Source of the DNA: a virus
Strand: one strand, 5' to 3'
Virus record (IMG/VR): IMGVR_UViG_3300005529_000005
Location: 1 to 64,000 of that record
DNA length: 64,000 nucleotides
Shown: piece after piece, positions 1 to 64,000 of the stretch
Numbering within the stretch: the first letter of the stretch is position 1
How the letters are laid out: each line of letters opens with the position of its first letter
Program-made: the position numbers and the translations under genes
Notes under the pieces: model-generated
What the model was told of the DNA's origin: nothing
What the model saw: only the letters and a program-made list of their open reading frames with translations
Database searches by the model: none

Positions 1-1
1 C

Positions 2-673
2 GCCTCGGCCGGCGTCCCCGCGACGGAGTTCTCCTGCGCCGCGCCCTTCTGGGCGACGCTCAACTCGAAGCCGTCGTCGACGAACAAGGTCCCGCCGCTG
101 AACAACCGCTTCCTGAGCGGGGTGACGCCGTTCCCGACGCAGGGCAACGCCGCGCTCCTGGCGACGCTCAACGCGGCGAACATCAACGTCGTCGGGACGG
201 GCTCGGCCGGCGGGATCAGCGAAGCGACGCTGATCGGCGGCAACATGATGGACGGCAAGCCGTGGAACTACTGGTACGCCGTCGACTGGGTCCAGGTGAA
301 CGCGCAGCTGAACCTGAACGCCTACGTGATCAACGGGGCGAACAGCACGATCAACCCGGTCGACTACGACCAGGACGGGATCAACGGCGGCCAGCAGAAC
401 ATCACCTCGACCATGTCGACGGGGATCTCGGCGGGCCTCGTGCTGAACCCGATCAAGCAGACGCAGCTCGGCGCGCAGGCCTACCAGGCCGCGCTCGACG
501 CGGGGACCTACCGCGGGTACACCGTCGTGAACGCGGACCCCTTCGCGAGCTACACGGAAGAGAACCCGAGCGACTACGCGAACGGCGTCTACAACGGGTA
601 CGCCATCACGTTCACGCCGCTGCGCGGCTTCGCCTCGATCACGATCAACATCACGGCGTCGAACTTCGCCTGA
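2..673 (+). CDS. Tail sheath-like protein (DUF3383-like), 5' end outside window
   Basis: The reading frame is open from base 2, so the gene starts before the window; an internal GTG at 122 is not the real start. The visible 223 residues contain the block IVGTG-like/GGISEATLIGG/MDGKPWNYWYAVDWVQ and a C-terminal strand-rich section (TFTPLRGFASITINITASNF), which I recognise as the DUF3383 family used as sheath in several contractile-tailed phages. The sheath polymerises around the tube and contracts on infection. The next gene is the expected tube protein 15 bp downstream. Family assignment is from memory of the pattern, not a search. Confidence 0.75.
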   Translation, partial: ASAGVPATEFSCAAPFWATLNSKPSSTNKVPPLNNRFLSGVTPFPTQGNAALLATLNAANINVVGTGSAGGISEATLIGGNMMDGKPWNYWYAVDWVQVNAQLNLNAYVINGANSTINPVDYDQDGINGGQQNITSTMSTGISAGLVLNPIKQTQLGAQAYQAALDAGTYRGYTVVNADPFASYTEENPSDYANGVYNGYAITFTPLRGFASITINITASNFA

Positions 674-688
674 CCACGGAGGGCATAG

Positions 689-1135
689 ATGGGCAATCCG
701 CTCATCGACCAGGGCATCCTGAACCGCATCAAGGCGACGGTGACCTGGACGAACTTCCCGGACCTGAACGTGACGGCGCCGTTCCTCGACAAGGAGGGGA
801 TCACGCTCCGGCTCGAGGGTCAGGCGTCGATGCAGCACGACACCATGACGGGGCTGGTCCAGTCCCCGGAGCCGTACCTCGCGGTCAGCGTCGTGATCGC
901 GCTCCTGCGGACGCAGCCGCTCTCCGACGCCTACAAGACGCAGATGGAGGCCCTCTCGCTGATCGGGCCGGGCACCGTCTACCCCGACGTCTCCGCCGGC
1001 GCCGGCCTCTCGCCGTACCAGCTCCAGAACATGTCCATCCAGAGCGTGGGGGACCTTCTGCTGAACGGCTCCACGCCGATCTACGGCGTGACGTGCCGCG
1101 GCTTCTACGTCGTCAACAACAACCTCTTCAACTGA
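689..1135 (+). CDS. Tail tube-like protein
   Basis: 148 aa. Size, predicted strand content and place immediately after the sheath match the tube subunit of DUF3383-type phages; it would form the inner channel. No signal peptide or membrane segment. A strong ribosome site (GGAGGG at 678-683) precedes the ATG by 5 bases. The N-terminus (IKATVTWTNFPDLNVT) and a self-interaction-like strand near the middle are typical of small tube proteins, but the assignment rests mainly on gene order. Confidence 0.65.
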   Translation: MGNPLIDQGILNRIKATVTWTNFPDLNVTAPFLDKEGITLRLEGQASMQHDTMTGLVQSPEPYLAVSVVIALLRTQPLSDAYKTQMEALSLIGPGTVYPDVSAGAGLSPYQLQNMSIQSVGDLLLNGSTPIYGVTCRGFYVVNNNLFN

Positions 1136-1162
1136 CGACGCGCCTCAACAGGGAAAGCTACG

Positions 1163-1804
1163 ATGAAGATCGACCGCCGCCTGAACCTGGTGGTGCCGAT
1201 CTACGCCGACGACGGGAAGACCGTCGTCGCGTGGGTCCACTCCACGCCGCTCTCCGCCGAGATCATCGACCGGGACTTCCTGCTCCTCGGCCAGACCTTC
1301 AACTCGATCTTCAGCGACGGCCTCGGCGCGGCGGCCGGGCCGGGCCACGCGATGCGCCTCCTGCGCGCGATCTCGGAGCGCCAGGGCACGTGGGAGAACG
1401 AGGACAAGACGCCCGGGCGCGGGAAGCTCCTCGTGGAGGAGATCAGGCGGCGCACGAACGTGGCCGTCCCCGCGACGCCGGGAGGGTGGGAGACGGTCCC
1501 GCTCGACGTCGCGGTCCAGCGCGGGCAGCTCTCCGGGGAGGACAAGTCGGAGGTCGAGAACGTCATCGCTTTTTTTATGTGCGTGTCAGCAACGCTGTCG
1601 CGAACGGAGAGAGGAGCGATGCTTTCGAGCTTTGCCGCTCTCTGGGATGCGCAGCTGTCGTCGTCGACGTGTACGGAGTGGGCCGCTTCCTTGAAGACGT
1701 CGACGCAGGGCGCGCCTTCTGGCGCGAGGTCCCCTGCGACTGCGGGTCAGCCGGTTGGTGCCGATGCGCGCGCGGACGGGAAACCTGCGTCGGTGCCGCG
1801 CTAG
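1163..1804 (+). CDS. Tail assembly chaperone, short (unshifted) product
   Basis: 213 aa if translated in frame zero. It lies between tube and tape measure, the standard place for the G-like chaperone that keeps the tape measure soluble. The first 138 codons have normal composition for this genome. After the T-run at 1570-1576 the frame continues for 75 low-complexity residues rich in Ser, Ala, Thr and Pro. Both this frame and the -1 frame stay open, which is what a programmed frameshift pair needs. Start ATG at 1163 follows an AACAGGGAAAG ribosome-site context. Confidence 0.65.
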   Translation: MKIDRRLNLVVPIYADDGKTVVAWVHSTPLSAEIIDRDFLLLGQTFNSIFSDGLGAAAGPGHAMRLLRAISERQGTWENEDKTPGRGKLLVEEIRRRTNVAVPATPGGWETVPLDVAVQRGQLSGEDKSEVENVIAFFMCVSATLSRTERGAMLSSFAALWDAQLSSSTCTEWAASLKTSTQGAPSGARSPATAGQPVGADARADGKPASVPR

Positions 1805-1908
1805 ACTTCGCCGCGACGGAGGGCTTCGAGAAGCTCTCCGGGGGCTCCTTCTCCTCCGCGCGTGAGTTCAGGCAACGACACCTGATCAAGTCGTTGCGCG
1901 AGGGGTGA
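1163..1908 (+). CDS. Tail assembly chaperone, frameshifted fusion product (GT-like)
   Basis: Inferred -1 frameshift at 1570-1576 joins 138 residues of the short form to a 110-residue extension ending at 1908, giving 248 aa. The extension has strongly GC-biased third positions in its last 40 codons and ends 4 bases before the tape measure start, so it is very likely translated. It contains a cysteine-rich stretch (CDCGSAGWCRCARGRETC) that looks metal-binding, which is unusual for a tail chaperone. In related phages the long form binds the tape measure and the short form is made in excess. Confidence 0.6.
1570..1576 (+). promoter_or_regulatory. Slippery heptamer T_TTT_TTT for -1 frameshift
   Basis: Seven consecutive T in an extremely GC-rich gene, phased so that two TTT codons (1571-1576) sit on the frame-zero P and A sites. 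This is a perfect X_XXY_YYZ slip site. It lies at the exact point where coding potential divides between frame zero and the -1 frame, between the tube and tape measure genes. Confidence 0.7.
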
Positions 1909-1912
1909 GGCC

Positions 1913-3607
1913 ATGGCGCTGAAGTCCGTCCTCGATATCGACGTCCGGGACACCAACTTCCAGAAGTTCCGGGCGGAGTACGACAAGTACCGCCGCGCGC
2001 TCGCCGGGGAGCCGGAGGTCTGGCGCCGCGTGAACGAGAGCGTCGACCGCACCCGCAAGACCTGGGAGAAGGTCGTCGGGTCGCTGGTCGCGCAGAACGT
2101 CCAGACCAAGTTGATGGCGAAGGCGCAGGAGGAGGCGGACCGCCGCACGCGCACGATCGCCGAACGGTGGCGGGACATCGCGCGGAGCACCACGACCGCG
2201 GCGGTCAAGATCCGCGACGCGACGACGTCGCTCCTGAAGTGGGGCTCGCTGACCGGGCTCTTCACCGGCCTCCTCGGCGCCGGCGGCCTCTTCGGCATCG
2301 AGCGGCTCGGCCTGGCCGCGGCGAACTGGCGGCGCTCCTCGCTCGGCCTCGGCCTCCCCGTCGGCGGTCAGAACGCCTTCCGCATCAACTTCGGCCGCCT
2401 GATCGACCCCGACTCGTTCCTAAGCTCCGTCGCCGGCGCGAAGATGGACGTGACGCGCCGCGTGGGGCTGATGGGCGCCGGCCTCTCCGAGCGGGAGATC
2501 GGCGGCGACACGGCCTCGACCGGGGTCGCGCTCCTGCGCAACCTGAAGCGGATCGCCGACCAGACCAACCCGGCGATGTTCGCGCAGGTGATCGCCGCGC
2601 GGCGCCTCGACCAGTTCGTGAGCGTCGAGGACATGATGCGGCTCCGGAGCACGTCGGGCGCGGAGTTCAGCCAGCTCCTCCGCAGCTACGGCCGCGACCG
2701 GCCCGGGCTCGAGCTCGCCCCCGACGTCGCGAGGAAGTGGCAGGACTTCAGCACGCAAATGAGCCGGGCGGGGACGGAGATCGAGACGGTCTTCATTCGC
2801 GGGCTCTCCGCGCTCGCGCCCGGCCTGGAGAAGCTCTCCGCCGGCGTCAGCAACATGGTCGGGTCGCTGTTGGGCGCGCCGAAGCTGAAGGAGTGGATCG
2901 CGGGCCTCGGCGAGTCGCTGGAGAAGTTCGGCAAGTACGTCGGGACCGACGAGTTCCAGCAGAAGGTGAGGGACTTCGCGGAGGGGGTCGGCAAGATGGC
3001 CGAGGTCCTCAAGAGGATCACCGGGTTCTTCGACCCCGATAGCTGGCACAACGCGGTCCACAACAACCCGCTCCTGCCGAAGATCCCGGAGAGCGACGAC
3101 CCGCGCTGGCGCTGGACCGCCGGGGGGTGGGTTCAGGTCGAGCGCGGGAGTTGGGCGGACCGGGTCGCCAACCTGTTCGGGTCGAGCCGCGGCGGCGGCG
3201 ACCGGATGCACAACCCCGGGAACATCCGGGACAACCGGGCCGGCGGCTTCCGCCACTTCGAGTCGGACGAGGCGGGCGTCCTCGGGATCGCGCGGCAGCT
3301 ACGCCTCTACCAGAACCGCGACCACCTCAACACGATCAACGACATCATCACGAAGTACGCCCCCCCGAGCGAGAACGACACGGCGGCCTACATCAAGGAC
3401 GTGGCGGCGAAGACGGGCTTCGCGCCCGGGCAGAACCTCGACCTCCGGGACAACGACACGACGTCGCGCCTGATCGCGGCGATGGTCTCGCACGAGCAGA
3501 ACCGAGGCCACTACGACAAGTACAAGGACCAGAAGTTCGTCGTGCAAATCCTGAACAACACGGGCGGCAACGCGACGGTGAGTGTCAACGGCCTCAAAGC
3601 CGACTAG
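1913..3607 (+). CDS. Tape measure protein with C-terminal murein-hydrolase-like domain
   Basis: 564 aa, short for a tape measure, implying a short tail. Residues 1-100 are charged and helical; about 105-135 is a hydrophobic Gly/Leu segment (LTGLFTGLLGAGGLFG) that could cross the inner membrane during DNA entry. From residue 432 (NPGNIRDN) to about 545 there is a lysozyme/transglycosylase-like module of the kind found in virion peptidoglycan hydrolases (GFRHFESDEAGVLGIARQL, LIAAMVSHEQ). Such a domain would locally open the wall. Position directly after the chaperone supports the call. Confidence 0.7.
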   Translation: MALKSVLDIDVRDTNFQKFRAEYDKYRRALAGEPEVWRRVNESVDRTRKTWEKVVGSLVAQNVQTKLMAKAQEEADRRTRTIAERWRDIARSTTTAAVKIRDATTSLLKWGSLTGLFTGLLGAGGLFGIERLGLAAANWRRSSLGLGLPVGGQNAFRINFGRLIDPDSFLSSVAGAKMDVTRRVGLMGAGLSEREIGGDTASTGVALLRNLKRIADQTNPAMFAQVIAARRLDQFVSVEDMMRLRSTSGAEFSQLLRSYGRDRPGLELAPDVARKWQDFSTQMSRAGTEIETVFIRGLSALAPGLEKLSAGVSNMVGSLLGAPKLKEWIAGLGESLEKFGKYVGTDEFQQKVRDFAEGVGKMAEVLKRITGFFDPDSWHNAVHNNPLLPKIPESDDPRWRWTAGGWVQVERGSWADRVANLFGSSRGGGDRMHNPGNIRDNRAGGFRHFESDEAGVLGIARQLRLYQNRDHLNTINDIITKYAPPSENDTAAYIKDVAAKTGFAPGQNLDLRDNDTTSRLIAAMVSHEQNRGHYDKYKDQKFVVQILNNTGGNATVSVNGLKAD

Positions 3608-3616
3608 GATGGCGGC

Positions 3617-4363
3617 ATGAGCATCTCGCCCGGGCTGACCGCGTTCAAGCTGAGCTTCGAGATTTCCCCGGTGATCCTGACGGGCGGGATCGCGGGCGCG
3701 ATCCCCGGCGGGATGCTCCCCATCGTCGCGATCACGGAGGCGCTCAACTTCGTGGACGGCCTCCTCTCCGGAGGCGACCCGCTCGACCTCGACGACTTCT
3801 TCGCGCACTTCGTCCCGCTCCCCGGGGGCACGCTGATCGACCAGCAGATCGGGGAGTACCCCTTCGCGAACCAGGCGGTCGCGGCGAACGCGACGATCGC
3901 GCAGCCGCTCCAGATCGCGCTGCGGATGATCTGCCCGGCGAAGGAGGACCTCGGCTACGCGCTGAAGCTCGCCACGATGACGGCGCTCCAGGCGACGCTC
4001 GCGCAGCACAACTCGGCGGGCGGGACGTACACGGTGGCGACGCCGTCGTTCTTCTACACGAACTGCGTCATGATCGACCTGGTCGACGGGTCGAACCTCC
4101 AGAGCAAGCAGGCTCAGAATACCTACGTGTGGCGCTTCCGCCGGCCGCTCCTCACCCTGCAGGACGCGCAGAAGGCGCAGAACAACCTCCTGAGCCAGAT
4201 CACGAACGGGACGCAGATCAACGGCGTCCCGTCGCTGACGGGCCTGGCGCCGACGGTGGGCAACCCGGCGAGCCTCGCGGGCCCGAGCGGCGCGGTGCCG
4301 TCCGCGATCGCGCCGGCCGGGGCGAACGCGGCGACGCCGACGGTGGGGGCGATCGCGCAATGA
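3617..4363 (+). CDS. Tail/baseplate protein, unknown family
   Basis: 248 aa, follows the tape measure. Hydrophobic N-terminal third (VILTGGIAGAIPGGMLPIVAI), then a mixed domain, then a Pro/Ala/Gly-rich tail (about residues 195-248) resembling a flexible linker. No signal peptide pattern with cleavage site. Its place corresponds to distal-tail or gpU-like proteins in related phages. ATGA overlap with the next gene shows translational coupling. I do not recognise a specific family. Confidence 0.5.
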   Translation: MSISPGLTAFKLSFEISPVILTGGIAGAIPGGMLPIVAITEALNFVDGLLSGGDPLDLDDFFAHFVPLPGGTLIDQQIGEYPFANQAVAANATIAQPLQIALRMICPAKEDLGYALKLATMTALQATLAQHNSAGGTYTVATPSFFYTNCVMIDLVDGSNLQSKQAQNTYVWRFRRPLLTLQDAQKAQNNLLSQITNGTQINGVPSLTGLAPTVGNPASLAGPSGAVPSAIAPAGANAATPTVGAIAQ

Positions 4364-4905
4364 CGACGATCACGCCCTTCGCGCCCTCCGGGGTCGCGTC
4401 GCCCCCGTTCCAGTTCCAGGCGACGCTGACCAGCCAGCCGCCGAACGGCGCGCCGGCGGTGACGGCCGTCTACAACGTCACGACGACGTGGAACCTCTTC
4501 GGCAAGCGGTGGTACGTCAACGTGCTGGCGCTGGACGGGACGCCGATCGTCACCCGGGGGCTCGTCGGGTCGGACACGGGCAAGCAGCTCTCCGCGCTCT
4601 CCTGGGCGGGCGGGACGGCGACGGCGACGACGGCCGCCCCGCACGGCTACAAGGTCGGGCGCCCCGTCATGCTGACGGTCTCCGGGGCGACCCCGTCGGG
4701 CTACAACGGTCTCGTCCAGTGCCTCCCGACGGGACCCTCCACGCTGACCTTCCCGCTGGCCTCCGATCCCGGGACGGCGACGGTCTTCGGCTCGGTCAGC
4801 TACGACGTGAACCTCGTGGGCGGGCTCGGCGACGAGGCCGGCAACCCCTTCACGTCGACCCTCGTCTACCGGGCGCCGGCGAAACAGTTCGAGGTCTCCC
4901 CGTGA
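4360..4905 (+). CDS. Structural protein with 'GYxxGxPVxLTVSGATP' beta module
   Basis: 181 aa, overlapping the gene before by ATGA and the one after by GTGA. About residues 85-150 contain a repeat-type beta module seen in many virion proteins (ATATTAAPHGYKVG, then LTVSGATPSGYNG, then a strand after STLTF). The same type of module occurs in the J-like protein at 8154-9602 (NHGYTTGQTAQMNGIVG). Probably part of the baseplate; exact role unknown. Confidence 0.5.
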   Translation: MTTITPFAPSGVASPPFQFQATLTSQPPNGAPAVTAVYNVTTTWNLFGKRWYVNVLALDGTPIVTRGLVGSDTGKQLSALSWAGGTATATTAAPHGYKVGRPVMLTVSGATPSGYNGLVQCLPTGPSTLTFPLASDPGTATVFGSVSYDVNLVGGLGDEAGNPFTSTLVYRAPAKQFEVSP

Positions 4906-5438
4906 GCGACCCCCGCCTGACCTGCCACTTCCTCGACGACGCGGCGCACTCGGCCGCCGAGGACGCGCGGATGGCGCTCGCCAGGACGCGCGAGAAGGAC
5001 CCGGCGTGGATGGCGGCGAACAACGCCAGGTACGGGTGGGCGACGATCGGCGACGTCGTCAAGCCGTGCGCGATGTGGCTGGTCCCCTGGTACTTCGACC
5101 CGAGAGACCCGACGCACGCGTCCCGGCGCGCCGCCGCGCTGGCCGCGATCGCGGACGGGACCTTCGGCACGGGAGAGCGGAACTACTACCTCTCGCGCCA
5201 TTACTGGACGACGTGGTCGGACAAGCGCGCGCCGATCAACGTCGTGTGCCCGAACGGGCGCGAGTGGTGCGTCGACGCGAAGTCCTCGAACGGCGACGGC
5301 TGGACGGTGACCGGCGAGCCGCCGCGAATCACCTGCTCGCCCTCGATCCTCGTCCCCGGCTACCACGGCTTCCTGCGCGACGGCGTCTTCACGCCCGACC
5401 TCGACGGGAACCGCGGCGGCGGAATCGGGGTGCCGTGA
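4902..5438 (+). CDS. Conserved tail-module protein, unknown function
   Basis: 178 aa, GTG start at 4902 overlapping the previous stop (GTGA). Rich in Trp and Tyr (MWLVPWYFDPRDPTH, YYLSRHYWTTWSDKRAP), with a later segment NVVCPNGREWCVDAKSS and GDGWTVTGEPPRITCSPSI. No membrane segment. Its genomic place between two baseplate genes suggests a virion or assembly role. No family recognised. Confidence 0.5.
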   Translation: MSDPRLTCHFLDDAAHSAAEDARMALARTREKDPAWMAANNARYGWATIGDVVKPCAMWLVPWYFDPRDPTHASRRAAALAAIADGTFGTGERNYYLSRHYWTTWSDKRAPINVVCPNGREWCVDAKSSNGDGWTVTGEPPRITCSPSILVPGYHGFLRDGVFTPDLDGNRGGGIGVP

Positions 5439-5442
5439 AGTG

Positions 5443-5979
5443 CTACAGCAGGCGCCCAAGCGACCGAGCGAACTCGACCGCGTCCCGCGCGCCCTTCTTC
5501 AGGTTGCACGGCTCGCACGTCAGTTGGACGTTTCGCGCGACGTGCTTTCCTCCGCGCGTGATCGCCTGGACGTGGTCGACGTGGAAGCCGCGCTTCAGCG
5601 ATCGGGGGCAGTAGGCGCACCGACCCTTCTGCTGCCTGAAGATGCGGGCTACGTCCTCTCGCGAGACGGCGCCGGGCGCGCCTCGCTTCGCGGCGCGTCG
5701 ATTCCGGGCGGAGGTCCGGGAGGACTGCGTCGCCTTCTCGGCGTTCTTCTCGCGCCAGCGCGCCGTCGCCTTCGCAGCCGCGCCGGGATGATCCTCCCGC
5801 CACCTTCGGGTGTACGCCCTCCGGCGGTCGCGGTTGCGCTTCGCCCACGCGCTGGTCTTCGCCCGCCCGCGCCGCCGTTGTTCTTCGGTGAGAACCCGAA
5901 CGGTCTTCTTGGGAGGATTGCGCTTGCGGTACGCCCGCATGTAGGCGTTCCAGCGTTCCTTCTGTTCGGGGGTTCGCAT
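5443..5979 (-). CDS. HNH homing-type endonuclease, antisense in tail operon
   Basis: 178 aa. The N-terminal 100 residues are very basic with repeated short helices (RAYRKRNPPKK, RRWREDHPGAAAKA), resembling DNA-binding repeats of free-standing HNH enzymes. The C-terminal domain shows CAYC, then FHVDHVQAITRGG, then N and CEPC: the two Cys pairs hold zinc and DH...N...H/K form the HNH active site. It lies on the strand opposite to the surrounding baseplate genes, and its ATG (5977-5979) overlaps the ATG of the next gene. Most likely a selfish inserted gene. Confidence 0.85.
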   Translation of the reverse strand: MRTPEQKERWNAYMRAYRKRNPPKKTVRVLTEEQRRRGRAKTSAWAKRNRDRRRAYTRRWREDHPGAAAKATARWREKNAEKATQSSRTSARNRRAAKRGAPGAVSREDVARIFRQQKGRCAYCPRSLKRGFHVDHVQAITRGGKHVARNVQLTCEPCNLKKGARDAVEFARSLGRLL

Positions 5980-7015
5980 GCGGTATTATAGGATCGTAAT
6001 CAGCGATCCATCCAGCGGCCAGGTCTACACGCCGCCCGGCTTCTCCGGGCTCCTCGGCGGCGCGAGCTACACGTCCTTCGTCAACGGTCAGTCGCTCCCC
6101 GGCGCGTGGAACGTCGAGCTCGACGTCCCGGTGATCGGTCAGGCGACCCCGCAGGGTCAGGCGCTCTGCCGCGTGTGGGGGATCAGCCGTCAGGAGATCG
6201 GTCAGGCGAACAACCTCAACGGCAAGAACATCCAAATCTTCGCCGGGATGCAGAAGGGCCTCCCGCTCGCGAACCCCGCCCAGGCCGGGCTGATCGTACA
6301 GGGGACGATCTTCCAGGCGTTCGGCAACTGGATCGGGGTCGACCAGAACATCGACCTCGTGATCGTCCCGGGCTTCGGCACCGCCGCCCAGCCCGGCGGC
6401 CTCGGCACCCTCGCGAAGCCGAAGAACCTCGTGCTGAACTGGAAGGCCGGGACGCCGCTCGGCGCCGCGCTCCAGACGTGCCTCTCGACCGCCTTCCCGA
6501 ACCAGAAGGTCACGGTGAACGTGAGCGCGCAGCTCGTGCGGCCGTACGACGAGGTCGGCTTCTTCCCGACGCTCGAGCAGCTGGCGCAGTTCTGCCGGGA
6601 GGCGAGCCTCGACATCGTGAAGACGGCGACCTACGCGGGCGTCTCGATCGTGGCGGCGCCGAACAACGTGATCTCGGTCCTCGACAACGCGCAGGCCGCC
6701 GCCGCGCCGGCGGCCGCGACGCAGATTAACTTCCAGGATCTCATCGGCCAGCCGACGTGGATTCAGGCGCCGAGCATCCAGCTGAAGACCGTGATGCGCG
6801 CGGACCTCTCCGTCGGCGGGTCGATCAAGATGCCGGCGGCGGTCGTGACGAACACGGCGGCCGCGGCCTCCTCGCTCCTCAACCAGCAGGCCACCTTCCA
6901 GGGGACGTTCCTCACGGTCAGCATGAGGCACGTCGGAAACTTCCGTAACCCGTCGGCGGACGCCTGGGTCACCGTGATCGACGCGGCGCCGAACCAGGTC
7001 GGGAGCAACACCTGA
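5978..7015 (+). CDS. Baseplate hub-like protein (gpD/gp27-like)
   Basis: 345 aa. The section LNWKAGTPLGAALQTCLSTAF through ISVLDNAQ is typical of hub proteins that carry the central spike (split-barrel plus LysM-like regions). The next gene is the spike, overlapping by one base (TGATG), which supports the assignment. ATG at 5978 lies inside GCATGC and is shared with the start codon of the antisense HNH gene; the usual ribosome site is weak, perhaps damaged by that insertion. Confidence 0.6.
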   Translation: MRYYRIVISDPSSGQVYTPPGFSGLLGGASYTSFVNGQSLPGAWNVELDVPVIGQATPQGQALCRVWGISRQEIGQANNLNGKNIQIFAGMQKGLPLANPAQAGLIVQGTIFQAFGNWIGVDQNIDLVIVPGFGTAAQPGGLGTLAKPKNLVLNWKAGTPLGAALQTCLSTAFPNQKVTVNVSAQLVRPYDEVGFFPTLEQLAQFCREASLDIVKTATYAGVSIVAAPNNVISVLDNAQAAAAPAAATQINFQDLIGQPTWIQAPSIQLKTVMRADLSVGGSIKMPAAVVTNTAAAASSLLNQQATFQGTFLTVSMRHVGNFRNPSADAWVTVIDAAPNQVGSNT

Positions 7016-7737
7016 TGGCCGACAACGCCCAGAAGACCCCGATCGCGCGCTCGCTGGAGGCCTTCGGTCACCGGAAGGTCCTCGGCGTCCTCGCTCAGGT
7101 CGGGAAGGCGCTCCCGGCCTCCGTCGTCTCGCGCGTCGGTCAGATCGTCACGGTGAAGTTCGAGATCACTACCACCCCGAACTCCCCCTACACGCTCCCG
7201 CCCATCACCGTGCCGCTGGTCGGCTCCCAGTACGTGCGCCTCCCGATCCAGCCGGGCGAGCTCGGCATGGTGATGACGGCGGACGCCTACCTCGGCGGGA
7301 TGACGGGTCTCGGCGGCGGGACGGCGGACCTCTCGCGCCACGCGAACCTCTCCTGCCTCGTGTGGACGCCGCTCGCGAACAAGAACTGGACGCCGGCGAT
7401 CGACGACGACTCGCTGGAGCTGATCGGCCCGAACGGCGTGATCCTCCACAACAACGCGAAGACCGCTATCCTGAAGGTGACGACGGCGGAGTGCTCGTGG
7501 ACGCCTCCCCCGGGCATCCCGATCCAGCTCAACGGCAACGTGGTGCTGAACGGGAACCTCCAGATCAACGGCTCCATCCAGAACTTGACCGGCGGCACCT
7601 ACGCGGGCGACCTGAAGACCTCGGGCAACGTGATCGCGGGCGTCGGCACCGGGGACCAGGTCGGGCTGAAGACGCATACGCACGGCGGGGTCTCGACCGG
7701 CAGCGGGACGTCGGGCGCGCCGACGCCGGGGAGTTGA
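7015..7737 (+). CDS. Baseplate spike protein (gpV/gp45-like)
   Basis: 240 aa. N-terminal OB-fold-like part (residues 1-110) with GQIVTVKFEI and GELGMVMTADAYLGG, then a repetitive beta section (LNGNVVLNGNLQINGSIQN) that would form the trimeric needle, and the C-terminal HTHGG...GAPTPG tail found in many phage spike proteins. The histidines of LKTHTHGG are candidate metal ligands at the spike tip. It pierces the outer membrane at infection. Confidence 0.75.
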   Translation: MADNAQKTPIARSLEAFGHRKVLGVLAQVGKALPASVVSRVGQIVTVKFEITTTPNSPYTLPPITVPLVGSQYVRLPIQPGELGMVMTADAYLGGMTGLGGGTADLSRHANLSCLVWTPLANKNWTPAIDDDSLELIGPNGVILHNNAKTAILKVTTAECSWTPPPGIPIQLNGNVVLNGNLQINGSIQNLTGGTYAGDLKTSGNVIAGVGTGDQVGLKTHTHGGVSTGSGTSGAPTPGS

Positions 7738-7739
7738 GC

Positions 7740-8123
7740 ATGAGGACCTACGGACGAATCTTCGCCTTCAACCCGGACGGCTCGAAGCGGAACCCTCAGC
7801 CGGCCGGCTACCCGTACTGGGTGGAGGTCACGACCGACGCGAACGGCTTCGACGACGACGTGTGGCTGACCACGCTCTGCCAGAACTTCCTCCTCAACCT
7901 GGGCGAGTCCCCGTTCTACGCTCAGTGCGGGCTCCCCGCTCAGCCGACCATCGTCCAGCAGGTGCAGCCGGACTTCTACGTATCGAGGATCCAGCAGCAG
8001 TTCGCGCCCTACTTCGCCAACCTCGTGATCGCCAAGCAGGCCAGCAACCCGCCGACCTACAAGGTGAACGTGACGAAGCACAACGGGTCCAAGGTCTCGC
8101 TGTCGGTGCAGATACCGCAGTGA
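7740..8123 (+). CDS. Baseplate wedge subunit (gpW/gp25-like)
   Basis: 127 aa, ATG at 7740 three bases after the spike stop. Small, soluble, located between spike and J-like protein exactly where gp25-like wedge proteins occur. Contains DDDVWLTTLCQNFLLNLGESPF near the middle (lambda-like placement of a helix after a flexible N-terminus). Assignment is by size and gene order; sequence similarity to gpW is weak. Confidence 0.55.
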   Translation: MRTYGRIFAFNPDGSKRNPQPAGYPYWVEVTTDANGFDDDVWLTTLCQNFLLNLGESPFYAQCGLPAQPTIVQQVQPDFYVSRIQQQFAPYFANLVIAKQASNPPTYKVNVTKHNGSKVSLSVQIPQ

Positions 8124-8153
8124 CGTGGTAGCATCGGCTGAGGAGGGGCTCGC

Positions 8154-9602
8154 ATGGCCGCCGACATTCCCGTCATCATGACCGCGGCCGGCGCTCAGCC
8201 GACCCCGCCGGCTACGCTTCTCGCCGACCTGATCCAGATCGTCCTCGCGACGAACTCGGGCTACACGGCGAACCTCCCGGGCTCGCTCGTGGAGGACGTT
8301 AGCTCGACCGAGGTCGCGGGCCTCGCGGTGGCGGACTCCGCGCGCGTCGAGACCATCAACTCGATCAGCCCGAACGGGGCGAACCTCTTCATCCTCTCGC
8401 AGCTCGGCCAGGTCTACATCGGCCCCGGCGCCGCGCCCGCGCCGCCGTCGAACACGTCGGTCGAGGTCACCTTCACGGCGCTCGACCCGAACACGTCGGC
8501 CCCGCTCTCGGGCTACGTCGTCACGATGGGCTTCGTGGTCTCCGACGGGACCTACCAGTACATCGCGCAGGACAACGGGGTGACCAACTCCAGCGGTCAG
8601 GTCACCGTCTTCTGCGTCTCGCCGACGACCGGCTCCTGGGCGGTCCCGACGAACTCCGTCACCACCATCGTGACCTCCGTCCCCTCGACCGTGTCGCTGA
8701 GCTGCGCGAACCCGACGCCGGGGACCTCCGGGGCGGCCGCGGAGACGGCGGAGCAGTACCTCGCCCGCGTCATGCAGGCGGGGCAGGCCGTCTCGACCGG
8801 GTCGACGACGCTCCTGAAGACGCTTCTTGGCCAGGTCTCCGGGGTGCAGCAACGCCTGATCTCGACGCGCCAGCAGACCGGGTCGTGGGAGATCATCGTC
8901 GGCGGCGGTGACCCGTACCAGGTCGCGGGCGCGATCTTCGAGTCCGGGCTCGACGTGTCGACCCTGGTCGGGTCGACGCTCCTCGTGACGAGCATCACCC
9001 AGGCGAACCCGGGGGTCGTCACGACCAACCTCAACCACGGCTACACGACCGGGCAGACCGCCCAGATGAACGGCATCGTCGGCATGACGCCGCTGAACGG
9101 CGTCAACGTGACGGTGACGGTCCTGACCGAGAAGACCTTCAGCATCGCGGTCAACACGTCGGGGATGCCCGCCTACGTCTCCGGCGGGATCGTGACGCCC
9201 AACCTCCGGAACCAGTCGATCAACATCTACGACGCGCCGGACGTGATCGTCGTGGTCTTCGTCCAGCCGCCGCAGCAGACCCTCACGATCGCGGCGACGT
9301 ACTCGACCACGGCCGCCAACTTCGCCTCCCAGGCGGCGGTAGCGCAGCTCGCCGCGCCGGCCATGGCCGCCTACGTCAACTCGATCACGGTCGGCGCCGC
9401 GCTGAGCCTCCTGATCCTCGAGGCCACGTTCCTCGCCGCCGTCTCCTCCGTCCTGCCGTCCTCGCAAATCTCCGCGCTCAACTTCGCGGTGTCGATCAAC
9501 GGCGTCCCGACCACGCCGTCCCTCGGCTCGTCGCTGATCCTCGGGGACCCGGAGAGCTACTTCTTCGCGACGACGGCCGGCATGGCCGTGTCGCAGGCCT
9601 GA
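8154..9602 (+). CDS. Baseplate J-like protein
   Basis: 482 aa, preceded by AGGAGGGG. Shows the J-family plan: N-terminal helix pair (SSTEVAGLAVADSARVETINSI), central beta region (VTFTALDPNTSAPLSG), the helical stretch ETAEQYLARVMQAGQ, and a C-terminal part ending ILGDPESYFFATTAGM. It contains an inserted beta module (about residues 280-350, NHGYTTGQTAQMNG) also seen in the 4360-4905 protein. Forms the baseplate wedge that links hub and fibres. Confidence 0.75.
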   Translation: MAADIPVIMTAAGAQPTPPATLLADLIQIVLATNSGYTANLPGSLVEDVSSTEVAGLAVADSARVETINSISPNGANLFILSQLGQVYIGPGAAPAPPSNTSVEVTFTALDPNTSAPLSGYVVTMGFVVSDGTYQYIAQDNGVTNSSGQVTVFCVSPTTGSWAVPTNSVTTIVTSVPSTVSLSCANPTPGTSGAAAETAEQYLARVMQAGQAVSTGSTTLLKTLLGQVSGVQQRLISTRQQTGSWEIIVGGGDPYQVAGAIFESGLDVSTLVGSTLLVTSITQANPGVVTTNLNHGYTTGQTAQMNGIVGMTPLNGVNVTVTVLTEKTFSIAVNTSGMPAYVSGGIVTPNLRNQSINIYDAPDVIVVVFVQPPQQTLTIAATYSTTAANFASQAAVAQLAAPAMAAYVNSITVGAALSLLILEATFLAAVSSVLPSSQISALNFAVSINGVPTTPSLGSSLILGDPESYFFATTAGMAVSQA

Positions 9603-9606
9603 CGCG

Positions 9607-10686
9607 ATGGCGCCCGCACCCGTCACGCTCCGCAGGGCCGCCGCGACCGTGATTCCGGTCGCCGGGCGCGCCGTCGTGGCGATGTGGGGTCCGCTGGTCG
9701 GCGGCTTCATCCAGAACCCCTACCTCGCGGCCGACCAGGGGATCGCGGAGGTCGAGACCCTATACGTCGACCTGAGCGGCAACCCGGCGGCGCTCCGCGA
9801 GACCGCGACGACGTTCGCGGTCCAGCCCGGCGAGACCTTCATCCTCGTCGGCAACCAGACGACGAGCGTCAGCGTCAATGCGGTGACGCAGGGCCACAAG
9901 TTCGCCGGGGTCGCGATCCAGCCGGCCACGCCGTTCCCGCCGAAGCCTCTTCCCGGGACGTTCCCGCCGAGCGGCCCGACGACGCTGATCGCCACGATCC
10001 CGTCCTATCTCTACCAGGAGTACAACGACGACTCGGACCTCGAGGCCTTCGTGGGGGCCTACAACGTGCTGGCGCAGGTCTACGCGGCCTGGTTCGCGAA
10101 CGTCCAGCTTCCCGTCTACACGAGCCCGACGATCACCGGCGCGCTCCTCGACTGGGTGGCGCAGGGCATCTACGGGATGGTGCGGCCGTCACTGGCGTCC
10201 GGGCTCGCCCACGTCGTCGGCCCGCTGAACACCTACGCCTTCAACACGCTGACGCTGAACCGCCGCAAGACCATCGGCCCGACGAACGTCACGGTGACCT
10301 CGGACGACGTCTTCAAGCGGATCATGACGTGGAACTTCTACAAGGGGGACGGGAACGTCTTCAGCATCCGGTGGCTGAAGCGGCGGGTCATGCGCTTCCT
10401 CACCGGCGCGAACGGGTCGGCCCCGAACATCGACAACACGCTAGCGATCAGCGTCTCCGTCGGCGCGGGGATCATCTCGATCAAGATCAACGCCGGAACG
10501 CGCACGGTCGTGGGCGGGTCTCTGCTCAACCGATTCGGCTTCAACAGCCGCGTCCCGCTGAACACGCTGACGACGCGCTTCGTGCCGAATTTGAATCAGT
10601 TTCCGCTGCAGAACGTGCTAAAGGAGGCCATCCAGGCGGGCGTCCTCCAGCTGCCGTTCCAGTACCAGTTCGTGGTCACCACCTGA
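9607..10686 (+). CDS. Tail protein gpI/DUF2612-like with N-terminal accessory domain
   Basis: 359 aa. Residues about 130-359 (EYNDDSDLEAFVGAYN, LPVYTSPTITGALLDWVAQGIYG) resemble DUF2612/gpI-type proteins that connect fibres to the baseplate and follow gpJ. Residues about 25-100 form a separate domain (GGFIQNPYLAADQGI ... GHKFAGV) that reappears as the stand-alone 103-aa protein at 12746-13057. The domain fusion looks like recent shuffling of fibre parts. Confidence 0.6.
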   Translation: MAPAPVTLRRAAATVIPVAGRAVVAMWGPLVGGFIQNPYLAADQGIAEVETLYVDLSGNPAALRETATTFAVQPGETFILVGNQTTSVSVNAVTQGHKFAGVAIQPATPFPPKPLPGTFPPSGPTTLIATIPSYLYQEYNDDSDLEAFVGAYNVLAQVYAAWFANVQLPVYTSPTITGALLDWVAQGIYGMVRPSLASGLAHVVGPLNTYAFNTLTLNRRKTIGPTNVTVTSDDVFKRIMTWNFYKGDGNVFSIRWLKRRVMRFLTGANGSAPNIDNTLAISVSVGAGIISIKINAGTRTVVGGSLLNRFGFNSRVPLNTLTTRFVPNLNQFPLQNVLKEAIQAGVLQLPFQYQFVVTT

Positions 10687-10699
10687 GGGGAGGCTGGGT

Positions 10700-11344
10700 T
10701 TGAGCAACGTCTTCGTCTTTGCGAACAATGCGTCGAGCGCGCTCGCCGCCCCGATCACGAACGTCGCGACCTCGGTCACCCTCTCCGCCGGCACGGGGGC
10801 GCTCTTCCCGAACCCGAGCGTCGGACCGCCACAGCAGCAGTTCGGGCTCACCTTCAACGACGCCGCGACCGGCCTCCTGACGGAGATTTGCTACTGCACG
10901 GCGCGGTCGGGCGACACGCTCACGATCGTCCGAGCGCAGGAGGGGACGGTCGCGCTCTCGTGGCTCGCCGGCGACCTCGCCGCGAACCTCGTCACCGCCG
11001 GCATGATGGCGGCGATGCAGCAGAGCGCGGCGCTCAACCCGACGCGCCAGGTCACGACCTCGGGCGCCTTCACGATGACGACCTCGGACGCGGGCGGGGC
11101 CGTCGGCTTGAACCGGGTCTCCGGCGTGTCGGCGAGCTCGACGACGCTCCCGACCGGGGCGACCGCCGGGCAGCTCTACGCGATCGAGGATCTCGCCAGG
11201 AACTTCCAGGCGGCGCCGGTGACGGTCAGCTACCCGGCCGGTCAGACGGGACCCAACGGCGCGACCGAGCAGGTCCTCAACGTCAACGGCCAATGCGCTT
11301 ACTTCCGCTACTACGGGAGCAACCAGTGGAGCTACAAGGCATGA
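10700..11344 (+). CDS. Tail fibre/appendage protein
   Basis: 214 aa, TTG start at 10700 chosen because GAGGGGAGG lies just upstream and no earlier in-frame start exists after the previous gene. Composition (Ala, Thr, Ser, Gly) and motifs such as NNASSALAAPITN and TSDAGGAVGLNR are usual for fibre shafts. Overlaps the next gene by ATGA. No signal peptide, unlike the following genes. Likely the fibre segment that attaches to the gpI-like protein. Confidence 0.55.
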   Translation: MSNVFVFANNASSALAAPITNVATSVTLSAGTGALFPNPSVGPPQQQFGLTFNDAATGLLTEICYCTARSGDTLTIVRAQEGTVALSWLAGDLAANLVTAGMMAAMQQSAALNPTRQVTTSGAFTMTTSDAGGAVGLNRVSGVSASSTTLPTGATAGQLYAIEDLARNFQAAPVTVSYPAGQTGPNGATEQVLNVNGQCAYFRYYGSNQWSYKA

Positions 11345-12741
11345 CGATCTTCCGCCGCGCCCTCGCGGGCCTCTTCGCGCTCTTCCTCGCCTGCGCTCCC
11401 GTCGCGGCGCAGTTCGCCGACCAGGCGACGTGGGTCGGCAACGGCGCGGGCTCCGCCAACGCGCAGACGATCACCGTCCAGAACGCGACGAACCTCGCCG
11501 ACCTCCTCGGCGTGAAGCTCGTCTACGTCCCGGCGGCGACGAACACCGGGCCGGCGACGATCAACATCAGCGGCAGCACCGGCTCCCCGTTCGGCGCGCA
11601 GAGCGTCCGCAAGCTGACGAACTCCGGGCTCCAGGCGCTCACCGGCTTCGAGCTGGTGAGCGGCCAGCCCGTCATGGTCATGTGGGACGGGACGTTCATC
11701 GACATCCTGTCGGCGGGAACGCCCGTCGTCACGATCGCGCCTCCTCAGGGCTACCTGACGCCGTGCCAGGTCTCGTCGGGCTCGCCGGTCTCGGGCTGCA
11801 CGGCCGGCCAAATCTACCAGACCGGGGACGTGGTCGCCGCGACGGCGCTCTACTACGAGCCGGCGGTCGGCAACCAGATTCCGATCTACAACGGGTCGGT
11901 CTTCGTCGAGCAGCCGTTCTCCGAGCTCACCCTCACGATCCCGTCGAGCCGTCTCGCGAACACGATCTACGACGTCTTCGTCACGACGACCTCCGCGGGC
12001 GCCTACAGCTCGACCGGCTCGCCGACCCTCTGCTTCGGCCCGGCGTGGACGACGTCGACCGCGGGCTCCGGCGCGCGCGGAACGGGCGCGGGTACCGCCC
12101 AGGTCGGTCAGACGAACGGCATCTGGACGAACACCGTCTCGATCAGCTGCGTCAACGGCGCCTCGACCTACACGGTCCCGGCGAACGGCGGGACCTACGT
12201 GGCCTCGACCTGGATGGACGGGACGGCGGGTCAATGCACGTCGCACCTGACCTACGGCCGGAGCCGGAAGCGGTGCTACTGGAACGCCTGGAACCAGCAG
12301 CCGATCTACCTGAAGGCGGGGGACACGACGGCGGGGACCTTCGTCGACTCGTCGACGACCTACCAGCCGATCAACAACAACACCGCCAACAGCCTGAGCA
12401 TACTGATCGGTCTGCCTGGTCAAGCGGTGAACCTCGAGCAGTATCTCTCGGCGCTATACAACTCGCTGCCGGTCAACTCGAACGCCTTCTTCTATCCCGG
12501 CATCGGCTACAACAGCACGTCGGCCGCGAGCGGCTACGCGGCGCCGGTCGACTACGTGATCCAGTCGTGCGCGGGGTGCTCGAACAACCTGCACTTCTCG
12601 ATGACGGCGAAGTACGTCACCGTCCCGGCGATCGGCGTCCAGACGATCACGTCTCTCGACCAGATCGGCTCGGGCTCGGGCAGCATGACGGTCACCGGCG
12701 GCGAGGCCGGCAACCTCCTGACCGCGGCCTGGGGGGGCTGA
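11341..12741 (+). CDS. Fibre-locus protein with Sec signal peptide
   Basis: 466 aa. Starts with a clear signal peptide (MTIFRRALAGLFALFLACAP, cleavage near AAQ-F). The rest is beta-rich, Thr/Ser/Asn/Gly-rich, with NTGPATINISGSTGSPFGAQ-type repeats usual in phage fibres and six or more Cys in the second half (CFGP, SISCVNG, QCTS, RKRCYW, SCAGCSN) that could form disulphides outside the cytoplasm. A signal peptide is not expected on a virion fibre; it may be an exported or membrane-attached protein. Confidence 0.6.
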   Translation: MTIFRRALAGLFALFLACAPVAAQFADQATWVGNGAGSANAQTITVQNATNLADLLGVKLVYVPAATNTGPATINISGSTGSPFGAQSVRKLTNSGLQALTGFELVSGQPVMVMWDGTFIDILSAGTPVVTIAPPQGYLTPCQVSSGSPVSGCTAGQIYQTGDVVAATALYYEPAVGNQIPIYNGSVFVEQPFSELTLTIPSSRLANTIYDVFVTTTSAGAYSSTGSPTLCFGPAWTTSTAGSGARGTGAGTAQVGQTNGIWTNTVSISCVNGASTYTVPANGGTYVASTWMDGTAGQCTSHLTYGRSRKRCYWNAWNQQPIYLKAGDTTAGTFVDSSTTYQPINNNTANSLSILIGLPGQAVNLEQYLSALYNSLPVNSNAFFYPGIGYNSTSAASGYAAPVDYVIQSCAGCSNNLHFSMTAKYVTVPAIGVQTITSLDQIGSGSGSMTVTGGEAGNLLTAAWGG

Positions 12742-12745
12742 CCTG

Positions 12746-13057
12746 ATGGGCGTCACCCCGGTCCCGACCCTCACCAGCCAGGTGACCACCGGCGGCACCG
12801 CCGTGGCCGTCGTCAGCGCGAACCCGAACGGCGGGATCATCCAGAACCCGATCGACGCGGCCGACCAGGCGATCGGCGGCGGCAACATCGAGCCGCTCTA
12901 CGTCGACCCGACCGGCGCGCCGGCGACGACGACCGGGAACGGGACGACCTTCCGGATCGAGCCCGGCCAAATCTGGAACGTCATCGCCGGTCAGACGACG
13001 TCGACGTCGATGAACGCTCCGACGAGCGGCCACAAGATCGCGGGGGTCCAATGGTGA
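12746..13057 (+). CDS. Small fibre-locus protein, paralogue of domain in 9607-10686
   Basis: 103 aa. Nearly the whole protein (GGIIQNPIDAADQAIGG, EPLYVDPTG, GTTFRIEPGQIW, GHKIAGVQW) aligns by eye with residues 25-100 of the gpI-like protein. Probably a beta-sandwich decoration or connector domain. Overlaps the next gene by 7 bases. No signal peptide. Function unknown. Confidence 0.6.
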   Translation: MGVTPVPTLTSQVTTGGTAVAVVSANPNGGIIQNPIDAADQAIGGGNIEPLYVDPTGAPATTTGNGTTFRIEPGQIWNVIAGQTTSTSMNAPTSGHKIAGVQW

Positions 13058-15351
13058 AGCGTCTCCTCGCGGCGGCGCTCGCCGCGCTCCTCCTCGCCGG
13101 CGCCGCCCTCGCTCAGCCGTCCGGCGGAGGGCCGGGCCCAGGCCCGGTCCCGTCGCCGTGGCAGGTGAACGGCGCGAAGGTCTACCTCCCGAGCCAGCAG
13201 TGCGTGGTGATGCCGCAGTCCGTCACGGGCGGCTGCGAGGGCAACAACACGATCAACGCGGCCGGCATCTACGTGAACGGCTCGCCGGTCCTGACCGTCG
13301 CGACCGGCGCGTCGATCACGATCAACACGTCGACCATCGTCGGCGGCGTGTCGGGTCGCGTGCTGTACGACAACTCCGCGACGGTCGGCGAGTATACCCA
13401 GGCGCAGCTCACCGCGCAGATCAACCTGGCGACGGCCTCGCTCTCCGGCGCGCTCCCCGCCTGGCCGAACAACACGACGACCTTCTTCCGGGGCGACGGC
13501 AGCTACCAGACCTTGAACTGCGCCGCGCTCACGAACGCGAGCGCCTTCTGCTCGGGCACGAGCGCGGCGAGCCTGACCGGGACGCTGAACGCGGCGCAGA
13601 TGCCGGCGCTCACCGGCGACGTGACGAGCTCGGTCGGGACGGTCGCGACGACGATCTCCGCGAACGCCGTCACCTACGCGAAGTTCCAGCAGGTCGCGGC
13701 CTCCTCCCTCGTCGGCAACCCGACGGTGAGCCTCGCCAACGCCCAGGGGATCACGCTCGGCGCCACGCTCTCGTTCTCGAGCTCGACGCTCCAGACGGGC
13801 GCGATCTCCGGAGACGTGACCTCCTCCGCGAACTCCTTCGCGACGACGGTGGCGAAGATCAACGGCGTCACGCTCGGGTCGACGACGGCGACGGCGGGCA
13901 ACGTGCTGATCGGCTCCGGGACGCAGTGGGTGACGCAGCCCTTCTCCGGCGCGGTCTCGCTGACCTCCGGGGGCGTGACGGCGCTCACGTCCTCCGCCTT
14001 CGCCAACCCGGCGAGCCCTGGCGTCAACCTGACGGGGACGAACGGCGTCGCGACGACCGCGCTCCGCTCGGACGTGGTCCTCGTCCTCGACCAGTCCATC
14101 GCCCCGAACTGGACCGGACAACACCAGTGGACCGTGGCGCGAACCGTGGCGTCGGCGTCGGGCGCGAACCTCGACGACGTCGTCGTCCAGGCGGCTACCT
14201 CCACGCTGACCGGCACGACGACCGTGACCAAGTTCAACAAGGTCACGGTCTACCGGCCGATCTTCACCGACGCCTCCGCCGGGACGGTGACGGACGCGGC
14301 GAGCCTCTACGTCGACAACTCCCCGAGCTGCACCGGCTCCCTGACCTGCACGAACCAGTGGGCGATCCGCGTCGGCGCCGGGAACGTCTCCTTCCCCGGC
14401 TCGGCGAACGTCCTCGGCACGATCACGTCCGGGACGTGGAACGGCTCCGTCGTCGACATGGCGCACGGCGGCTCGGGCGCGAACCTGACCGCGGTGAACG
14501 GCGGCCTGATCTACTCCAACGCCTCGACCATGGCGGTGCTGGCGGCCCCGGGGAGCGCAAGCCTGTGCCTGGTCTCCTCCTCCGCCACGGCGTTCGGCTG
14601 GGCCTCGTGCTCCGGCGGCGCGGCGGTCGCGTCGGTGTCGAACAGCGACGGCACGCTGACCATCAGCCCGACGACGGGCGCGGTGGTGGCCTCGATCGCG
14701 CTCGGCCACGCGAACACCTGGACGGCCGCGATCACCGACACGGTCGCTCCTCCGCAGATCATCCTCGGCGTGAACACGACGACCGGGGGCGCGATCAAGT
14801 TCTTCGGCGCGACGTCGGGCAACGTGACGCTCCAGCCGGCGGCCGCGGCGGGTACGAACACGACGCTGACGCTCCAGGGCGTCACCGACACCATAGCGGT
14901 GCTCGGGACGAACCAGACGTACAGCGCGACGCAGACCTTCTCCGGGACGCTGAACGTCTCCGGGACGTTCCAGTCCGGCGGCAACACGATGACGTTCCCG
15001 GGCTCCGCCGGAACCTTGGCGGCGCTCAACATCGCCGACCAGACCGTGACCGGCGGCGCGAACGTCACGACGCTCGCCCTCTCGACGGGCAACGTCACGA
15101 TCGACGCCGGCTCGCGGCCGATCCAGTCGATCACGAACGGAGGCGCCTTCACGATCACGGCGCCGGCGAACGACGGCTCCTGCATCCTGATCATCACGAA
15201 CAACGCGAGCGCCGGCGCGGTGACCTTCTCCGGCTTCACGGCCGGCTCGGCGACGGGCGCGACCCTCGACACCGTGAACACGCACAAGTTCTCGGTCTTC
15301 ATCTGGCGCGCGGGCGGTACGTCGGGCTATTCTATATACGCGCATCAGTAG
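13051..15351 (+). CDS. Large tail-fibre-like protein with Sec signal peptide
   Basis: 766 aa. N-terminus is a good signal peptide (MVKRLLAAALAALLLAGAAL, cleavage near LAQ-P). The body has repeated fibre motifs (LTGDVTSSVGTVATTISANA, ISGDVTSSANSFATTVAKIN, TLGSTTATAGNVLIGSGTQW) typical of alphaproteobacterial prophage fibres. The C-terminus (NDGSCILIITNNASAGAVTF ... HKFSVFIWRAGG) looks like a capping beta domain. Receptor binding is plausible, but the export signal is unexplained. Confidence 0.65.
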   Translation: MVKRLLAAALAALLLAGAALAQPSGGGPGPGPVPSPWQVNGAKVYLPSQQCVVMPQSVTGGCEGNNTINAAGIYVNGSPVLTVATGASITINTSTIVGGVSGRVLYDNSATVGEYTQAQLTAQINLATASLSGALPAWPNNTTTFFRGDGSYQTLNCAALTNASAFCSGTSAASLTGTLNAAQMPALTGDVTSSVGTVATTISANAVTYAKFQQVAASSLVGNPTVSLANAQGITLGATLSFSSSTLQTGAISGDVTSSANSFATTVAKINGVTLGSTTATAGNVLIGSGTQWVTQPFSGAVSLTSGGVTALTSSAFANPASPGVNLTGTNGVATTALRSDVVLVLDQSIAPNWTGQHQWTVARTVASASGANLDDVVVQAATSTLTGTTTVTKFNKVTVYRPIFTDASAGTVTDAASLYVDNSPSCTGSLTCTNQWAIRVGAGNVSFPGSANVLGTITSGTWNGSVVDMAHGGSGANLTAVNGGLIYSNASTMAVLAAPGSASLCLVSSSATAFGWASCSGGAAVASVSNSDGTLTISPTTGAVVASIALGHANTWTAAITDTVAPPQIILGVNTTTGGAIKFFGATSGNVTLQPAAAAGTNTTLTLQGVTDTIAVLGTNQTYSATQTFSGTLNVSGTFQSGGNTMTFPGSAGTLAALNIADQTVTGGANVTTLALSTGNVTIDAGSRPIQSITNGGAFTITAPANDGSCILIITNNASAGAVTFSGFTAGSATGATLDTVNTHKFSVFIWRAGGTSGYSIYAHQ

Positions 15352-15381
15352 AGTGCGCTCCTCCCGACCCGGAGACCTCCC

Positions 15382-16227
15382 ATGAGAGAGAAGATCAGCG
15401 GGGCCGCGATGTGGCTCTGCAGCCTCACGCTCGCCGGCGTGCTCGCGCTGGGGATGTTCGCGCCGCGCTCGCACGCGGCTAATCCGCCGATCGACGCGGA
15501 GACCTTGCGACTGTTCGCCGGTCAGCAGCGTTGCGCGCAGATCGGCCCGCTCCCGTGCGTAGCGCCGCTCCCGCCGCCGGCCGGACCGCAGACCGTGACG
15601 TTCAACGAGAACGTCGACACGACCTCCTGCGGCACGAGCTGTAGCTTCACCAGCGAGGCGATCAGCGCGACTTGCCCTAATCGGGTGGTTGTCGGGGCGC
15701 TCTCAGGCGTGAACACGGGTAGCACGAGCAATCAGTCCGTCTCGGGGACTATTGCCGGCGTGACGCTGACGCAGGCCGTCGCGCAGACCAACAACAACGG
15801 TACGAACGGCTACTGGTCCGCTGTCGTCTACGCGGCCGTGCCGAGCGGAACGACGGCGACTTTCGCGCTCACCTTATCCGTCTCTACGATCCGCGTCGGG
15901 CTAGGCGTCTATACGCTCTGCAATCTCAACTCCACGACGGCGAAGAACACGGTAGGGGCGAACAACTCTGGTACTACGGTGACGCTGAATGTGAACACCG
16001 CGGTCGGAGACGTGGCAGTCGGGTCAGGACACAATGACGCTGGAAGCACCTCGACTTGGTCCGGCGCTACGAAGGACTTCGACGACAACGTCGGAGCTAC
16101 CGGCTCCATCACGACGGGGGCGCACTTCGCCGAGACGGCAGCGCAGACCCCGCGGGCGGTGAGCACGACGTGGGGGTCATGCTCTGGCGGCAACTTCTGC
16201 TCTGGCGCGCTCGCGACGTGGCACTGA
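15382..16227 (+). CDS. Exported fibre-locus protein, unknown function
   Basis: 281 aa with signal peptide (MREKISGAAMWLCSLTLAGV ... SHA-A). The mature part is beta-rich with many Thr, Ser and Asn; Cys pairs (QRCAQ, LPCVA, TSCGTSCSF, GSCSGGNFCSG). Base composition is less GC-biased than its neighbours (for example 15640-16060), suggesting recent acquisition. Could be an exported adhesin-like or fibre tip protein. Confidence 0.55.
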   Translation: MREKISGAAMWLCSLTLAGVLALGMFAPRSHAANPPIDAETLRLFAGQQRCAQIGPLPCVAPLPPPAGPQTVTFNENVDTTSCGTSCSFTSEAISATCPNRVVVGALSGVNTGSTSNQSVSGTIAGVTLTQAVAQTNNNGTNGYWSAVVYAAVPSGTTATFALTLSVSTIRVGLGVYTLCNLNSTTAKNTVGANNSGTTVTLNVNTAVGDVAVGSGHNDAGSTSTWSGATKDFDDNVGATGSITTGAHFAETAAQTPRAVSTTWGSCSGGNFCSGALATWH

Positions 16228-16229
16228 CC

Positions 16230-17360
16230 ATGCGCGCCCTCATCGCTCTTTGCGCGTGGCTCCTCGCCGCAGGCGTCGCGCTCGCGCAGCAGACCATCCC
16301 GGCGCTCTCCCCGGTCGGCTCCCAGAACACGAGCGTCGTCACCTATCAGGCCGGCGCCAACTGGGTGCCGTCCGCCTACGCGATCACCGGCTTCTGCTCG
16401 ACGTGCTCCAACGGCTCAGGCGGAACGACCGCTACGAAGTCGTGGCAGTTTCAGGCGCTCGTCGGAACGACGTGGCAGACGCTCGACACCCAGACGAACG
16501 TCTCGTTCACCAGCAACCAGAAGCTCACCTTCCCGCTCACGGGCGCGCCGGCGGGATCGCAGTGGCGTCTCGTCATCACGAGCAACAACGACCCGCTGAT
16601 CAACGTGGTCGAGCTCGACGTGATCGGCTCCCCCTCGGTAGCCGTCCCTCCTCCGCGACCGCCCGTGACCTTCTCCTACGGATGGACGAGCCCGGGCTCG
16701 CTTCCGACCAACGACGCGATCCAGGGGTCGTGCGGGTCGCTCGCGTGCTGGACGTTCCAGGTGGCGACCTGGGCGCAGATGCAGTCGTCGCTCCTCGCGG
16801 GAGGATCGTACGACCTGTGGGTCGGGGACTCGATCACGGCGCTGTGCGACGTGAACCAGGCCTCTCCCTTCGGCGTGAACATGGCCATCCCGGGCAACAC
16901 GGTGAACGGCCTGATCAACGAGCTCGCTCAGATCAACAGCGGGTTCGGCGGTCAGACGGCGGGAACGTCGCTGCCCGTGGTCCACGCCCTCATCATCAAC
17001 ATCGGCGTGAACGATATCGGAACGCTCGGCAGCGACGCCGCGACGATCGAGGGGAAGCTCCAGGCCCTCTTCAACTCGTGGAGCGGACCGCTGATCTGGA
17101 CGGGAATCTGGCCTACGCCGTCGAACACCGGATGGAAGACCGAGATCGACCAGGTCAACGCCTGGGCCTCGTCGTTCCTGGCGACCCGCGCGCACACGCA
17201 CGACGTCACCGCTCAGATGAACGCCGCGCTGTCGTCGGGCGGGTTCATGATCCCGAGCTACGAGCTGGTGGTCGGCGGCACCGCCGGCATCCACTACAAC
17301 GGCTCCGGATGCACGGCCGCCATGGCGGTGACCGCCGCGTCCCTTCAGCAGCCGTTCTGA
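16230..17360 (+). CDS. Exported SGNH/GDSL hydrolase-like protein
   Basis: 376 aa. Signal peptide MRALIALCAWLLAAGVALAQ. Residues about 25-145 form a beta domain that ends VVELDVIGSP (discoidin-like edge). The catalytic part carries GDSI with Ser201, a glycine block (AIPGNTVNG), GVND with Asn261 and a terminal His355 (GIHYNG). The Asp usually three residues before that His is absent (Ala). SGNH enzymes de-acetylate polysaccharides; in this locus it may trim capsule or LPS. ATG at 16230 is two bases after the previous stop. Confidence 0.65.
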   Translation: MRALIALCAWLLAAGVALAQQTIPALSPVGSQNTSVVTYQAGANWVPSAYAITGFCSTCSNGSGGTTATKSWQFQALVGTTWQTLDTQTNVSFTSNQKLTFPLTGAPAGSQWRLVITSNNDPLINVVELDVIGSPSVAVPPPRPPVTFSYGWTSPGSLPTNDAIQGSCGSLACWTFQVATWAQMQSSLLAGGSYDLWVGDSITALCDVNQASPFGVNMAIPGNTVNGLINELAQINSGFGGQTAGTSLPVVHALIINIGVNDIGTLGSDAATIEGKLQALFNSWSGPLIWTGIWPTPSNTGWKTEIDQVNAWASSFLATRAHTHDVTAQMNAALSSGGFMIPSYELVVGGTAGIHYNGSGCTAAMAVTAASLQQPF

Positions 17361-17405
17361 GCGCCCTCTTGTAGCGCACAGCCTCCCCGTGCGATGATCC
17401 CCTCC

Positions 17406-17431
17406 TCCCTCCCCCTTTTGCGGGGGAGGGA
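17406..17431. repeat. Perfect 10-bp inverted repeat, hairpin loop TTTTGC
   Basis: TCCCTCCCCC (17406-17415) and GGGGGAGGGA (17422-17431) pair perfectly around a 6-base loop. No T-tract follows, so a factor-independent terminator is unlikely on either strand. This sequence type resembles dispersed palindromes I know from rhizobial chromosomes. It separates the fibre genes from the lysis region. Confidence 0.7.
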
Positions 17432-17453
17432 GATCGCAACAGGGAGCCTTTCC

Positions 17454-17870
17454 ATGAAGTCCGTCCTCGTCGCGGCCGCGCTCGCGGTCGCCCTCGTCAC
17501 ACCCGCCCTCGCCGTCGACTTCTCCGCGCCCGTCACGAAGGAGGACGGCGAGCCCTACATGGAGTGCCTGAAGCCGGACCCGGCGAACGCGAACAACTGC
17601 CTCGCGCCGACGGTACCGATGACGCTCGGCCACATGGTGGCGAACGCGCTGAACGTCCCGGCGCCCGGCCTGAAGAACGACGTCATCGTCGCTCGAGGCC
17701 TCCTCGCGATGAAGATCCGGGAGGCGAGGAGCGTGGACCTCACCGCGCAGGAGCGCGACCTGATCAAGGCGTGCCTGTTCGAGTCGGTCGAGCGCCTGAG
17801 CTACCGCCCGGTCGCGGTCGTCCAGGCGCTCCGCGCGATCGACCCCGCCTCGCTCGAATCGGCCAAGTGA
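17454..17870 (+). CDS. Small exported protein, unknown function
   Basis: 138 aa. ATG at 17454 follows AACAGGGAG. Signal peptide MKSVLVAAALAVALVTPALA; mature protein of about 118 aa with two Cys (YMECLKPD, NNCLAP) and a third (KACLF). Helical C-terminal half (ERDLIKACLFESVERLSYRP). Located directly before the endolysin, so a periplasmic role in lysis or in blocking superinfection is possible but not shown. Confidence 0.6.
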   Translation: MKSVLVAAALAVALVTPALAVDFSAPVTKEDGEPYMECLKPDPANANNCLAPTVPMTLGHMVANALNVPAPGLKNDVIVARGLLAMKIREARSVDLTAQERDLIKACLFESVERLSYRPVAVVQALRAIDPASLESAK

Positions 17871-17882
17871 GGAGGCGCGCCC

Positions 17883-18665
17883 ATGTCGTCCCTCCGCTCC
17901 CTCGTCGACGCGCACGGCGTCATCGCCGAGGGTCAGGGCTCGCCGGGTAACCCCGACGCGGCCGTCCTCGCCGCGCAGCTCGCGCTCTCCCAGGCCGGCT
18001 ACCGCGTCGAGCAGGACGGCGTCTTCGGCGCCGGGACGCTCTCCGCCGTCGAGCGGCTCCAGCGTCAGCACGCGCTGACGGTCGACGGGAAGATCGGGGA
18101 CGCGACCGCCGACCTCCTCGACCAGCCGCACGGTGCGCTCGTCGCGGTCGCTCTGCCGATCACGGTCGACGTCCCGGTCGGCGCGGCGACGGTCACCTTC
18201 CCGCACGACGACACGGCGTCGCTGCTGGCCTTCTACGGCAGGCCGTGGGCGGACTCCTCCCTCCTCGTCCCGGTCACGCTGCCGTTCCGGCTGACGTACG
18301 AGGGCAAGCCGTTCGGCGAGAAGGTGAGCTTCCACCGGAAGGCGGCGGACCGCCTGGCGGCGGCCTTCGCGGCGGTGTGGGACAAGTACGGCCACGACCT
18401 GGCCGCGCTCGACGCGACGGGCGTCACGCGCTTCTCGGGGACCTACAACTATCGTCCGATCCGCGGCTCCTCGCGGCTCTCCTGCCACGCCTTCGGCGCC
18501 GCCATCGACCTGGACGCGGAGGTTCTCCCTCTCGGCAAGCCGAACCCGGAGCACGGCGGGATGCCGCTCGACGTCGCCGCGTGCTTCAAGGCTCAGGGGT
18601 TCTTCTGGGGCAACGACTACCTCGGCCGGAAGGACCCGATGCACTTCCAGTCCGCGCACGAGTGA
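17883..18665 (+). CDS. Endolysin: peptidoglycan-binding domain plus M15 peptidase
   Basis: 260 aa. Residues about 25-80 are a PG_binding_1 domain (LALSQAGYRVEQDGVFGAGT, LTVDGKIGDATADLL). The C-terminal half is an M15-type (VanY/L-alanyl-D-glutamate peptidase-like) zinc peptidase: SCHAFGAAIDLD with His202 and Asp209, and MHF with His254 as the third ligand. It cuts peptide stems of peptidoglycan at lysis. No signal peptide, so it needs the holin. Confidence 0.85.
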   Translation: MSSLRSLVDAHGVIAEGQGSPGNPDAAVLAAQLALSQAGYRVEQDGVFGAGTLSAVERLQRQHALTVDGKIGDATADLLDQPHGALVAVALPITVDVPVGAATVTFPHDDTASLLAFYGRPWADSSLLVPVTLPFRLTYEGKPFGEKVSFHRKAADRLAAAFAAVWDKYGHDLAALDATGVTRFSGTYNYRPIRGSSRLSCHAFGAAIDLDAEVLPLGKPNPEHGGMPLDVAACFKAQGFFWGNDYLGRKDPMHFQSAHE

Positions 18666-18672
18666 CCTCGTC

Positions 18673-19566
18673 ATGATGCACCTTTTCCCCTCGCTCGCGC
18701 CCGACTACGCCGCCTGGATCGACCACGCCCAGGTCCGCCCCGAGGTCGAGGGCGAGCTGGACGAGGTCTGCAGGAAGGCGCTGATCCCGGGCCTCCCGAA
18801 GCTGAAGGCGGGCTGCGACGAGCTCGGCGTTCCCCTCGTGTGGGCGGCGGCGAGCTTCTACCGGGAGGCCGGCTACGACTTCCGCGACTCGCCCGCGCAG
18901 GGCGACCGGTGGGACGCGCGCTCGATCCACGTCCCGGCCGGCCTCGGGCCGTACCGGAGCTTCACCGACGCTCAGGTCGCCGCCTACAGGATCGACGGCA
19001 TCGAGAAGTACGCCGGTCAGTGGACCCTCGAGCTTGCGCTCTTCCTGTGGGAGCTTTTCAACGGCTTCGGCTACCGCGACCGCTGGCGCATCCGCTCCCC
19101 CTACGACGTCGCCGGGACGACGATCCAGCAGAAGGGGAAGTACATCGCGGACGGGCAGTTCTCCTACGGCGTGATGGACCAGCAGCTCGGGTGCCTCGCG
19201 ATGTACCTCGGGATGGTCGCGCTCGACGCCTCGCTGGCGCTCCCGCGTCAGGCCGGGGTCGCGACGGTCGCCGCGCCGGCGCCGCAGCCTTCGCCGTCGC
19301 CGATCCACGTCGTGCGCGATGTCGCGTGGACGCAGGCCGCGCTCGACAAGGTGATGACCGACGACGCGGCCTTCCTCGCGCTGGTCAAGCGGTCGGGGAT
19401 CGACGTGCTGCGGGTCGACGGCGACCTCGGCAAGAAGACGCGCACGGCGGTTCGCGCCTTCGAGCAGTATCGCGGGCTCGAGGTCGACGCGGGACTGCCC
19501 GGGTCTCAGGTCGTCGGCGAACTCGACAAGATCCTCGGCGACGGATGGACGCCGCCGAGCGCGTGA
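18673..19566 (+). CDS. Lysozyme-like muralytic enzyme with C-terminal PG-binding domain
   Basis: 297 aa. Residues about 40-185 resemble a phage glycosidase family with the plan YREAGYDF, HVPAG, LFLWELFNGFGYRD, SPYDVAGTTIQQKGKYIADG. Glu in FYREAG is the candidate catalytic acid. After a Pro/Ala linker (residues about 190-212), VDGDLGKKTRTAVRAFEQYR is a second peptidoglycan-binding fold. Having this and an M15 peptidase side by side gives two different wall cuts. Two ATG codons stand at 18673 and 18676. Confidence 0.65.
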   Translation: MMHLFPSLAPDYAAWIDHAQVRPEVEGELDEVCRKALIPGLPKLKAGCDELGVPLVWAAASFYREAGYDFRDSPAQGDRWDARSIHVPAGLGPYRSFTDAQVAAYRIDGIEKYAGQWTLELALFLWELFNGFGYRDRWRIRSPYDVAGTTIQQKGKYIADGQFSYGVMDQQLGCLAMYLGMVALDASLALPRQAGVATVAAPAPQPSPSPIHVVRDVAWTQAALDKVMTDDAAFLALVKRSGIDVLRVDGDLGKKTRTAVRAFEQYRGLEVDAGLPGSQVVGELDKILGDGWTPPSA

Positions 19567-19598
19567 GCCGGAAGGCTCGAAACAGGGGAGAGGGAAGC

Positions 19599-20162
19599 AT
19601 GAGGGCTCTTCGGAAGGTCGCCATCGTCGCGGGGCTCGCGCTCGTCGCGGCGGCCAGCGTCGCGATCGCGCAGACGGCGGGGACCGGCGCGGCCGCGCCC
19701 GGACCCGCGCCGGCGGCGGTGGTCGACACCGGCACCTACGCCGGCCAGGCGCTCACCTGGGTCGTCACGACGTTCGGCGGGACGGTCGGCGCCGCGCTGA
19801 CGGCGCTCCTCCTGCGCTACCTGAAGAACGCGGGCATCCAGGGCGCGGATCTCCTGCGCAGCCGCCTCCAGGAGATCATCGTCAACGGGCTGAACATGGC
19901 CGCCGCCGACGCCGCGAAGCGGCTGGAGGGGCGCGGGAAGGTCGAGATAAAGAACGAGGCGGTCGGCCAGGCGGTGCGCTACGCTCAGGTCCACGGCGCC
20001 GACATCCTGAAGCAGCTCGGCCAGGACCCGATGGCGCAGACGACCGTCGACGCGATCAAGGCGCGGATCGAGACGGTGATCGTCGACCCCGCCACGCCGA
20101 CGAACCCCTCGCTCGCCGCCGCGCCCGCGCCGAAGCCTGACCAGCAGGCGTCGAAGGGTTGA
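19599..20162 (+). CDS. LLH-family holin-like protein with signal-like N-terminus
   Basis: 187 aa. ATG at 19599. Hydrophobic signal/TM1 (VAIVAGLALVAAASVAIAQ), then a second hydrophobic stretch (LTWVVTTFGGTVGAALTALL), then a cytoplasm-like helical region with AVGQAVRYAQVHGADILKQL that matches the phage holin LLH pattern. Pro/Ala-rich C-terminal tail. Directly downstream of two lytic enzymes. It would permeabilise the inner membrane; the Ala-Gln site could also make it a cleaved exported protein. Confidence 0.55.
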   Translation: MRALRKVAIVAGLALVAAASVAIAQTAGTGAAAPGPAPAAVVDTGTYAGQALTWVVTTFGGTVGAALTALLLRYLKNAGIQGADLLRSRLQEIIVNGLNMAAADAAKRLEGRGKVEIKNEAVGQAVRYAQVHGADILKQLGQDPMAQTTVDAIKARIETVIVDPATPTNPSLAAAPAPKPDQQASKG

Positions 20163-20167
20163 CCACG

Positions 20168-20869
20168 ATGCCGCTGACGCACCGCGCCCTCGCGCTCCTG
20201 GTGGCGGCCCTCTACGGAGAGGCGGGCGCGCCGCCGGTGACGTGGCTCTACCGCGCCCCGGACGACGCGCCCGTCATGTTCGCCGTCGTCAGGATCGGTC
20301 GCTATCTGATCGTGGTGACGCGCGGCTCCCGGACCTTCATGGACTGGGTCCACGACGCGATCGCGCTGGCGCGCTCGCCGCTCGACCACCCGGAGTTCGG
20401 GCTCGTGCACGTCGGCTTCTACGACGGGATCACGGTCGCCTGGGAGATCCTGGCGCCGATGATCGGTCCGGACGACGTCGTGATCTTCCTGGGCCACTCC
20501 CTCGGCTCCCCGCACGCGGAGTTCCTGGCGGCGCACATGCTGACCCAGATGAAGCGCGTACCGTTCGTCGGGCGGTGGGCGCCGCCGAAGCCGGGCTTCC
20601 AGAAGTTCGCCGACATCCTCGCGCCGGCGCCCGGCTTCGCGTACGACAACTACGACGTGATCGGCTTCGACCCCGTCGTCGAGCTCGCCTGGACGACGCG
20701 GGACTTCCCCTACGTGCACACGAGCCCGCTGACCCAGGTGACCCGGGCGCCCTCCCAGAACATCCTCCTCGACCTCGGTCCGCAGTTCGCGTGGCACCAC
20801 TTCGAGAACTACCTCGCGGCCACGCCCGAGACCCCGGTCGTTTTTCTCGGGAGTGTTGCCGGCGGGTGA
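20168..20869 (+). CDS. Lipase/esterase, alpha/beta-hydrolase (class 3 type)
   Basis: 233 aa, ATG at 20168 with AAGGG 9 bases upstream preferred over a TTG at 20159. GHSLGSPHAEF contains the nucleophile elbow with Ser111; VVTRGSRTFMDWVHD and HVGFYDG are the strands before it as in class 3 lipases; catalytic acid/His candidates are Asp in NYDVIGFDP and His in WHHFENY. No signal peptide. In a lysis cassette it may attack the outer membrane or lipids, similar in idea to LysB, but this is inference. Confidence 0.65.
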   Translation: MPLTHRALALLVAALYGEAGAPPVTWLYRAPDDAPVMFAVVRIGRYLIVVTRGSRTFMDWVHDAIALARSPLDHPEFGLVHVGFYDGITVAWEILAPMIGPDDVVIFLGHSLGSPHAEFLAAHMLTQMKRVPFVGRWAPPKPGFQKFADILAPAPGFAYDNYDVIGFDPVVELAWTTRDFPYVHTSPLTQVTRAPSQNILLDLGPQFAWHHFENYLAATPETPVVFLGSVAGG

Positions 20870-20952
20870 CGGTCCAGCGCGCTCCCCGGTGATAGCCTCC
20901 GGTTGCCCCGGCCTTGGTCGGGGGGAATCAACCCAACACGAGGAGAACGCTT

Positions 20953-21678
20953 ATGATCAGGAAGACCCTCACGGTCGCGATCGCGGCCACCCTCTTCGCC
21001 GGCGCCGCCGGCGCCGCCGACCTTCCGCTGAAGTCCCCGGGCCTCGCGAACGTGCTCGCCCCGTACACGGGCTCCGGCCTCTACGTCGGCTTCAACGCCG
21101 GCGGTGGCGGCGGGAGCGCGAGCGCGGCGAACGCGAACGTCGTCTCGCTCCAGGGCTTGGTCGGCGTGACCATCGGCTACGCATGGTCGCTCCCCAGCGC
21201 CCAGTCCTTCGTCGCGGTCGAGGCCGACTTCGACCTGATGAACCTCAACACCGGCGCGAACGCCGGCGTGACGCTCAACGGCCCGGCCGACTTCGAGCAG
21301 CGCATCATCTTCGGCTTCCCGCTCCAGACGGCCGCGCAGTTCTTGCCCTTCCTCGGCAACCTTCTCAGCAACACCACGCTGCCGCCGTTCGCCGCGCTCC
21401 CGGCCGGGGTGACCGCCGGCAACTCGCACATGTACATCTTCGGCGGGATCGACGAGAAGGACGTTTCCGTCAACTTCGGGCTGGCGTCGAACAAGGCCTG
21501 GCTGATCGCGCCCACGTTCGGCTTCGGCAACCGCGTCCAGCTCTCGAACGGCTTCGCGATGGACTCCTCGATCGAGGCGCAGTTCGACTCGAAGGGTCAG
21601 TGCGTCGGCGCTACGGTCGGCCTGATGTGCGGCAACATCGGAACGAACTACGTCGCGAAGATCAAGTTCCTGTACTGA
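20953..21678 (+). CDS. Outer-membrane beta-barrel protein (rhizobial Omp25/31 type)
   Basis: 241 aa. ATG at 20953 with GAGGAG upstream. Signal peptide MIRKTLTVAIAATLFAGAAG with cleavage before ADLPLKSPG, the mature start typical of Rhizobiales outer-membrane barrels. Alternating hydrophobic strands (GLYVGFNAGGGGG, VGVTIGYAWSL, SFVAVEADFDL) and a terminal aromatic (KIKFLY) as BAM signal. It has its own 5' region and a strong terminator behind it: a moron. May mask or change the phage receptor. Confidence 0.8.
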   Translation: MIRKTLTVAIAATLFAGAAGAADLPLKSPGLANVLAPYTGSGLYVGFNAGGGGGSASAANANVVSLQGLVGVTIGYAWSLPSAQSFVAVEADFDLMNLNTGANAGVTLNGPADFEQRIIFGFPLQTAAQFLPFLGNLLSNTTLPPFAALPAGVTAGNSHMYIFGGIDEKDVSVNFGLASNKAWLIAPTFGFGNRVQLSNGFAMDSSIEAQFDSKGQCVGATVGLMCGNIGTNYVAKIKFLY

Positions 21679-21723
21679 TCAGCACTGACAGCGTCCCGCA
21701 GGACGTGTAATTTACCTCCCTGA

Positions 21724-21764
21724 GGCCGCCGGCGATTCGCGCGCCGGCGGCCCTTTCCTTTTCT
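21724..21764 (+). terminator. Strong factor-independent terminator
   Basis: 11-bp perfect stem (GGCCGCCGGCG 21724-21734, CGCCGGCGGCC 21742-21752) with 7-base loop, followed by CTTTCCTTTTCT. Ends the outer-membrane-protein transcript. Confidence 0.85.
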
Positions 21765-21778
21765 GGGGAGAGGGGAGG

Positions 21779-22021
21779 ATGGATTGGACGTGGCTCTGGG
21801 ATCAGGCGAAGCAGGCGAGCCCGTTCGTCGCGGTGTTCTGCCTCGGCGCGTGGGCCGTCGACCGAAGCGTCTTGTGGCGCCGTCACGTCCAGGACATCAA
21901 GACGATCGAGAGCATGGCCCGGAGCACGACCCGTGCTATGCTCGCCCAGGCGAAGAGCACGGCTCGGCTCAGCTCGAGCGTTCAGCGGCTCCTCGACAAT
22001 GTCCGCAATGGGCAGCGATGA
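21779..22021 (+). CDS. Small membrane protein
   Basis: 80 aa, preceded by GAGAGGGGAGG. One hydrophobic segment (PFVAVFCLGAWAV, about residues 15-30) followed by a positively charged helical tail rich in Arg, Ser and Gln. First gene of a four-gene coupled run of small membrane or helical proteins after the lysis genes; candidates for accessory holin, spanin or moron roles. No family recognised. Confidence 0.55.
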   Translation: MDWTWLWDQAKQASPFVAVFCLGAWAVDRSVLWRRHVQDIKTIESMARSTTRAMLAQAKSTARLSSSVQRLLDNVRNGQR

Positions 22022-22233
22022 AGCGCGTCATGCAGGGAATCGGCGACCTCCTCCGCCTCGCGTTCTCCCCGCCGGCGCACCCGATCGCCGCCGAGGTTGA
22101 GCAGGCCGCGCAGCAGGCTGAGAGGCAGAGCGCCAAGCTCGACGAGTTCGCTACGATGATCGAGGGCATGAGGTCCCAGGGATCGTCCGCGCGGCCGAAG
22201 AAGAAGCAGCAGTCCAAGACGAGGCGGGGATGA
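22018..22233 (+). CDS. Small helical protein, unknown
   Basis: 71 aa, ATGA overlap with the gene before and ATGATG overlap with the one after. Amphipathic N-terminus (VMQGIGDLLRLAF), coiled-coil-like middle (AEVEQAAQQAERQSAKLDEF), Lys/Arg-rich end. Function unknown; coupled to the neighbouring membrane proteins. Confidence 0.5.
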   Translation: MKRVMQGIGDLLRLAFSPPAHPIAAEVEQAAQQAERQSAKLDEFATMIEGMRSQGSSARPKKKQQSKTRRG

Positions 22234-22688
22234 TGCACGGGGAGTGGCCGCTGCCGGGGTCGGTGATCGAGGCCGGCAACGGGATGATCTTCATCCTGGA
22301 GGGCTGCATGCTGATCTCGGCGGCGCTCTACTTCGCCTCCCAGGTCAGGCTGGTAGCGCGCTCCGCCTACGACGTGAAGTCGACGCGCCTCCAGATCGCG
22401 GCGCGCGTCTACGCTAGGACCAAGGCCTCGTGGGCGGCGACGATCATCTTCTTCGGGCTCTTCCTCCGCACCGGCGACGTGTGGTGGGTTCGGCACCTGC
22501 AGAACCACGGAGGGGATCCTGGCTGGTTCGGCCCGCTCGCGCAGCCGATCATCATCGCGTCCAGCGTCCCGATCATCTGGGGCGCGATCTGCTGGATGCG
22601 CGCCGTCCTCCCGCTCCGGTTCTCACCGTGGGCGTGGGTCGCGGTCACGGCGGCGGCGATACTGTTCGGGGTGTGGATGGCGGTCTGA
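22230..22688 (+). CDS. Polytopic membrane protein, about four TM helices
   Basis: 152 aa. Hydrophobic segments at about residues 18-38 (MIFILEGCMLISAALYFASQ), 65-80 (SWAATIIFFGLFL), 105-125 (PIIIASSVPIIWGAICW) and 132-150 (WAWVAVTAAAILFGVWM). Size and topology would fit a holin or exclusion protein. Start ATG at 22230 overlaps the previous stop. Confidence 0.55.
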   Translation: MMHGEWPLPGSVIEAGNGMIFILEGCMLISAALYFASQVRLVARSAYDVKSTRLQIAARVYARTKASWAATIIFFGLFLRTGDVWWVRHLQNHGGDPGWFGPLAQPIIIASSVPIIWGAICWMRAVLPLRFSPWAWVAVTAAAILFGVWMAV

Positions 22689-22707
22689 GGAGCGCCGAGG
22701 GGGAGCC

Positions 22708-23139
22708 GTGGCGGGACGCAAGAACAGCGTTTCACTGAAGGAGCACTTCGACGCGCTGCGCCGGGCGGACCTCGCCCGCGCCAAGGCCGAGCGCCGGGCG
22801 GATCGGCGCGTGCGCAAGGCTGATCAGGTAGCCATCAAGCTCGACCGAAGATGGACGCGCGAGCGGCTGAAGACCCACAACAACCTGCTGACCAAGTGGC
22901 AGGACGCTACCGCTACCCTCGTCGGGACGCTCGCGCGCAAGGACGCGCTGGACGCTCTCCACGCGGAGTTCGAGGCCTACAAAGAGATCACCGCCAAGGC
23001 GCTCACGCTGGCCGAGGGGAACGCCACCGGAAAGAGGAGCGGCTTCGACGCGGTGAGGACCGGCATATCGTTCGCCGCCGGCCTCGTCGTGGCGCTGATC
23101 ACGGCGTACCTGTTCTTCAAGAGCGGGCACTCACCGTAG
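22708..23139 (+). CDS. Tail-anchored coiled-coil membrane protein
   Basis: 143 aa, GTG start with GAGGGGGAG upstream. Residues 1-115 are a charged coiled coil (ALRRADLARAKAERRADRRV); a single C-terminal membrane helix (ISFAAGLVVALITAYLFF) ends in a short KSGHSP tail. This layout is like phage structural or lysis membrane proteins that use a cytoplasmic coil to oligomerise. No family recognised. Confidence 0.55.
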   Translation: MAGRKNSVSLKEHFDALRRADLARAKAERRADRRVRKADQVAIKLDRRWTRERLKTHNNLLTKWQDATATLVGTLARKDALDALHAEFEAYKEITAKALTLAEGNATGKRSGFDAVRTGISFAAGLVVALITAYLFFKSGHSP

Positions 23140-23210
23140 GCCGGCCGGAACCTTTAGACCCTGGCGCCAGTTGAGGTCACGCCGCAACCCTGCGGGCGGA
23201 GACCTGCCCC

Positions 23211-23408
23211 GTGCTTGGCACCATCCTGATCGTGATCCTGGTCCTCTTCCTCCTCGGAGGCCTGGGCGGCGTCGGCGGTCCCATCGGCCCGATCGGGCCG
23301 ACGAACCGGTGGCAGTACGGCTACGGTTACGGCCACGGCGGCGTCAGCCTGATCGGCGTTCTCCTCGTCGTGCTGGTCGTGTTCCTGCTGCTCGGCCATA
23401 GGTTCTGA
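23211..23408 (+). CDS. DUF3309-like small membrane protein
   Basis: 65 aa. Plan matches the DUF3309 family of alpha- and betaproteobacteria: MLGTILIVILVLFLLGGLGG, a Gly/Tyr/Trp-rich turn (WQYGYGYGHGG), second helix LIGVLLVVLVVFLLLG. Usual members are about 52 aa; this copy has extra GPIGPIGPT residues in the turn. GTG start at 23211. Probably captured from the host; function of the family is unknown. Confidence 0.65.
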   Translation: MLGTILIVILVLFLLGGLGGVGGPIGPIGPTNRWQYGYGYGHGGVSLIGVLLVVLVVFLLLGHRF

Positions 23409-23409
23409 C

Positions 23410-23526
23410 GTGCCCGCCACCATCACCCCGTACCTGATCGGCGTGTGGTTCTGCGTCGGCTTCTTCACCGGCTGCGGGTGGGCGCTCGCCCTCTGGCTGG
23501 TCGGGCGGCTGCTCGCGAGGTTCTAG
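23410..23526 (+). CDS. 38-aa single-helix membrane peptide
   Basis: GTG at 23410, one base after the previous stop. Residues 8-34 are hydrophobic with two Cys (LIGVWFCVGFFTGCGWALAL) and the end is Arg-rich (VGRLLARF). Overlaps the convergent gene by 4 bases (CTAG). Short, so coding status is likely rather than certain; spacing and GC3 support it. Confidence 0.45.
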   Translation: MPATITPYLIGVWFCVGFFTGCGWALALWLVGRLLARF

Positions 23527-24209
23527 CCTCGCTCCCCCTCGGGAGGCTCGACCGGCTCAGCCGGCTCAGCCGGACGCGCGACCAGAGAGGCGAGCTCGGC
23601 CTCCATGTCGTCGCCCGCCGCTCCGTTCGCTCCATCCCGCCTGAGGAACGCCGGCGCTCGGCGCCCGTAGGCGTCCGCCCCAGGCTCGCGCCGCGGCGCC
23701 GCCGCGCGCTCTATCTGGACCTGACCGTTCCACACCGCGATCGCGTGGCGCGCGCGCGTGACCTCCTCGTGCAGCTTGGAGCGGTCGCGGTTGATCGCCT
23801 CGACGTACTCCGCGAGCCCGTCGGAGGCGGCGAGCAGCGCCGTGTTATTGTCCGCCATCCGCGTGAAGACGCTGACGCCCTCCTGGAGGAGCGCGCCGTG
23901 CTCGCGCAGCAGCTTATCGACCTCGCCCGGGAGCGCGGGGCGCGGCGGACGCGGACGGTCGGCGGCGGCTCGCTGCTCGAGCTGGTAGCGGTAGTGGTCG
24001 TCGGCGCTCGCCTCGATCTCGGCGGAGAGCGTGCGGCCGCCGAACCAGAGGGATCCTCCGCAGATCAGGAAGCCGACGATGGCGAGGAGGAAGAGCGGCG
24101 CGGCGCCGCCCGGCGCGAACCAGGCGACGAAGGTGAAGGCTCCGCCGACGGCGGCGCCGAGGATCGTGCCGACGACGGCGGCGGTGATCTTGAGTCCGTA
24201 CGAGGTCAT
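23523..24209 (-). CDS. Membrane protein with two N-terminal helices and cytoplasmic coil
   Basis: 228 aa. Two hydrophobic hairpin helices (ITAAVVGTILGAAVGGAFTF; FLLAIVGFLICGGSLWFGG), then a helical charged region (residues 75-165) and a Pro/Glu tail (AEPAEPVEPPEGERG). Lies at the end of the leftward operon but separated from it by 134 bases. Function unknown. Confidence 0.55.
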   Translation of the reverse strand: MTSYGLKITAAVVGTILGAAVGGAFTFVAWFAPGGAAPLFLLAIVGFLICGGSLWFGGRTLSAEIEASADDHYRYQLEQRAAADRPRPPRPALPGEVDKLLREHGALLQEGVSVFTRMADNNTALLAASDGLAEYVEAINRDRSKLHEEVTRARHAIAVWNGQVQIERAAAPRREPGADAYGRRAPAFLRRDGANGAAGDDMEAELASLVARPAEPAEPVEPPEGERG

Positions 24210-24343
24210 TGTCGGGTTCTCCCGTTCAGCGTTGATGACGACTCGAACGCAACAAGCTACTTGCGCGCCGGCCGGATGCGGCCGATAAATACCGCGTCGG
24301 CGACCCGTCCACCATCTTCAGGTCGCGGACGTTCTCCCACCCT

Positions 24344-24787
24344 TCAACTGCCGCGGCGGCGTCCCCCGCCGCGGCTCCGTTTCTTCGGCGCTGATCCGTA
24401 GAGCCTCTCGCCCTTCGGACCGATCGTCACCGTCATGCGCCCGGCGGCGACCTCACCCTCGGCGAAGTCGGTGAACATCTGCGTCAGCATTTCCGTCTGG
24501 TAGGCCTCGACGACGGCGGGGTTCCGTCTGAAGAGCCTCTTCAGCGCGTCAAGACAGTGGGCCTCCGGCGCGCTCACCGCGAAGAGCGCGGCCGCGGCCT
24601 CGATCGACCCGTCGCCGGCGCGCAGCACGAGAGCGTCTATCAGGAGGACGTTCTCCGTCCCCGGGGCGAACGGCTCACAGAGGGCGACGCATCTCTCGAC
24701 CAACTCGTCGGTAGACATCAGCCGCAGCCGCATGACGCAGGCCTTCAACTCGTCGCGGAGCGCGTCCAGGGATCGCTGGTCGCTCAC
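24344..24787 (-). CDS. Conserved helical protein, unknown
   Basis: 147 aa. GTG at 24785-24787 overlaps the stop of the upstream gene (GTGA). Helical repeats (LDALRDELKACVMRLRL, ECHCLDALKRLF-like section), very basic C-terminus (KKRSRGGGRRRGS) that could bind nucleic acid. Last gene of the coupled leftward operon. Confidence 0.5.
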   Translation of the reverse strand: MSDQRSLDALRDELKACVMRLRLMSTDELVERCVALCEPFAPGTENVLLIDALVLRAGDGSIEAAAALFAVSAPEAHCLDALKRLFRRNPAVVEAYQTEMLTQMFTDFAEGEVAAGRMTVTIGPKGERLYGSAPKKRSRGGGRRRGS

Positions 24788-25683
24788 CGGAGCGCCTCCG
24801 GGAACTGCTGAACGCGCAGGTCCTCCGGCCACTCGGCAGGGTCGGCACCGGCGCGGTCCTTCAACCGCGTCGCCAAGTACGGGAACGGCATCGAGCCGAC
24901 CTGCTTCTGGAAGTAGGCGACGCCGGCGGCGGCGCACTGGTCGCGCAACGAGCGCGCCCACGCGAGGTCGTAGACGCGCGGCTCGTGGTCCTTGCCCTGC
25001 TTGCTCTCGCCACCGCTGATGACCCAATCGACGCACTCGAAGGACATGAGATCGTAGGCGGACCATTTATGCCCGTCTGGGTCGGCCAGCCAGGGCTCAC
25101 CGTTGGGGGCGCCTCTTGTCGTGGTCAGATGCCAAAGCCCCCCGGCGCGGGGCACCGGCAGCATGATGGGGCCTAACTGCGGCTCGATCGACAGCCCGAG
25201 CCACGGGATGCGGAGCTTCGCCTTGAGCGCGAGGGCGCGCGGCACGTCACGGTCGGCCTCCTCCTGGTTCACGACGGTGATGATCAGGCCGGCGTGCTTC
25301 GGCCAGGTGCCGTGCCAGATCTGCGCGAGCCGCTTCTCGATCACGCTGACCCGCTTCGTCACGATCTGGAGGCGGAGGCGTTCGGCGGCGTGGATGCAAT
25401 TCCACGCGTGGTCGAACCACTCCAGCGGGACCTCGACGTCGAACAGGTCCGACATCGATTGAACGAAAGCGCGCGTACCGGGCTGCTTGTCGTTGAGGCG
25501 ACCGATCAGCCGTTCCGCGCTGGCGATCTTCCGGCGGGGCACGCCGACGCCCCAGTGCGCTCCGCCGGTCCGCTGATCCCATTTTTCAGCGTAGCAGTGA
25601 TCACACCCGGGACCGACCTTCGTACAACCCCACCAGAAGTTGACGGTCGCGTCCGTCCAGCCGATCGCGGTCTTCGCGCCCAT
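24784..25683 (-). CDS. DUF5131 / phage Gp37-Gp68 family protein
   Basis: 299 aa. Recognised from AIGWTDATVNFWWGC, CDHCYAE and the WISGGESKQGKDHEPR-type end (VDWVISGGES...ARSLRDQC). Cys20, Cys27 and Cys30 form C-x6-C-x2-C followed by Tyr-Ala, close to a radical-SAM iron-sulphur pattern; this function is an inference, the family has no agreed activity that I know. Common in mycobacterial and proteobacterial phages. ATG at 25681-25683 shares one base with the stop before it; a GTG lies one codon earlier. Confidence 0.85.
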   Translation of the reverse strand: MGAKTAIGWTDATVNFWWGCTKVGPGCDHCYAEKWDQRTGGAHWGVGVPRRKIASAERLIGRLNDKQPGTRAFVQSMSDLFDVEVPLEWFDHAWNCIHAAERLRLQIVTKRVSVIEKRLAQIWHGTWPKHAGLIITVVNQEEADRDVPRALALKAKLRIPWLGLSIEPQLGPIMLPVPRAGGLWHLTTTRGAPNGEPWLADPDGHKWSAYDLMSFECVDWVISGGESKQGKDHEPRVYDLAWARSLRDQCAAAGVAYFQKQVGSMPFPYLATRLKDRAGADPAEWPEDLRVQQFPEALR

Positions 25684-25853
25684 CACCGCCTCCCCTTCCG
25701 CTTCGCCTTCTTCGCCGGCCTCTTGGCCGGGACTGCCTCGACGGCCTTCCTGACCTCGGTGGCCGGCGCGCGTGGCGGCGCCGTCTTCGCGAAGCTGGCC
25801 TCGCGCATCGCGCGCAGGCCGTCATACTTCGAGCTCGGTTGCTCCTTCGACAT
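25683..25853 (-). CDS. Small basic protein
   Basis: 56 aa, start MSKEQPSSKYDGLRAMREA. C-terminal half is Lys/Ala/Pro-rich (PAKRPAKKAKRKGRR), as in non-specific DNA-binding tails. Overlaps the upstream gene by 32 bases in another frame. Confidence 0.45.
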   Translation of the reverse strand: MSKEQPSSKYDGLRAMREASFAKTAPPRAPATEVRKAVEAVPAKRPAKKAKRKGRR

Positions 25854-26007
25854 CACGGGTCTCCCTGTTGGCGTCCGCCGCTTCGCGCAGCAGGATCGCG
25901 AGGTAGAGGGCATAGTCGGGGTGCCGCGCGAAGACGCGGCGGTCATCGGTCAGGACGCCGGCGGCGGCGGCGTGGAGCCGCTCCCTGAGCGGTTCGCGGT
26001 GGGTCAT
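25822..26007 (-). CDS. Small conserved protein, unknown
   Basis: 61 aa, MTHREPLRERLHAAAAGVLT start overlapping the upstream HNH gene by 4 bases (ATGA). Contains RHPDYALYLAILLREAA. Many phages place short helical proteins like this next to HNH genes. Function unknown. Confidence 0.45.
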   Translation of the reverse strand: MTHREPLRERLHAAAAGVLTDDRRVFARHPDYALYLAILLREAADANRETRDVEGATELEV

Positions 26008-26477
26008 CGGTCCTTCCTCCGGTTGAACGGCCGGGCGCCTGACGGCGGCCAGCGGCTCGCGCTCCGGAGGGGGCGCTTGGGCCAAGTCCTCGCCACCCCC
26101 GGCGCGGGCCGGGGGCGATTACGGGGTGGCCTGGTTAATCTGGGGTTAACGGGAGGGCGTCCGGCTGAGAACTCGCCGTAGAGCCGCTCCGCGAGCCCGA
26201 AGGGGTCTATAGCGAGGCGGGAGAAGAACCGCTCCTCCCCGACCCGGTGGAGGGCCTGAGGACCGTCCAGGTGGCAGCTCGAGCAGAGGGGAACCGCCCA
26301 CCGGTCGTCGGGCTTCTCCTGCATCCCGGTCTCCCGCTTTCCCCGGTCAGGGCACGCCGCGCGAAGGTGGGCCGCCTGGACGCGCGGGGGCGCCCCGCAG
26401 GAGCAGCACCGCCGCCCCCGGAGGAAGTCGAGGAAGTCCGGGTCCTCGACGCGCGGCTGGCGCTGGCGGAGCGTCAC
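26004..26477 (-). CDS. HNH-like nuclease (recombination-associated)
   Basis: 157 aa. CCSCGAPPRVQAAHLR then DDRWAVPLCSSCHLDGPQ: two Cys pairs around an AAH active-site strand, as in the NinG/DUF968-like group of phage HNH proteins that work in recombination operons. C-terminal third is Arg/Pro-rich and probably disordered. Starts the lower part of the operon; the gap upstream (26478-26585) is AT-richer and holds an inverted repeat. Confidence 0.65.
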   Translation of the reverse strand: MTLRQRQPRVEDPDFLDFLRGRRCCSCGAPPRVQAAHLRAACPDRGKRETGMQEKPDDRWAVPLCSSCHLDGPQALHRVGEERFFSRLAIDPFGLAERLYGEFSAGRPPVNPRLTRPPRNRPRPAPGVARTWPKRPLRSASRWPPSGARPFNRRKDR

Positions 26478-26492
26478 GCTTTCTCACCAACA

Positions 26493-26624
26493 TTGGGCTC
26501 TGCGGAGGGCGGGGAGAGCACCGATCTCCATCGACTTGGGCGCGAGGCCGTTTGCAAGCCGCCGTTATGGGATGCCTTCACTCTCCTAGGATCGCTCGGC
26601 ATCGCCGCCCTCCGCAGAACCCAA
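26493..26624. repeat. Imperfect 20-bp inverted repeat flanking 92 bp
   Basis: TTGGGCTCTGCGGAGGGCGG (26493-26512) and the reverse complement of TTGGGTTCTGCGGAGGGCGG (26605-26624) differ at one base. The right arm lies inside the 3' end of the 26586-26954 gene. Could be a small MITE-like insertion or an inverted duplication of that gene's end; no coding in the 92-bp centre. Confidence 0.6.
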
Positions 26625-26954
26625 CTTCTCACCATGAATGCGATCCGGCCAGCACGCTCGGATCAGTCGCTCTGTCGGGTCAACACTCCATGACGTGCCG
26701 CAAAGCTGCGGGTCGCGGTCTCTGTTCACGTCGCGACCCATCGAGTCGTCGAAGCCATGTTCGACGATCTTGAGAAGCCCATGTCGAATTAAATCCCGCA
26801 GTTCGCGCCGAAAGTAGGCGCCGTCGAGACGATCAGACGCGCAATCGCGGAACCGAGAGACCGGGCCGCGGATGTCGCAAAATCGTATATGCTCGTCGAT
26901 CTCCAGTAGTATCGGCAGCGACGACGAGCGAAACCGGATGCGCTGTGCCATCAT
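26586..26954 (-). CDS. Unknown protein of unusual base composition
   Basis: 122 aa, coupled to the upstream gene by TGATGATG (ATG at 26954 or 26951). Sequence MMAQRIRFRSSSLPILLEID, then FRRELRDLIRHGLLKIVEHG looks like a winged-helix or regulator segment. Codon use is visibly less GC3-rich than in neighbours, indicating recent transfer. Its last codons form one arm of the inverted repeat. Confidence 0.5.
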   Translation of the reverse strand: MMAQRIRFRSSSLPILLEIDEHIRFCDIRGPVSRFRDCASDRLDGAYFRRELRDLIRHGLLKIVEHGFDDSMGRDVNRDRDPQLCGTSWSVDPTERLIRACWPDRIHGEKLGSAEGGDAERS

Positions 26955-27223
26955 CGTTGCTTCGGCGGTCGCTCGCACGCTTCTTCCCATCGCTTGCGCC
27001 ATTCCTCTTTCGGGAACGAGCGCGCGTAGAGGAAGCCAATTATTTCGCCCAAGCTGAACCCGCCGCGGCACCCTCGGCCGGCGAGGTCGACCATCGCGGA
27101 CTGCGGAGCGTAGACGTGGCAGTAGACCTCGTAAGCCCGCAGGGCGACCGACGCGGGAATGACGGGGCGCAGATGCGGTCGCACGAAGTCCTGCGTTTGT
27201 ACGGGATGAAACTCGGTCATCAT
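26951..27223 (-). CDS. Unknown protein
   Basis: 90 aa. Start ATG at 27223 or 27220 (TGATGATG overlap with upstream gene). Contains RAYEVYCHVYAPQSAMVDL and FSLGEIIGFLYARSFPKEEW. One Cys pair possible. No recognised family. Confidence 0.45.
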   Translation of the reverse strand: MMTEFHPVQTQDFVRPHLRPVIPASVALRAYEVYCHVYAPQSAMVDLAGRGCRGGFSLGEIIGFLYARSFPKEEWRKRWEEACERPPKQR

Positions 27224-27831
27224 CAGTCCTCCTCCGGCGGGATCAGCCAGCCGATGTCCTCGTTCTCGACGCCGCACGCGCGGTCGATCTCCGCCTGGAC
27301 CGCGCGGTCAGCGAAGCTCTCGTCATCGGCGGCCTCCGCCTCGGGCGGCGGGAGCGGAGTCGAAACGACTCCGTTGAGGACCTCCCACGTCCACTCGCAG
27401 ACGCGGCTCCACGCGACGCCGACCGCGCGGTCCCACTTCCCGGGATAGTCCGGGCCGTCGTGGCGGGCGCCGACGTGGAAGGAGACCTGGCCGGTCGGCA
27501 GGTCGAAGTAGACGACGTGGTGGTGCGGGTCGTCGGGGCGGCTGCGCTTCATCACCTCGTCGATCCCCCAACCCCACCGGAAGGGCGGAGGGTTCATCCC
27601 GGCGAGGATCCTGGTCGCGTTCTCCACGCTCCAGTCCTTCCGCTCGTAGGACGCCGATATGTGTCCCGGGCCGCGCCGGTACTTCTTCGCGCGCTCGGAG
27701 GTCTTGCACGCGCGGAAGAGGTTCACCGCGATCAGGCCCATCGGCCCGACCGCCTCCAGCTTGGCGTAGAGGGCCTTCGTCGCGTCGCCGCTCGACCCCT
27801 TGTAGACGGCGACGATCTCGTCAAGCGTCAT
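27223..27831 (-). CDS. Conserved phage protein, unknown function
   Basis: 202 aa. Distinct central part: GPGHISASYERKDWSVENA, HHHVVYFDLPTGQVSFHVG, YPGKWDRAVGVAW. The pattern is one I associate with rhizobial and other proteobacterial phages, without known role. C-terminus acidic (ENEDIGWLIPPEED). Located in the recombination operon. Confidence 0.55.
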   Translation of the reverse strand: MTLDEIVAVYKGSSGDATKALYAKLEAVGPMGLIAVNLFRACKTSERAKKYRRGPGHISASYERKDWSVENATRILAGMNPPPFRWGWGIDEVMKRSRPDDPHHHVVYFDLPTGQVSFHVGARHDGPDYPGKWDRAVGVAWSRVCEWTWEVLNGVVSTPLPPPEAEAADDESFADRAVQAEIDRACGVENEDIGWLIPPEED

Positions 27832-28012
27832 CTGCGTTGCTCCACGTCACCGTCTCCCGCGCGAGGGCGTAGGTTCCGACGCGCGCCTCACCCGCGACCG
27901 GGGCGATCAGCGCCGCGGCGACGATCTCCTCCGGCCGGAAGTTCTCCTGACGGAGGACGGCGTCGTAGTCGAGGTATCGCAGCGCGCCGGCCGCGACTGC
28001 AAAGGCGCTCAT
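27821..28012 (-). CDS. Small unknown protein
   Basis: 63 aa, ATG at 28010-28012 overlapping the upstream stop (ATGA). ALRYLDYDAVLRQENFRPEE and EARVGTYALARET suggest a compact helical fold. Overlaps the downstream gene start by 11 bases. Confidence 0.45.
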   Translation of the reverse strand: MSAFAVAAGALRYLDYDAVLRQENFRPEEIVAAALIAPVAGEARVGTYALARETVTWSNADDA

Positions 28013-28308
28013 TCTCCCCTCCCGTAGTAGGCGGTCAACGGTTGCTTCCCTTCGATGTCGTGCTCCCAGGCGGCGAAGGCCTCGTCGGCGTCCGAGCTCG
28101 GGATGAACTCCGCGATCGCGTCGGCGCCGAGCGAGTCCCCGTCCCACATGAGGTCGTAGATGCGCTGACGCATCGCGGCCCGGAGACGGTCCGCGCGATT
28201 CTCGGCGAACAGCCTGAGCGCCGCGACCGAGTCCTTCGGTCCACCGCTCTCCTCCATCCGGCTCGCCAGCACGAGTAGGAGCTGGATCAGGCTCCGGTTG
28301 CCCCTCAC
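28009..28308 (-). CDS. Helical unknown protein
   Basis: 99 aa, GTG at 28306-28308 overlapping the upstream stop (GTGA). RSLIQLLLVLASRMEESGG then DRLRAAMRQRIYDLMWDGDS. No membrane helix long enough to be sure. Function unknown. Confidence 0.45.
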   Translation of the reverse strand: MRGNRSLIQLLLVLASRMEESGGPKDSVAALRLFAENRADRLRAAMRQRIYDLMWDGDSLGADAIAEFIPSSDADEAFAAWEHDIEGKQPLTAYYGRGE

Positions 28309-28805
28309 GTTCGGCCCCCGGTCAGGATCACGGCGGAGTCGGTCTCGACGTGCCTCGGGACCTTCTTCCACCGCTCGGCGATGGCCGGGAATTTCCCGGT
28401 GATCGTGGCTACGACCGCGTCGGCCGCGAGGTCGTGGGCCATCATCTGGTACATGTCCCGCTCCGCCTCGGTCTCCTCGATGCGCGACGCGCGCGCGAGC
28501 GCCATCCTGACGGCGGGCCAATGGGCGACGGCGGCGGCCGCGAGCCCTTGCTGGAGGCCGACCTCGACGAAGCCGAGTCGAGCCTTCTGCCGTTGGGCGG
28601 CGTTGACCTGATGCTGAAGGCTCCGGAGCGCGGTGTGCGCGGTCTCCGGGAGCATCGCGCGGAGGTCGGCGGCGACGGCCTTCAGGACCAGATAATCGCG
28701 GTGCTCTGGCGTTCCCGGGTTCGCGCGCGCGCCGGCGAGGCGAAGCGCCTCGACCAGGCGCTCGACCACAAGGATCTTCTCAGCGTCCATGACGTCGTCG
28801 CTCAT
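28305..28805 (-). CDS. Helical unknown protein
   Basis: 166 aa, all-helical by eye, with TALRSLQHQVNAAQRQKARL and MYQMMAHDLAADAVVATI. ATGA overlap with the upstream gene. No motif that I recognise. Confidence 0.5.
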   Translation of the reverse strand: MSDDVMDAEKILVVERLVEALRLAGARANPGTPEHRDYLVLKAVAADLRAMLPETAHTALRSLQHQVNAAQRQKARLGFVEVGLQQGLAAAAVAHWPAVRMALARASRIEETEAERDMYQMMAHDLAADAVVATITGKFPAIAERWKKVPRHVETDSAVILTGGRT

Positions 28806-29131
28806 GCGCTCCTCCAGGCCTTGGCCTTCATCCCGCTCTCGTTCGCTCGCCGCTCTCCGGTCGGGACGATCCGGGGCGGGTCAGCCTTCGCCAGCTCGGT
28901 CACGCGCGGGCGGACGGAGAGGACGCTCCGGCCGACGGCGGCGGCGGCCTCGTCAGCGGTCAGGCCGCGCGCGCCGGCGGCGGCGATCGCGGCGTAGACC
29001 CTCTCGCGCAGGATGGCGGCATCGCCGGTGACCCGGCGCGCGGCGTCGCGCGACGTCGTGGGCTCCTTCCAGCCGGGCTCTCCCGGGTAGCGGCCGCGGC
29101 CGTCGACGAACGCTTCGGCAAGGCGGCTCAC
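28802..29131 (-). CDS. Winged-helix DNA-binding-like protein
   Basis: 109 aa. Residues about 40-108: RVYAAIAAAGARGLTADEAA, AVGRSVLSVRPRVTELAK, then a wing PPRIVPTGERRANESG and KAKAWRS. This is a frequent phage winged-helix arrangement used by small regulators and replication accessory proteins. Overlaps the downstream gene start by 4 bases. Confidence 0.6.
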   Translation of the reverse strand: MSRLAEAFVDGRGRYPGEPGWKEPTTSRDAARRVTGDAAILRERVYAAIAAAGARGLTADEAAAAVGRSVLSVRPRVTELAKADPPRIVPTGERRANESGMKAKAWRSA

Positions 29132-29310
29132 GGCGCGCTCCTCAGTCGCCAGAACGCGGGCGTGTAGTAGGCGTACATCGACGAGCCGTCAGGGAGCCAA
29201 ACCGCGCCCCCGCACCACTTTCCCGCGACGATCTTTCCGTCGGCGGCGATCCACTCGATGGGCTTGTCCTTCGGCGGCATGGCCTGCACCGTGGCGGTGA
29301 AGTCGGTCAT
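29128..29310 (-). CDS. Small Trp-rich unknown protein
   Basis: 60 aa, ATG at 29308-29310 (ATGA overlap). KPIEWIAADGKIVAGKWCGG and SSMYAYYTPAFWRLRSAP. Possibly a small beta fold. Function unknown. Confidence 0.45.
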   Translation of the reverse strand: MTDFTATVQAMPPKDKPIEWIAADGKIVAGKWCGGAVWLPDGSSMYAYYTPAFWRLRSAP

Positions 29311-29510
29311 CCTTGCTTCTCCTCGATGACGGGTCCGACGTTGATCCGGACGACGACCGCCGACCCGCGGCGGCGGAGCGCCTCGGAGAGGTCCCCGTAG
29401 ATGATCGCGGCCTCGTACGGCGTCGAGAACTCGAGGACGATCTTGACGGTCGGGCGCCGGCGCCCGAGCTCGATCTCGGCGGTCTTCCCCCTGACGGCGA
29501 AGTCGGTCAC
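29307..29510 (-). CDS. Small unknown protein
   Basis: 67 aa. MTDFAVRGKTAEIELGRRRP then LEFSTPYEAAIIYGDLSEAL. The first residues resemble those of the next gene (MTDFTATVQ), perhaps an ancient tandem duplication. Coupled at both ends by ATGA. Confidence 0.45.
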   Translation of the reverse strand: MTDFAVRGKTAEIELGRRRPTVKIVLEFSTPYEAAIIYGDLSEALRRRGSAVVVRINVGPVIEEKQG

Positions 29511-30091
29511 GCTGACATTCCTCCTTCACGCTCCAGGGTCCCGCGCTCCACGCCGATCGCGTGCTCCAGCCAGCCGAGCACGTCCTTCTTGCTGGCCTCG
29601 AACGTCGCCTTGTCCCGCATGGCGTCCATCGCCTGGGATTTCGCCCGCCGCACGATCACCCTGACCTTGCGGTCGCCGGCGCGGTGGAGGCTGATCCGCG
29701 CGTACTCGTCCTCGGTCCGGATGAACGTCCCGAGCCGCTGAGCGTCGCGGCGCGCGTGGACGCCCTCGAACTCAAAGTCCTTCTCGTCGAACCACCCGGT
29801 CTCGATCAGGATCCACTTCCGCATGTGCTCGCTGGTCGGCCAGCGCGCGGCCATCGTCTCGGGGAGGTTGTCGAAGGCGTCGCTGAGCTGCGCGAAGTAG
29901 CCGTTGTGGCTCTTTCGGGAGCGGGCCTCCGCGATGACGAGCGTGTACTCCTCACCCGCGTGGAACTGGCGCTTCGCGACGTTGTCGTAGCGCGGGTTCG
30001 GGTCCATGACGTGACGGCGGGAGACTACGCCGTCCTCGTCGACGATCTGGACCTCTCGCCAGGTGAAGTTGACGGGGAGCGTGCGGCTCAC
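29507..30091 (-). CDS. Conserved phage protein of recombination region
   Basis: 194 aa, GTG at 30089-30091 overlapping the upstream stop. Core: EEYTLVIAEARSRKSHNGYF, QLSDAFDNLPETMAARWPTS, EHMRKWILIETGWFDEKDF, TEDEYARISLHRAG. The SHNxYFA/WPTxEHxRKW arrangement is common in phage recombination loci and reminiscent of NinB/DUF1367 proteins, but I cannot assign a family. Confidence 0.55.
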   Translation of the reverse strand: MSRTLPVNFTWREVQIVDEDGVVSRRHVMDPNPRYDNVAKRQFHAGEEYTLVIAEARSRKSHNGYFAQLSDAFDNLPETMAARWPTSEHMRKWILIETGWFDEKDFEFEGVHARRDAQRLGTFIRTEDEYARISLHRAGDRKVRVIVRRAKSQAMDAMRDKATFEASKKDVLGWLEHAIGVERGTLEREGGMSA

Positions 30092-30276
30092 GACGCAATC
30101 TCCTTCGCCAACTGTGTGATCGAGACGCGCTCGACCGGCGTCCCGCGCACGTATCCCCCGTACCATTTAGCGGGCTTAAATTGCCAATCTCCGTCACCGT
30201 CAAGCTTGAACGGGTGGAAGCCTCTCGCCTCTAACGCGCGGACGAGCTTCTCCTCCATGTCTCGCCAGTCGCTCAT
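30088..30276 (-). CDS. Small unknown protein
   Basis: 62 aa. MSDWRDMEEKLVRALEARGF then GDGDWQFKPAKWYGGYVRGT. ATG at 30274-30276 overlaps the upstream stop. No family recognised. Confidence 0.45.
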   Translation of the reverse strand: MSDWRDMEEKLVRALEARGFHPFKLDGDGDWQFKPAKWYGGYVRGTPVERVSITQLAKEIAS

Positions 30277-30746
30277 AGCGGCTCCCACTCGATCAGCAGG
30301 CCTCGAAACTCCTTCGGCAGGAGCTTGGGCTTTCCGGACCTCAGTCTCAGGCCGTGCTCCTCGCGCCAGAACTCCCGCATCTCGTCCCAGGAGCGGAAGC
30401 CGTCACGGCGGGCGAAGGCGTTCAGCGTCTCCTCGGAGACGAATAGGTCTCCGCCCTCGATCGAGACGCGCTCCGCCCGGCCGAACGTGATCGTGATCCT
30501 CCTGACGCGCGTGCAGCGCGCCCGCCCGATCAGCCGCGCGTGCTTGGTCCTGAGCCCGAAGTAGAGCTGTATCTCCTCCCCGGGACGGGCGTGGCGCTTC
30601 TTGCCCTCCGCGCGGATCGTCTGAAGTTTTGGCTCGACCGCGGGGTCTACGTAGGCCTCGGCGTGGATCACGGCCGCGCCTGAGCGTAGGCCGAGCCCGA
30701 CCTCGATCGCCGGGATGAACCGGCGCTTGTACGAATAGGCGACCAT
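30273..30746 (-). CDS. ASCH/PUA-like domain protein
   Basis: 157 aa. KRRFIPAIEVG, PKLQTIRAEGKKRHARPGEE, IQLYFGLRTKHARLIGRARC, then RRDGFRSWDEMREFWREEHG: the order expected for phage ASCH domains (TIR, ARPG, LYxGxRTK, C). Such domains bind RNA or modified nucleic acid bases. One base overlap with the gene below. ATG at 30744-30746. Confidence 0.7.
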   Translation of the reverse strand: MVAYSYKRRFIPAIEVGLGLRSGAAVIHAEAYVDPAVEPKLQTIRAEGKKRHARPGEEIQLYFGLRTKHARLIGRARCTRVRRITITFGRAERVSIEGGDLFVSEETLNAFARRDGFRSWDEMREFWREEHGLRLRSGKPKLLPKEFRGLLIEWEPL

Positions 30747-30928
30747 CAGCGGGCGCTCCTCTTCTTCATGTCGCGAAGCTTCTCCGCGCAGCGATCGCAC
30801 TTGATCGAAACGCGCGTCGGGCGCCGCTTCGCGGTCACCCATTGATCGTGACCGCAATCAAGCTGCAGGCACCAACGCAGAGCGTTCATGGGTGATTGCT
30901 TCACCGCGAGGATTCGTGAAGGCTTCAC
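30746..30928 (-). CDS. Small zinc-ribbon-like protein
   Basis: 60 aa, GTG at 30926-30928 overlapping the exonuclease stop (GTGA). CLQLDCGHDQW and IKCDRCAEK give four Cys plus His as zinc ligands; basic elsewhere. Size and motif suggest a nucleic-acid-binding ribbon. Confidence 0.55.
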   Translation of the reverse strand: MKPSRILAVKQSPMNALRWCLQLDCGHDQWVTAKRRPTRVSIKCDRCAEKLRDMKKRSAR

Positions 30929-31599
30929 CGGCCCCTCCTCGCCTCGATCCGCTTGACCAGCTCGCGAAGCTCCCAGTCGAACTTCTCGACCTCGTTCTCG
31001 ATCTGACGGCACGTCGACTCGTCCCGCTCGATCCGCCAGGACGGAGGGTTCGGGAAGCCCGGCCAGTAGACCATCAGGTCGCACCACCGGCGCCCCGAGA
31101 AGCAAAGCTCCCCGTGGCACTGCCAGCGGTGCTCGGACGGGAAGCGGCCGTTGTCGACGAGCTCGACGAGGAGGTCAGGCTGCATCGTCTTGATCTGGAC
31201 CATCCCGTCCTTCCCGACGAGCGAGTCGGGGGAGCACCCGACGACGATGTCGCCGCCGAACTTCCTCATCGTGCGCCGGACGAAGCCCACGCGCTCCAGC
31301 TCGACGCCGCGCGTGAAGGCGTAGTGCTCCAGCGCCTCCGGCTCGAGCGCGACGCCGCGCGCCATCGCGTCGTTGGAGAACGTCTCCATCGGCTGACGGG
31401 TGATCTTCTCGGCGGCGAGGCGGTAGAGGAGCTTCGACCGCATCCTCCGCTCCTCGCTCCCCGCCATGACGGCGGAGAGCACGGAGGCGGTGACGAGCCC
31501 GAGGCGGAGGGCGTACCAGTCCTCGCCGCGCTGCTCGCAGTCGAAGGTCTCTATGACCTCAGGGGGCGGCTTCCGGGCCGCGGTGGTCGCGCGCTTCAT
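30925..31599 (-). CDS. YqaJ-type phage recombination exonuclease
   Basis: 224 aa. QRGEDWYALRLGLVTAS (Ser39), EALEHY, GCSPDSLVG with Asp125, VQIKTM with Lys137, then FPSEHRWQCHGELC: the lambda-exonuclease/YqaJ fold. The PD-(D/E)xK signature normally has Glu two residues before the Lys; here it is Gln135, a tolerated but notable change. It resects dsDNA ends to feed the ERF annealing protein at 32003-32962 on the same operon. Confidence 0.85.
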   Translation of the reverse strand: MKRATTAARKPPPEVIETFDCEQRGEDWYALRLGLVTASVLSAVMAGSEERRMRSKLLYRLAAEKITRQPMETFSNDAMARGVALEPEALEHYAFTRGVELERVGFVRRTMRKFGGDIVVGCSPDSLVGKDGMVQIKTMQPDLLVELVDNGRFPSEHRWQCHGELCFSGRRWCDLMVYWPGFPNPPSWRIERDESTCRQIENEVEKFDWELRELVKRIEARRGR

Positions 31600-31616
31600 C
31601 TTCCCTCCGGGTGTTC

Positions 31617-31632
31617 AAATCTGATCAGATTT
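31617..31632. promoter_or_regulatory. Perfect 16-bp palindrome, probable operator
   Basis: AAATCTGATCAGATTT is fully symmetric and AT-rich in a very GC-rich genome. It lies 18 bases upstream of the exonuclease start (leftward) and 30 bases upstream of a small rightward gene, in the only notable non-coding gap of this operon part. A dimeric regulator site is likely; the protein is unknown. Confidence 0.55.
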
Positions 31633-31661
31633 CGTGGGTCGATCAGGCCTACGAAGGCCCT

Positions 31662-31868
31662 ATGCTGAGACTGGAACGCTACCGCGCGCTGGCCGCGCAC
31701 CACCTGCGCGCGGCGCAGGAGTTGCCTGATCCAGGGGACCGCAGGCTCCACCTGTCCATGGCGATCTCCTGGGCCTCGCTGGCGACGAGGGAGCGGGACT
31801 CACCGCTGCTCTCCGACGCGCGGGCGGTCCCGAGCGCGGACGCAGTCGAGCGTGATGTCGTCGATTGA
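31662..31868 (+). CDS. Small rightward gene in leftward operon
   Basis: 68 aa. MLRLERYRALAAHHLRAAQE then HLSMAISWASLATRERD is the plan of a short helical protein found widely in Rhizobiales (RYRxLA...WxxLA). It overlaps the oppositely oriented 31800-32006 gene by 69 bases, so one of the two may be shortened in reality. GAAGG lies 7-10 bases upstream. Likely host-derived. Confidence 0.5.
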   Translation: MLRLERYRALAAHHLRAAQELPDPGDRRLHLSMAISWASLATRERDSPLLSDARAVPSADAVERDVVD

Positions 31869-32006
31869 GTACCCGGCCCGATCCGCGAACATGGCGAACT
31901 GAGCCCGGTCCTGGATCGCGTCGCGGCATACCTGCATGGTGTCGTAGCTCGGCCCGAGCACGTCGAAGACGCGCCCGAGGTAGAGGAGCGTGATCCAGGT
32001 CTTCAC
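31800..32006 (-). CDS. Small protein with hydrophobic N-terminus
   Basis: 68 aa, ATGA-coupled to the ERF gene. MKTWITLLYLGRVFDVLGPS then QVCRDAIQDRAQFAMFADRA and DDITLDCVRAR; two Cys. The first 20 residues may be a weak export signal. 3' end overlaps the rightward gene at 31662-31868. Confidence 0.5.
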   Translation of the reverse strand: MKTWITLLYLGRVFDVLGPSYDTMQVCRDAIQDRAQFAMFADRAGYSIDDITLDCVRARDRPRVGEQR

Positions 32007-32962
32007 TGCTGACCTCCCTTGGCCTTCTCCTCCGCGAGCTTCTTCGCGTTCGCCTCGTAGCCGCGCAGCGCGTCGATCGCCGCATCGAACCGCGCGACCG
32101 GCAGGTCGTCGAGCTTCTCCATCTCCGGGTGACCCTTCGGCCGCGTCTTGTTCAGGTGGGAGATCAGCCGCTCGACCTTGCAGCCGACCGCCTCCGCGAA
32201 GTCCCGGATGCGCGCGGCCTGGTCGACGTCGATGGGCTCGCCCATGACGACCGGGCGCCCGGAGCCCTTCCCGTCGTCATCCTCCTGCCGCGTGACGATG
32301 TTCAGGACGGCGCAGGCCGTGTGGCGCTTCGCGTAGCTGACGGCGGACGCCCACGCCTGGGCGTTGTTCTTCGACCCGGTGGTGTCGGCCGGGAGGTCGA
32401 AGTAGCAGGAGTCGTCGGTGTAGCCGTAGCCAGAGAGGAGCGCGGTGACGCGCACGCGGCCGTCAGCGGCGGTCCCGATCCGGTGGCGGATGTGGAGGCC
32501 GTGCTCCGCGAGGATCGGGTTGACGATCGGCATGATCGTCTCCCACTTCGCGTAGGGCGTGTTCTGCGTCACGGCGCCGTCGCGCTTGCCGGTGGCCGTC
32601 TTCTCCTGGACGATGATCTTGCCGTCCCGGGTGATGACCGGGAGCGCGGGGATCACGCGCCCGAGCGCGTCGTCGAAGGCCGTCTTCGCGTTGCGGTCGA
32701 GGAGGCGCTCCTGAAGGGCGAGGAGGCGCTCCAGCTTCTCGGGGTCGACGGTCGGGTTCGTCGCGAGCCGCTCGATCACCGCCATGATCTGGAGCGGGTC
32801 AGCGATCGGGACGACGCGCGCCGGCTCCTCGCGCGCGCGCGCCGGGGTCTTCGGCTTCGGGTCTACCTTCGCCGGGAGCGACGGCTTTCCCTGCTCCTCG
32901 GGGGGCGTGAACAGGAGCGCCTCCGCGTCCTGCTCCTTCGCCTTGGTCTTCGCCTTCGTCAT
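32003..32962 (-). CDS. ERF-family single-strand annealing protein
   Basis: 319 aa. ATG at 32960-32962. After a Lys/Pro-rich N-terminus, residues about 70-230 show the ERF plan: LLDRNAKTAFDDALGRVIPA, KIIVQEKTATGK, YAKWETIMPIVNPILAEHGL, DTTGSKNNAQAWASAVSYAK, RHTACAVLNIVT. It anneals complementary single strands made by the YqaJ exonuclease. C-terminal helix region (FAEAVGCKVERLISHLN) may contact partners. Confidence 0.85.
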   Translation of the reverse strand: MTKAKTKAKEQDAEALLFTPPEEQGKPSLPAKVDPKPKTPARAREEPARVVPIADPLQIMAVIERLATNPTVDPEKLERLLALQERLLDRNAKTAFDDALGRVIPALPVITRDGKIIVQEKTATGKRDGAVTQNTPYAKWETIMPIVNPILAEHGLHIRHRIGTAADGRVRVTALLSGYGYTDDSCYFDLPADTTGSKNNAQAWASAVSYAKRHTACAVLNIVTRQEDDDGKGSGRPVVMGEPIDVDQAARIRDFAEAVGCKVERLISHLNKTRPKGHPEMEKLDDLPVARFDAAIDALRGYEANAKKLAEEKAKGGQQ

Positions 32963-33162
32963 GGGTCTCTCCTCTCGTTGAGCTTCAGGTTCTCGCAGGC
33001 CCCGGCGTCGGCCGGGAAGATCCTGCCGTCCCTCCCGCGCGTGTAGACGCACACGCGGGAGCCGTTTCGCACGACGTGGACTCGCTCGGACCTCGACGGG
33101 CCGCCGAGGAGCGTGAACGCCACGGCGATCTCCAGGAGGACGATCAGGAGAAAGGCGCGCAT
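32959..33162 (-). CDS. Small exported or membrane-anchored protein
   Basis: 67 aa, MRAFLLIVLLEIAVAFTLLG as membrane or signal helix, then RVHVVRNGSRVCVYTRGRD and GACENLKLNER with two Cys. ATGA overlap with the ERF gene downstream and 19-base overlap with the gene upstream. Unexpected inside a recombination operon; role unknown. Confidence 0.5.
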   Translation of the reverse strand: MRAFLLIVLLEIAVAFTLLGGPSRSERVHVVRNGSRVCVYTRGRDGRIFPADAGACENLKLNERRDP

Positions 33163-33413
33163 GTCCGCTCCTTCCTGACCAGTCGCCACCGGGTCCTACG
33201 AGCGCCGAACGGCCACCACCAGCGGAGCCGCTCGCGGAGCCACGCCGACTCGCCAGCGTCAACGAGGGCGAGCTCGCGCCCCCGGTGGTCGAGGACGCGG
33301 ACGGGGTTCTCCTGAGGGGTGATGATCGCCATGCCCGCCCCCATCGGCAGCGGGAGGGTGACGGTGGACGCGCCGCCGCTCTGAACGAGGCGATAGGGTC
33401 CGTCGCTCTTCAT
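33144..33413 (-). CDS. Small unknown protein
   Basis: 89 aa. GGASTVTLPLPMGAGMAIIT, then ESAWLRERLRWWWPFGARR. The Trp/Arg-rich part could touch membrane or nucleic acid. ATGA overlap with the upstream gene. Confidence 0.45.
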   Translation of the reverse strand: MKSDGPYRLVQSGGASTVTLPLPMGAGMAIITPQENPVRVLDHRGRELALVDAGESAWLRERLRWWWPFGARRTRWRLVRKERTCAPFS

Positions 33414-33796
33414 TGCTTGCGCGCCTCCAGCATCGCGTCCGCCATCTCGTAGGCAAGGCTGGCGGCCACCTTCGCGATCGAGGTCCCCGGCGCCGCGTAG
33501 GTGCCGCGGTCAGCCAGCGAACGAAGGTGCGTCACGGCTACCGGGAGAGCCTCGGCGGCGAAGTAGTCGCGGAGCGTCGCCTCCGACGCCCATCCTCCTG
33601 CCCCCGCGACTCCCTTCGGAATGTCGGGAGCGCGGTACGGGCAGAACGACATCTGACAGTCCGTCTCGGCCTCGGAGTGGCACACGGGACAATTCCCAGG
33701 TGGCCGCGCGGCGCCGGCCACCCTGAGCGGGCAGTTGTCAGCGTCTCGGCAGTGCGCCGCGTCGAAGCATCCGTTGACGCATTTGATGGGTGCCAT
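33410..33796 (-). CDS. Cysteine-rich zinc-binding-like protein
   Basis: 128 aa, ATG at 33794-33796 overlapping the upstream stop by one base; a GTG at 33797-33799 is an alternative. Nine Cys in the first 65 residues: KCVNGCFDAAHC, NCPLR, NCPVC, DCQMSFCPY. Two zinc sites are likely. C-terminal half is helical. No family assigned. Confidence 0.5.
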   Translation of the reverse strand: MAPIKCVNGCFDAAHCRDADNCPLRVAGAARPPGNCPVCHSEAETDCQMSFCPYRAPDIPKGVAGAGGWASEATLRDYFAAEALPVAVTHLRSLADRGTYAAPGTSIAKVAASLAYEMADAMLEARKQ

Positions 33797-34728
33797 CACA
33801 GCACCCGCGACTTCGGCCGGCGCCCGATGCTCGCGCCCGCCATCGGCGTCTTCCAGTCGGTCGCCTTCGCGTAGGCGTTGACGGCCTTCTGGATCGCGTC
33901 GAGGCTCAGGAGCGGCCAGAGCTTGGCCTTGTCGAGGAGGTCCCGGTCGGTGATCTCCGCGTAGGTCTCCGTCGCCACCGTGCTCGTGATGCCGCCCTCG
34001 TGCCGGGTCCGCATGATGTCGGCGGGCCGGGCGAGCGTCGCGATGTGGGTCTCGACCGCCTTCCCCGCCGTGACCGTCGCCTCGACCTTCGCGGCGTCGG
34101 CCTGGCGCTCGGCGGTGTCCGCGACCTCCGCCTTCGCCTGCTGCTGCTCCGGCTTGCGCGCGCGCTCGGCGGCGAGGCGCGCCGCCTCGGCTTCCTCTTC
34201 CGCCTTGCGGCGCGCGGCCTCCGCCTCCTCGGCCACGCGCCGCGCCTCCGCCGCGGCGCGATCGCGGGCGGCCTGCTCCTCCGCAAGCTTGCGCGTGTCG
34301 TAGTCGGTAAGCTTGGCGTTCAGCACGTCGGCGGCGCCCGGCTTGGCCTTCCTGTCCCGCCGGAGGCACTGGTCGATCAGGCCGAAGAAGAAGCTGTCCA
34401 CGGCGCGCCCGCCGTCGAGGTAGGGCGTCTTCTCCTTCCCGTGGAATCCCTCCAGCGTCTTCGAGGCGTCCCGGAAGCGGCGGATCAGCCCGACGACCTG
34501 GGTCTTCATCGCGTCGTCCGCGATGTCGCGGAGCGCGCCCGTCTCCGGGTCACGCATCAGCGTCGTAGCCTCCGCGAGGAGCGCCCTCACCTTCTCGGGC
34601 CATTGCGCGTACTCCTCCTCGAGGAACGCGGTGACGACGCCGGCGAACTCGCCGCCCTCCGTGGAGATCAGCCGGCCGAGCGGCGGGTTGTTGCCGCCGA
34701 TGGCCTCGCGCGGGTTCTGGTCGGTCAT
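33796..34728 (-). CDS. Coiled-coil DNA-metabolism protein
   Basis: 310 aa. N-terminal PREAIGGNNPP and GKEKTPYLDGGRAVDSFFFG, a long Ala/Glu/Arg coiled coil (about residues 145-210), then a C-terminal domain (GGITSTVATETYAEITDRDL, WKTPMAGASIGRRPKSRVL). A widespread type in alphaproteobacterial phage recombination operons, probably an accessory to annealing or replication. Confidence 0.55.
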   Translation of the reverse strand: MTDQNPREAIGGNNPPLGRLISTEGGEFAGVVTAFLEEEYAQWPEKVRALLAEATTLMRDPETGALRDIADDAMKTQVVGLIRRFRDASKTLEGFHGKEKTPYLDGGRAVDSFFFGLIDQCLRRDRKAKPGAADVLNAKLTDYDTRKLAEEQAARDRAAAEARRVAEEAEAARRKAEEEAEAARLAAERARKPEQQQAKAEVADTAERQADAAKVEATVTAGKAVETHIATLARPADIMRTRHEGGITSTVATETYAEITDRDLLDKAKLWPLLSLDAIQKAVNAYAKATDWKTPMAGASIGRRPKSRVL

Positions 34729-34739
34729 GACGTGGCTCC

Positions 34740-35180
34740 TCAGAAAGGGGTTTCTTCGTCAGGGGCGGCGGCCGACGGCACGTCGAGTCCCTGAGCCTTG
34801 ACCAGCTCCTCCGTCGTCATCGCGGCCGGGAACGGCGGCGCCGGCGGCGGCTCGGCCGCGGGCTCCTCGTACGCTTCGAGGACGAGCGAGTCGAAGGTCA
34901 CCATCGCTCCGCTCTTGGTCTTCACCCAGACCTTGTCCTCGTAGGCGGCGACGACCTCTCCGAAGTCATCATAGTCGTGGACGTTCCTGACCACGTCGCC
35001 GGGCTCCCACTGACGGCGGTGGACGCCGACGATCTCGGAGAACTCGACGATCGGGGAGGCGTGAGCGCCCACGATCTCGAACGACATGTAGGTGTCTTCT
35101 GGCCTGGCGGTCCGCTTCGCGACCGCGTGAAGGATGACGACGTCACCCTTCCGGATTTGATAGTTCTGGGGAAGGCTCAC
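34740..35180 (-). CDS. KOW-like small protein with SSB-like acidic tail
   Basis: 146 aa; first gene of the leftward operon. IRKGDVVILHAVAKRT and EPGDVVRNVHDYDDFGEVVA look like two small beta barrels (KOW/Tudor-like). The end DEETPF resembles the acidic tip of single-strand-binding proteins, which recruits partner proteins. May stand in for SSB in this operon, but no OB-fold is certain. Confidence 0.5.
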   Translation of the reverse strand: MSLPQNYQIRKGDVVILHAVAKRTARPEDTYMSFEIVGAHASPIVEFSEIVGVHRRQWEPGDVVRNVHDYDDFGEVVAAYEDKVWVKTKSGAMVTFDSLVLEAYEEPAAEPPPAPPFPAAMTTEELVKAQGLDVPSAAAPDEETPF

Positions 35181-35338
35181 CGCTCCGATCTCCTCTGTTG
35201 CTCAGGACGACCGGCGGGGCCGGACCGCGGGCGCGGTCCGATCATCCGCCGCCCCTGATTCGGTTGCGACGCCCGCCCAGGGTAGAGAAATTCCTCCCCG
35301 CTTGTAAGAGGGGTGGGGACAATGTTATCAGCGGTGAC
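35181..35338. promoter_or_regulatory. Divergent early control region
   Basis: 158 bases between the leftward recombination operon and the rightward replication genes. Contains a GGACCGCGGGCGCGGTCC-type palindrome (near 35220-35240), the repressor-like site at 35284-35300, and an AT-richer stretch (TTGTAA about 35313, TTATCA 17 bases later) that could be a rightward promoter. Promoter assignment is weak. Confidence 0.5.
35284..35300 (-). promoter_or_regulatory. Candidate repressor operator (site 3)
   Basis: On the minus strand CGGGGAGGAATTTCTCT. Its first 13 bases are identical to the site at 53287-53303, and it shares CGGGGAG..ATT with the palindrome upstream of the XRE gene (54565-54580). 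Proposed binding site of that XRE protein. Confidence 0.45.
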
Positions 35339-35599
35339 ATGATCGAGAACGTGATGCGTGCAAATCTCCGGAGCATCGTCGCGGCGTACCGCGCGGCGAC
35401 GGGCTCGACGCTCGCCCAGGTGAGCAAGCGGTTCTACGGAAACGCCGGATTCCTCGGCTCCTTCTTCTCCGGCAAGGGGAGCGTCTCGCTCCAGAAGCTC
35501 GACGCGATGCTCGCCGCCATCACGTCGGAATGGCCTCCCGGGGCCGAGTGGCCCTACTGCCGCGCCGTCATCATAAAACCTCCGCGCCGTCGGCGGTGA
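35339..35599 (+). CDS. Small helix-turn-helix-like regulator
   Basis: 86 aa, ATG at 35339. RSIVAAYRAATGSTLAQVSK and FYGNAGFLGSFFSGKGSVSL have the spacing of a Cro/C2-like HTH, followed by KLDAMLAAIT and a basic end (KPPRRRR). First gene rightward from the control region, so a Cro-like role is plausible. Confidence 0.55.
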   Translation: MIENVMRANLRSIVAAYRAATGSTLAQVSKRFYGNAGFLGSFFSGKGSVSLQKLDAMLAAITSEWPPGAEWPYCRAVIIKPPRRRR

Positions 35600-35638
35600 T
35601 TTCTCTCCCCAACCTTTCGCGACGCGACTCTTGTGCAC

Positions 35639-35652
35639 CGATTCTCGAATCG
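35639..35652. repeat. Short palindrome CGATTC-TC-GAATCG
   Basis: 6-bp arms with a 2-base centre, 17 bases before the ATG at 35670. Possible operator or start-site hairpin for the next gene. Confidence 0.4.
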
Positions 35653-35669
35653 TCTATGCGTCTCTCGCT

Positions 35670-35876
35670 ATGGCGATTCGCGTCTCAGGCATCGACGATC
35701 TCCCGCTGGACCCCGCTACCGCGGCGTGGCTCTGCGCGATGTCGCTCGCCACCGGGGACACGGTCGGTCACCTGATCGCCTCGATGCTTCGCGACATTCG
35801 CGAGGACGACGAGGCGTCCCACCGCTTTGAACCCGTCGTCATCATCGGAGGCCGTTATGGCGAAGAAAGACAGTGA
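35670..35876 (+). CDS. Small host-like protein, possible ribbon-helix-helix
   Basis: 68 aa. RVSGIDDLPLDPATAAWLCA and TGDTVGHLIASMLRDIRED: a short strand followed by two helices, as in Arc/MetJ-type repressors, but similarity is only structural by eye. Comparable short proteins occur in Rhizobiales. Overlaps the next gene start by 20 bases. Confidence 0.45.
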   Translation: MAIRVSGIDDLPLDPATAAWLCAMSLATGDTVGHLIASMLRDIREDDEASHRFEPVVIIGGRYGEERQ

Positions 35877-36258
35877 AGCCGTGAAGCCGTCGGAGGTCTC
35901 TCAGCAGACCCCGAAGGGCAAGCTGAAGACGCTGATGTCGGCGGCGCGCAGCGCGTACAAGGACGCGCGCGCGATCGCCGGCGGGTACGGCGAGAAGGTC
36001 GCGCAGCTGGTCGAGCACGAGCACCTTCACAAGAAGGCGTGGGCCTCGGTCGTCGCGGAGGACCGGATGACCCCGGAGAAGCTCGCCGAGTTCTACGACA
36101 CGCAAGCGTACTACCGCGACGTGCTCGGCCTGAACGAGCGCGCGGAGTCGGCGCCCAAGCTCCGCCTGGAGCCCGACAAGGAGGACGCGGAGGACGACGG
36201 CGAGGAGAAGAAGACCGGCACGGTCTCGCCGTTCCCCGCCCCGGCGACGCGGCAGTAG
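35857..36258 (+). CDS. Unknown acidic-tailed protein
   Basis: 133 aa, ATG at 35857 after GGAGG. KLKTLMSAARSAYKDARAIA and AQLVEHEHLHKKAWASVVAE are helical; C-terminus is Asp/Glu/Lys-rich (DKEDAEDDGEEKK). Directly before the resolvase, so a replication or recombination accessory is plausible. No family recognised. Confidence 0.5.
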   Translation: MAKKDSEAVKPSEVSQQTPKGKLKTLMSAARSAYKDARAIAGGYGEKVAQLVEHEHLHKKAWASVVAEDRMTPEKLAEFYDTQAYYRDVLGLNERAESAPKLRLEPDKEDAEDDGEEKKTGTVSPFPAPATRQ

Positions 36259-36261
36259 GTC

Positions 36262-36792
36262 GTGATCATCCTCGGCATCGATCCCGGTCTCAGCGGCGGC
36301 CTCGCGCTCGTGCGCGTGGACGTCGCCGGCGGGATCGACCTGTTGGCGGCGGTCGACGTCCCCACCACCGGGGAGAAGGCGAAGCGGCGGGTGGACGTGC
36401 CGCGCGTCCTCGAGTTCGTCCGGTCCCCGGGGCGGACGCCCGACCACGGCTTCATCGAGCGGGCTCAGGCGATGCCAGACCAGGGATCCTCGTCGGGGTT
36501 CGTCTACGGCCGCGCGGTCGGCGCGCTGGAGGCGTGCGTCGAGGGCCTGATGGTCCCGCACACGGTGATCGAGACGACGGCGTGGAAGAAGGCGCACGGG
36601 TTGATCAAGCGCGAGAAGGAGGACAGCCGCCAGCGCGCGATCAAGCTCTTCCCGCGCTTCCGCGGCTTCGAGCGCAAGCGCGACCACAACCGCGCGGAGG
36701 CGGCGCTGATCGCCTGGTTCGGCGCGATGCTCCTCCGCAGCGGCGCGGTCAAACGCGCGAGCGAGGCGGAGCGGGAAGCGACCTTGGTATGA
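36262..36792 (+). CDS. RuvC-like Holliday junction resolvase
   Basis: 176 aa, GTG start 3 bases after the previous stop. RNase-H fold acidic residues are present: Asp7 (GIDPGLSGGLA), Glu66 (FIERAQAMP), Asp141 with His142 and Glu145 (DHNRAEAALIAW). TTAWKKAHGL matches the conserved TxxWKK strand. It cuts branched DNA made during replication and recombination before packaging. Confidence 0.85.
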   Translation: MIILGIDPGLSGGLALVRVDVAGGIDLLAAVDVPTTGEKAKRRVDVPRVLEFVRSPGRTPDHGFIERAQAMPDQGSSSGFVYGRAVGALEACVEGLMVPHTVIETTAWKKAHGLIKREKEDSRQRAIKLFPRFRGFERKRDHNRAEAALIAWFGAMLLRSGAVKRASEAEREATLV

Positions 36793-36923
36793 CGCGCGAG
36801 GTCTCCCAACGCGAAACGTGCGCGCGAGGGCTGGCGGTCGGCCTCGTCGTCGGGTTCTTCGTAGGCCCGGTCTACTTCAAGTGGGTGTATCCCTTCCTCT
36901 ATCACCTATTCCTCCCGCAATGA
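36789..36923 (+). CDS. 44-aa membrane peptide
   Basis: ATG at 36789 overlaps the resolvase stop (ATGA) and its own stop overlaps the next ATG. One membrane helix GLAVGLVVGFFVGPVYFKWV followed by aromatic YPFLYHLFLPQ. Tight coupling on both sides supports that it is real. Confidence 0.5.
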   Translation: MTREVSQRETCARGLAVGLVVGFFVGPVYFKWVYPFLYHLFLPQ

Positions 36924-38269
36924 CCGGCGGCGGTCTCCGCTCGATCCGCCCCCTGAAGGCGGAGTCGCTGCGCGGCGTTCAGCCCGCCGAGGTCGGTCGC
37001 GTGCGGCCGAAGTTCGAGTGGGTCGACCCGACGACGCTGTTCGTCGAGGAGGACTACCAGCGTGAGATCGCGGAAAGCGGCACCGCGCTGATTCGGAAGA
37101 TCGTCGGCGGGTTCAGCTGGGCCCGGTTCAAGACGCCCATCTGCGTCCGCCTCCCGGACTCGGGGAACATCCTCGTCTGCATCGACGGTCAGCACACGGC
37201 GACGGCGGCCGCGACGCACCCGGACATCGACAAGATCCCGGTGATGGTGGTCTCGGCGGACGACGCCAAGGCGCGCGCCTCCTCCTTCGTCGGCCACAAC
37301 CGGGAACGGCTCGCGCTGACGGCGCCGATGATCTACCGCGCCGAGCTCGCCGCCGGGGAGCCTCTCGCGCTCACCGTCGCGCGAGCGTGCAAGGCCGCCG
37401 GCGCGACGGTGTTGCCGACGTCTATCAGCCTCAACCGGGCGACGGAGGTCGGCGCCACGATCGCGGTCGGCGCGCTCAAGGCCATCGTGAAGACCGACGG
37501 GGAGGACGGGCTCGTGCGCGTTCTCCGCGTGCTCGTCGCGGCGAAGCGCGGCCCGATGAAGGCCGGAGAGATCACGGCGGCCGGCCTGGTCCTGAGGTCC
37601 TTCAATCCCGACTCCGGGATGGACGACGCGCTCTCCGCCGTGATCTCGAGCAAGACGGCGGAGAGTTGGGCGGCGATCGCGGCGACGGCCGTCGCGGAGA
37701 GCGGCGTGACCTCCACCGACGCGACGGCCTCGGCGTGGCTGCGGGCGCTGAACGTGCGCGCGCCTGTGAAGGAGAAGTCGCGCTTTGACAAGCCAGAAGC
37801 CGAATCCGTCAAGCGGGAACCGGAACCTGTAAAGCCCCCGCCCCGACCGGCGCCAAGCGTCCCGCCCCGAGCGGCGTCCCCTGCCAAGCCCGCTGCCCCT
37901 TCTCCCGTCAGCGCAAGCGCGCCGGCGAGACCGCCGCCCCAGGTCAAGCAGGCTCCTCAGGACGCGGTCGGCGAGACGATCGTTCGCAACGGCGTCACGC
38001 TCTGGCCAGGCGGACGCCTGGTCCACCGCGGCGCGGAGGTCAGGCTCGGGCCCGAGGAGGCGAACTTCGTGACGATGCTGCTGCGCGTGATGCCCGCCAT
38101 CCTCGGCGGCGACCGGATCGCGGCGAAGGTCTACCCGGGCCGCTCGGCGGGTCAGGATCTTCTTCGCGGGCTTCTGCCCGACCTTCAGGCGACGCTCGCC
38201 CGCGCGCGCCTGACCATAAAGGTCGTGACCAAGATCGGCTACACGCTCTTCGACCTCGGGCCCACGTAG
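36920..38269 (+). CDS. ParB-domain protein with C-terminal winged helix
   Basis: 449 aa. Residues about 30-130 are a ParB/Srx-like domain (EEDYQREIAESGTALIRKIV, GGFSWARFKTPICVRLP, IDGQHTATAA). Middle part is helical; residues about 295-350 are a Pro/Ala linker. The end (LGPEEANFVTMLLRVMP, TIKVVTKIGYTLFDL) is like an OmpR-type winged helix. Could act as regulator or DNA-binding nuclease; whether it acts on the parS site at 54963 is unknown. Confidence 0.65.
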   Translation: MTGGGLRSIRPLKAESLRGVQPAEVGRVRPKFEWVDPTTLFVEEDYQREIAESGTALIRKIVGGFSWARFKTPICVRLPDSGNILVCIDGQHTATAAATHPDIDKIPVMVVSADDAKARASSFVGHNRERLALTAPMIYRAELAAGEPLALTVARACKAAGATVLPTSISLNRATEVGATIAVGALKAIVKTDGEDGLVRVLRVLVAAKRGPMKAGEITAAGLVLRSFNPDSGMDDALSAVISSKTAESWAAIAATAVAESGVTSTDATASAWLRALNVRAPVKEKSRFDKPEAESVKREPEPVKPPPRPAPSVPPRAASPAKPAAPSPVSASAPARPPPQVKQAPQDAVGETIVRNGVTLWPGGRLVHRGAEVRLGPEEANFVTMLLRVMPAILGGDRIAAKVYPGRSAGQDLLRGLLPDLQATLARARLTIKVVTKIGYTLFDLGPT

Positions 38270-38358
38270 CGGGGATTGCGGGGACCGCTCGGTCGGCGGA
38301 GTGGACGCGCGCGACCGTCCACGGTAGCCGTCGGCGAGAACAGGGAATCGATTCGCCG

Positions 38359-39009
38359 ATGCAGAAGGTCGCTCCGAAGCGGAACGTCCGCCAGCGGATG
38401 AACGGCCGCGCGCTCCTTCGCGCGCTCCCCGACCGCTGCGCCGCGCTCGCGATCGTGGACCCGCAGTATCGCGCCGTCCTCGACCGTCAGGCCTACGGGA
38501 ACGAGGGCGCGCGGCAGAAGGGGCGCGCGGCCCTCCCCCAGATGACCGACGCCGACGTCGCCGGGATGGTCGAGGAGGTCGAGCGCGTCCTGAGGCCGAG
38601 CGGTCACCTCGCGCTCTGGATCGACAAGTTCACCCTCGCGACCTGCCACTACCGGGCGTGGCTCGCGCGCACGGAGAGCCTCGCGGTCGTCGACCTGATC
38701 ACCTGGAACAAGCTGCGGATCGGGATGGGGCGACGCGCGCGCTGCGTCGCGGAGTTCGTGGTGATCGTCCAGAAGGACCCGATCCGCGCGAAGGGCGTCT
38801 GGGGCGACCGCGCGATCCCCGACTGCTGGCCGGAGTATCAGGACCGCTCCGTCCACCCGCACGCGAAGCCGCGCCAGCTCACGGAGCGCCTCGTGCGCGC
38901 CGTCACGCGGCGCGGGGACCTCGTCGTCGACCCCTGCGCCGGCGGCTACGGGGTCCTGGACGTCTGCCGCGACACCGGCCGAGACTTCGTGGGGTGCGAC
39001 CTCCTATGA
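38359..39009 (+). CDS. DNA methyltransferase, N6-adenine/N4-cytosine (beta class)
   Basis: 216 aa. Motif IV is DPQYR (usually DPPY) at LAIVDPQYR; then HPHAKPRQLTERLVRAV and VVDPCAGGYGVLDVCRDTGR, FVGCDL (motif I at the C-terminal end), the beta-class order. It modifies phage DNA in the cytoplasm, probably to evade host restriction. The Gln in the catalytic motif is unusual and worth testing. Confidence 0.7.
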   Translation: MQKVAPKRNVRQRMNGRALLRALPDRCAALAIVDPQYRAVLDRQAYGNEGARQKGRAALPQMTDADVAGMVEEVERVLRPSGHLALWIDKFTLATCHYRAWLARTESLAVVDLITWNKLRIGMGRRARCVAEFVVIVQKDPIRAKGVWGDRAIPDCWPEYQDRSVHPHAKPRQLTERLVRAVTRRGDLVVDPCAGGYGVLDVCRDTGRDFVGCDLL

Positions 39010-39215
39010 CCCGCTCTGTACTGATCGACGAAATGAAGGAAGGCTACCGGGACGGGCTCGACCCCGATTCGCCCGAGCCGTCGGCGAACCGCTCCGCGAG
39101 CTACCGTCACGGCTTCCAGGTCGGCCGCAACGACCGCGCGGGCGTCCCCGGGAAGGGCGCCGCGCGCAACCTCGTCGACGCGACCCGCGCGCTCCAGGAG
39201 GACGAGAAGCAATGA
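39006..39215 (+). CDS. Small unknown protein
   Basis: 69 aa, ATGA overlap at both ends. VLIDEMKEGYRDGLDPDSPE and NRSASYRHGFQVGRNDR: the YRDGxxPDxPEPxxNRSxxYRHGFxxGRxDR plan is common for small phage proteins of unknown function. Confidence 0.5.
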   Translation: MTRSVLIDEMKEGYRDGLDPDSPEPSANRSASYRHGFQVGRNDRAGVPGKGAARNLVDATRALQEDEKQ

Positions 39216-40039
39216 GCGATCCGCGCCCGATGCCGCTCGACACGTCCGCCTACCTCTCCGACACGGGGCACCTCTCGACGATCGAGCACGGCGCCTATCT
39301 CCTGATCCTCATGGCGCTGTGGCGCTCACGGGACGGCTCCCTCGACGGCAGCGACCAGTATCTCGCGCGCGTGACGCGGATGACGATCGGGCGCTGGAAG
39401 CGAGTCGCGACCACGATTCGCGCGCTCCTCCTGACGAAGGACGGACGGGTCAGCCAGAAGCGTGTCAACCGCGATCGCGACCGCTTAGCCCCCGGTTCGG
39501 AATCCAACTCCGATCAAAAAAGGAGTCCGGGTGAGAATCCGAACCGCGAGGCTAAGCCGTTGAAAAATAATAGGGCGCCTCCCAAACAGGCGCCGCCGGG
39601 CGGAGTCGGCTCTTTCTCTCTTGAAGGGGAGAAGGATTCGAATCCCTCAGTTGATCGAAGAAAGACAAAGGGCCGAATCCTCCCGCCGGACTGGCGGCCG
39701 CGAGACCAGGAGCGGCTCTACGGGCGGACCGTCCTTCACCTGACCGACGGCCAGGTCGACGCGGCGGCCGAGAAGATGCGGCGGTGGGCGGTCTCGAACC
39801 AGCACCGCGCGGTAGCCCGAAAATCAGACTGGGACATGACCTTCCGCAACTGGCTAGACTCGGAGTCGGAGCGTAGGTCGGCCCACCCCAACGCCCCGCC
39901 GCCGGGCAAGTCCGGCGGGGGAGGCTTCGCCGCAGTTTTCGAGGAGATGCGAGAGACGAACCTCGCGAGACAGGAGGACCACCATGACGACCGCGATGAC
40001 GCTGAGCCCGCCCGCCTCATCCCCGCCCGCCGCGCCTGA
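39212..40039 (+). CDS. DUF1376-type replication protein
   Basis: 275 aa. MPLDTSAYLSDTGHLSTIEH, AYLLILMALWRSRDGSLDG is the DUF1376 N-terminal domain, used by phage replisome organisers. The linker (residues about 90-150) is AT-richer and low complexity, as in hypervariable joints. C-terminal part RILPPDWRPRD, MRRWAVSNQHRAVARKSDWD, FRNWLDSE is the domain that contacts helicase or DNA. Overlaps the next gene by 56 bases. Confidence 0.65.
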   Translation: MSDPRPMPLDTSAYLSDTGHLSTIEHGAYLLILMALWRSRDGSLDGSDQYLARVTRMTIGRWKRVATTIRALLLTKDGRVSQKRVNRDRDRLAPGSESNSDQKRSPGENPNREAKPLKNNRAPPKQAPPGGVGSFSLEGEKDSNPSVDRRKTKGRILPPDWRPRDQERLYGRTVLHLTDGQVDAAAEKMRRWAVSNQHRAVARKSDWDMTFRNWLDSESERRSAHPNAPPPGKSGGGGFAAVFEEMRETNLARQEDHHDDRDDAEPARLIPARRA

Positions 40040-40862
40040 GGCCGTCGCGCGCGCGCTGACCGCGCTCACGGGGGAGCGCGATCGCGCCGGCGTCCCGATC
40101 GCCAAGCGCGCGCTGACGGAGCCGGAGAAGGCGCTCCTGAAGCTCCGGCTGAACGACCTGCGGCCGTTCGTCGACCCCGCGAGCATCGACCGCAAGGCGC
40201 AGGAGATCACCGCGATGCTGATGGGCTTCGGCGGCCAGTCGCTCACGGCGGAACAGGCGCGGCTGACGGCGGCGCAGTACGCGCGGACGTGCGCGGACCT
40301 CCCGCTGTGGGCGGTCTCTCGCGCGTGCCACCGGTTCGCGGCCGGGCAGGTGAAGCCGGAGGAGATCGACGAGGAGAGGATCAGCCTGACGTTCCGGCCG
40401 ACGACGGCGCAGCTCTACCAGGTCGCGGCCGCGATCGCGAAGCCCGTCCTTGAGGAGCGGTTCCGGATCAGCGCGGTGCTGCGCGCGACGGTGCTCCTGC
40501 CGAGGAGGGAGCCGACCGAGGAGGAGAAGGCGGCGGTCGCGGAGAAGATACGGGACCTCACCGCGAGGCTCGGCGCGGGGAACGCGGAGAGGGACGCGGA
40601 GCGCACGGGGCGCCTGATGGTCGCGGCGCGGGAGAGCCGCCAGCAGAACGCGCGCCTGATCGAGCGGGAGTACCGCGCGGCGGGGCTCGAGCCTCCCCCG
40701 TGGGTAGGCGACATGCCGCCGGCGTCGCTCTCGTTGATGCTGAGCGTGGGCTACCGGATCGAGGAGGACGCGCGCGGGAAGAAGATGCTGGTCAGACCCG
40801 CGCCGCCCCCGCCGGCCGAGCGCAGGAAGCGCGCCGAGCTCGACGACGAGATTCCGTTCTGA
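39984..40862 (+). CDS. Replication-associated protein, SSB-like acidic tip
   Basis: 292 aa. Helical throughout (KALLKLRLNDLRPFVDPASI, AQYARTCADLPLWAVSRACH, RFAAGQV). The C-terminal ELDDEIPF is very close to the SSB tip. Immediately after the DUF1376 gene, so helicase loader or primosome partner is a fair guess; similar proteins occur in rhizobial prophages. Confidence 0.5.
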   Translation: MTTAMTLSPPASSPPAAPEAVARALTALTGERDRAGVPIAKRALTEPEKALLKLRLNDLRPFVDPASIDRKAQEITAMLMGFGGQSLTAEQARLTAAQYARTCADLPLWAVSRACHRFAAGQVKPEEIDEERISLTFRPTTAQLYQVAAAIAKPVLEERFRISAVLRATVLLPRREPTEEEKAAVAEKIRDLTARLGAGNAERDAERTGRLMVAARESRQQNARLIEREYRAAGLEPPPWVGDMPPASLSLMLSVGYRIEEDARGKKMLVRPAPPPPAERRKRAELDDEIPF

Positions 40863-40894
40863 CCACCGAAAGTTTTGCAACAGGGAGAAGACCT

Positions 40895-41656
40895 ATGAGA
40901 GTAGCCGACCACGTCCTGAAGGTTTTGAGCGCCAGCGCCTTCGACGGCGACAAGCTCGTCCTGCCGCCCCGCCAGCTGGACCGCGACGTCTATCTAGAGG
41001 TCGCCAAGGTGATCGAGGCCGCCGGCGGCAAGTGGAATCGGAAGGCGAAGGCCCACGTCTTCGACGGCTCCGCCGAGGACGCGATCGAGCCGGTCATGCT
41101 GACGGGAGAGGTCACCAGGGTTCAGCAGGAGTTCGGGTTCTTCGAGAGCACGGCCGCCGTGGTCGCGCGGATCATGGCGCTCGCCCACCGGATCGAGCCG
41201 GGCATGCGCATCCTGGAGCCGTCGGCCGGCCGCGGCGCGATCGCGGTCCCGTTGATGAAGGCGGGGGCGGAGGTCCACACGTGGGAGATCCTGCCGAAGA
41301 ACGCGGAGACGCTGCGCGCGGCGGGCCTGAGGCACGTCCACGTCGGAGACTTCCTCGCGAGCGACCCAGTCCCCGGGTTCTACCACCAGGTCTTGATGAA
41401 CCCGCCGTTCGGCCGGCGCGCCGACGTCGACCACGTCCTCCACGCGGCGCGCAGTCTCAGGAGCGGCGGGACGCTGGTGTCCGTCATGTCGGCCGGCGTG
41501 ACGTTTCGCCAGGACCGGAAGACGCTGTCCTTCCACGATCAGGTCAGGCGCATGTCGCTCGGCGTCCACGTCGAGCCGCTGCCGCCGCTGTCCTTCCGGG
41601 AGTCCGGGACCGACGTGAACGCCGTCCTGATCGCCTTCACGCTGGTGGCGCAGTGA
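40895..41656 (+). CDS. N6-adenine-type DNA methyltransferase (gamma-like)
   Basis: 253 aa, ATG at 40895 after CAACAGGGAGAAGACC. N-terminal GGKWNRKAKAHVF is the DUF4942-type strand found in such enzymes. Motif I ILEPSAGRGAIAVPLM, acidic motif II VHTWEI, motif IV MNPPFGRR (NPPF). Probably N6-adenine methylation. Overlaps the following C5 enzyme start by GTGA. Confidence 0.75.
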   Translation: MRVADHVLKVLSASAFDGDKLVLPPRQLDRDVYLEVAKVIEAAGGKWNRKAKAHVFDGSAEDAIEPVMLTGEVTRVQQEFGFFESTAAVVARIMALAHRIEPGMRILEPSAGRGAIAVPLMKAGAEVHTWEILPKNAETLRAAGLRHVHVGDFLASDPVPGFYHQVLMNPPFGRRADVDHVLHAARSLRSGGTLVSVMSAGVTFRQDRKTLSFHDQVRRMSLGVHVEPLPPLSFRESGTDVNAVLIAFTLVAQ

Positions 41657-43914
41657 TCGGCGCGGCGACGATCCAGACGGAGGTCCGCCACGCGCACCTC
41701 TTCTGCGGGATCGGCGGCGGCGCCGTCGGCTTCAACCGGGGGAGCGCGCGCGTCGGGAACACGGAGGCGCGCTTCGTGTGCGTCGGCGGGATCGACTCGG
41801 ACCCGGCGGCGTGCCGGGACTTCGAGCGCAAGGCGCGCGCGCCGGCGACGTGCCGGGACCTCTTCTCGCTCGACCAGTACCGGGACTTCCACGGGCGCGA
41901 CCCGGCGCCCGGGTGGGAGGAGGCGGGACCCGACGCGCTCCACCGCGCGTTCAGGCTGCGGCCGCACATCGTGTTCCTGAGCGCGCCGTGCAAGGGCTTC
42001 TCCGGCCTGCTGTCCGAGACCTCCTCCAAGACCGCGCGCTATCAGGCCTTGAACGGCCTGACGCTGCGCGGCGTGTGGCTCCTGCTGGAGGCCTACAAGG
42101 ACGACCCGGTCGAGCTGCTCGTCTTCGAGAACGTCCCGAGGATCGCGACGCGCGGGCGCTGGCTGCTCGACCAGATCGTCGCGCTGCTGCGCGCCTACGG
42201 CTACGCGGTCGCGGAGACGACGCACGACTGCGGGGAGCTGGGCGAGCTCGGCCAGAGCCGGAAGCGGTTCCTGCTCGTCGCGCGCCACCAGGAGAAGGTC
42301 CCGCCGTTCCTCTATGAGCCTCCGAAGCATCGGCTGCTCGGCGTGGGCGACGTGCTCGAGCGTCTCCCGATGCCGCTGACGGGTGAGGGCGGAGCGATGC
42401 ACCGGATGCCCGCGCTCCAGTGGAAGACGTGGGTCCGTCTGGCCTTCGTGCGCGCCGGCGCCGACTGGCGCTCGCTGAACGACCTCGCGGTCGAGGGCGG
42501 GTTCCTGAAGGACTTCGGGATCGTCCCGGCCGGCCCGTGGCGAAGTGACGTGCTCGGCGTCATGAACTGGACCGACACGGCGGGGACAGTCACGTCCCGC
42601 TCGGGCCCGACGAACGGCCGCTTCGCGGTCGCGGACCCGCGCGCGGGGGAGCTGGCTAGCAAGGACCGTCAGGCCTACGGCGTGGGCGCGTGGGAAGACC
42701 CGGCCGCGACGGTGACCTCCGCGCGCTCGCCCGGTCAGGGGCGCTTCTCCGTGGCGGACCCGCGCTTCGCGCAGGAGCGGCGCAAGGCCGCCTTCGGCGT
42801 GAGGGGATGGGAGGAGCCCGCCGGCGTCGTCCAGGGCGAGAGCCTGCCGAGCAACGGCTCCTTCGCCGTCGCTGATCCCCGGCCGCCTGAGCCCATCCGT
42901 GGGGGAAAATATCGGGTGACCAGGATGGACGAGCCCGCCGGGACGGTGATCGCGTCCTCGACCACCGGGAACGGCGCCTTCGCGGTCTCCGACCCCCGGG
43001 TGGACGGCCACCCCCGGAGCGTCCAGCTCGGCGTGCGGGAGTGGAGCGAGCCGTCCGGGGTCGTCACGGGTCAGATGGCGGCCGGTCAGGGTCCGAACTC
43101 CGTCGCGGACCCGCGACTCGGCGGGAAGCGGTTCAACACGACCTACAGGATCGTGCGATGGGACGAGACCGCGCCGGCGGTCGCCGGCCCGGGCGGACCA
43201 GGCGGGGGGCTGGCGGTCGCCGACCCGCGCGCGACGCACGGTCCCAACGCTCACCACAACAAGATGCGGGTCGAGCCGTGGACGGACCCGTGTCACGCCG
43301 TCACCGGGACCGACCGCGTCGGGAGCGGCGCGCTGTGCGTCGCCGACCCGCGCTGGAGGGACGGCCGCGACGCCTACCTCTCCGCCGGGCACTACGGCGT
43401 GGTCCCCTGGACGCGGCCGTCGCGCGCCGTCTTCGGCCACGGTCAGCACGACAACGGCTTCAACTCCGTCGCTGACCCGCGACCGGATGGGAAAAACTCG
43501 TCCACCGACGAGTCGTGCGGGATCAACGGCTTGGGAGCCGAGTGGACGAGTCCGCGGGAAGAACCCGAGAAGTCGTCCATCCTCCTGCCCGCCCCCGACG
43601 AGCGCCTCGTGTGCGTCATCTTCGCCCGCGACGGGACGTGGCACCGGCCCTTCACCACGCTGGAGCTGGCGGCTCTGCAGGGCCTCGTCGACCCGGAGGA
43701 GCAGTTCGAGCTCGACGGCCTCTCCGACGCGGCGTGGCGGGAGCGAATCGGCAACTGCGTCCCGCCGCCCTCGGCGACGGCGATCGCGAGCGTGATGGGA
43801 GAGACGCTCCTCCTCGCGTGGGCGGGGGAGACGTTCAAGCTGAGCGCCGCGCCGATCTGGGTCAGGGACGTCGCGGTCGGGCTCTCCGTGCGGCCGCAGG
43901 AGATCGACCAATGA
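41653..43914 (+). CDS. C5-cytosine DNA methyltransferase with eight repeated TRD-like units
   Basis: 753 aa, GTG start at 41653. Motif I HLFCGIGGGAVGF (residues 15-27), catalytic motif IV APCKGFSG with Cys113, motif VI ENVPR with Glu159, motif VIII QSRKR at 201-205, and late motifs FTTLELAALQG and IGNCVPPPSATAIA. Between about residues 300 and 610 lie eight units of the form WxEPAGTVxxxxxxxNGxFAVADPR, 35-45 residues each. Ordinary C5 enzymes (350-450 aa) have one target-recognition domain, so this could have several specificities or a changed target. Confidence 0.85.
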   Translation: MIGAATIQTEVRHAHLFCGIGGGAVGFNRGSARVGNTEARFVCVGGIDSDPAACRDFERKARAPATCRDLFSLDQYRDFHGRDPAPGWEEAGPDALHRAFRLRPHIVFLSAPCKGFSGLLSETSSKTARYQALNGLTLRGVWLLLEAYKDDPVELLVFENVPRIATRGRWLLDQIVALLRAYGYAVAETTHDCGELGELGQSRKRFLLVARHQEKVPPFLYEPPKHRLLGVGDVLERLPMPLTGEGGAMHRMPALQWKTWVRLAFVRAGADWRSLNDLAVEGGFLKDFGIVPAGPWRSDVLGVMNWTDTAGTVTSRSGPTNGRFAVADPRAGELASKDRQAYGVGAWEDPAATVTSARSPGQGRFSVADPRFAQERRKAAFGVRGWEEPAGVVQGESLPSNGSFAVADPRPPEPIRGGKYRVTRMDEPAGTVIASSTTGNGAFAVSDPRVDGHPRSVQLGVREWSEPSGVVTGQMAAGQGPNSVADPRLGGKRFNTTYRIVRWDETAPAVAGPGGPGGGLAVADPRATHGPNAHHNKMRVEPWTDPCHAVTGTDRVGSGALCVADPRWRDGRDAYLSAGHYGVVPWTRPSRAVFGHGQHDNGFNSVADPRPDGKNSSTDESCGINGLGAEWTSPREEPEKSSILLPAPDERLVCVIFARDGTWHRPFTTLELAALQGLVDPEEQFELDGLSDAAWRERIGNCVPPPSATAIASVMGETLLLAWAGETFKLSAAPIWVRDVAVGLSVRPQEIDQ
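42547..43480 (+). repeat. Protein-level tandem repeat (8 units) inside C5 methyltransferase
   Basis: Units end in FAVADPR, FSVADPR, FAVADPR, FAVSDPR, NSVADPR, LAVADPR, LCVADPR and NSVADPR. Each is preceded by a WxxPxxxVxG strand (WTDTAGTVTS, WEDPAATVTS, WEEPAGVVQG, MDEPAGTVIA, WSEPSGVVTG, WDETAPAVAG, WTDPCHAVTG, WTRPSRAVFG). DNA copies have diverged, so the expansion is old. Confidence 0.85.
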
Positions 43915-44117
43915 GCAGACGCTATGCCGTGGTTTTTCCCGACGGCTCGATGTCCGTGATGGCTGAGCCCAAGACCGGTCACGAAGCCGCCTCCTATCGC
44001 GGAATGGCGAAGGAGGAGCGTGACGGCTGGAATGAACGGGAGCGTAAATCGAAGTCGAAGAGCTTCGCCAAGCTGGCGACGGTTGAGGTCTCCGACGTGA
44101 AGGAGCTAAGACGATGA
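43911..44117 (+). CDS. Small unknown protein between methyltransferases
   Basis: 68 aa, ATGA overlap at both ends. RRYAVVFPDGSMSVMAEPKT looks like a small beta unit, followed by a charged helix (KEERDGWNERERKSKSKSF). May be a partner or regulator of the methyltransferases; no direct evidence. Confidence 0.45.
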   Translation: MSRRYAVVFPDGSMSVMAEPKTGHEAASYRGMAKEERDGWNERERKSKSKSFAKLATVEVSDVKELRR

Positions 44118-44929
44118 CTCGCGAGACCGCCCCGAGGTTCTCGGGGATCGGCGGCCACCACAGCCACAAGGCGGGGACCGTCGAGTGGATCACCCCGCCG
44201 GACGTCATAGCGGCGCTCGGGCCCTTCGACCTCGACCCGTGCTCCTCGCTAGCCCAGCCGTGGCCGACCGCGGCGCGCGCCTTCACCCGGACCGACAACG
44301 GCCTGACGCGCGCGTGGGAGGGGCGGGTCTGGCTGAACCCTCCCTACGCGAACGGCGTGATCGAGAAGTGGCTCGCGCGCATGGCGGAGCACGACCGAGG
44401 GACGGCGCTGATCTTCGCGCGGACGGAGACCGACGCCTTCTTCAGGTTCGTGTGGGAGCGCGCGACGGCGCTCCTCTTCATGCGCGGCCGGATCAACTTC
44501 CACTTCGGGGAGCCGTGGCTCGACCAGAAAACCGGTGTCCACTATCAGGTCGGCGATCGCGCCCCCGGGAACGCCGGCGCGCCGACCGTGCTGTGCGCCT
44601 ACGGGGTCGACGACGCGGACGTGCTGGCGGCCTGCCGGATCGACGGCCGCTTCGTCCCGCTCCGCCTCCCGCGCTCAGTGGTCGTGTCGATTTTCTCGAC
44701 CTCAAACGAGGAGGCAAAAAGTGTCGTCACCTGGCGGGAGGCCCTCGCCGGCTTCTTCGCCGAGCGCGAGGGGCCGGTCGTCCTCGAGGACCTCTACCGC
44801 GCCTTCGCGACGCACCCGAAGGCGGCGACGAACCGGAACGTCCAGGCGAAGCTGCGCCAGCAGCTCCAGGAGGGACCCTACCGCCGGGTCGGTCCTGGTC
44901 TTTGGGAGGCGGCTGAACAGGGAGCGTGA
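44114..44929 (+). CDS. Phage N6-adenine methyltransferase (Dam-like, PF05869 type)
   Basis: 271 aa. EWITPPDVIAALGPFDLDPC, then RVWLNPPYANGVIEKWL with catalytic NPPY, then TALIFARTETDAFF and LLFMRGRINF: the standard order for phage Dam-like enzymes. Extra C-terminal domain of about 75 residues (WREALAGFFAEREGPVVLED, LYRAFATHPKAATNRNVQAK) looks like a winged helix and is not usual for the family. Confidence 0.85.
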   Translation: MTRETAPRFSGIGGHHSHKAGTVEWITPPDVIAALGPFDLDPCSSLAQPWPTAARAFTRTDNGLTRAWEGRVWLNPPYANGVIEKWLARMAEHDRGTALIFARTETDAFFRFVWERATALLFMRGRINFHFGEPWLDQKTGVHYQVGDRAPGNAGAPTVLCAYGVDDADVLAACRIDGRFVPLRLPRSVVVSIFSTSNEEAKSVVTWREALAGFFAEREGPVVLEDLYRAFATHPKAATNRNVQAKLRQQLQEGPYRRVGPGLWEAAEQGA

Positions 44930-44931
44930 CC

Positions 44932-45129
44932 ATGGCATGCGACGCAGCGATCCGGCACGTCAGGCGGGTGCTGGACGAGAGGTTCCTGAGCATGAACGCC
45001 AGCGACGTCTACGCCGAGGTCAGGTGGTGGACCCCGGACACGATCGTCGAGGCGCTCGACTCGCTCGTCGCCGCGCGGGCCGCGATCAAGGTCGAGGACC
45101 GCTACCACGTCCTGGGACCGCTCCGGTGA
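44932..45129 (+). CDS. Small winged-helix-like protein
   Basis: 65 aa. ATG at 44932 with GGGAG 8 bases upstream is preferred to GTG at 44926. HVRRVLDERFLSMNASDVYA, VEALDSLVAARAAIKVEDRY have the look of a compact winged helix. GTGA overlap with the next gene. Confidence 0.5.
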   Translation: MACDAAIRHVRRVLDERFLSMNASDVYAEVRWWTPDTIVEALDSLVAARAAIKVEDRYHVLGPLR

Positions 45130-45329
45130 GCGCGGCGCGGGGCGACGAGGTCGTCTACCTCTCCCTGACGGGGGAGACGTGGGACGCCGTGGTCGCGGCG
45201 GTCGGTCCCGAGGACCGCGTCACCCTCCTCGTCGGGAGCTTCGAGCTCGAACTGAGCCGCGTTCCCCTTGACGACACCCGCACTCTTCCTGGATCGTGGT
45301 CCCCGCTCGGACAGGGAGAGGGCGATTGA
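45126..45329 (+). CDS. Small unknown protein
   Basis: 67 aa, GTG at 45126. GDEVVYLSLTGETWDAVVAA and RVTLLVGSFELELSRVPLDD: small beta-rich fold. Overlaps both neighbours by 4 bases. Confidence 0.45.
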   Translation: MSAARGDEVVYLSLTGETWDAVVAAVGPEDRVTLLVGSFELELSRVPLDDTRTLPGSWSPLGQGEGD

Positions 45330-45928
45330 CCAAGAGACCCAAGCCGGCCGCGGCCGTCGACTTCGACGGGAGGGACGTACCCGCGATGCGGCCCGTCATG
45401 ACGCCGCTGACGAAGATCGTCCCGTACCCGCTCAACCCGCGCACGCACCCGCCCGCTCAGGTCGCGCTCCTCGCCGGCATGATGACGAAGCACGGCGTCG
45501 ACCAGCCGATCGTCATGCGCGAGGAGGACGGGTTCATCCTGAAGGGTCACGGGCGGCGCCTCGCGGCGATCGCGGCCGCGATGGACGCCTTCCCGGTGAT
45601 CTGGCGCGCCGGCCTCTCGGAGGAAGAGGCGCGCGCGATGCGCATCGAGGACAACCAGGTCGCGCTGCTCGCCGGTTGGGACCGAGAGTTGATCCACCAG
45701 GAGGTCGTCAGCCTGAAGACGGCGGGCTACGACGTGTCGACGCTCGGCTTCGGCGACGCGCAGCTGGTCCAGTTCACCACGACGCCGGGACCGCCCGCTC
45801 AGTTCCCCGCCTTCGGGGAGAACATCCCCACCGACTTCTGCTGCCCGAAGTGCGGCTACAAGTGGTCGGGGAAGCCGACGCCCGAGTCGGACGGCGACCG
45901 CGCGGCTCCCAAGCGGAAGAAGGCGTGA
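45326..45928 (+). CDS. ParB-like nuclease-domain protein with zinc ribbon
   Basis: 200 aa, TTG start at 45326 overlapping the previous stop, with AGGGAGAGG upstream. KIVPYPLNPRTHPPAQVALL, GVDQPIVMREEDGFILKGHG, RRLAAIAAAM, IEDNQVALLAGWD is the ParB/Spo0J N-domain common in phages beside DNA methyltransferases. C-terminus FCCPKCGYKW is half of a zinc ribbon. Other phage members are fused to methyltransferases; here it is separate and just upstream of one. Confidence 0.75.
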   Translation: MTKRPKPAAAVDFDGRDVPAMRPVMTPLTKIVPYPLNPRTHPPAQVALLAGMMTKHGVDQPIVMREEDGFILKGHGRRLAAIAAAMDAFPVIWRAGLSEEEARAMRIEDNQVALLAGWDRELIHQEVVSLKTAGYDVSTLGFGDAQLVQFTTTPGPPAQFPAFGENIPTDFCCPKCGYKWSGKPTPESDGDRAAPKRKKA

Positions 45929-45929
45929 T

Positions 45930-47597
45930 GTGGCTCTCCTCCTGCGGATCAAGGATCCCCAGTTCTTCCGCAAGCGGAGCACCGGGCAACCGGTGCGCAC
46001 CATCGACCTCGACGCGGAGCCGTGTCCGACGATCATGGCGAACGGGATCAGGAGCGTCACCGTCGGGCGCTACGAGCTGGTCGACGACGGGAGGCCCCCG
46101 GTGATCGACGCGACGAAGCCTCCCTACCGCGTCCCGTCCATGGCGGAGATCGCGGCGGTCGAGCCGAACGGGCTGAAGGTGATCTCCACGTTCGCGGGAT
46201 GCGGCGGCTCCTCGCTCGGCTACCGGATGGCGGGCTTCAAGGTCCTATGGGCGTCGGAGTTCGTCGAGCGCGCGCGGCTCGACTACGAGGCGAACGCCGC
46301 TCAGGGGACGGTCGTCGACGGCCGCGACATCCGCCAGGTCGACCCCCTGGAGGTCCTGAGGACGGTCGGCCTTCAGCCGGGCGAGCTCGACGTGCTCGAT
46401 GGCTCCCCGCCGTGCGCGTCCTTCTCGACCTCCGGCAAGCGCGACAAGAAGTGGGGAACGGTCAGCAAGTACAGCGACCGGGAGCAGCGCACCGACGACC
46501 TCTTCTTCGAGTTCGTTCGGTTCGCGAAGGCGATGCGGCCTCGCGTGTTCGTGGCGGAGAACGTCTCCGGGCTCGTGAAGGGCGTCGCGAAGGGCTACTT
46601 CCTGGAGATCCTGGCCGCGATGAAGAAGGTCGGCTACCGCGTGGAGGCGCGCCTCCTCGACGCTCAGTGGCTCGGCGTCCCGCAGCAGCGGCAGCGGATC
46701 ATCTTCGTCGGCGTGCGCAGGGACCTCGGCCTCGAGCCCGCCTACCCGTCGCCGCTGCCCTACCGATATAGCGTACGCGACGCTCTGCCCTGGATCAGCC
46801 GCGCGATCCACGACACGTCGGGAGACCGAAGCGTCGGGGAAATCACGAACCGGCCGGCGCCGACGATCACGGTGGGCGGCCTGCAGCCCAACGCCTGCCA
46901 CTTCAAGGTCGTCGAGGCGACGGTCTTCCAGAGCGACAAGTACACCCACCTGAAGGACGTGACCGACACGCCCGCGCTGACGATCCGGGCGACGCCCGGC
47001 GAGGGGAAGAAGAAGCCCTTCGTGGTCGAGCGCGTCGTCCAGGGTCCGGAGGTCGACCAGCGCAACGAGGGTCGCGACCTGAGCGACGGCCCCGCGCCGA
47101 CGGTCGTCGCCGGCGACGCTGAGAAGCGCACGCCGCGCCAGTTCGTGGTCGAGCAGTTCGTCGTGGAGCCCGAGACCGACATCAGCGGCCAGGCGATCGG
47201 CAAGGAGTACGACCGCCTGAACCCGGGGCAGGAGTCGGACAAGTACTTCAACCTGAAGCGCGCGCCGATCAGCGAGCCGTGCCAGACGGTGACCGCCTCG
47301 GGCGGGATGAACTCCGGGATCGCGAGCGTGACGCACCCGACGGAGAAGCGGAAGTTCTCGATCGCCGAGCTGCGCCGCGTATGCGGCTTCCCGGACGACT
47401 TCGCGCTCGGCGGGACCTACGCGCAGCAGTGGGAGCGGATGGGGCGCGCGGTCCCGCCGGTGATGATGGCCGCGATCGCGCGCAGCGTCGCCGGCGTGCT
47501 GAAGGAGGCGAAGAATGTGCGGCCTGCTCGGAGCGTTCGATCTCCCCCGGTTCGACGTCGCCGCGCGGCTCGACCTGATAGCGCATCGCGGGCCTGA
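45930..47597 (+). CDS. C5-cytosine DNA methyltransferase 2
   Basis: 555 aa, GTG at 45930. Motif I TFAGCGGSSLGYRMAG, motif IV SPPCASFSTSG with Cys162, motif VI AENVSG, motif VIII QQRQRIIFVG, C-terminal KFSIAELRRVCGFPDDF. The target region has four PxxT(I/V) units (RPAPTITVGG, TPALTIRAT, GPAPTVVAG, EPCQTVTAS), and a fifth-like EPCPTIMANG sits at the N-terminus before motif I. Final 28 residues overlap the asparagine synthetase gene and are Arg-rich. Confidence 0.85.
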   Translation: MALLLRIKDPQFFRKRSTGQPVRTIDLDAEPCPTIMANGIRSVTVGRYELVDDGRPPVIDATKPPYRVPSMAEIAAVEPNGLKVISTFAGCGGSSLGYRMAGFKVLWASEFVERARLDYEANAAQGTVVDGRDIRQVDPLEVLRTVGLQPGELDVLDGSPPCASFSTSGKRDKKWGTVSKYSDREQRTDDLFFEFVRFAKAMRPRVFVAENVSGLVKGVAKGYFLEILAAMKKVGYRVEARLLDAQWLGVPQQRQRIIFVGVRRDLGLEPAYPSPLPYRYSVRDALPWISRAIHDTSGDRSVGEITNRPAPTITVGGLQPNACHFKVVEATVFQSDKYTHLKDVTDTPALTIRATPGEGKKKPFVVERVVQGPEVDQRNEGRDLSDGPAPTVVAGDAEKRTPRQFVVEQFVVEPETDISGQAIGKEYDRLNPGQESDKYFNLKRAPISEPCQTVTASGGMNSGIASVTHPTEKRKFSIAELRRVCGFPDDFALGGTYAQQWERMGRAVPPVMMAAIARSVAGVLKEAKNVRPARSVRSPPVRRRRAARPDSASRA

Positions 47598-48888
47598 CGG
47601 CTCCGGGGTCGCGTCGTCCGGGCCTGCGGTCCACGGCCACGTCCGCCTCGCCCTCCTCGACCTGAGCGAGGCCGGCGCGCAGCCGTTCAGGCGAGGCGAG
47701 GGCCTCCTCTCCTTCAACGGTGAGATTTGGAACTGGCGCGCCGTCCGGGAGGAGCTGGAGCGCGCGGACGAGGTCTTCCGCACGTCGTGCGACACGGAGG
47801 TCCTCGCGGCCGCGCTCGACCGTTGGGGCGTCGGGGAGACGCTCCCGCGCCTCGAGGGCATGTTCGCCTTCGCGTGGTCGAAGGGGCGGACGCACGTCCT
47901 CGCGCGCGACCGCTTCGGGAAGATCCCGCTCCACGTCTCCCGCTTCGCGCGGTCCTTCGTCTGGTCGAGCGAGATGAAGGGGCTCGGGCCCGAGCACCCG
48001 TCGGCGCCGCTCCCGCCCGGGACGATCCTCGATCTGACCACCGGGGAACTGGAGACCTGGTACGCGCTCCCGCGGCGCCACGCGGTCGAGTCCCCCGCGG
48101 CGATCGCGGCTGACCTCCGCGCCGGCGTGGCGGCCCGGATCGTCTCCGACGCGCCGCTGTGCTGCCTGATCTCCGGCGGGCTCGACTCGTCGCTGATCCT
48201 GACGGAGGCGCGCCGGCTGAAGCCAGACGTCGTCGCCTTCACCGCCCGCCACGACGACCGCTCCGCCGACCTGAGGGCCGCGCGGCGCCTCTGCGCCGAG
48301 CTCGACGTGAGCCTGGTCGAGGTCCCCGTGGGCGCGCCGACGGCGGACACGCTCGCGGCGGCCGTCCGCGCGATCGAACTGCCGAGCAAGGCCCAGGTGG
48401 AGATCGCGGCGCTGTGCGTGCCGCTCGCTCGCGCGATCGCCGCGGAGGGCTTCAAGGCCTGCCTCTCCGGGGAGGCGGCGGACGAACTCTTCGGCGGCTA
48501 CGGCTCGATGTGCATCAAGGGGGCGCGCGCGGACGACGAGGCGTGGCGCGCGATCCGCGTCGCTCAGATCGAGAAGATGGCGCGCGGAAACTTCGTGCGG
48601 TGCAACAAGGCGTTCATGGCGGCGGGCGTCGAGTGCCGCCTCCCGTTCATGGAGCGACGGCTCGTGGAGCGCGTGATCAACCTGAGGAAGGTCGACTGCC
48701 CGCCCGGGAAGAAGGCGCTGAAGGAGGCCGCGCGCGGTCTCGTCCCGCGGTGGGTGATCTCCCGCACCAAGCAGACGTTCCAGGGAGGCGCGGGGATGGA
48801 CGAGGCGGCGGCGCGGGCGGTGGCGAACCCGAAGGTCTTCTACGGGGCAGAGTTCCGGTCAGCCTTCGGCGCGGCCGTCGCGGCGTAG
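47515..48888 (+). CDS. Asparagine synthetase (glutamine-hydrolysing), AsnB-like
   Basis: 457 aa. Begins MCGLLGAF with Cys2 as glutaminase nucleophile, then AHRGPDGSG, FNGEIWNW and SCDTEVLAAALDRWG (class II amidotransferase domain, to about residue 190). The synthetase domain has the PP-loop SGGLDSSL at about 220 and SGEAADELFGGYGS. Shorter than cellular AsnB (about 550), the C-terminus being trimmed. In a phage next to DNA-modifying genes it may aminate a small molecule or a base rather than make asparagine; this is inference. Confidence 0.85.
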   Translation: MCGLLGAFDLPRFDVAARLDLIAHRGPDGSGVASSGPAVHGHVRLALLDLSEAGAQPFRRGEGLLSFNGEIWNWRAVREELERADEVFRTSCDTEVLAAALDRWGVGETLPRLEGMFAFAWSKGRTHVLARDRFGKIPLHVSRFARSFVWSSEMKGLGPEHPSAPLPPGTILDLTTGELETWYALPRRHAVESPAAIAADLRAGVAARIVSDAPLCCLISGGLDSSLILTEARRLKPDVVAFTARHDDRSADLRAARRLCAELDVSLVEVPVGAPTADTLAAAVRAIELPSKAQVEIAALCVPLARAIAAEGFKACLSGEAADELFGGYGSMCIKGARADDEAWRAIRVAQIEKMARGNFVRCNKAFMAAGVECRLPFMERRLVERVINLRKVDCPPGKKALKEAARGLVPRWVISRTKQTFQGGAGMDEAAARAVANPKVFYGAEFRSAFGAAVAA

Positions 48889-49313
48889 AACGCGGTCCAG
48901 AAGCGCCGCGCCTCGTCGACGTGGGGGACGTTCCACCAGCGGTTCAGGCCGGACGGGTGAGGCGCCACGGTGACCTCGCCGCAGTCCCGGGAGAGCCGGG
49001 TCCACTCGAAATAGCCGACGGGTGAGACGCGGAAGGCGCGCGCGACGTTCCAACCGAGCAGTACGACGTGGTCGCGCGCGGCGACGACCTCCGCCATCGC
49101 GTCGGCCCGCGCGCGGGCCTCCTCGACGGGGAAGGCGTCTCCGGCGCCCGCCTTCCCGGGGAACGTGGCGAAGACGTTCGCCCGGTCGAAGGCGGTCAGG
49201 AAGGCGCGGAGGTCGAGGCCGCAGAGGGCGGCGAGCCGCCCCCCGCAGCGTCCGGCCAGCGGCGTAGGGTTGCCGCTCGGGCCGGGCGCTTGACCTATGA
49301 TCAGCGGCTTCAC
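48840..49313 (-). CDS. Uracil-DNA-glycosylase-superfamily-like protein
   Basis: 157 aa, GTG at 49311-49313 (GTGA overlap with upstream gene). KPLIIGQAPGPSGNPTPLAG corresponds to motif 1 of UDG families 4-6; HVVLLGWNVARAF is the central strand; PHPSGLNRWWN with His119 is motif 2. No four-Cys iron-sulphur set is visible. It convergently overlaps the asparagine synthetase by 49 bases. Could remove uracil or recognise a modified base. Confidence 0.7.
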   Translation of the reverse strand: MKPLIIGQAPGPSGNPTPLAGRCGGRLAALCGLDLRAFLTAFDRANVFATFPGKAGAGDAFPVEEARARADAMAEVVAARDHVVLLGWNVARAFRVSPVGYFEWTRLSRDCGEVTVAPHPSGLNRWWNVPHVDEARRFWTAFYAATAAPKADRNSAP

Positions 49314-49594
49314 GACTGAAGCCAGAAGGCGAGGGCGGGAGAAGGCAACTCCCCGACGAGGACGATCTCGTCCGAGGTCCACTCCTCGCCGTCGGCGTCG
49401 ACGTAAAGCTCCTTCCCGGCGCGATCCTTGGTCCGCTGGCTATCCCAACAGACCTCCGTCTCCCCGACGAAGTCGCAGTCGAGCGACCCGTCGGGGAGCC
49501 GGGAGAAGGACTCCTCGCGCACGAGGGCGTTCGCCTCTACCACGTCGGCGGTCGCGACGATGATCACGCCTGTCGGGCTGAAGGCCTTTGCCAT
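49310..49594 (-). CDS. Small unknown protein
   Basis: 94 aa, ATG at 49592-49594. SPTGVIIVATADVVEANALV, then LDCDFVGETEVCWDSQR and EWTSDEIVLVGELP. Acidic beta-rich protein. No family. Confidence 0.45.
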   Translation of the reverse strand: MAKAFSPTGVIIVATADVVEANALVREESFSRLPDGSLDCDFVGETEVCWDSQRTKDRAGKELYVDADGEEWTSDEIVLVGELPSPALAFWLQS

Positions 49595-49599
49595 GGCGG

Positions 49600-50568
49600 T
49601 CAGCCCTTCGGGGCGGGGAGCGTGACGACGAACTTTCCGTCCTTCCGCTCGCACTTGGCGCCGACGCGCTCGCAGACGCGCCGAAGCGTGACGGCGCAGG
49701 CCTTCCAGCCGCCGATCTTCTTGCAGAGGTCCGCCTCGGTCATGCCCTCGGGTCCCGCCGCGACGGCGGTGTCGAGGAGCTTCGCCAGTTTCGACCCCTC
49801 CCGGAGGCCGTCCGGGCGGGCGGAGACGGGCGTCCGCGCGTTCGCCTTGGCGGCGGGCGCGGCGGCCTTCTTCGCGCGCGGCGTCGCCGGCGCCTTCCGG
49901 GCGGTCTTCGCGGGGGTCTTCGTCGAGGTCTTCTTGGTCGCGGTCTTAGCCATCTCAGTCTCCTCAGGTTGCGCCGCCGTGGCGGGCGCGGGTTTAGCCG
50001 GGGCGGACGCCGTCGGCGGGTCGTAGACGAACTTGCCCGGGCCGACCTGAGTGATCAGGGGGAGCCCGGACTTCTCCCAGGCGGCGTCGGCCGCCTGGCA
50101 ACGATCGGCGTGGAGGTCGCCCGCCCGGTGACCGGACGGCCGCTTACACCACGCTCCCGCCCGTACGCCGCACGCGGGACACGCGACGGCGAGCACGGGA
50201 TGCTTGTGGGCGGTGAAGTCGGGGACTTCTCCGCCGCTCGCCGGCGCGGGCGCCGACGGTGACTCGGTGATCGGCGGGAGGTCGGGCCCGAGGAGGGCCG
50301 CGTCCACCGCCCGGCCTTGCGCGGCCGCGAGGATTTGGTCGAGCCGCGCGCGCGGGACGCGCGGCGGGAGGGTCTTCGGCTCAGGCTTCACGTGCTCCTT
50401 CTCCTTCCACTTCGTCGGCTCCTGGAAGCGGCCGCGGCGGAGCCGCTCCAGGTTCGCCTCGATCTCCTCCAGCCGTTCGGGCGTCATCCCGATCCAGCGG
50501 TTCAGGACGTCGGGGACGCCGCCGTCCCGCACCTGCTGAGCCCGCGCGGTGATCTCCTCCGGGGTCAT
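49600..50568 (-). CDS. Zinc-finger plus winged-helix protein with Lys/Ala linker
   Basis: 322 aa, ATG at 50566-50568. N-terminal helical part (MTPEEITARAQQVRDGGVPD), a phage-type zinc site (CPACGVRAGAWC, HRAGDLHADRC at about 130-160), a basic Lys/Ala/Pro linker like a histone tail (TATKKTSTKTPAKTARKAP) and a C-terminal winged helix (SKLAKLLDTAVAAGPEGMTE, ADLCKKIGGWKACAVTLRRV) similar to DUF3489. An internal ATG at about residue 205 could start a separate short product. Confidence 0.6.
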   Translation of the reverse strand: MTPEEITARAQQVRDGGVPDVLNRWIGMTPERLEEIEANLERLRRGRFQEPTKWKEKEHVKPEPKTLPPRVPRARLDQILAAAQGRAVDAALLGPDLPPITESPSAPAPASGGEVPDFTAHKHPVLAVACPACGVRAGAWCKRPSGHRAGDLHADRCQAADAAWEKSGLPLITQVGPGKFVYDPPTASAPAKPAPATAAQPEETEMAKTATKKTSTKTPAKTARKAPATPRAKKAAAPAAKANARTPVSARPDGLREGSKLAKLLDTAVAAGPEGMTEADLCKKIGGWKACAVTLRRVCERVGAKCERKDGKFVVTLPAPKG

Positions 50569-50855
50569 TTGGGCAGGTCCTTCAGGCGGGTCCGCGCGCC
50601 CGCGTGGGAGACCCACCGGGCCTCGCCGTCGTCGAGGTCCACGTCGTAGCCGCGCTCCGTGGTGGTCTCGTAGGACCTCACGATAGTGCCGGGCTTCCCG
50701 TCGAGGAGAACGCGCGCGCCAGCGGCGGGGTCAGCATCAACTCGTTGGATCGGCGGCTCCCAAAGCCCGCATTTACAAGCGTTCCCGTTCCAAGAATCGA
50801 TACCGCCCTTCCGCCAACCGCATCTTTGGCAATGGGGATGAACCGGCTCGGTCAT
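50565..50855 (-). CDS. Small zinc-ribbon protein
   Basis: 96 aa. HCQRCGWRKGGIDSWNGNAC, KCG forms a Cys4 ribbon (C-x2-C, C-x-C). Second half ARVLLDGKPGTIVRSYETTT and GEARWVSHAGARTRL is a small beta barrel. GTG at 50862-50864 overlapping the upstream stop is an alternative start. Confidence 0.5.
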   Translation of the reverse strand: MTEPVHPHCQRCGWRKGGIDSWNGNACKCGLWEPPIQRVDADPAAGARVLLDGKPGTIVRSYETTTERGYDVDLDDGEARWVSHAGARTRLKDLPK

Positions 50856-50860
50856 CGCGG

Positions 50861-51346
50861 TCACCCGACGCGCCGCCGGCCGGCCATATCGACGTCCTGG
50901 AGAACCTCGTCGATCGGCGTGACCTTGTCGCCGATGGCGGCCTGAAGGATCATGCACGCCTGATCGATGATGTCGGCGCCGCCGTGAGGAGGCTTCGCCG
51001 CCATGATCAGCGGGTGAAGGAGCGCGTGCTGAGCCGCGTCCGCCTCCAGCTTGCCGTAGCGGTTGCGCGGAGCCTGAAGCGCCTTCACGACGCGGCGCAC
51101 GACGCCCGCGATCACGCCGAGCGCCTCCGCGCTCTGGCCGAGCGCGCGCTCGACGCCGCGCACGTAGCCGATGGCGCGGTCGAGTCCCTCCTGCTGTATC
51201 TCCGGCTCGGGGACCTGCCAGTCGAAGCCCGGCGAGCTCGGGAACGTGATCAGCCAGATTCCGCGCCCGTAGGTCAGCCGCGCGCGGACCTCCTTCCCGT
51301 TCATGGCGACCCAGTGGGCGCCGTCTACCTTCTCGATCTTCCACAT
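50861..51346 (-). CDS. Unknown protein
   Basis: 161 aa, ATG at 51344-51346. N-terminal beta part (HWVAMNGKEVRARLTYGRGI, WLITFPSS), then helices (EALGVIAGVVRRVVKALQAP, NRYGKLEADAAQHALLHPL). Possibly DNA binding. No family recognised. Confidence 0.5.
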   Translation of the reverse strand: MWKIEKVDGAHWVAMNGKEVRARLTYGRGIWLITFPSSPGFDWQVPEPEIQQEGLDRAIGYVRGVERALGQSAEALGVIAGVVRRVVKALQAPRNRYGKLEADAAQHALLHPLIMAAKPPHGGADIIDQACMILQAAIGDKVTPIDEVLQDVDMAGRRRVG

Positions 51347-51385
51347 CTTCGGTTCTCCCTTTGGCGCTCGAAGCGGCACCCCGTG

Positions 51386-51411
51386 GGGCCGGGCGGTGAG
51401 GCCCGGCCCCC
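51386..51411 (-). terminator. 10-bp perfect hairpin after DUF932 gene
   Basis: GGGGCCGGGC (51386-51395) pairs with GCCCGGCCCC (51402-51411), loop GGTGAG. Lies 17 bases beyond the DUF932 stop in its direction of transcription. No T-run, so a weak or factor-dependent terminator. Confidence 0.5.
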
Positions 51412-51428
51412 TAGGCCGCCGCCCGGAA

Positions 51429-52655
51429 TCAGGCGACCTTGTCGAGGATGTGCTTCGCCTCAAGCTCCTGCTGGAGGCGGTCGTCCGTGTTCAGGACGCC
51501 GCGCGCGTGCGCGGTGATGGCCTGAGCCATGTCCCACGCGGAGCGCGGCGGACGGCCCTCCTCCTTCTCACCCTGCTCGAGGATGGCCTTCGCCTTCGTC
51601 AGCGAGAAGTTGCGGGCCTTCAGGAAGGCGATCGCGCCCTCCTCGTCGTCCGCGACCTTCGCCGCCTTGGCGAGCTTCACGCCGGCGACGAGCTTGTCGG
51701 TCGCGCCGTTCGCGTAGGCGGTCAGCGCGGGGACCGCCTGACGGAGCCAGCGGTCGGGCGCCGCCCGGTTGTGGATGATGCGGACCTCCTCGAAGTTCTC
51801 CACGCCCCAGAGGTTCCGGTTCATGCAGACGCCGCGGAGGAAGAACGCCGCGATCTTCGCGCTGCGCGTCCCGACCTCGCTGTTCTGGCAGAAGAAGCCC
51901 CTGAACATGAGGTCCGGATTCCCGTTCGCCAGCTTGCCGACCTCGATCGGGTTGCGGTCGTCGACCAGGAACATGAACACGTCCCGGTCGGAGGCGTAGA
52001 GCGTGGTGGAGTCGGAGGTCACCGGAGCCTCCGGGTCGTAGAGGCGCGTCGACCAGTCGAGCACGCCCGGGATCTTCCAGCGCATCTCGCCGCGCCCGGT
52101 CCCGGCGACGGCCTGAACCGCCTTCACGATCTCGTAGTCCGGGATGCGGCCGTAGTCGGGGCCGGTCGCCGCGTACAGCTGGTCGGCGCCGCCGTAGAGC
52201 TTGATCTCCTCGACCTCGCGGGCGAAGCGGAGCCGGTAGGCGAGGGCGTCCGAGACGATCTGACTCGGAAGCTCCCGGTAGTGAGCGGCGGGCGCCTTCG
52301 CGAGCGCGCACATCTGACCGAACGCCCAGTGGGTCGGGGCGATCTCGCGCGCCTCGACGCGGTCGCCGTGGTCGATCTTCACGCCGACGGTGAGGCGGTG
52401 AAGGTCGGCCGCCGTCTTCGGCTCCGGAGAGATCAGGTCGAAGGCGTCCGTCTTCGTTCGGGTCTGGAAGCTCCCGTCCCAGAACTTCTTCTTGAAGTCG
52501 TGCAAGTCGGTCAGCGACGTGAACCGCTGGTCCGCCGGGCGCGCCATCCACTGCATCGAGACCTCGCCGTTGTGACCGCCGGTGAACGGGTTCACCTCGT
52601 AAGGTGCCCGGGCCGTGGTCGCGCTGGTCTCGTTCTGCTTCGTGATGTCCAACAT
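51429..52655 (-). CDS. DUF932 family protein
   Basis: 408 aa. TKTDAFDLISPEPKTAADLH near the start, WAFGQMCALAKAPAAHYREL (the typical DUF932 region where a protein is switched off by region), then DRDVFMFLVDDRNPIEVG, FRGFFCQNSEVGTRSAKIAA and FLRGVCMNRNLWGV. The family occurs in phages and plasmids; role unknown. Single-gene transcript flanked by hairpins. Confidence 0.85.
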   Translation of the reverse strand: MLDITKQNETSATTARAPYEVNPFTGGHNGEVSMQWMARPADQRFTSLTDLHDFKKKFWDGSFQTRTKTDAFDLISPEPKTAADLHRLTVGVKIDHGDRVEAREIAPTHWAFGQMCALAKAPAAHYRELPSQIVSDALAYRLRFAREVEEIKLYGGADQLYAATGPDYGRIPDYEIVKAVQAVAGTGRGEMRWKIPGVLDWSTRLYDPEAPVTSDSTTLYASDRDVFMFLVDDRNPIEVGKLANGNPDLMFRGFFCQNSEVGTRSAKIAAFFLRGVCMNRNLWGVENFEEVRIIHNRAAPDRWLRQAVPALTAYANGATDKLVAGVKLAKAAKVADDEEGAIAFLKARNFSLTKAKAILEQGEKEEGRPPRSAWDMAQAITAHARGVLNTDDRLQQELEAKHILDKVA

Positions 52656-52717
52656 GGTAGTCCCTTGTTTGAGGGCTCACTGGCCTCGTCAGCACCGGAG
52701 GAAACCGGCGGACCGTC

Positions 52718-52735
52718 GGGGCGCCGGAGCGCCCC
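52718..52735. repeat. 7-bp hairpin GGGGCGC-CGGA-GCGCCCC
   Basis: Perfect stem with a 4-base loop between two leftward genes; like the hairpin at 51386-51411 it is followed on the + strand by CTAGG. May end the upstream transcript or insulate the DUF932 gene. Confidence 0.45.
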
Positions 52736-52746
52736 TAGGTTTCGGC

Positions 52747-52998
52747 CTAGTCGCGGATCATCGTGAGGAGGCGGGACGGCGTCATCTTCTCGTCCCGCGC
52801 CTGAGCGTCGGCGGCGAACCAGCCATCGGCGCGGAGGCGCCGGTAGATCGCGCGCGCTTCCTCCGCGCTGATCCCGCGCTCGATGATCGATCGGGTGGCG
52901 CCGATCAGGGCGAGAACGGTCGCGGTCTCACCGTGGCACTCGAACGACGCCCAGCAGACGCAGGGCGCGGGAGCCATCCTGAGCCAGTGGGTAATCAT
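52747..52998 (-). CDS. Small unknown protein
   Basis: 83 aa, ATGA overlap with the upstream gene. PCVCWASFECHGETATVLAL with three Cys/His, then IERGISAEEARAIYRRLRAD. Possibly a small zinc-binding helical protein. Confidence 0.45.
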   Translation of the reverse strand: MITHWLRMAPAPCVCWASFECHGETATVLALIGATRSIIERGISAEEARAIYRRLRADGWFAADAQARDEKMTPSRLLTMIRD

Positions 52999-53264
52999 GA
53001 CGCGCTCCTATTGTCGTAGAGCGGGACGCGCGTCGCGTCGTAGGGGTCCGAGGGTGAGCCCGGCCACACGCGGCCGTTGTAGGAGACGTAGCCGAAGGTC
53101 GACCCGCTCGCGCGAACGAGTAGCGCGGGAGGGACCTCGGAGGCCCCGAGGCCCGAGGCGTCGCGCGCCTTGACGAACATCTCGGAGGCCTGCCTCAGCG
53201 AGGTAACCTCATATCGGCGTCGCGCGATCTGGATGAAGAGGGACTCGGTCAGCGTAGTTTGCAT
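52995..53264 (-). CDS. Unknown protein under proposed repressor control
   Basis: 89 aa. SLFIQIARRRYEVTSLRQAS then ASGSTFGYVSYNGRVWPGSP; seems a conserved small phage fold (RxxxYNGRxWxG). First gene of the leftward 53.3-48.8 kb run, 22 bases from the candidate operator at 53287-53303. Confidence 0.5.
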   Translation of the reverse strand: MQTTLTESLFIQIARRRYEVTSLRQASEMFVKARDASGLGASEVPPALLVRASGSTFGYVSYNGRVWPGSPSDPYDATRVPLYDNRSAS

Positions 53265-53286
53265 CTTCAGGTTCTCCTGTCGGCGG

Positions 53287-53303
53287 CGGGGAGGAATTTC
53301 CCG
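53287..53303. promoter_or_regulatory. Candidate repressor operator (site 2)
   Basis: CGGGGAGGAATTTCCCG, a near-palindrome between the divergent genes at 53264 (-) and 53374 (+). Shares 13 consecutive bases with the minus-strand sequence at 35284-35300 and resembles the palindrome in front of the XRE gene. Confidence 0.5.
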
Positions 53304-53373
53304 TCCGGCGCACCGCTATTGAAGGGTGCGGGGAGCCAGATGTACAGTGCGGTTTGACCCCCAGGAGGATCAG

Positions 53374-54039
53374 GTGGCTAGGAAGAAGCTCGACGTACCC
53401 CGTGAGTGGAGCTGGTCGGCGGCGGTCGCCAAGCACTTCGATTCGCACGTTCGGGAGAGCCTCCCGTGGTACGACCTCGCCACCGGCGCCGTCGCCCACA
53501 TCGCGCGCGCCTACGTCCCCCGGGAGGGCGTAGTGATCGACGTCGGCGCCTCCACGGGCAACGTCGGGCGCGCGCTCGCGCCGGTCCTGAAGGCGAGGTC
53601 AGCGACGCTCCGCGCGATCGACTCGTCGGTGGAGATGCGCGACGTCTATCGCGGTCCGGGCGTGCTCGAGGTCGTGGACGCGGAGGAGTTCGACTTCGCC
53701 GGCGCCGCTCCCGACCTGATCGTGTGCTTCCTCGCGCTGATGTTCGTCCCGGTCTCGACGCGGAGGCTCCTGGTCGAGCGCATGAAGGAGGCGCTGCGCC
53801 CGGGCGGCGCGATCATCGTCTTCGACAAGATGGTGCCGAGGCCGGGCTACGTCGGGACCGTCGCCTACCGGCTGACGCTCGCCGCGAAGATGGACGCCGG
53901 CGCCTCCCCCGCCGAGGTCGTGGCGAAGGAGTTGTCGATCGCCGGCGTCCAGCGTCCCATGTCAGAGGGCGAGCTCGGCGGCTTCGTCGAGGTCTTCCGC
54001 TTCGGGGACTTCGCGGGGTTCGTGCACGAGCGCGACTGA
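53374..54039 (+). CDS. Class I SAM-dependent methyltransferase
   Basis: 221 aa, GTG at 53374 with AGGAGG 5 bases upstream. VVIDVGASTGNVGRALAPVL is motif I, LRAIDSSVEMRDVYRG motif II region, DLIVCFLALMFVP motif IV region, LRPGGAIIVFDKMV after it. Similar in plan to CmoA-type small-molecule/tRNA methyltransferases; no DNA-methyltransferase catalytic motif. Substrate unknown. 3' end overlaps a leftward gene by 78 bases. Confidence 0.7.
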   Translation: MARKKLDVPREWSWSAAVAKHFDSHVRESLPWYDLATGAVAHIARAYVPREGVVIDVGASTGNVGRALAPVLKARSATLRAIDSSVEMRDVYRGPGVLEVVDAEEFDFAGAAPDLIVCFLALMFVPVSTRRLLVERMKEALRPGGAIIVFDKMVPRPGYVGTVAYRLTLAAKMDAGASPAEVVAKELSIAGVQRPMSEGELGGFVEVFRFGDFAGFVHERD

Positions 54040-54261
54040 GCTGGTCAGCCAGGTCTCGCGCGGCGCGGCGGGGGCGATCTCGGCGCGGCCGGCCGGCGTG
54101 ATGACCGTCCGCCGCGGCCGAGGCCCGGGCTTGTCGCCACGGATCATCCCGGCCTTGATCAGCGACTCTACCGCCCGCGCGCGTGGGCCCGCGACGGAGA
54201 GTGGGACGCCCTCCGGGCGCCCCACGTGCTCGAGCAGAACGGCCCTCTGCCTCGGCGTCAC
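53962..54261 (-). CDS. Winged-helix (MarR-like) small regulator
   Basis: 99 aa, GTG at 54259-54261 overlapping the XRE stop. TPRQRAVLLEHVGRPEGVPL, RARAVESLIKAGMIRGDKPG, RRTVITPAGRAEIA is the compact winged-helix plan frequent in rhizobial phages and genomes. Co-transcribed with the XRE gene, so probably a second regulator. Confidence 0.6.
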   Translation of the reverse strand: MTPRQRAVLLEHVGRPEGVPLSVAGPRARAVESLIKAGMIRGDKPGPRPRRTVITPAGRAEIAPAAPRETWLTSSVALVHEPREVPEAEDLDEAAELAL

Positions 54262-54545
54262 GCGGCCCGCCGCTTGGCCTGACGCTTCCCCTCGGTCCTC
54301 CCGACGACGGTCCCGGTCGGGGCGCCGTCGAAGAAGAACGAGACGGGGACCTGGAGCACGCCCGCGATCTGCTGAAGGCGGCTCGCCCCGACGCGGTTCG
54401 CGCCCTTCTCGTACTTCTGGACCTGTTGGAAGGTCAGCCCGAGACGCTCGCCGAGCGTCGTCTGGCTCATGCTGAGCATCATCCTCTTCATGCGGATGCG
54501 TTTGCCGACCCACGTGTCGACCGGCTGCGGTGACCGCTTCGCCAT
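54258..54545 (-). CDS. XRE-family HTH repressor, rhizobial chromosomal type
   Basis: 95 aa. VGKRIRMKRMMLSMSQTTLG, ERLGLTFQQVQKYEKGANRV, GASRLQQIAGVLQVPVSFFF: very close to the chromosomal Rhizobiales XRE group (PraR/PhrR type), with the HTH at about residues 27-50 and a short basic tail. A palindrome lies 20 bases upstream, suggesting autoregulation. Candidate lysis-lysogeny or timing regulator acquired from the host. Confidence 0.85.
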   Translation of the reverse strand: MAKRSPQPVDTWVGKRIRMKRMMLSMSQTTLGERLGLTFQQVQKYEKGANRVGASRLQQIAGVLQVPVSFFFDGAPTGTVVGRTEGKRQAKRRAA

Positions 54546-54564
54546 CGTTCTCTCCTACGTTGTT

Positions 54565-54580
54565 CGGGGAGTATTCCCCG
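54565..54580. promoter_or_regulatory. Palindromic operator in front of XRE gene (site 1)
   Basis: CGGGGAGTATTCCCCG, with T/A flanks extending the arms to TCGGGGA/TCCCCGA. It sits 20 bases upstream of the XRE start codon and fits an autoregulatory site. Confidence 0.6.
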
Positions 54581-54962
54581 AGTGAAACCTATTTCCGGTA
54601 GAAGACGGGTGTCCACTGGCCGTGCGGTATTTTTTTCTCTATCCTCCGAGTCGTCTGGTTCGCCCGGCAGCGGTCTCGACATCAACATCATCGCAGCGCC
54701 TCGGCGCATTGCACTCAGGAGCACCATCGCCGGGCCTTCTGGGCCGCAGGGAGCGGCGCATCGCTCCGACCCTCTTCCGGGTCGTCGCGGCAAACCGAGG
54801 ATGGAGACCTGTAGTCCTCGGGGACCTGAGGTCGGGACGCTCGTGCGCGCGAGCGGAGCGCGGCGACCCGGAAGGGGATCACGAACACCACGCCCGCGAC
54901 AAAGGGCAAGGTCGGCGGCGAGGCGCGCGCTGGAAGAACCGGGCGCGCCTCGCCGGCCAAAA

Positions 54963-54978
54963 TGTTCCACGTGAAACA
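54963..54978. other. Consensus parS centromere site
   Basis: TGTTCCACGTGAAACA matches the bacterial chromosomal parS consensus TGTTNCACGTGAAACA at all defined positions. It is in an intergenic region, 20 bases before the HNH start. ParB of the host would be expected to bind and spread from it. No ParA gene is visible in the window. Confidence 0.8.
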
Positions 54979-54998
54979 TTCCTACCGGAACACCGTAG

Positions 54999-55469
54999 AT
55001 GCTCCTGACCGAGGCCGAACACGGTCTGCCGCGAGCCGGGCGCGTCAGGGCGTGGCTGGCGCAATTCCTCGGCGATCCCTGCGGATGCTGCGGGAGCAAG
55101 ATGCACGCCGACGACGGTTGGAACTCCCCGCGCGCGCCGAGCCGTGATCACCGGATTCCGGTGGCGCGCGGAGGCTTGGACGTCCTGCAGAACATCATCA
55201 TCCTGTGCCGACGCTGCAACGGCGAGAAGGGGATGCTCGACCTGGAGGAGTTCGCGGCGGTGCGCGCGGGCGTGGCCTGTGACCTCTCGGAGCGAATGAA
55301 CACCGAACGCAGCATCATGACCAACTCGAGGAACCCGAAGGCTCTACGTGAGCGTCTCCTCGCTGAGCAGCGCGCCACCTATCTCCTGCGGCCTCCGAAA
55401 CGGCGGCGTCACCGGTTCGGACGTCGCCCCTACCAAAACACAGTTGCGCCCTCCGCCGAGCTCGGATAG
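54999..55469 (+). CDS. HNH endonuclease-like protein
   Basis: 156 aa. CGCCGSKMHADDGWN, RDHRIPVARGGLDVLQNIII, LCRRCNGEKGMLDLEEF: C-x2-C, DH-x-N and C-x2-CN pattern of the HNH fold. Basic C-terminal extension (RPPKRRRHRFGRRPYQ). ATG at 54999 lies just after parS. Unlike the 5443-5979 enzyme it lacks the N-terminal repeats. Could be a homing enzyme or a packaging-associated HNH. Confidence 0.7.
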   Translation: MLLTEAEHGLPRAGRVRAWLAQFLGDPCGCCGSKMHADDGWNSPRAPSRDHRIPVARGGLDVLQNIIILCRRCNGEKGMLDLEEFAAVRAGVACDLSERMNTERSIMTNSRNPKALRERLLAEQRATYLLRPPKRRRHRFGRRPYQNTVAPSAELG

Positions 55470-55494
55470 AAGGCGCGCAAATCGCGATCGAGTA

Positions 55495-55533
55495 GACGGC
55501 CGCCGGGTGCGTTGCTTATCCCCGGCGGCCGTC
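55495..55533 (+). terminator. 13-bp perfect hairpin downstream of HNH gene
   Basis: GACGGCCGCCGGG (55495-55507) pairs with CCCGGCGGCCGTC (55521-55533), 13-base loop, 26 bases after the HNH stop. No T-run follows, so termination strength is uncertain. Confidence 0.55.
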
Positions 55534-55642
55534 GTGCGTTCGGCGGGCGTGGGACCGACAAAACGGAAGACGCCCCCCGGCGCCGCGGGCACCGGGAGGC
55601 GCTTTCGATACGGCGCGCTGGCCGCTGCGCTACGAGGCCGAA

Positions 55643-55710
55643 GCCCGGCGGGATTCGAACCCGCGACCTCCGTTGTGCGGCCGCGCTACCAGGCTGCGCT
55701 ACCCCCGGGC
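55643..55710 (-). pseudogene. Degenerate tRNA-like sequence 1
   Basis: Minus strand has a good D-arm (GCGC-AGCCTGGTA-GCGC preceded by TA) and a perfect T-arm (GCGGG-TTCGAAT-CCCGC), joined by AGGTC. The anticodon arm is only 12 bases (3-bp CCG/CGG stem) instead of 17 and the acceptor pairs only five bases (GCCCG/CGGGC). Not a normal tRNA. Confidence 0.55.
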
Positions 55711-55715
55711 CTGAG

Positions 55716-55790
55716 CCCGGTGGGTCGGATTCGAACCGACGACCTGCCGCTGGTCGTCCCTATAGCCGACCTACGCCTCGCCAGGCCAGA
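55716..55790 (-). pseudogene. Degenerate tRNA-like sequence 2
   Basis: Minus strand T-arm GTCGG-TTCGAAT-CCGAC (55724-55740) is perfect and is again preceded by AGGTC. 5' parts do not pair into a normal D, anticodon or acceptor stem. Overlaps the 3' end of the leftward gene at 55771. Confidence 0.45.
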
Positions 55791-56088
55791 CGCCGCTCGT
55801 CCGGAAGATCCTGAGCTTCACGAGCGTGCGCTGCGCGCGCCTGAGCCGGTCGCGCGTGATCTCGTCCAGGACCTCGATCCCGTGGCGCGCCCGCAGGAAG
55901 AGCCGCGCCCGCGTCGCGATGTCGAGCCAGCTCCTCCGCTGGTAGGCGTACCACCGCGCCGGCGTCATCGCGTTGACCCACCGGTCGTACTCCGCCTCGA
56001 CGCGGCGCAGCTCCGCCTCCTGCTCGGCGTCGCTGAGCTTCATCCAGCGGTCCCACTCCGCGTCGTCCCACCCGTCGTCGTCGACCAT
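55771..56088 (-). CDS. Unknown Trp/Arg-rich helical protein
   Basis: 105 aa, ATG at 56086-56088. DDDGWDDAEWDRWMKLSDAE, QEAELRRVEAEYDRWVNAMT, YAYQRRSWLDIATRARLFLR. The first part is acidic, the rest basic and helical. Function unknown. A 150-base gap upstream has no clear gene. Confidence 0.5.
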   Translation of the reverse strand: MVDDDGWDDAEWDRWMKLSDAEQEAELRRVEAEYDRWVNAMTPARWYAYQRRSWLDIATRARLFLRARHGIEVLDEITRDRLRRAQRTLVKLRIFRTSGVWPGEA

Positions 56089-56238
56089 TTGCTCGCTCCT
56101 CCTGATCACAGGGCCTCGGGAGCGTCGATCACGGCCACCCGCGCGGCCGGAACCCCTCCCTCACCCTCTAATCGGAAAGCGACGGGAGAACCGGAAAAGC
56201 GGAAGCGCCAGAATCGAAGATTTTTATGCAAATCCTAT

Positions 56239-56484
56239 TCAGGAGAGCCCGAGGCCCCGCTCGACCGCGAGGCGCGTCACCCGTCGCGAGAGCCGGAGGT
56301 AGCGCCTCCGCGCCCCCGGGTCGTCCGGGCGCCGCCTGAGCGCCGCGCGCGCCCGCCGCTTGACCGCCTTCCACGCGCGCGGGACCTCGCGCCAGTGGAC
56401 GGAGCAAATCCACACGTTGTCGGGAGGCTCGACCGCCCTCCTCGTGGTCCTCCCGCAGTGGGGAACGCAGCACGCGAACCGCAT
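56239..56484 (-). CDS. Small zinc-binding basic protein
   Basis: 81 aa, ATG at 56482-56484. MRFACCVPHCGRTTRRAVEP, WICSVHWREVPRAWKAVKRR gives the C-x3-C ... C-x2-H plan found in many small phage zinc proteins. The rest is Arg-rich, suiting nucleic acid binding. Divergent from the terminase genes. Confidence 0.65.
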   Translation of the reverse strand: MRFACCVPHCGRTTRRAVEPPDNVWICSVHWREVPRAWKAVKRRARAALRRRPDDPGARRRYLRLSRRVTRLAVERGLGLS

Positions 56485-56566
56485 CGGACGCCTCTCCCCG
56501 GAAACTCGGCGAAACCTCAAAAATATTCGCCCGCCCCCAATATCCCCGGTAGGATACCCGAAAGCC

Positions 56567-57133
56567 ATGCCCGACCAGACCGACAACCCCCCCGAAGGAT
56601 CAGCGGACCGCCCCGCCAAGGCGCGCAACCGCGGCGGCCGGCCGCCCGGCGCGAAGAACAAGTCGACGCTGGAGCGGGAGCGGCGCGAGCAGCTGGAGCG
56701 GGAGCGGCTGGCGCTCCTCGACGGCGCGAAGGCTGACCAGGCGGAGCAGGCCCTCGTGGCGGCCCAGGCGCGCGGGGTGAAGCTGGCGAAGGACGTGATC
56801 CAGGACTTCATGCGGCTCTTCGCGGGCATGGCGGCGACGTACCAGCCGCTCCCGCCCGGTCAGGAGATTCCGCCCGGGAAGATCGTGGACGAGGGGAAGT
56901 TCGAGAAGTACGCCGCGCTCGCGGTCGACGCGGCGGCGCGGCTCGCGCCCTTCGAGAGCCCGCGCTACTCGGCGGTGCTGGTCGGCTCCTCCGTGGTCAA
57001 CCGGGTGGAGGTCACGGGCGGGATGCCGGACGACTTCGCGGCGCCCGCGGGCGTGCCGACGCACGCGCTGCCGCCAGGGACGATCATCGAGGCGGAGGAG
57101 GACTACGTGCCTCCGGCGGCGGCGACGGGCTGA
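56567..57133 (+). CDS. Terminase small subunit-like protein
   Basis: 188 aa, ATG at 56567. N-terminal RGGRPPGAKNKSTLERER is the basic start seen in many phage small terminase or DUF5681-like proteins; helical core (DQAEQALVAAQARGVKLAKD) and acidic C-terminus (IIEAEEDYVPP). One gene separates it from TerL. It would recognise the packaging site. Assignment mainly by context. Confidence 0.6.
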   Translation: MPDQTDNPPEGSADRPAKARNRGGRPPGAKNKSTLERERREQLERERLALLDGAKADQAEQALVAAQARGVKLAKDVIQDFMRLFAGMAATYQPLPPGQEIPPGKIVDEGKFEKYAALAVDAAARLAPFESPRYSAVLVGSSVVNRVEVTGGMPDDFAAPAGVPTHALPPGTIIEAEEDYVPPAAATG

Positions 57134-57146
57134 GGGAGGGTTCAGG

Positions 57147-57500
57147 ATGGCCGGGAACGATTGGCCGCCGGTGTCGAGCGCGTGGGCTCACCCCGAGGGC
57201 ACGCGCAAGTACGGGTCGACAGGCCAGCTCTGGGAGGTCCGGAACGGTCAGTGGTGGCGCGTCGACGACGGGCGGCTGAGGGCCGTGGACCCGCCGAAGG
57301 ACCGGGTCGGCGCCGTGGTCGAGTACGTCCACCGCGACACGACGAGCGGGGAGTTCTGGCTCGACTTCCGCGTGGACGGTCAGCCCTACGCCTCCGTCGG
57401 CCCCTTCGCGACGGAGGCCGAGCGTCAGCGCGCGCACGAAGACATGATGGGGATGATGCGCTCCCTCGGGGCCAAGGACGTTCCGGTGCTCCCGCAGTGA
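57147..57500 (+). CDS. Unknown protein between terminase subunits
   Basis: 117 aa. TRKYGSTGQLWEVRNGQWWR, VDDGRLRAVDP and TSGEFWLDFRVDGQPYASVG show a Trp-rich beta fold. GTGA overlap with TerL. Role in packaging unknown. Confidence 0.5.
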   Translation: MAGNDWPPVSSAWAHPEGTRKYGSTGQLWEVRNGQWWRVDDGRLRAVDPPKDRVGAVVEYVHRDTTSGEFWLDFRVDGQPYASVGPFATEAERQRAHEDMMGMMRSLGAKDVPVLPQ

Positions 57501-58843
57501 ACGCGCCCGCGCTCCTCCAGCCGAACTTCCAGACGGCCCAGGTCCAGCTCCCCGTCTTCCACCGGGCGCAGGCCAAGCTGCGCCACGTGATGAAGCACAA
57601 CCGCCTGGTCGTGGCGCGGTGCGGGCGGCGGTGGGGGAAGAACGTCTTCGGCGAATCGGTCGCGTCCGACGACGCCACCCACGGCCGCCTGATCGGCTGG
57701 TTCGCGCCCGAGAACAAGCGTCTCCGCGCGTCGTACGACGTTGTCAGGAACCTCCTCGACCCGATCCGGAAGAGGTCCTCCAAGACGGACGGCTTCATCG
57801 AGACCATCACGGGCGGGAGCGTCGAGTTCTGGTCGCTCGAGGACCCCGACGCGGGCCGCTCGCGCAAGTACCACCGCATCATCGTCGACGAGGGCGCCTT
57901 CACGAAGCCCGGGACGATCGACTGGTGGACGAAGGCGGCGCGCCCGACGCTGGTCGACTATCGCGGCCGCGCCTTGGTCATGTCGAACACGAAGGGGATC
58001 GACCCGGAGAACTACCTCTACGCGATCTGCAACGACCCGAAGTACGGCTTCGTCCAGTTTCACGCGCCGAGCCGATCGAACCCGACGCTGCCGCCCGACG
58101 AGGTCGAGGGCTTCGAGCGCGACTACGAGCCGCTGGTCTACCAGCAGGAGTTCCTGGCGGAGTTCGTCGACTGGTCGGGCGCGGCCTTCTTCTCGCTGAA
58201 CAAGATGCTCGTCCACGGTCAGCCCGTTGAGCTGCCCGCCCGTTGCGAGGCGGTCTTCGCCGTGATCGACTCGGCCACGAAGACGGGCAAGAAGAACGAC
58301 GGGACGGGCGTCGTCTGGTACGCGCTGATCCGCAACCACCTTTCCCCGGTGACGGCCGACGGCAGGATCCTCCCGCGCTACTCGCTCGTCGTGCTGGACT
58401 GGGACCTGACCCAGATCGAGGGCGCGCTCCTCGAGACCTGGCTCCCGGGCGTGATCGACATCGGGCGCGACTACGCGATGAAGTGCCGCGCCGCGCGCGG
58501 GTTCGTCGGGGCCTTCATCGAGGACAAATCCTCGGGCATGATCCTGCTGCAGCAGGCGGCGCGGCGCGGCCTGGCGGCGCACCCGATCGAGTCGAAGCTG
58601 ACCGACCTCGGGAAGGACGAGCGCGCGATCTCCGTCTCCGGCTACGTCTACCGCGAGCTCGTCAAGCTCGCGCGGCCCGCCTTCGAGAAGGTCACGAACT
58701 ACAAGGGCACGCCGCGCAACCACCTGCGCGGCCAGGTCGTCGGCTTCCGCGTCGGCGACAAGGACGCCACGCGCGAGGATGACCTCCTCGACTGCTTCTG
58801 CTACGGTGTCGCGATCGCGCTCGGCAACGCGGAGGGGTTCTGA
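57497..58843 (+). CDS. Terminase large subunit
   Basis: 448 aa, GTG start at 57497 overlapping the previous stop. ATPase: VVARCGRRWGKN (Walker A), KYHRIIVDEGAF (Walker B with catalytic Glu), MSNTKG (motif III/coupling). Nuclease domain: VFAVIDSATKTGKKNDGT, GAFIEDKSSGM, then ATREDDLLDCFCYGVA with acidic residues for metals. It drives headful or sequence-specific packaging at the portal. Confidence 0.9.
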   Translation: MNAPALLQPNFQTAQVQLPVFHRAQAKLRHVMKHNRLVVARCGRRWGKNVFGESVASDDATHGRLIGWFAPENKRLRASYDVVRNLLDPIRKRSSKTDGFIETITGGSVEFWSLEDPDAGRSRKYHRIIVDEGAFTKPGTIDWWTKAARPTLVDYRGRALVMSNTKGIDPENYLYAICNDPKYGFVQFHAPSRSNPTLPPDEVEGFERDYEPLVYQQEFLAEFVDWSGAAFFSLNKMLVHGQPVELPARCEAVFAVIDSATKTGKKNDGTGVVWYALIRNHLSPVTADGRILPRYSLVVLDWDLTQIEGALLETWLPGVIDIGRDYAMKCRAARGFVGAFIEDKSSGMILLQQAARRGLAAHPIESKLTDLGKDERAISVSGYVYRELVKLARPAFEKVTNYKGTPRNHLRGQVVGFRVGDKDATREDDLLDCFCYGVAIALGNAEGF

Positions 58844-59109
58844 TGCGAATCGGCAACGGTGGGTACGGCTGGCAAGCCGTCGGCTCTCCCGCGATCCTCC
58901 TCGACGGGGAGCCGGTCAGCGTCGTCGACCTGGTCTACGCGGACGACGAGGCGGGAGAGGTCGGGCTGATCGACCACACGAAGTCGGTCGACAACGGCCA
59001 CGGCTTCCGCGTCTTCCCGCCCGGGAGCGTCAGGAACGGAGCGCCGCCCTTCGAGGTCAAGCGCGGCAAGGTCGAGTTTCGCTTCAACAGGGAGAAGACC
59101 GATGGATGA
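58843..59109 (+). CDS. Small unknown protein
   Basis: 88 aa, shares one base with the TerL stop (TGATG). SPAILLDGEPVSVVDLVYAD, KRGKVEFRFNREK: small beta barrel by eye. Overlaps the next gene by 8 bases. Confidence 0.5.
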   Translation: MRIGNGGYGWQAVGSPAILLDGEPVSVVDLVYADDEAGEVGLIDHTKSVDNGHGFRVFPPGSVRNGAPPFEVKRGKVEFRFNREKTDG

Positions 59110-59473
59110 CAAGCCCAACGGGAACGGCGTCATGGAGACGACCGTCCCGACCGACGGACCCGGCCCTGTCTCGCCGGAGATCGCCGCCCTCGCGGCGCAG
59201 CTCGGCCAGATCACCGGGCCGATCAAGACGGTCGTCGACGCGGTGGTGCGCGGCGTCCTGATCCAGCACAACGGCGTCGCGCCCCACGTCCTCCTGAACG
59301 CGATCGCGTGGCAGACCGGCAACGTCCTCGCGACGACGCTGCAGGGCGACATGAAGAGCCTCTTCCAGATCAGGCGGGGGATGCAGGAGGCGTTCGCCGA
59401 CGGCGTGAAGAAGGCGCCCATGGTCGACCCTCAGGCGCAGAGGGCGACGGCGGCGATCCAACGGCCACGGTGA
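59102..59473 (+). CDS. Helical protein between TerL and portal
   Basis: 123 aa, start preceded by CAACAGGGAGAAGACC. GPIKTVVDAVVRGVLIQHNG, APHVLLNAIAWQTGNVLATT, QGDMKSLFQIRRGMQEAFAD. No family recognised; maybe a packaging or head accessory. Confidence 0.5.
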   Translation: MDDKPNGNGVMETTVPTDGPGPVSPEIAALAAQLGQITGPIKTVVDAVVRGVLIQHNGVAPHVLLNAIAWQTGNVLATTLQGDMKSLFQIRRGMQEAFADGVKKAPMVDPQAQRATAAIQRPR

Positions 59474-59489
59474 GGAGCGCGGGGGAGAG

Positions 59490-61178
59490 ATGGGAGCGGT
59501 CGTCGTCCAGGGGAGCCAGCTCGGGAACGCGCTGAGCGAGTTGCTCTGCGCTCCGGACATCGTGCCGGGCGACCAACCCTCCTACGAGCTTTGCAAGATC
59601 CTGTGGCTCTACCACCCCCTCGGCGCGAAGATGGTCGAGGGGCCGATCACCATGGCCCAGTCTCAGCCGCGGGAGATCAGCATCGCCGACGGCCCGGAGG
59701 ACCTCTGCCGCGAGGCCTTCGTCGACCAGTGGGAGAAGGACCGGGCGGACGAGGTCATCTACAACGTGGCCTCCGTGGCGCGCGCCTACGGGATCGGCTC
59801 GCTCGCGCTGCAGTGCGAGGAGGTCCCCGCCGACCAGGCCATCGACCCGGCGAAGCTCCCCGACCTCAGCCTCTCGTTCCCGGTCTTCGACCCGCTGAAC
59901 ACGGCGGGCTCGCTCGTGCTCAACCAGGACCCCAACAGCATCGACTTCATGAAGGTCCAGGGGATCGCGGTCGCGGGGCGCCCGTACCACCGCTCGCGGA
60001 CCGTGACGATCATGAACGAGCGGCCGGTCTACATCGCCTACACGTCGTCGGCGTTCGGCTTCGTGGGCCGCTCCGTCTTCCAGCGGTCGCTCTTCCCGCT
60101 CAAGTCCTTCATCCAGACGATGCAGACCGACGACCTGGTCTCGAAGAAGGCGGGCGTCTTCATCGCCAAGCTCTCGACCGCCGGCGCGATCATCGACGGC
60201 ATCATGCAGTCGATGGCGGTGGTGAAGCGGCTCTTCGTCCAGCAGTCGACGAACGGGAACGTGATCTCGATCGGGAAGGACGAGGAGATCGAGACGCTCA
60301 ACATGCAGAACATCGACAAGGCGATGACGACCGCGCGCCAGAACATCCTGGAGAACGTCGCGACGGGGTCGGGCATGCCCGCGATCATCCTGAAACAGGA
60401 GACGTTCGCCGAGGGCTTCGGGGAGGGGACCGAGGACGCCAAGATGGTGGCGGGCTTCGTCTCCGCCTACCGCCGGCAGGTCAACCCGCTCTACGCTTTC
60501 ATGGACCCGATCGTTCAGCGGCGGGCGTGGAACAAGGACTTCTACGCGCGGGTGCAGAACCTCTTCAGCCAGTACCGGGGGGTGGACTACGAGGTCGCCT
60601 TCCGCCGGTGGTCGAACTCCTTCAAGGCGCTGTGGCCGAACTACATCACGGAGCCGGACAGCGAGAAGGTCAAGACCGACAAGGTGAAGCTGGAGGCGAT
60701 CATCTCCATCGTGGAGGTCTTCGCGCCGCTCCTAGACCCGGAGAACAAAGCGAAGCTGGTCGAGGCGGCCTACGCGAACATCAACTCGAACGAGTTCATG
60801 TTCCAGGAGCCCTTCGAGATCGACGTCGACGACCTGAGGGAGTACGTCCCGCCGCAGCCGATGATGGGCCAGGGCGGGGAGGAGGGCGGAGAGCCCGCCC
60901 CGGAGACGCTGAAGGCGGACAGCGACGGCGCGGCCGTGAGGCGCCTGATGCGGCGCTTCTCGGACGGGGACCTCGAGAACCTGATCAGCGTGGTCGCGGA
61001 GAACCCCGAGTGGCTCGCGAAGGTGCGGGGCGACGCGAAGCTGCAACTCGTTGACGGGACAAAGAAGAACGCCGCAACAGGCGCAACAAACGGCGCAACA
61101 AAACCGTCCCGGGCCGCCTACTTCCGTGACTATCGTCGGCGCACGAGCGCGTCCCCTCGGGCGGCGGGGCGCGGGTGA
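59490..61178 (+). CDS. Portal protein (DUF1073 type)
   Basis: 562 aa. SYELCKILWLYHPLGAKMVE, VFDPLNTAGSLVLNQDPNS, GFVGRSVFQRSLFPLKSFIQ, LIDEMQSMAVVKRLFVQ-type stretch, and GMPAIILKQETFAEGFGEGT then PIVQRRAWNKDFYARVQ match the DUF1073 portal family. Dodecameric ring at the packaging vertex. The final part contains NAATGATNGATKPS encoded by three CGCAACA repeats. Confidence 0.85.
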   Translation: MGAVVVQGSQLGNALSELLCAPDIVPGDQPSYELCKILWLYHPLGAKMVEGPITMAQSQPREISIADGPEDLCREAFVDQWEKDRADEVIYNVASVARAYGIGSLALQCEEVPADQAIDPAKLPDLSLSFPVFDPLNTAGSLVLNQDPNSIDFMKVQGIAVAGRPYHRSRTVTIMNERPVYIAYTSSAFGFVGRSVFQRSLFPLKSFIQTMQTDDLVSKKAGVFIAKLSTAGAIIDGIMQSMAVVKRLFVQQSTNGNVISIGKDEEIETLNMQNIDKAMTTARQNILENVATGSGMPAIILKQETFAEGFGEGTEDAKMVAGFVSAYRRQVNPLYAFMDPIVQRRAWNKDFYARVQNLFSQYRGVDYEVAFRRWSNSFKALWPNYITEPDSEKVKTDKVKLEAIISIVEVFAPLLDPENKAKLVEAAYANINSNEFMFQEPFEIDVDDLREYVPPQPMMGQGGEEGGEPAPETLKADSDGAAVRRLMRRFSDGDLENLISVVAENPEWLAKVRGDAKLQLVDGTKKNAATGATNGATKPSRAAYFRDYRRRTSASPRAAGRG

Positions 61179-61357
61179 CCAAGGTCGTCCAGTTCCGAGA
61201 CTTCCACCGGCCTGAGGAGACGGCGCCCCGCGACCGCGAGGCCGAGCGGGCGCAAAGCGCCATCGTCATCATCCTGCCGGTGGTGCGGATCGAGCACTAC
61301 GACCAGTTCCTCGACGACGATCCCCCGCCGAAGAGGAAGAAGCGGAGGCCGTTCTGA
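61175..61357 (+). CDS. Small basic protein between portal and MuF-like gene
   Basis: 60 aa, GTG at 61175 overlapping the portal stop; TGATG overlap with the next gene. SAIVIILPVVRIEHYDQFLD then a basic end KRKKRRPF. Function unknown. Confidence 0.45.
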   Translation: MTKVVQFRDFHRPEETAPRDREAERAQSAIVIILPVVRIEHYDQFLDDDPPPKRKKRRPF

Positions 61358-62412
61358 TGGCGACCGGCTCCTTCCAGGAGGTCCTGACCGCCGCGATCGA
61401 GGACATGCTCGAGCACGGCTTCGACTCGGTCGAGCGCGTCCAGCGGTGGACCCGGGAGCTGCGCGTCGCCGCGGAGCGGTCGCTCGTCTCCCCTCAGTCG
61501 GTCGAGGACGAGCTGCGGCGCGGCCTGGCGGCGACCTACCGCAAGATGGTCGACCGGGGTCAGCTGGTCCGCTTCAACCCGGGGGTGGAGCGGTTCACCC
61601 TGGAGCGCATCCGCCCGGCGCTCCGCTCCGAGCTCGACCGGCGCATCATGGCGTCCGCCGACCTGATCAGGCTCAACCGGGAGGAGGCCGTCGAGAAGAC
61701 GCTCCGCCGGTTCGCCGGCTGGTCCACGTCGATCCCGAAGGGCGGGACCGACGCGGAGACGCGCGCGAAGGTCAGGGCCGAGCAGAAGAAGGCGATGGGC
61801 TCGCTCCCCTTCCAGGAGCGGCGCGTCCTGGTCGACCAGGGGCACAAGCTGGTCTCCTCGCTCAATGAGATCGTGGCGACCGACGGCGGGGCGATCGCGG
61901 GGCGGTGGCGGAGCTTCTGGCGCCAGCCCGGCTACGACTACCGGGAGGACCACAAGGCGCGCGACGACAAGGTCTTCCTGATCAAGGGATCCTGGGCCCA
62001 CCGCGCGGGCCTCGTGAAGCCCGGGGACGCCGGCTACACCGACGACGTGACCAAGCCCGCGCAGGAGCCGTTCTGCCGCTGCCAGTACGTCTACCTCTAC
62101 AATCTGCGCGACCTCCCGGACGACATGCTGACCGCGAAGGGGCGCTCCGCGCTGACGGCCGCGCGCGGGATCGAGGAGGTCCGCTCGGCGCGGTTCGCCC
62201 GCGGCGACGCGGTGAGGGCAGACGCGGAGAAGGTCTCGAAGGCGTCGGTCCGCTACGTCGGCCCGTTCTCCCCGCGCCCGCAGGGGCGGCGATGCGATGG
62301 CTGCACGATGTTCGCCGGCGCCCTCTCGTGCACGGCGGTGGCGGGTCAGATCGACCCCGGCGGCTACTGCGAGATTCACGAGCCGTCGCTCGAGCCCGCG
62401 CTGACGCCGTGA
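61357..62412 (+). CDS. MuF-like head morphogenesis protein with HiPIP-like C-terminal domain
   Basis: 351 aa. Helical N-terminal two thirds; DYREDHKARDDKVFLIKGSW, FCRCQYVYLYNLRDLP is the minor head protein (MuF/SPP1 gp7) core. The C-terminal 50 residues form a small Cys domain: C313-x2-C316-x8-C325-x12-C338 in RCDGCTMFAGALSC and DPGGYC, as in high-potential iron-sulphur proteins, seen before in some phage morphogenesis proteins. Confidence 0.75.
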   Translation: MATGSFQEVLTAAIEDMLEHGFDSVERVQRWTRELRVAAERSLVSPQSVEDELRRGLAATYRKMVDRGQLVRFNPGVERFTLERIRPALRSELDRRIMASADLIRLNREEAVEKTLRRFAGWSTSIPKGGTDAETRAKVRAEQKKAMGSLPFQERRVLVDQGHKLVSSLNEIVATDGGAIAGRWRSFWRQPGYDYREDHKARDDKVFLIKGSWAHRAGLVKPGDAGYTDDVTKPAQEPFCRCQYVYLYNLRDLPDDMLTAKGRSALTAARGIEEVRSARFARGDAVRADAEKVSKASVRYVGPFSPRPQGRRCDGCTMFAGALSCTAVAGQIDPGGYCEIHEPSLEPALTP

Positions 62413-62639
62413 GCGGGGCGTACTCCTGGCTCCTCCGCGAGATCGCGGCGGACCTCGGCGTCCGACCCGGGATCAGGCGCGCGGCGGAGGCTCTCCTCGC
62501 GGAGTGCGAGAGGGGCCGAGATCACGAATTGTTACTCGCACGTCGTAGCGATTCCCGAGCGCGACCCCCTCGCGCCACCCCCGACGCGCAGCCAATTTCC
62601 CGTGTCCAGTTTTTCAGATCGGACGATCCGACACCTTGA
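62409..62639 (+). CDS. Short reading frame after MuF-like gene
   Basis: 76 aa, GTG at 62409 overlapping the previous stop. First 40 residues look coding (SWLLREIAADLGVRPGIRRA), but after about 62520 base composition drops and the sequence is Arg/Asp/Pro-rich. May be a truncated remnant. Confidence 0.35.
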   Translation: MSGAYSWLLREIAADLGVRPGIRRAAEALLAECERGRDHELLLARRSDSRARPPRATPDAQPISRVQFFRSDDPTP

Positions 62640-62766
62640 ATCGTAGGCGATCCGCGTCACGCGCGGTCGCGAATCGCGAAATCGGGAAAGTCGATTTGGT
62701 AAAGTCCTCCCCACGCGCGGGCGAACCCGTCCGGGCGGGCTGTTTGAAAACAGGGAGAAGGAATCG
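62640..62766. promoter_or_regulatory. AT-richer non-coding leader
   Basis: 127 bases with TCGCGAATCGCGA (62667-62679), repeated AAAGTC, and CTGTTTGAAAACAG (62741-62754), a palindrome partly covering the AGGGAGAAGG ribosome site of the next gene. Likely carries its own promoter and control. Confidence 0.45.
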
Positions 62767-63087
62767 ATGACGATCCATCTTGAGAGCGCGCGGCCGATGG
62801 CGTGGTGCGGCAGCTTCCACGTTCAGTGGTGCGAGCCGAACGATGTATGGCCGCGCGGCGGGTGGTCCCTCTATCAAATCTCGGGCGACGACATCGCGTC
62901 GCGCGTCGTCTACGAGAAGGGGAAGGGACGGACCCACATCGTGAAGGAGCGGCACCCGTGGTGCGGCTACCTGGGAATGGTCGAGACGCTCGAAGAGCTG
63001 CGCGTCGGGATCGAAGCGGTGACGCGGATCGAGTGGAAGCTCAGCGAGAACGGCGCGACCCGGGTCCGGGTGGCGTCCCGCGCGTGA
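62767..63087 (+). CDS. Moron-like protein with own leader and terminator
   Basis: 106 aa. MAWCGSFHVQWCEPNDVWPR, GGWSLYQISGDDIASRVVYE, KERHPWCGYLGMVETL: Trp and Cys-rich. Framed by an AT-richer leader and a strong terminator inside the late head operon, so expressed separately. Unknown function. Confidence 0.55.
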   Translation: MTIHLESARPMAWCGSFHVQWCEPNDVWPRGGWSLYQISGDDIASRVVYEKGKGRTHIVKERHPWCGYLGMVETLEELRVGIEAVTRIEWKLSENGATRVRVASRA

Positions 63088-63092
63088 ACGAC

Positions 63093-63124
63093 GGCCGCGC
63101 TCCTCCGGGGGCGCGGCCCTTTTT
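63093..63124 (+). terminator. Factor-independent terminator
   Basis: 8-bp stem GGCCGCGC (63093-63100) and GCGCGGCC (63111-63118), 10-base loop, followed by CTTTTT. Ends the transcript of the 62767 gene. Confidence 0.85.
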
Positions 63125-63171
63125 GCGTGCTCGCGCCGATTCGCGTATGTTGCCCGGCGGAGGGTCCCGCC

Positions 63172-63471
63172 GTGAAAGAGCTTCGCCTCACCGACCGCGA
63201 GCTTCAGCTCATCGCGCCCGCGCTTCGGGACCGCCTGAGCAAGGCCGGCTTCGTCGCCCAGGACAGCGAGGGCAACCAGCCGGCCGGCTTCGCCTTCCCC
63301 ATCACCCTGAACCTAGTCGGCGACGTCGAGCTTCGCCGCGACGAGGACGAAGGCGTGTGGATATTCCGGCAGGTCGAGCACGGCGACGTGGCGGAACGAA
63401 CCGAGTTCGCGGAGCGCGCCCACGTCGAGGCCGCCAGCCGCACGGCCGCCGACATCATCGCGAAGGGCTGA
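63172..63471 (+). CDS. Unknown protein upstream of head gene
   Basis: 99 aa, GTG at 63172 with GGCGGAGGG upstream. VKELRLTDRELQLIAPALRD, RLSKAGFVAQDSEGNQPAGF, VWIFRQVEHGDVAERTEF. Mixed alpha/beta. Located between terminator and next head gene. Confidence 0.5.
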   Translation: MKELRLTDRELQLIAPALRDRLSKAGFVAQDSEGNQPAGFAFPITLNLVGDVELRRDEDEGVWIFRQVEHGDVAERTEFAERAHVEAASRTAADIIAKG

Positions 63472-63476
63472 CCCTC

Positions 63477-64000
63477 ATGCCGCTCACCGGGAAGGGCGAG
63501 AAGATCCTCGAGCACCTGGAGGCGGAGTACGGGGCCGAGAAGGGGAAGAGCGTGCTCTACGCCGGCAAGAACGCGGGGACCTTCAGCGGGATCGACGCGC
63601 TCGCGGACGCGGTGGCGGCGATGTGCGACCGCTTCGACGACGCGTGCGCCAGGCGCGACGCCGAGGACGTGAAGAGGTTCCACCGCTACGGCGGGACGCA
63701 GAGCGAGGACCCGAGCAAGGAGAACTACTACAACGCGAGCGCGGTCCAGCAGGCGATCGAGGCGTCGAACCGCGCGGGCCGGCGGATCGGGAAGGGCGAG
63801 GCGAAGCTGATCCACTCTCTCATGCAAGGGTGGCGCGGGCGCGCCGACGCGGTGACGAGCCCGGACTACGCGCTCCTCATGCAGGAGCGGGACCGCGCCG
63901 TGAAGGCCTACGGCAGCGCGCACAGCGCGTGGAAGGAGGGGAAGCTCTCCGCGAAGGAGTTCCTGGCGGCGCGCAACGTCTTCGACCAGGAGACCATCGA
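63477..64000 (+). CDS. Head-region protein, 3' end outside window
   Basis: 174 residues visible, ATG at 63477. MPLTGKGEKILEHLEAEYGA, GKSVLYAGKNAGTFSG is a start commonly found on phage head-operon proteins (DUF2213-type scaffold or protease genes), followed by a region (RAGRRIGKGEAKLIHSLMQG) that looks helical. Likely prohead scaffold or protease; the capsid should follow beyond the window. Confidence 0.5.
   Translation, partial: MPLTGKGEKILEHLEAEYGAEKGKSVLYAGKNAGTFSGIDALADAVAAMCDRFDDACARRDAEDVKRFHRYGGTQSEDPSKENYYNASAVQQAIEASNRAGRRIGKGEAKLIHSLMQGWRGRADAVTSPDYALLMQERDRAVKAYGSAHSAWKEGKLSAKEFLAARNVFDQETI

Follow-up and report, generated by a model that had tools for sequence, protein, structure and literature searches.

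Genes of the fibre locus

The window analysed here, a stretch of 64,000 nucleotides, belongs to a 74,093-bp IMG/VR record of a soil-type phage with a GC content of 69%. A 90-bp direct terminal repeat indicates that this record is probably a complete genome, and no integrase or resolvase was found in the whole 74,093 bp, which makes lysogenic conversion less likely. The tail genes run in the order baseplate J, DUF2612-type tail protein and fibre genes, matching that of cultured phages, among them Shewanella phage QDWS and Klebsiella phage Chronis. The genes of the fibre locus, here referred to as A to G, are listed in Table 1 together with their neighbours and two further signal candidates.

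Table 1. Genes, predicted signal peptides and domains in and around the fibre locus of the window
Feature	Position	Strand	Description
Baseplate J-like protein	8154..9602	+	In Klebsiella phage Chronis and Shewanella phage QDWS the gene at the corresponding place is labelled baseplate J
Tail protein	9607..10686	+	C-terminal part DUF2612-type; no signal peptide; tblastn matches to myophages, one annotated DUF2612
A	10700..11344	+	Short conserved tail-fibre protein; no signal; candidate virion socket; phrog_8469/30299 tail fiber
B	11341..12741	+	Predicted exported fibre; 8 Cys
B, Sec signal peptide	11341..11409	+	Score 10.23; predicted cut after residue 23
B, N-domain after cleavage	residues 24-125		
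B, TNF/C1q-like lectin / receptor-binding region	residues ~134-466		Predicted
C	12746..13057	+	103 aa; no signal; overlap with D; candidate for a second socket
D	13051..15351	+	Predicted exported fibre-repeat protein; 9 Cys; DUF5907-like repeat, just under cut-off
D, Sec signal peptide	13051..13113	+	Score 10.98
E	15382..16227	+	Predicted exported Cys-rich protein; 8 Cys
E, signal peptide	15382..15477	+	Score 8.97; predicted cut 32
F	16230..17360	+	Predicted exported GDSL/SGNH hydrolase-like protein; phage-tail-like N-domain; 6 Cys
F, Sec signal peptide	16230..16286	+	Score 10.63; predicted cut 19
G	17454..17870	+	Small predicted exported protein; 3 Cys; score 10.69
19599 protein	19599..20162	+	Signal-like N-terminus, then second long hydrophobic segment
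20953 protein	20953..21678	+	Predicted exported, outer-membrane-protein-like; score 10.44

B has the marks of a tail fibre or spike in its homology, its place behind the baseplate genes of the tail operon and its predicted receptor-binding-tip fold. It is 33.7% identical to the tail spike gp18 of phage Pam5 over 56% of the query (E 8e-16), and its receptor-binding region is homologous to those of Pam5 gp18 and Agrobacterium phage Rivra gp20, with identities of 28-34%. The predicted structure is all-beta (pLDDT 83, pTM 0.72) and gave domain-level matches to TNF-like lectins (BC2L-C, PLTL), C1q and a short-tail-fibre domain of cyanophage A-1(L), with target TM up to 0.64, probability 1.0 and identities of 9-16%; the longer matches heading the fold list superpose poorly. 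In this model, the tip of B has a lectin-type, putative sugar-binding fold. The Pam5 and Rivra proteins differ from B in having no signal peptide, and it is by their secretion signals that B, D, E, F and G depart from what is expected of a fibre protein.

The bodies of the first four signal-bearing proteins had all been described in the initial annotation as resembling tail fibres. This is true of B and D, while F resembles GDSL/SGNH hydrolases and has a domain like those of phage tails, and E gave no recognisable family in domain and phage-family searches (structure model pLDDT 39). F matches PF13472 with an E value of 1.2e-5 and 26.3 bits, below the gathering cut-off of 32.9, and its tail-like domain matches phrog_17517 (tail). 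Of the blocks GDS, G, GxND and DxxH that mark this hydrolase group, GDSI, PGN and GVND and the His are present, and the Asp of DxxH is apparently replaced (AGIH, as read in the protein). No relatives of F were found in the viral contigs searched, nor homologues of F or G in the cultured phages searched; G is 36% identical to a signal-bearing protein of the related locus L002 (L002:12762). The N-terminal domain of the tail protein at 9607 is similar to C (52% identity over 73 aa), and homologues of the 20953 protein with a signal are present in L006, L007 and L010.

Predicted signal peptides and the cysteine signature

Virion tail fibres are normally assembled in the cytoplasm. The textbook expectation that they should not be exported, from which the initial annotation also started, is challenged by the present data at the level of sequence. 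Genes and signals were called with our own gene caller and signal scorer (not SignalP); known E. coli signals served as controls and scored 8.6-11.4. The open reading frames at 11341, 13051, 15382 and 16230, for which signal peptides had been proposed, were all recovered with ATG starts and n-h-c organisation. AxA-type cleavage sites, likewise proposed before, could be read in B, D, E and F. The predicted signals are MTIFRRALAGLFALFLACAPVAA followed by QF in B, MVKRLLAAALAALLLAGAALA followed by QP in D, MREKISGAAMWLCSLTLAGVLALGMFAPRSHA followed by AN in E (the weakest of the four) and MRALIALCAWLLAAGVALA followed by QQ in F. In D we read cleavage between ALA and Q, and the cut of the scorer lies three residues earlier. 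The lipobox Cys after the signal that marks superinfection-exclusion lipoproteins such as Llp and Cor is absent in D, E, F and G as read by eye. B was considered as a lipoprotein and rejected, as its FLAC deviates from the lipobox consensus and is missing in homologues.

Strong signals among the approximately 96 genes of the window are restricted to seven proteins, all within 11341-21678 in one block of 11 genes, and such clustering by chance has a probability of about 2e-6. These are the same seven that had been counted before, with the reservation that the 19599 protein, owing to its second hydrophobic segment, is more likely a membrane or holin-like protein than a secreted one. The lipase at 20168 has a borderline score of 8.91, which is probably a false match, and the protein at 49310 (score 8.81) was under the cut-off and discarded as a false positive. 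Applied to 1628 proteins from the window and from related loci, the scorer returned 117 signals, where shuffled N-termini gave 8.6; of the 5054 internal-Met starts taken from the same set as a null, 9 scored as signals.

The cysteines also point to export. Even cysteine numbers are preferred in exported bacterial proteins (PMC7678975). When each homology cluster was counted once, the proteins with a signal comprised 52 with even, 11 with odd and 6 with zero cysteines, versus 169, 233 and 244 among the others (Fisher P 1.3e-9), and cysteine content was 1.32% versus 0.66%. In the window itself B, E and F have even numbers and D and G odd ones, so the rule is a statistical one. One N-domain that recurs among the fibres has the identical two cysteines in all 10 signal-bearing copies, and the pair is missing in all 4 signal-less ones. 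An independent-pairs test of signal versus cysteine parity on the tree yielded too few pairs.

Conservation and gene context in relatives

Relatives were gathered with the baseplate J-like protein as anchor (37 in IMG/VR), with the binding-region alignment of B as query (75 viral loci), by a scan of genome contigs with a second alignment (7 loci) and, for L126-L129, through fibre A. The baseplate query gave no match in 392 genomes from the family of Bradyrhizobium sp. dw_78 and matched 2 of 385 genomes from its class. Alphaproteobacterial relatives from the order of one of these class matches have the same tail order, a long A and signal-less fibre genes; therefore the signals are not a property of the tail type, for which export is dispensable. 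Counted by clusters, the excess of signals downstream of baseplate J over those upstream of it reached no more than P 0.052.

After near-copies were removed, the binding-region family contained 20 members with a signal and 45 without. The signals are clustered on the tree of this family, with 7 label changes, at least 5 of them forced, and in the clade of B the signal is kept in all 13 members at about 40% identity. The initial annotation had advised a search for the same arrangement in relatives, and it was found in L126, L127 and L129, where the order is tail protein, A, B, C and D; there, too, B and D carry signals and A and C do not. Although the signals persist there, their letters differ. 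Counterparts of C occupy the same place in L113, L126, L127 and L129, with identities of 52-57%. A is 67-71% identical to its counterparts in L126-L129, whereas B has 36-50 identities over 90-96 aligned residues in its N-domain and hardly aligns in its C-terminal region with relatives of this type, so the divergence of the kind expected for host range sits in the exported proteins. Such patterns suggest that the signals are under selection; export looks real and selected, and we consider Sec/SPI export of the fibre-locus proteins highly probable.

The overlap of A and B by ATGA, together with a B frame that stays open for 218 codons upstream in the window, could mean that A and B are one frameshift product, in which what reads as a signal peptide would be a hydrophobic stretch in the interior. 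We find this scarcely credible. The B frame is closed 7 codons (L002) and 18 codons (L127) upstream of the B ATG, which excludes frameshifting in these two loci. Moreover, A and B lie apart in L119, and B-type genes occur without any A in other phages.

The presence of a signal is coupled to the form of A. A signal-bearing gene directly follows a short, tip-less A (up to 214 aa) in 8 cases and a long A in 0 of about 24; the loci are related genomes, with near-copies merged by eye, and not independent, so the P of 7e-6 overstates the case. Short A genes without a signal-bearing next gene also occur (L112, L118/L122/L123). In L014 and L044, in the part of the contig read, no fibre-like gene other than a signal-bearing spike precedes the lysis genes or the operon's end. 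A non-exported second copy was found in none of the 18 records with an exported copy, and the second copy in L025 is signal-bearing as well. Fibres paired with a SASA-type esterase agree with it in all 7 pairs (P 0.048): both carry signals in L024 and L031, and neither does in Rivra, L023, L032, L040 and L042, the esterase being identified by motif only in the last four. The esterase of L031 has a Tat-like signal, and Tat-like RR signals were found at L031:10865 and L015:14377. Taken together, the coupling to a short A, the sole spikes, the missing second copy and the concordance with the esterase favour a shared extracytoplasmic site.

The same observations bear on the idea that the signals are decorative or inefficient, so that the proteins fold fast, remain in the cytoplasm and enter virions uncleaved. 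The usual assembly of virion fibres in the cytoplasm speaks for it, and no result of the analysis does. Such signals would have to keep their function while their letters diverge, to coincide with an even-cysteine signature, to take Tat-like RR form on some copies and to agree with the neighbouring esterase. We therefore regard this explanation as very improbable.

Comparable proteins are present in cultured phages. Shewanella phage vB_Sb_QDWS (OK094664.1) has the order baseplate J, tail protein, short tail fibre and signal-bearing fibre; its exported protein of 687 aa has 8 cysteines, and its body is like a tail spike and not a TNF-like lectin. The deposited start of this gene lies downstream of the signal, which is thus omitted from the annotation. 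Burkholderia phage Bcep781 (NC_004333.2) encodes gp49, annotated as "possible tail fiber; possible signal peptide domain", which shares with B a fibre-like body, a Sec signal (score 11.28) and an even number of cysteines (14). However, its spike-like body is of another family. It was reached through the QDWS protein with 12% of the query aligned, and no homology of gp49 to B was found. The difference extends to the genome, as Bcep781 also carries gp31, a signal-less possible fibre. Exported fibre-locus proteins alongside a conventional signal-less fibre were seen as well in L091 (long A), Pam5 (gp18) and L003.

Where the exported fibres may act

The literature searched contained no study of exported tail fibres and none explaining such proteins. 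The favoured explanation is that B and D mature in the periplasm and are mounted on A and C at lysis. Late in infection, B and D, together with the esterase-like F and the small G, would be secreted by Sec, cleaved and oxidatively folded in the periplasm. Meanwhile, tails bearing the signal-less stubs A and C would be assembled in the cytoplasm. Holin, endolysin and rupture of the envelope would then merge the two compartments, and the periplasmic fibres could mount on A and C, so that the receptor-binding apparatus is completed. The adsorption apparatus would thus be finished at lysis and not inside the cytoplasm. The exported protein is the sole spike-like gene seen in several relatives, which favours periplasmic folding and mounting on A and C; the coupling to a short A and the missing second copy, together with the sole spikes of L014 and L044, favour a virion role with late mounting. 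That A or C binds B or D is suggested by gene order alone. Assembly after lysis faces dilution, which counts against mounting. So do the conventional signal-less fibres that Bcep781, L091, Pam5 and L003 keep beside their exported proteins, the alphaproteobacterial relatives that do without signals, the short A genes with no signal-bearing gene behind them and the odd cysteine counts of D and G. Judged from sequence, we give this mechanism as a whole not quite an even chance. The general statement, that in some tailed phages fibres are Sec-secreted, disulfide-bonded in the periplasm and plugged onto the sockets of fibre-less particles only at lysis, is offered a shade more tentatively.

A close rival is that the exported fibre-like proteins never enter virions and bind the receptor from the periplasm, at the surface or free in the lysate, thereby blocking superinfection or adsorption to debris. 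Phages are known to export envelope proteins from genes beside their tail genes. The gene of T5 Llp adjoins that of the receptor-binding protein, and Llp, acting from the periplasm, blocks FhuA (PMC9586334). In lambda, the gene of the exported outer-membrane protein Lom lies between tail genes (PMC12309495). Both differ from the present case: Llp, a small lipoprotein, and Lom, a beta-barrel, are not themselves fibres or receptor-binding proteins. Besides these precedents, the well-supported export, the outer-membrane-protein-like exported gene close by in the window and the coexistence of an exported and a conventional fibre in Bcep781 agree with free blockers. However, the signal-bearing proteins retain ordinary virion-proximal fibre domains, none of the phages examined carries the binding domain in a further, non-exported copy, and the late operons of L014 and L044 have no other visible spike-like gene. 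Free receptor binders would also impede the phage's own progeny. We consider receptor blocking possible, though doubtful. The initial annotation had proposed exported phage proteins that coat or modify the surface or act as decoys; its export part is well supported, but several facts fit the phage's own receptor-binding fibres instead.

It is also conceivable that exported carbohydrate-active or adhesive proteins work on the exopolysaccharide or envelope of the host, remodelling capsule or O-antigen or loosening biofilm before lysis, with no relation to virions. The SGNH-like F and the SASA esterases that neighbour fibres in relatives are consistent with this, as are an exported pectate-lyase-like protein encoded by L056 and the occurrence of the same lectin module, with a signal, in genomes of Bosea and Rhodospirillales, where it adjoins large repeat proteins that look secreted. 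But the fibre architecture and the tight coupling to the tail-fibre gene A would be left unexplained, and F may be without its catalytic Asp; we judge envelope remodelling unlikely.

Tail fibres set host range, and routing one class of them through the periplasm, if true, would be an assembly step that nobody looks for. It is not without a forerunner, since the annotation of Bcep781 gp49 already flags a signal on a possible fibre. If the mounting mechanism is true, annotation may lose such signals, as in QDWS, recombinant fibres produced in the cytoplasm could misfold without their disulfides, and the maturation of virions would depend on lysis. Should the proteins remain at the surface instead, they would represent a new way of blocking receptors, with binding domains of the kind that the phage itself uses. 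On either reading, the parts that bind the host may in some phages be completed or deployed outside the cytoplasm, and cultured phages allow an assumption of long standing to be tested directly.

Signal-bearing proteins in the fibre loci of other phages

Several signal-bearing proteins lie in a row in another phage (L003), downstream of a signal-less fibre. In Pam5, the small proteins gp19 and gp20 directly follow the tail spike and have apparent N-terminal signal peptides. The Cys-rich, signal-bearing gp22 of the cultured Klebsiella phage Chronis sits between a tail protein and a fibre. The deposited start of the fibre-like gene of Shewanella phage QDWS lies downstream of the signal, and an antisense ORF is called across its 5' part. 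Tat-like (RR) signals, borne by one esterase (L031) and one other protein (L015) in two fibre loci, suggest that folded proteins are exported.

Coordinates of the features
Locus	Position	Feature
Window	9607-9930	tail protein, N-terminal domain
Window	12746-13057	protein C
Window	20953-21678	outer-membrane-protein-like
Window	41653-47597	DNA methyltransferase-like genes
L003	15155-19921	signal-bearing proteins
L004 (Pam5)	8906-9711	gp19, gp20
L155 (Chronis)	8734-9426	gp22
L156 (QDWS, OK094664.1)	9807-11870	fibre-like gene
L031	10865-11746	Tat-like signal
L015	14377-15615	Tat-like signal
L083	7135-8223	lectin module, signal
L085	8634-10915	lectin module, signal

Other genes of the window

Protein C is a separate copy of just the tail protein's N-terminal domain (52% over 73 aa); it is flanked on both sides by genes with predicted export signals and is kept in L113, L126, L127 and L129. 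The outer-membrane-protein-like gene bears a signal, has signal-bearing homologues in L006, L007 and L010, and resembles lambda Lom in its placement among late genes. Three methyltransferase-like genes (two C5-cytosine, one other) are also present.

The lectin module in bacterial genomes

The TNF/C1q-like lectin module of protein B, with a signal, also occurs in Rhodospirillales and Bosea genomes, where very large secreted-looking repeat proteins adjoin it; in Bosea the signal-bearing module is in tandem. This looks like a non-phage use of the module.

What the first reader, a model, noticed from the sequence alone, without database searches (positions are those of the whole stretch)
41653..43914. 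C5 methyltransferase with eight repeated target-recognition-like units
A 753-aa enzyme keeps all catalytic motifs but has eight WxEPxxTV...VADPR units between motif VIII and the C-terminal motifs. Known multispecific phage C5 enzymes (SPR, phi3T type) carry several target-recognition parts but not this regular array. It may methylate many sequences, or wrap along DNA.
Basis: partly seen in the sequence, partly recalled or inferred. Interest (0 to 1): 0.75.

Follow-up and report, generated by a model that had tools for sequence, protein, structure and literature searches.

The report
Phage methyltransferase with eight swappable DNA-readers
A phage enzyme that puts methyl marks on DNA appears to carry a row of eight different small DNA-reading modules, drawn from a pool that related phages shuffle among themselves, so that one enzyme could protect the phage against many bacterial restriction enzymes at once.

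Summary
In detail: a 753-aa C5 cytosine methyltransferase (41653-43914, +) with all catalytic motifs carries eight 38-43 aa units ending V[AS]DPR. It has relatives in phages and prophages of Proteobacteria. In 71 full-length proteins the array holds 2 to 10 units on a conserved core. Among 350 units from 63 non-redundant proteins, no protein holds two units of one type, while the same types recur in other proteins in shifted positions; closely related P. aeruginosa phages differ by clean unit swaps. Each unit centres on the target-recognition ('TL') motif. The unit profile's only PDB matches (weak, E 1.5) lie at M.HaeIII residues 227-242, inside its target-recognition region. Positions that differ between types but are conserved within a type coincide best, of 255 possible placements, with the two DNA-contacting trimers defined on M.HhaI and M.HaeIII. 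Best reading: a multispecific anti-restriction methyltransferase whose units are separate, exchangeable target-recognition modules. It works like the Bacillus phage enzymes (SPR, phi3T, H2), but is a larger, combinatorial version. No methylation was measured; targets are unknown; AlphaFold2 did not resolve the array. DNA wrapping is not supported. New variant of a known kind.

The parts
41653..43914 (+). whole C5 methyltransferase gene, 753 aa, GTG start overlapping the upstream stop (GTGA)
41653..42387 (+). catalytic core, residues 1-245, motifs I-VIII
   Evidence: PF00145 and PHROG 32684; invariant residues
42388..42525 (+). conserved segment before the array, residues 246-291
   Evidence: many invariant residues between 249 and 287
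42526..42642 (+). unit 1 (residues 292-330), position-locked first unit
42643..42765 (+). unit 2 (331-371)
42766..42882 (+). unit 3 (372-410)
42883..42999 (+). unit 4 (411-449), type C, the commonest inner type (31 of 350 units)
43000..43116 (+). unit 5 (450-488), type V
43117..43230 (+). unit 6 (489-526), type J
43231..43353 (+). unit 7 (527-567)
43354..43482 (+). unit 8 (568-610), position-locked last unit
43483..43914 (+). C-terminal part, motifs IX and X, and stop codon

Best explanation
This is a solitary phage DNA (cytosine-5) methyltransferase with one catalytic core and eight distinct target-recognition modules in tandem. Each module of about 39 aa presents two short DNA-reading stretches around a TL-type hinge, as the single target-recognition region of M.HaeIII or M.HhaI does; one module at a time would dock next to the flipped cytosine and select its own short sequence. 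The phage genome is thereby methylated at several sequences and escapes several host restriction enzymes. Modules are gained, lost and exchanged as cassettes among related phages, and arrays keep only different ones. Shown here: core motifs, unit array, variable unit number, cassette exchange, absence of duplicates, type-specific conservation at the DNA-contact positions. Inferred: methylation activity, number and identity of targets, one-at-a-time docking, protection from restriction.
For: Unit number 2-10 in 71 full-length relatives on one conserved core. 0 of 63 proteins holds two units of one type; inner duplicates 0 against 13.6 (sd 2.9, minimum 4) in 2000 shuffles. Inner units match across proteins at shifted ordinals more often than at the same one, 734 to 624. 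Natural swaps between close phages: Baskent_P6/LKA5 and Dobby/D14A. 6 of 6 array pairs differing by one added unit add a type not yet present. TL motif and DNA-contact trimers of C5 recognition regions as published (PMC2413257); unit profile lands only on M.HaeIII 227-242 in the PDB (E 1.5). With each column left out in turn, the published contact trimers rank 1 of 255 placements for type-specific conservation. Phage context with further DNA methyltransferases and no recognised restriction enzyme among the tested neighbours.
Against: No methylation data and no target could be predicted. The T of the TL motif is kept in only 3 of 8 window units. The PDB match has E 1.5. AlphaFold2 gives the array pLDDT of about 25-45. 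The shuffles ignore kinship of the proteins. The cluster threshold that defines types is my choice (the identity count does not depend on it).
Confidence: 0.8

Rival explanations
1. Only one or two units (for instance the position-locked first and last ones) read DNA; the inner units are a silent reservoir that recombination can bring into play.
For: First and last unit types keep their places (A in 47 of 350 units, always last; B in 36, always first). The T of TL is missing in 5 of 8 window units.
Against: Inner units keep their contact positions under constraint within types (0.73-0.93 among similar inner units, 0.06-0.29 among dissimilar ones); silent copies should decay. Inner units are exchanged and added as new types.
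Confidence: 0.1
2. The array is a DNA-binding or wrapping scaffold, or gives one relaxed specificity by adding up weak contacts.
For: Regular spacing and a shared frame.
Against: A scaffold has no need for units that are all different: no protein has two of one type and no inner pair reaches 60% identity where shuffling gives 15.2. The type-specific positions are those that read bases in known enzymes.
Confidence: 0.07
3. The enzyme makes a base modification other than 5-methylcytosine.
For: The residue after the catalytic cysteine is Lys (PCK) and invariant in 35 of 35 aligned sequences, where Gln is usual (recalled). A C5-carboxymethyltransferase structure is among the fold matches (8yf3, rank 35), as are many ordinary C5 methyltransferases ranked higher.
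Against: Catalytic Cys, ENV, QxRxR and GN.VP are all kept. No partner enzyme for such a modification was recognised among the ORFs tested between 36818 and 48888.
Confidence: 0.03

Closest known systems
Multispecific C5 methyltransferases of Bacillus phages (M.SPRI, M.phi3TI, M.H2I, M.rho11SI, SPbeta mtbP)
   Same: One catalytic core with several target-recognition domains in tandem in one phage polypeptide (passages in PMC12707154 and PMC8936443); modules of 38-54 aa that abut after a common segment (recalled from Trautner 1996). SPBc2 mtbP has TL motifs at T315 and T362, 47 residues apart.
   Different: Eight units here and 2-10 in the family, all in one frame ending VADPR; SPbeta-type phages are not among the tblastn matches at 1e-5; arrays are combinatorial with locked ends. 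The Bacillus enzymes have tested targets, this one none.
M.HaeIII and other single-target C5 methyltransferases
   Same: Catalytic fold (1dct rank 10); TL motif in register with each unit; contact trimers at the same spacing.
   Different: One target-recognition region there, eight in tandem here.
M.BssHII and M.phiBssHII
   Same: Multispecific C5 enzymes (titles seen in reference lists).
   Different: M.phiBssHII has recognition domains at separated locations (title only); here there is one continuous array.

Membership tests
C5 cytosine DNA methyltransferases (PF00145) | Profile match above the curated cut-off and conserved motifs I, IV, VI, VIII, IX, X | tested here: met
   55.4 bits against 22; motifs in P0001 and conserved
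C5 cytosine DNA methyltransferases (PF00145) | Transfers a methyl group to C5 of cytosine | not testable with these tools
   needs expression and methylation mapping
Multispecific phage C5 methyltransferases (Bacillus type) | Several recognition modules of about 38-54 aa in tandem between motifs VIII and IX | tested here: met
   eight units of 38-43 aa; comparison sizes are recalled
Multispecific phage C5 methyltransferases (Bacillus type) | A TL motif in each module | tested here: inconclusive
   position and spacing fit in all eight, but T itself is kept in 3 of 8
Multispecific phage C5 methyltransferases (Bacillus type) | Common conserved segment before the modules | tested here: met
   residues 249-287 rich in invariant positions; homology to the Bacillus segment was not tested
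Multispecific phage C5 methyltransferases (Bacillus type) | Sequence kinship with SPbeta-group enzymes | tested here: not met
   no Bacillus phage among 36 tblastn records at 1e-5; it therefore works like them but is not filed as a member of that lineage
Multispecific phage C5 methyltransferases (Bacillus type) | Methylates several targets, one per module | not testable with these tools
   no methylation data
Type II restriction-modification system | Adjacent cognate restriction endonuclease | tested here: not met
   none recognised among 8 neighbouring ORFs by Pfam and 10 by PHROGs; an unknown nuclease is not excluded

The most novel reading that the evidence does not exclude
Phages of Proteobacteria share a horizontally moving library of dozens of C5 target-recognition cassettes (73 types among 350 units here). 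They assemble it into non-redundant arrays of up to ten on one methyltransferase, with position-locked first and last units, giving each phage its own multi-target anti-restriction 'key ring'. The arrays would hold more targets than any C5 enzyme known to me, and the natural swaps would allow a residue-to-base code for these modules to be read out.
Probability: 0.55. Interest if true: 0.78.

Novelty: new variant of a known kind. Interest (0 to 1): 0.64.

Why it matters
If true, one small enzyme would methylate up to eight (in relatives ten) sequences, and phages would adapt to host restriction by swapping 39-residue cassettes. The family supplies a natural, aligned library of recognition modules on an interchangeable core. 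That makes the old question of how C5 target-recognition regions encode sequence directly testable, and offers parts for designed cytosine methylation.

Tried and rejected
Structure prediction of the window protein (mean pLDDT 57.5, array about 25-45) and of the two-unit relative L076 (mean 64.3, array low) did not resolve the units; nothing about the array is concluded from them. A DNA-level tandem repeat was looked for and not found. Target prediction from the N-TL/C-TL trimers gave no match to the four-base signatures quoted in PMC2413257 (compared by eye). A homogeneous wrapping array was rejected as best reading because arrays never repeat a type. Nine paper searches found none that describes this family's array (open-licence library only). 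The second C5 enzyme of the window was checked as a possible close paralogue: only short, weak BLASTP matches (best E 0.001 for a single comparison).

Full report
What is there. The frame 41653-43914 (+) encodes 753 aa with high third-position GC like its neighbours. Its GTG start overlaps the stop of the preceding methyltransferase-like ORF in a GTGA. Pfam finds PF00145, and PHROG 32684 covers residues 8-245. The window lies in a 74,093-base IMG/VR virus record with terminase, portal, head and baseplate genes, so this is a tailed phage. Between motif VIII (201-205) and motif IX (665-676) lie a conserved segment of about 45 residues and eight units ending V[AS]DPR. The units are far more alike than shuffled units, but they are not a DNA-level repeat and share only 39-54% identity at best with one another.

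Relatives. tblastn finds 36 phage records, mostly Pseudomonas phages, with Sinorhizobium PBC5, Marinobacter PS3, Achromobacter CF418P1 and two short phiCTX fragments. IMG/VR gives 37 loci and the genome collection 22. Of 78 ORFs collected, 71 are full length. All 71 carry the unit, in counts 2:1, 3:1, 4:12, 5:29, 6:13, 7:5, 8:5, 9:4, 10:1. The array therefore grows and shrinks in whole units on a core that stays alignable throughout (nearest cores to the window's 73-76% among the 63 non-redundant proteins).

Units are types, and types move. After removing redundancy (63 proteins, 350 units), average-linkage clustering gives 73 types, 32 of them single. Every unit has its best match in another protein (350 of 350; partly trivial, because near relatives are included), and the most alike pair inside any protein is 56% identical (871 pairs). 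No protein has two units of one type. In 48 distinct arrays, shuffling the inner units would give 13.6 duplicates (sd 2.9, minimum 4 in 2000 runs); a threshold-free count of inner pairs at 60% identity or more is 0 of 298, against a mean of 15.2 (minimum 7 in 500 runs). These shuffles ignore kinship and so overstate independence. Matching inner units sit at shifted ordinals more often than at the same one (734 against 624). Six array pairs differ by one added unit, always a type not yet present; eighteen differ by one substituted unit. At DNA level, phages Baskent_P6 and LKA5 have cores 93% alike and units I, G and A 96-99% alike, yet one has N where the other has E and C; Dobby and D14A have core, first three units and C-terminal part 93-100% alike, yet I+G against D. 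The last unit of that Dobby/D14A pair is only 69% alike, so exchange is not confined to inner units. Types A, O, U and ag are always last, B and M always first, which suggests a structural role of the ends.

Units read DNA. PMC2413257 (sections read) gives the TL motif of C5 recognition regions and, from the M.HhaI and M.HaeIII complexes, two DNA-contacting trimers spaced NNN-x10-TL-x3-CCC. A profile of 22 unit types finds, in all PDB sequences at E up to 10, only two entries, both M.HaeIII, at 227-242 (RVRQWNEPAFTVQASG), that is across T237-V238 (E 1.5): not significant alone, but in the right place and register. That register predicts contacts at -13..-11 and +5..+7. Over 13 types and protein pairs with at most 80% core identity (1153 same-type, 10200 different-type pairs), these columns are the same within types (0.81, 0.97, 0.80; 0.90, 0.86, 0.86) and different between types (0.14, 0.14, 0.37; 0.08, 0.10, 0.25), while the -7..-2 loop varies even within types (0.21-0.47). 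To limit circularity, each column was left out of the definition of similar units: of 255 combinations of one trimer left and one right of the TL, exactly the predicted pair ranks first; with the types it ranked 4 of 255. Position -12, which aligns with R225 of the M.HaeIII trimer SRN (numbering), agrees in 0.93 of similar and 0.09 of dissimilar pairs. Unconstrained loops would not behave so.

How it most likely works. One core, eight alternative readers: the segment 246-291 and the end units hold the array on the core, one unit at a time contacts the DNA beside the flipped cytosine, and each unit accepts its own sequence. The phage DNA becomes methylated at several sequences and resists several restriction enzymes. 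The genes around it fit counter-restriction: an N6/N4 methylase (38359-39009), a methyltransferase-like ORF (40886-41656), a Dam-type enzyme (44114-44929) and a second C5 enzyme (45930-47597), with no recognised restriction endonuclease. In 2 of 16 fetched phage loci a nuclease-inhibitor or restriction-alleviation gene is annotated nearby. Activity, targets and protection are inferred.

What speaks against. No target can be named. The T of TL is kept in 3 of 8 window units and in 33 of 73 type representatives; A is the next most common (27 of 73), and a T250G mutant of M.HhaI was crystallised with DNA (entry title), so loss of T need not mean loss of function, but some units may be silent. AlphaFold2 leaves the array unresolved.

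Comparison. Tandem recognition domains in one polypeptide are known from Bacillus phages (PMC12707154, PMC8936443, passages), with modules of 38-54 aa after a common segment (Trautner 1996, recalled; not held). SPBc2 mtbP shows two TL motifs 47 residues apart. The window enzyme works like these but shows no near kinship to them, carries more and uniform modules, and belongs to a family whose arrays are combinatorial. I found no paper that describes this family's array in nine searches of the open-licence library; REBASE and subscription journals were not searched. Hence: new variant of a known kind.

Noticed in passing
45930-47597 (+): A second C5 methyltransferase (PF00145, 176 bits) has four PxxT[IV] motifs between motif VIII and motif IX; 29 relatives that passed the filter show 0-3 (0:4, 1:7, 2:14, 3:4), and region length rises with motif number (r 0.68). 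The phage may carry two multi-target C5 enzymes.
   Followed up: partly
38359-47597 (+): Cluster of five methyltransferase or methyltransferase-like genes (N6/N4 type, methyltransferase-like 40886-41656, C5, Dam type, C5) with two ParB-like genes (36818-38269, 45296-45928) and no recognised restriction enzyme.
   Followed up: partly
47515-48888 (+): Asparagine-synthase-like gene with a glutamine amidotransferase domain directly after the methyltransferases; overlaps the end of the second C5 gene. Its role in a phage is unclear.
   Followed up: no
41986-41997 (+), residues 112-115 of the enzyme: Catalytic motif reads PCKG with Lys after the catalytic Cys, invariant in 35 of 35 aligned sequences, where Gln is usual (recalled).
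   Followed up: no
L053, L034, L005: Broken family members: in Pseudomonas phage PA8 (L053) and in L034 and L005 the gene is split over more than one frame; they were left out of the counts as not full length.
   Followed up: no
L040 (LKA5, Hollowayvirus) and L041 (Dobby, Citexvirus): Phages of different genera share the gene at 92% nucleotide identity in the core, so the whole gene moves between phage groups as well as its units.
   Followed up: partly

Follow-up and report, generated by a model that had tools for sequence, protein, structure and literature searches.

The 64,000-nucleotide stretch of viral DNA analysed here (hereafter the window) covers positions 1 to 64,000 of IMG/VR record IMGVR_UViG_3300005529_000005, a 74,093-base virus record whose genes include those for terminase, portal, head morphogenesis, and the hub and wedge of a baseplate. 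Positions 54963-54978 carry TGTTCCACGTGAAACA, a chromosome-type parS in the C..A mixed half-site form. The features relevant to this site are listed below, with the strand given where one applies.

36920-38269, + strand: protein with a ParB-like N-terminal domain (phrog_1033), no ParB HTH
about 45386-45928, + strand: 180-aa ParB_N-type protein (phrog_620 / weak ParB_N), adjoining a C5 methyltransferase
54258-54545, - strand: HTH_3 transcriptional regulator, likely repressor (family match)
54565-54580: CGGGGAGTATTCCCCG, a near-perfect palindrome lying some 20 bp before the start of the HTH_3 regulator
54633-54745, + strand: conserved non-coding element (blocks 54657-54681 and 54726-54745), common to records G069/G070, upstream of parS
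54916-54928 and 54943-54955: arms of a 13-bp perfect inverted repeat that ends 7 bp before parS
54963-54978: chromosome-type parS TGTTCCACGTGAAACA (consensus match, chance estimate)
54999-55469, + strand: HNH endonuclease frame (from the ORF list; PF01844, 1.3e-8; missing from the gene-caller list)
56567-57133, + strand: gene without a family match, conserved just 5' of TerL in relatives
57497-58843, + strand: TerL, terminase large subunit (weak Terminase_6N; annotated terminases among its homologues)
59490-61178, + strand: portal protein (phrog_146, 1.6e-45)

The packaging module opens with TerL, 2.5 kb downstream of parS, and the gene at 56567-57133 is a small-terminase candidate by position only. 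The CGGGGAGTATTCCCCG palindrome may be an auto-operator of the HTH_3 regulator. ARAGORN identified no tRNA near parS. Downstream of the HNH frame and ahead of the packaging genes, the minus strand has two tandem tRNA-mimic stretches (55607-55675 and 55679-55748) that resemble YrlA (Y RNA-like); they score 37.8 and 31.6 bits, short of the gathering cut-off of 69.

Several other features were observed elsewhere in the window. A perfect AT-rich palindrome, AAATCTGATCAGATTT (31617-31632), stands just 5' of a YqaJ-type exonuclease gene in this GC-rich genome and is likely an operator. Positions 38359-47597 hold a cluster of DNA methyltransferase genes (N6/N4, two C5-type, and Dam) together with the ParB_N protein, and an asparagine-synthase-like gene occupies 47515-48888. 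A phrog_1362 / DUF932 gene (51429-52655, minus strand) has homologues of 45-47% identity in L006:1587-2780 and L194:2769-4070, both of which are parS-bearing contigs of the second TerL group described below.

The site matches the parS consensus at all defined positions, as an earlier note on this DNA had claimed: it has no mismatches to TGTTNCACGTGNAACA and one mismatch to TGTTTCACGTGAAACA. That note also placed the site within a 450-base gene-free region. The gap is real (54546-54998, 453 bp), but parS is found at its downstream edge rather than mid-gap, with 20 bp separating it from the HNH ATG; the 'gene-free' label moreover depends on the gene caller, because other mechanical ORFs in the ORF list span the gap. 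The site is the only parS-like match in the window at up to three mismatches (shuffled controls gave a mean of 0.04 matches, with any match in 3 of 100 shuffles), and both an exact scan and a scan allowing two mismatches returned the same single site from the whole record. Given the base composition, one window should hold 3.4e-5 exact matches to TGTTNCACGTGNAACA (the NN pattern), and 74 kb should hold 1.0e-5 matches to the Y/R form, TGTTYCACGTGRAACA.

Frequency of parS in viral contigs

We identified at least 120 viral-contig stretches that contain an exact TGTTTCACGTGAAACA, compared with 7 and 11 matches for two composition-matched control palindromes. A pattern two bases longer, CA followed by TGTTTCACGTGAAACA, also occurs in at least 120 stretches, and that flank is present in only 11 of 120 sampled exact-site loci; by extrapolation, the total is thus at least about 1,300 stretches. 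Some chromosome-like contigs with parS clusters are present (L162, with 12 sites, and L033, L089, L103, and L121), and the raw enrichment is inflated because IMG/VR includes such pieces. These tests show real parS sites, not the phage status of every contig.

A degenerate scan listed 120 loci, 105 of which have a single site. In 98 of these 105, position 5 is Y and position 12 is R, a combination expected in 25% if the two positions were free. The single-site loci comprise 50 T..A forms, 25 C..G forms, 23 mixed forms like that of the window, and 7 others. The mixed half-site form therefore ranks third in frequency among them.

Sites occur both within and between genes. The 178 pattern loci contain 216 Y/R sites (7 loci have none), 124 of them inside open frames (60 codons or longer) and 92 in the intervals between frames. 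The in-frame sites most often encode V-S/P-R-E/G-T (78 sites) or FHVK/E (39 sites). By eye, many of the V-S/P-R-E/G-T sites fall in low-complexity linkers, such as QPEKVSRETSIPVPV in G002. This placement suggests that the DNA, rather than the protein, is under selection, with the frames being mechanical ones. Low-complexity, in-frame sites encoding VSRET or VPRGT were also seen in L004, L007, L085, L106, L107, L142, L147, L196, and others, and L085 and L142 each contain the in-frame site twice.

Conservation of parS in two terminase groups

Twenty parS loci with similar flanks form a group, and the members tested place parS just 5' of TerL (phrog_38 in L194 and L168). The TerLs of L168 and three more contigs are 83-85% identical to that of L194. 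We fetched TerL relatives with an alignment of five TerLs from parS-bearing contigs and kept the best 80 of 591 confirmed loci. Because the seeds came from parS-bearing contigs, this test shows how well that lineage conserves parS and not how common the site is in phages at large.

Among these best 80 of 591, parS lies within 300 bp upstream of TerL in 50 of the 77 loci with at least 150 bp of upstream sequence, and four control palindromes gave 0 of 77 each; the remaining 27 loci have no parS in those 300 bp. In 12 of the 77 loci, a TerL stretch is identical to that of a motif-found contig; once these are dropped, 38 of 65 have the site. Clustering TerL nucleotide sequences gives 34 of 56 clusters with parS at 95% identity and 28 of 39 at 90%. 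The sites within 300 bp stand 41-137 bp upstream of the TerL match, apart from one at 264 bp. An exact Y/R site occurs anywhere in 58 of all 80 loci, with outliers about 1.06 kb upstream (six sites), 327 bp upstream (one), and downstream of TerL (one).

Upstream of TerL, 14 of the 80 loci (L246, L247, L252-L255, L261, L264-L267, L270, L271, and L280) carry a T..A site and a C..G site at a spacing of 23-24 bp. The order of the two forms is exchanged in L266, L267, and L270, as would be expected under selection by a protein that reads palindromes, for example ParB. When 420 composition-matched 14-bp palindromes were ranked, parS came first both in this group (57 loci) and in the window's own clade (4 loci, versus 2 for the runner-up).

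The earlier note held that phages normally lack host-type parS. The abundance of the exact site over its controls and its presence upstream of TerL in most tested loci of this group contradict that view. Named phages with a TerL related to that of this group are the Pelagibacter phages HTVC027P (63%) and HTVC023P (54%), 023Pt_psg01 (63%), and DSL-LC04 (59%). HTVC027P has a one-mismatch parS inside a frame, 4 kb upstream of TerL. No parS was found in the whole records of HTVC023P, 023Pt_psg01, DSL-LC04, and three further named phages, so that one of seven is positive. HTVC027P is described as obligately lytic and without lysogeny genes (PMC12753301).

In the window's own clade, 14 of the first 15 TerL relatives lack parS and none has it at the window's syntenic place; the exception, G002, has its site elsewhere, within the gene for a head-protein homologue of 940 aa. 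A TerL-alignment scan (best 80 loci kept, 971 kb; L130 was left out of alignment A2 since its stretch contains a stop codon) identified parS at up to two mismatches in 5 loci, compared with 0 to 3 loci for each of nine control patterns. At up to one mismatch, the comparison is three loci versus none for each of the nine controls. L331 (TerL 54%) has an exact parS, and L298 has one mismatch inside the core.

We also searched 34 long records whole and found sites in five: G065 (two sites), G066, G068, G069, and G070. The other 29 lack parS, among them all the long ones whose TerL is no more than 67% identical to the window's. The 14-bp core GTTTCACGTGAAAC, which in the window has the C..A form (C at position 5), is kept in G065, G066, G068, G069, G070, and G002. 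All six fetched records that reach both 40 kb and 68% TerL identity to the window have it (the window, G002, G065, G066, G068, and G069), although this line was set after the result was seen and the six represent about five lineages, G066 and G068 being one. Three close-group fragments (G067, G071, and G072) contain no parS.

Most of these sites stand at non-homologous places. The presence of parS is thus kept in the window clade while its position turns over. The earlier note had proposed looking for the 16-mer at the same place in related phages, and GTTTCACGTGAAAC is indeed syntenic in G069 and G070, which are identical across the 3 kb compared, count as one independent lineage, and were reached only by the deeper TerL-alignment scan. 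In G065, G066, G068, and G002, the core is kept at other places.

The G069/G070 locus resembles that of the window in several respects. An HTH_3 homologue (59% identity over residues 3-83) flanks parS there on the side where the window has its regulator, and the two are oriented alike. Between regulator and parS, the window and G069/G070 share the non-coding element TCTCTA...GGTTCGCCC.GCA...GCGGTCTCGACA...ACCATCGCCGGGC.TTCTGGGCC. Both blocks of this element occur, with substitutions at most in the free positions, in L299, L300 (8233-8357), L368, and L369, where block B has one inserted base; elsewhere in the loci, only matches with 3-4 edits were found (L088, L135, and L321; L334). The element (54633-54745 in the window) may serve in packaging, as a cos/pac site, or may form a structured RNA. 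Next comes parS, as TGTTCCACGTGAAACA in the window and as GGTTTCACGTGAAACG in G069/G070, where both of the two mismatches fall outside the core. A small-terminase candidate and then TerL follow in G069/G070, 0.9 kb past parS, and no HNH homologue was found at that locus. In the window, G069/G070, and L331, parS lies 1.5-2.5 kb upstream of TerL.

Other observations were made in the same loci. In L124:13616-16438, a head-morphogenesis homologue is split by an in-frame intein-like insert (starting CFPGDSRIPF and ending IIAHNC), and head-morphogenesis homology is split near the same residue, 240-242, in L299 and L311. A search for close named phage relatives of the window yielded none: TerL identities reach at most 49%, and DNA matches to named phages cover at most 5% of the query, among the matches listed. 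A TerL search for prophage copies in GTDB genomes, within reach of close relatives only, gave 16 pattern matches, none of which was confirmed.

The window site is a 16-bp palindrome of the TGTTNCACGTGNAACA type, and parS is kept by selection in related replicons, both in the window clade and in the second TerL group. A chance palindrome is an explanation that we rejected. Windows were read for oddities, and a selected coincidence is conceivable. Such a coincidence is nonetheless extremely improbable, as about 1e-5 sites are expected per genome from base composition, yet the core occurs in five long close relatives besides the window.

Partition and integration genes

We examined partition gene families in 51 records of at least 21 kb, namely the window, G002, 15 members of the second TerL group, HTVC027P, and 33 other pattern loci; 48 of these carry a Y/R or one-mismatch site. 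ParA (Pfam accession PF13614) was found in none of the 51, the window record included, and in 14 of 14 control genomes. The ParB HTH domain (Pfam accession PF17762) had no match above the cut-off in the 51 records, none in the window record, and one weak match below the cut-off in G055, with 9 of 14 controls positive. ParB_N (Pfam accession PF02195) was identified in 6 records, three above the cut-off, with the window and G002 among the weak ones. Many of these records are fragments, so that the absence of a gene from one of them is no proof.

These results bear out two statements of the earlier note: the window encodes two ParB-domain proteins (the phrog_1033 and phrog_620 proteins listed above), and no ParA is visible. 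A complete ParABS system was thus not found in the window record, which lacks a recognised ParA and a parS-binding ParB HTH, and a phage-encoded ParABS was rejected for the set as a whole. The C-terminal part of the 36920-38269 protein weakly matches DNA-binding chains of response regulators. The 45386-45928 protein has a distant match to the Spo0J N-domain and no HTH match. There is a small chance that such ParB-like-domain proteins provide a phage-encoded parS binder.

A related possibility is that the site is the operator of a phage protein (the HTH regulator, the small terminase, or a ParB-like protein) and merely resembles parS. The location between a repressor-like gene and the packaging genes would suit an operator, and ParB-like domains are encoded. 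Against this, the chromosomal consensus, including its Y/R freedom, recurs beside an unrelated TerL and inside other genes, parS occurs also in records without a ParB_N match (45 of 51), and the window record has no ParB HTH. We regard an operator of this kind as very unlikely.

No tyrosine integrase (Pfam accession PF00589) was recognised in 38 records, which comprise 32 with a site, the window record included, five siteless window-clade records (G075, G077, G007, G091, and G092), and one with a non-Y/R site (L036). A serine recombinase (Pfam accession PF00239) was found in one of the 38 (G059) and not in the window record. By the presence of an integrase, the window phage is not recognisable as an integrating temperate phage.

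The earlier note had suggested that an extrachromosomal prophage might hitch on the host ParABS. Under this explanation, the phage would persist as a plasmid-like episome inherited through host ParABS. A parS site alone stabilises plasmids in Bacillus subtilis, and in the window an HTH regulator adjoins parS and no integrase was found. Conversely, a scan of 51 of the roughly 100 predicted proteins turned up no recognisable gene for plasmid replication, and HTVC027P, reported to lack lysogeny genes, has a one-mismatch site. The occurrence of this site in a lytic phage, together with the lack of integrases, makes lysogen maintenance unlikely as a general explanation. It is possible for the window's own phage, and we consider a plasmid-like lysogen an unlikely reading overall.

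Possible uses of an orphan parS site

ParB-parS is the near-universal bacterial centromere. Several observations suggest that the parS at 54963-54978 is probably real, under selection, and an orphan, and that it brings host ParB onto the phage genome. This reading rests on sequence: the match to the chromosomal consensus, the finding of neither a phage ParA nor a parS-binding ParB, and the presence of the core in related and unrelated contigs. What use the phage would make of the bound ParB is less certain than the recruitment itself.

During infection, host chromosomal ParB would load at the phage parS as a CTP clamp and slide into the flanking kilobases, forming a host-built partition complex on the phage genome. 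Host ParA, pole anchors, or SMC could then act on this complex to position, hold, or spread the replicating phage DNA, and the phage would need no parAB genes of its own. Clamp loading at parS, sliding, silencing, and condensation by ParB are described in PMC7333895 and PMC12704722. The turnover of site position favours a genome-wide role, such as positioning, over the control of one promoter. Among the possible uses, we tentatively favour positioning, holding, or spreading of phage DNA through host ParA, pole anchors, or SMC.

Because parS is close to the terminase gene in two groups, silencing of late genes is the strongest competing reading. Host ParB spreading from parS would hold the terminase and structural genes off until replicating phage DNA dilutes it and the late genes come on. 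The promoters next to parS3 and parS4 are reportedly repressed in Pseudomonas aeruginosa (PMC5521831), and plasmid ParB silences genes for kilobases around parS (PMC7333895). In favour of this reading are also the short distances to TerL in the second TerL group (41-137 bp, with one at 264 bp) and those of 1.5-2.5 kb in the window, G069/G070, and L331. Nevertheless, the G002 site is inside a head-protein gene and those of G065, G066, and G068 are far from TerL, in or beside other frames; these scattered sites fit a position-tolerant function better than the control of one promoter. Further, a scan limited to sigma-70-like promoters and to terminators found neither at the window parS. We consider such a silencer rather doubtful, if conceivable.

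Alternatively, the many replicated phage copies could load ParB clamps as decoys, drawing ParB away from the host origin so that host segregation or the cell cycle stalls. At high copy number, parS should compete for ParB, as is known for plasmids. Phages in which no tyrosine integrase was recognised carry orphan sites, and HTVC027P, reportedly obligately lytic, has a one-mismatch site; both observations would be consistent with a decoy. A decoy would presumably benefit from arrays of sites, whereas the window and its relatives carry one or two per record, and we judge this use decidedly unlikely.

The arrangement differs from known systems. Phage-plasmids such as P1 encode ParA and ParB with private parS sequences. 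Phage-plasmids, and mycobacteriophages with their own ParABS cassettes, likewise carry a centromere on phage DNA; unlike theirs, the window parS is of the host type and no par genes were found. With the bacterial chromosomal ParABS centromere (parS near oriC), the site shares the same 16-bp palindrome and the same variation at positions 5 and 12 (consensus as quoted in PMC10197239). Unlike the chromosomal system, it is borne by a virus, stands upstream of terminase genes in two groups, usually numbers one or two copies, and belongs to a replicon in which neither parA nor an HTH-bearing parB was found. ParB-CTPase-fold phage proteins have been surveyed (PMC12704722), and the window likewise encodes two ParB-like proteins, one beside a methyltransferase. 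In its accessible portions, that survey covers proteins rather than parS sites in phage DNA, and the window proteins have no parS-reading HTH. Both parS as a site type and phage-plasmids with their own ParABS are thus already known. We found no report of an orphan host-type parS conserved in phages, a weak negative, as preprints and most subscription papers were outside the search.

Judged from sequence comparison, it is somewhat likely that widespread tailed phages, lytic ones included, carry an orphan centromere so that host ParB coats the viral genome, with the site placed upstream of terminase or hidden as a VSRET- or VPRGT-coding stretch in the linkers of long genes. If true, a host-type parS without par genes would be a minimal viral means to use or disturb chromosome segregation, in which 16 bp of DNA hijack the host's segregation machine. 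Such phages would be predicted to infect only hosts with a chromosomal ParB, and parS could double as a sequence tag for host prediction.
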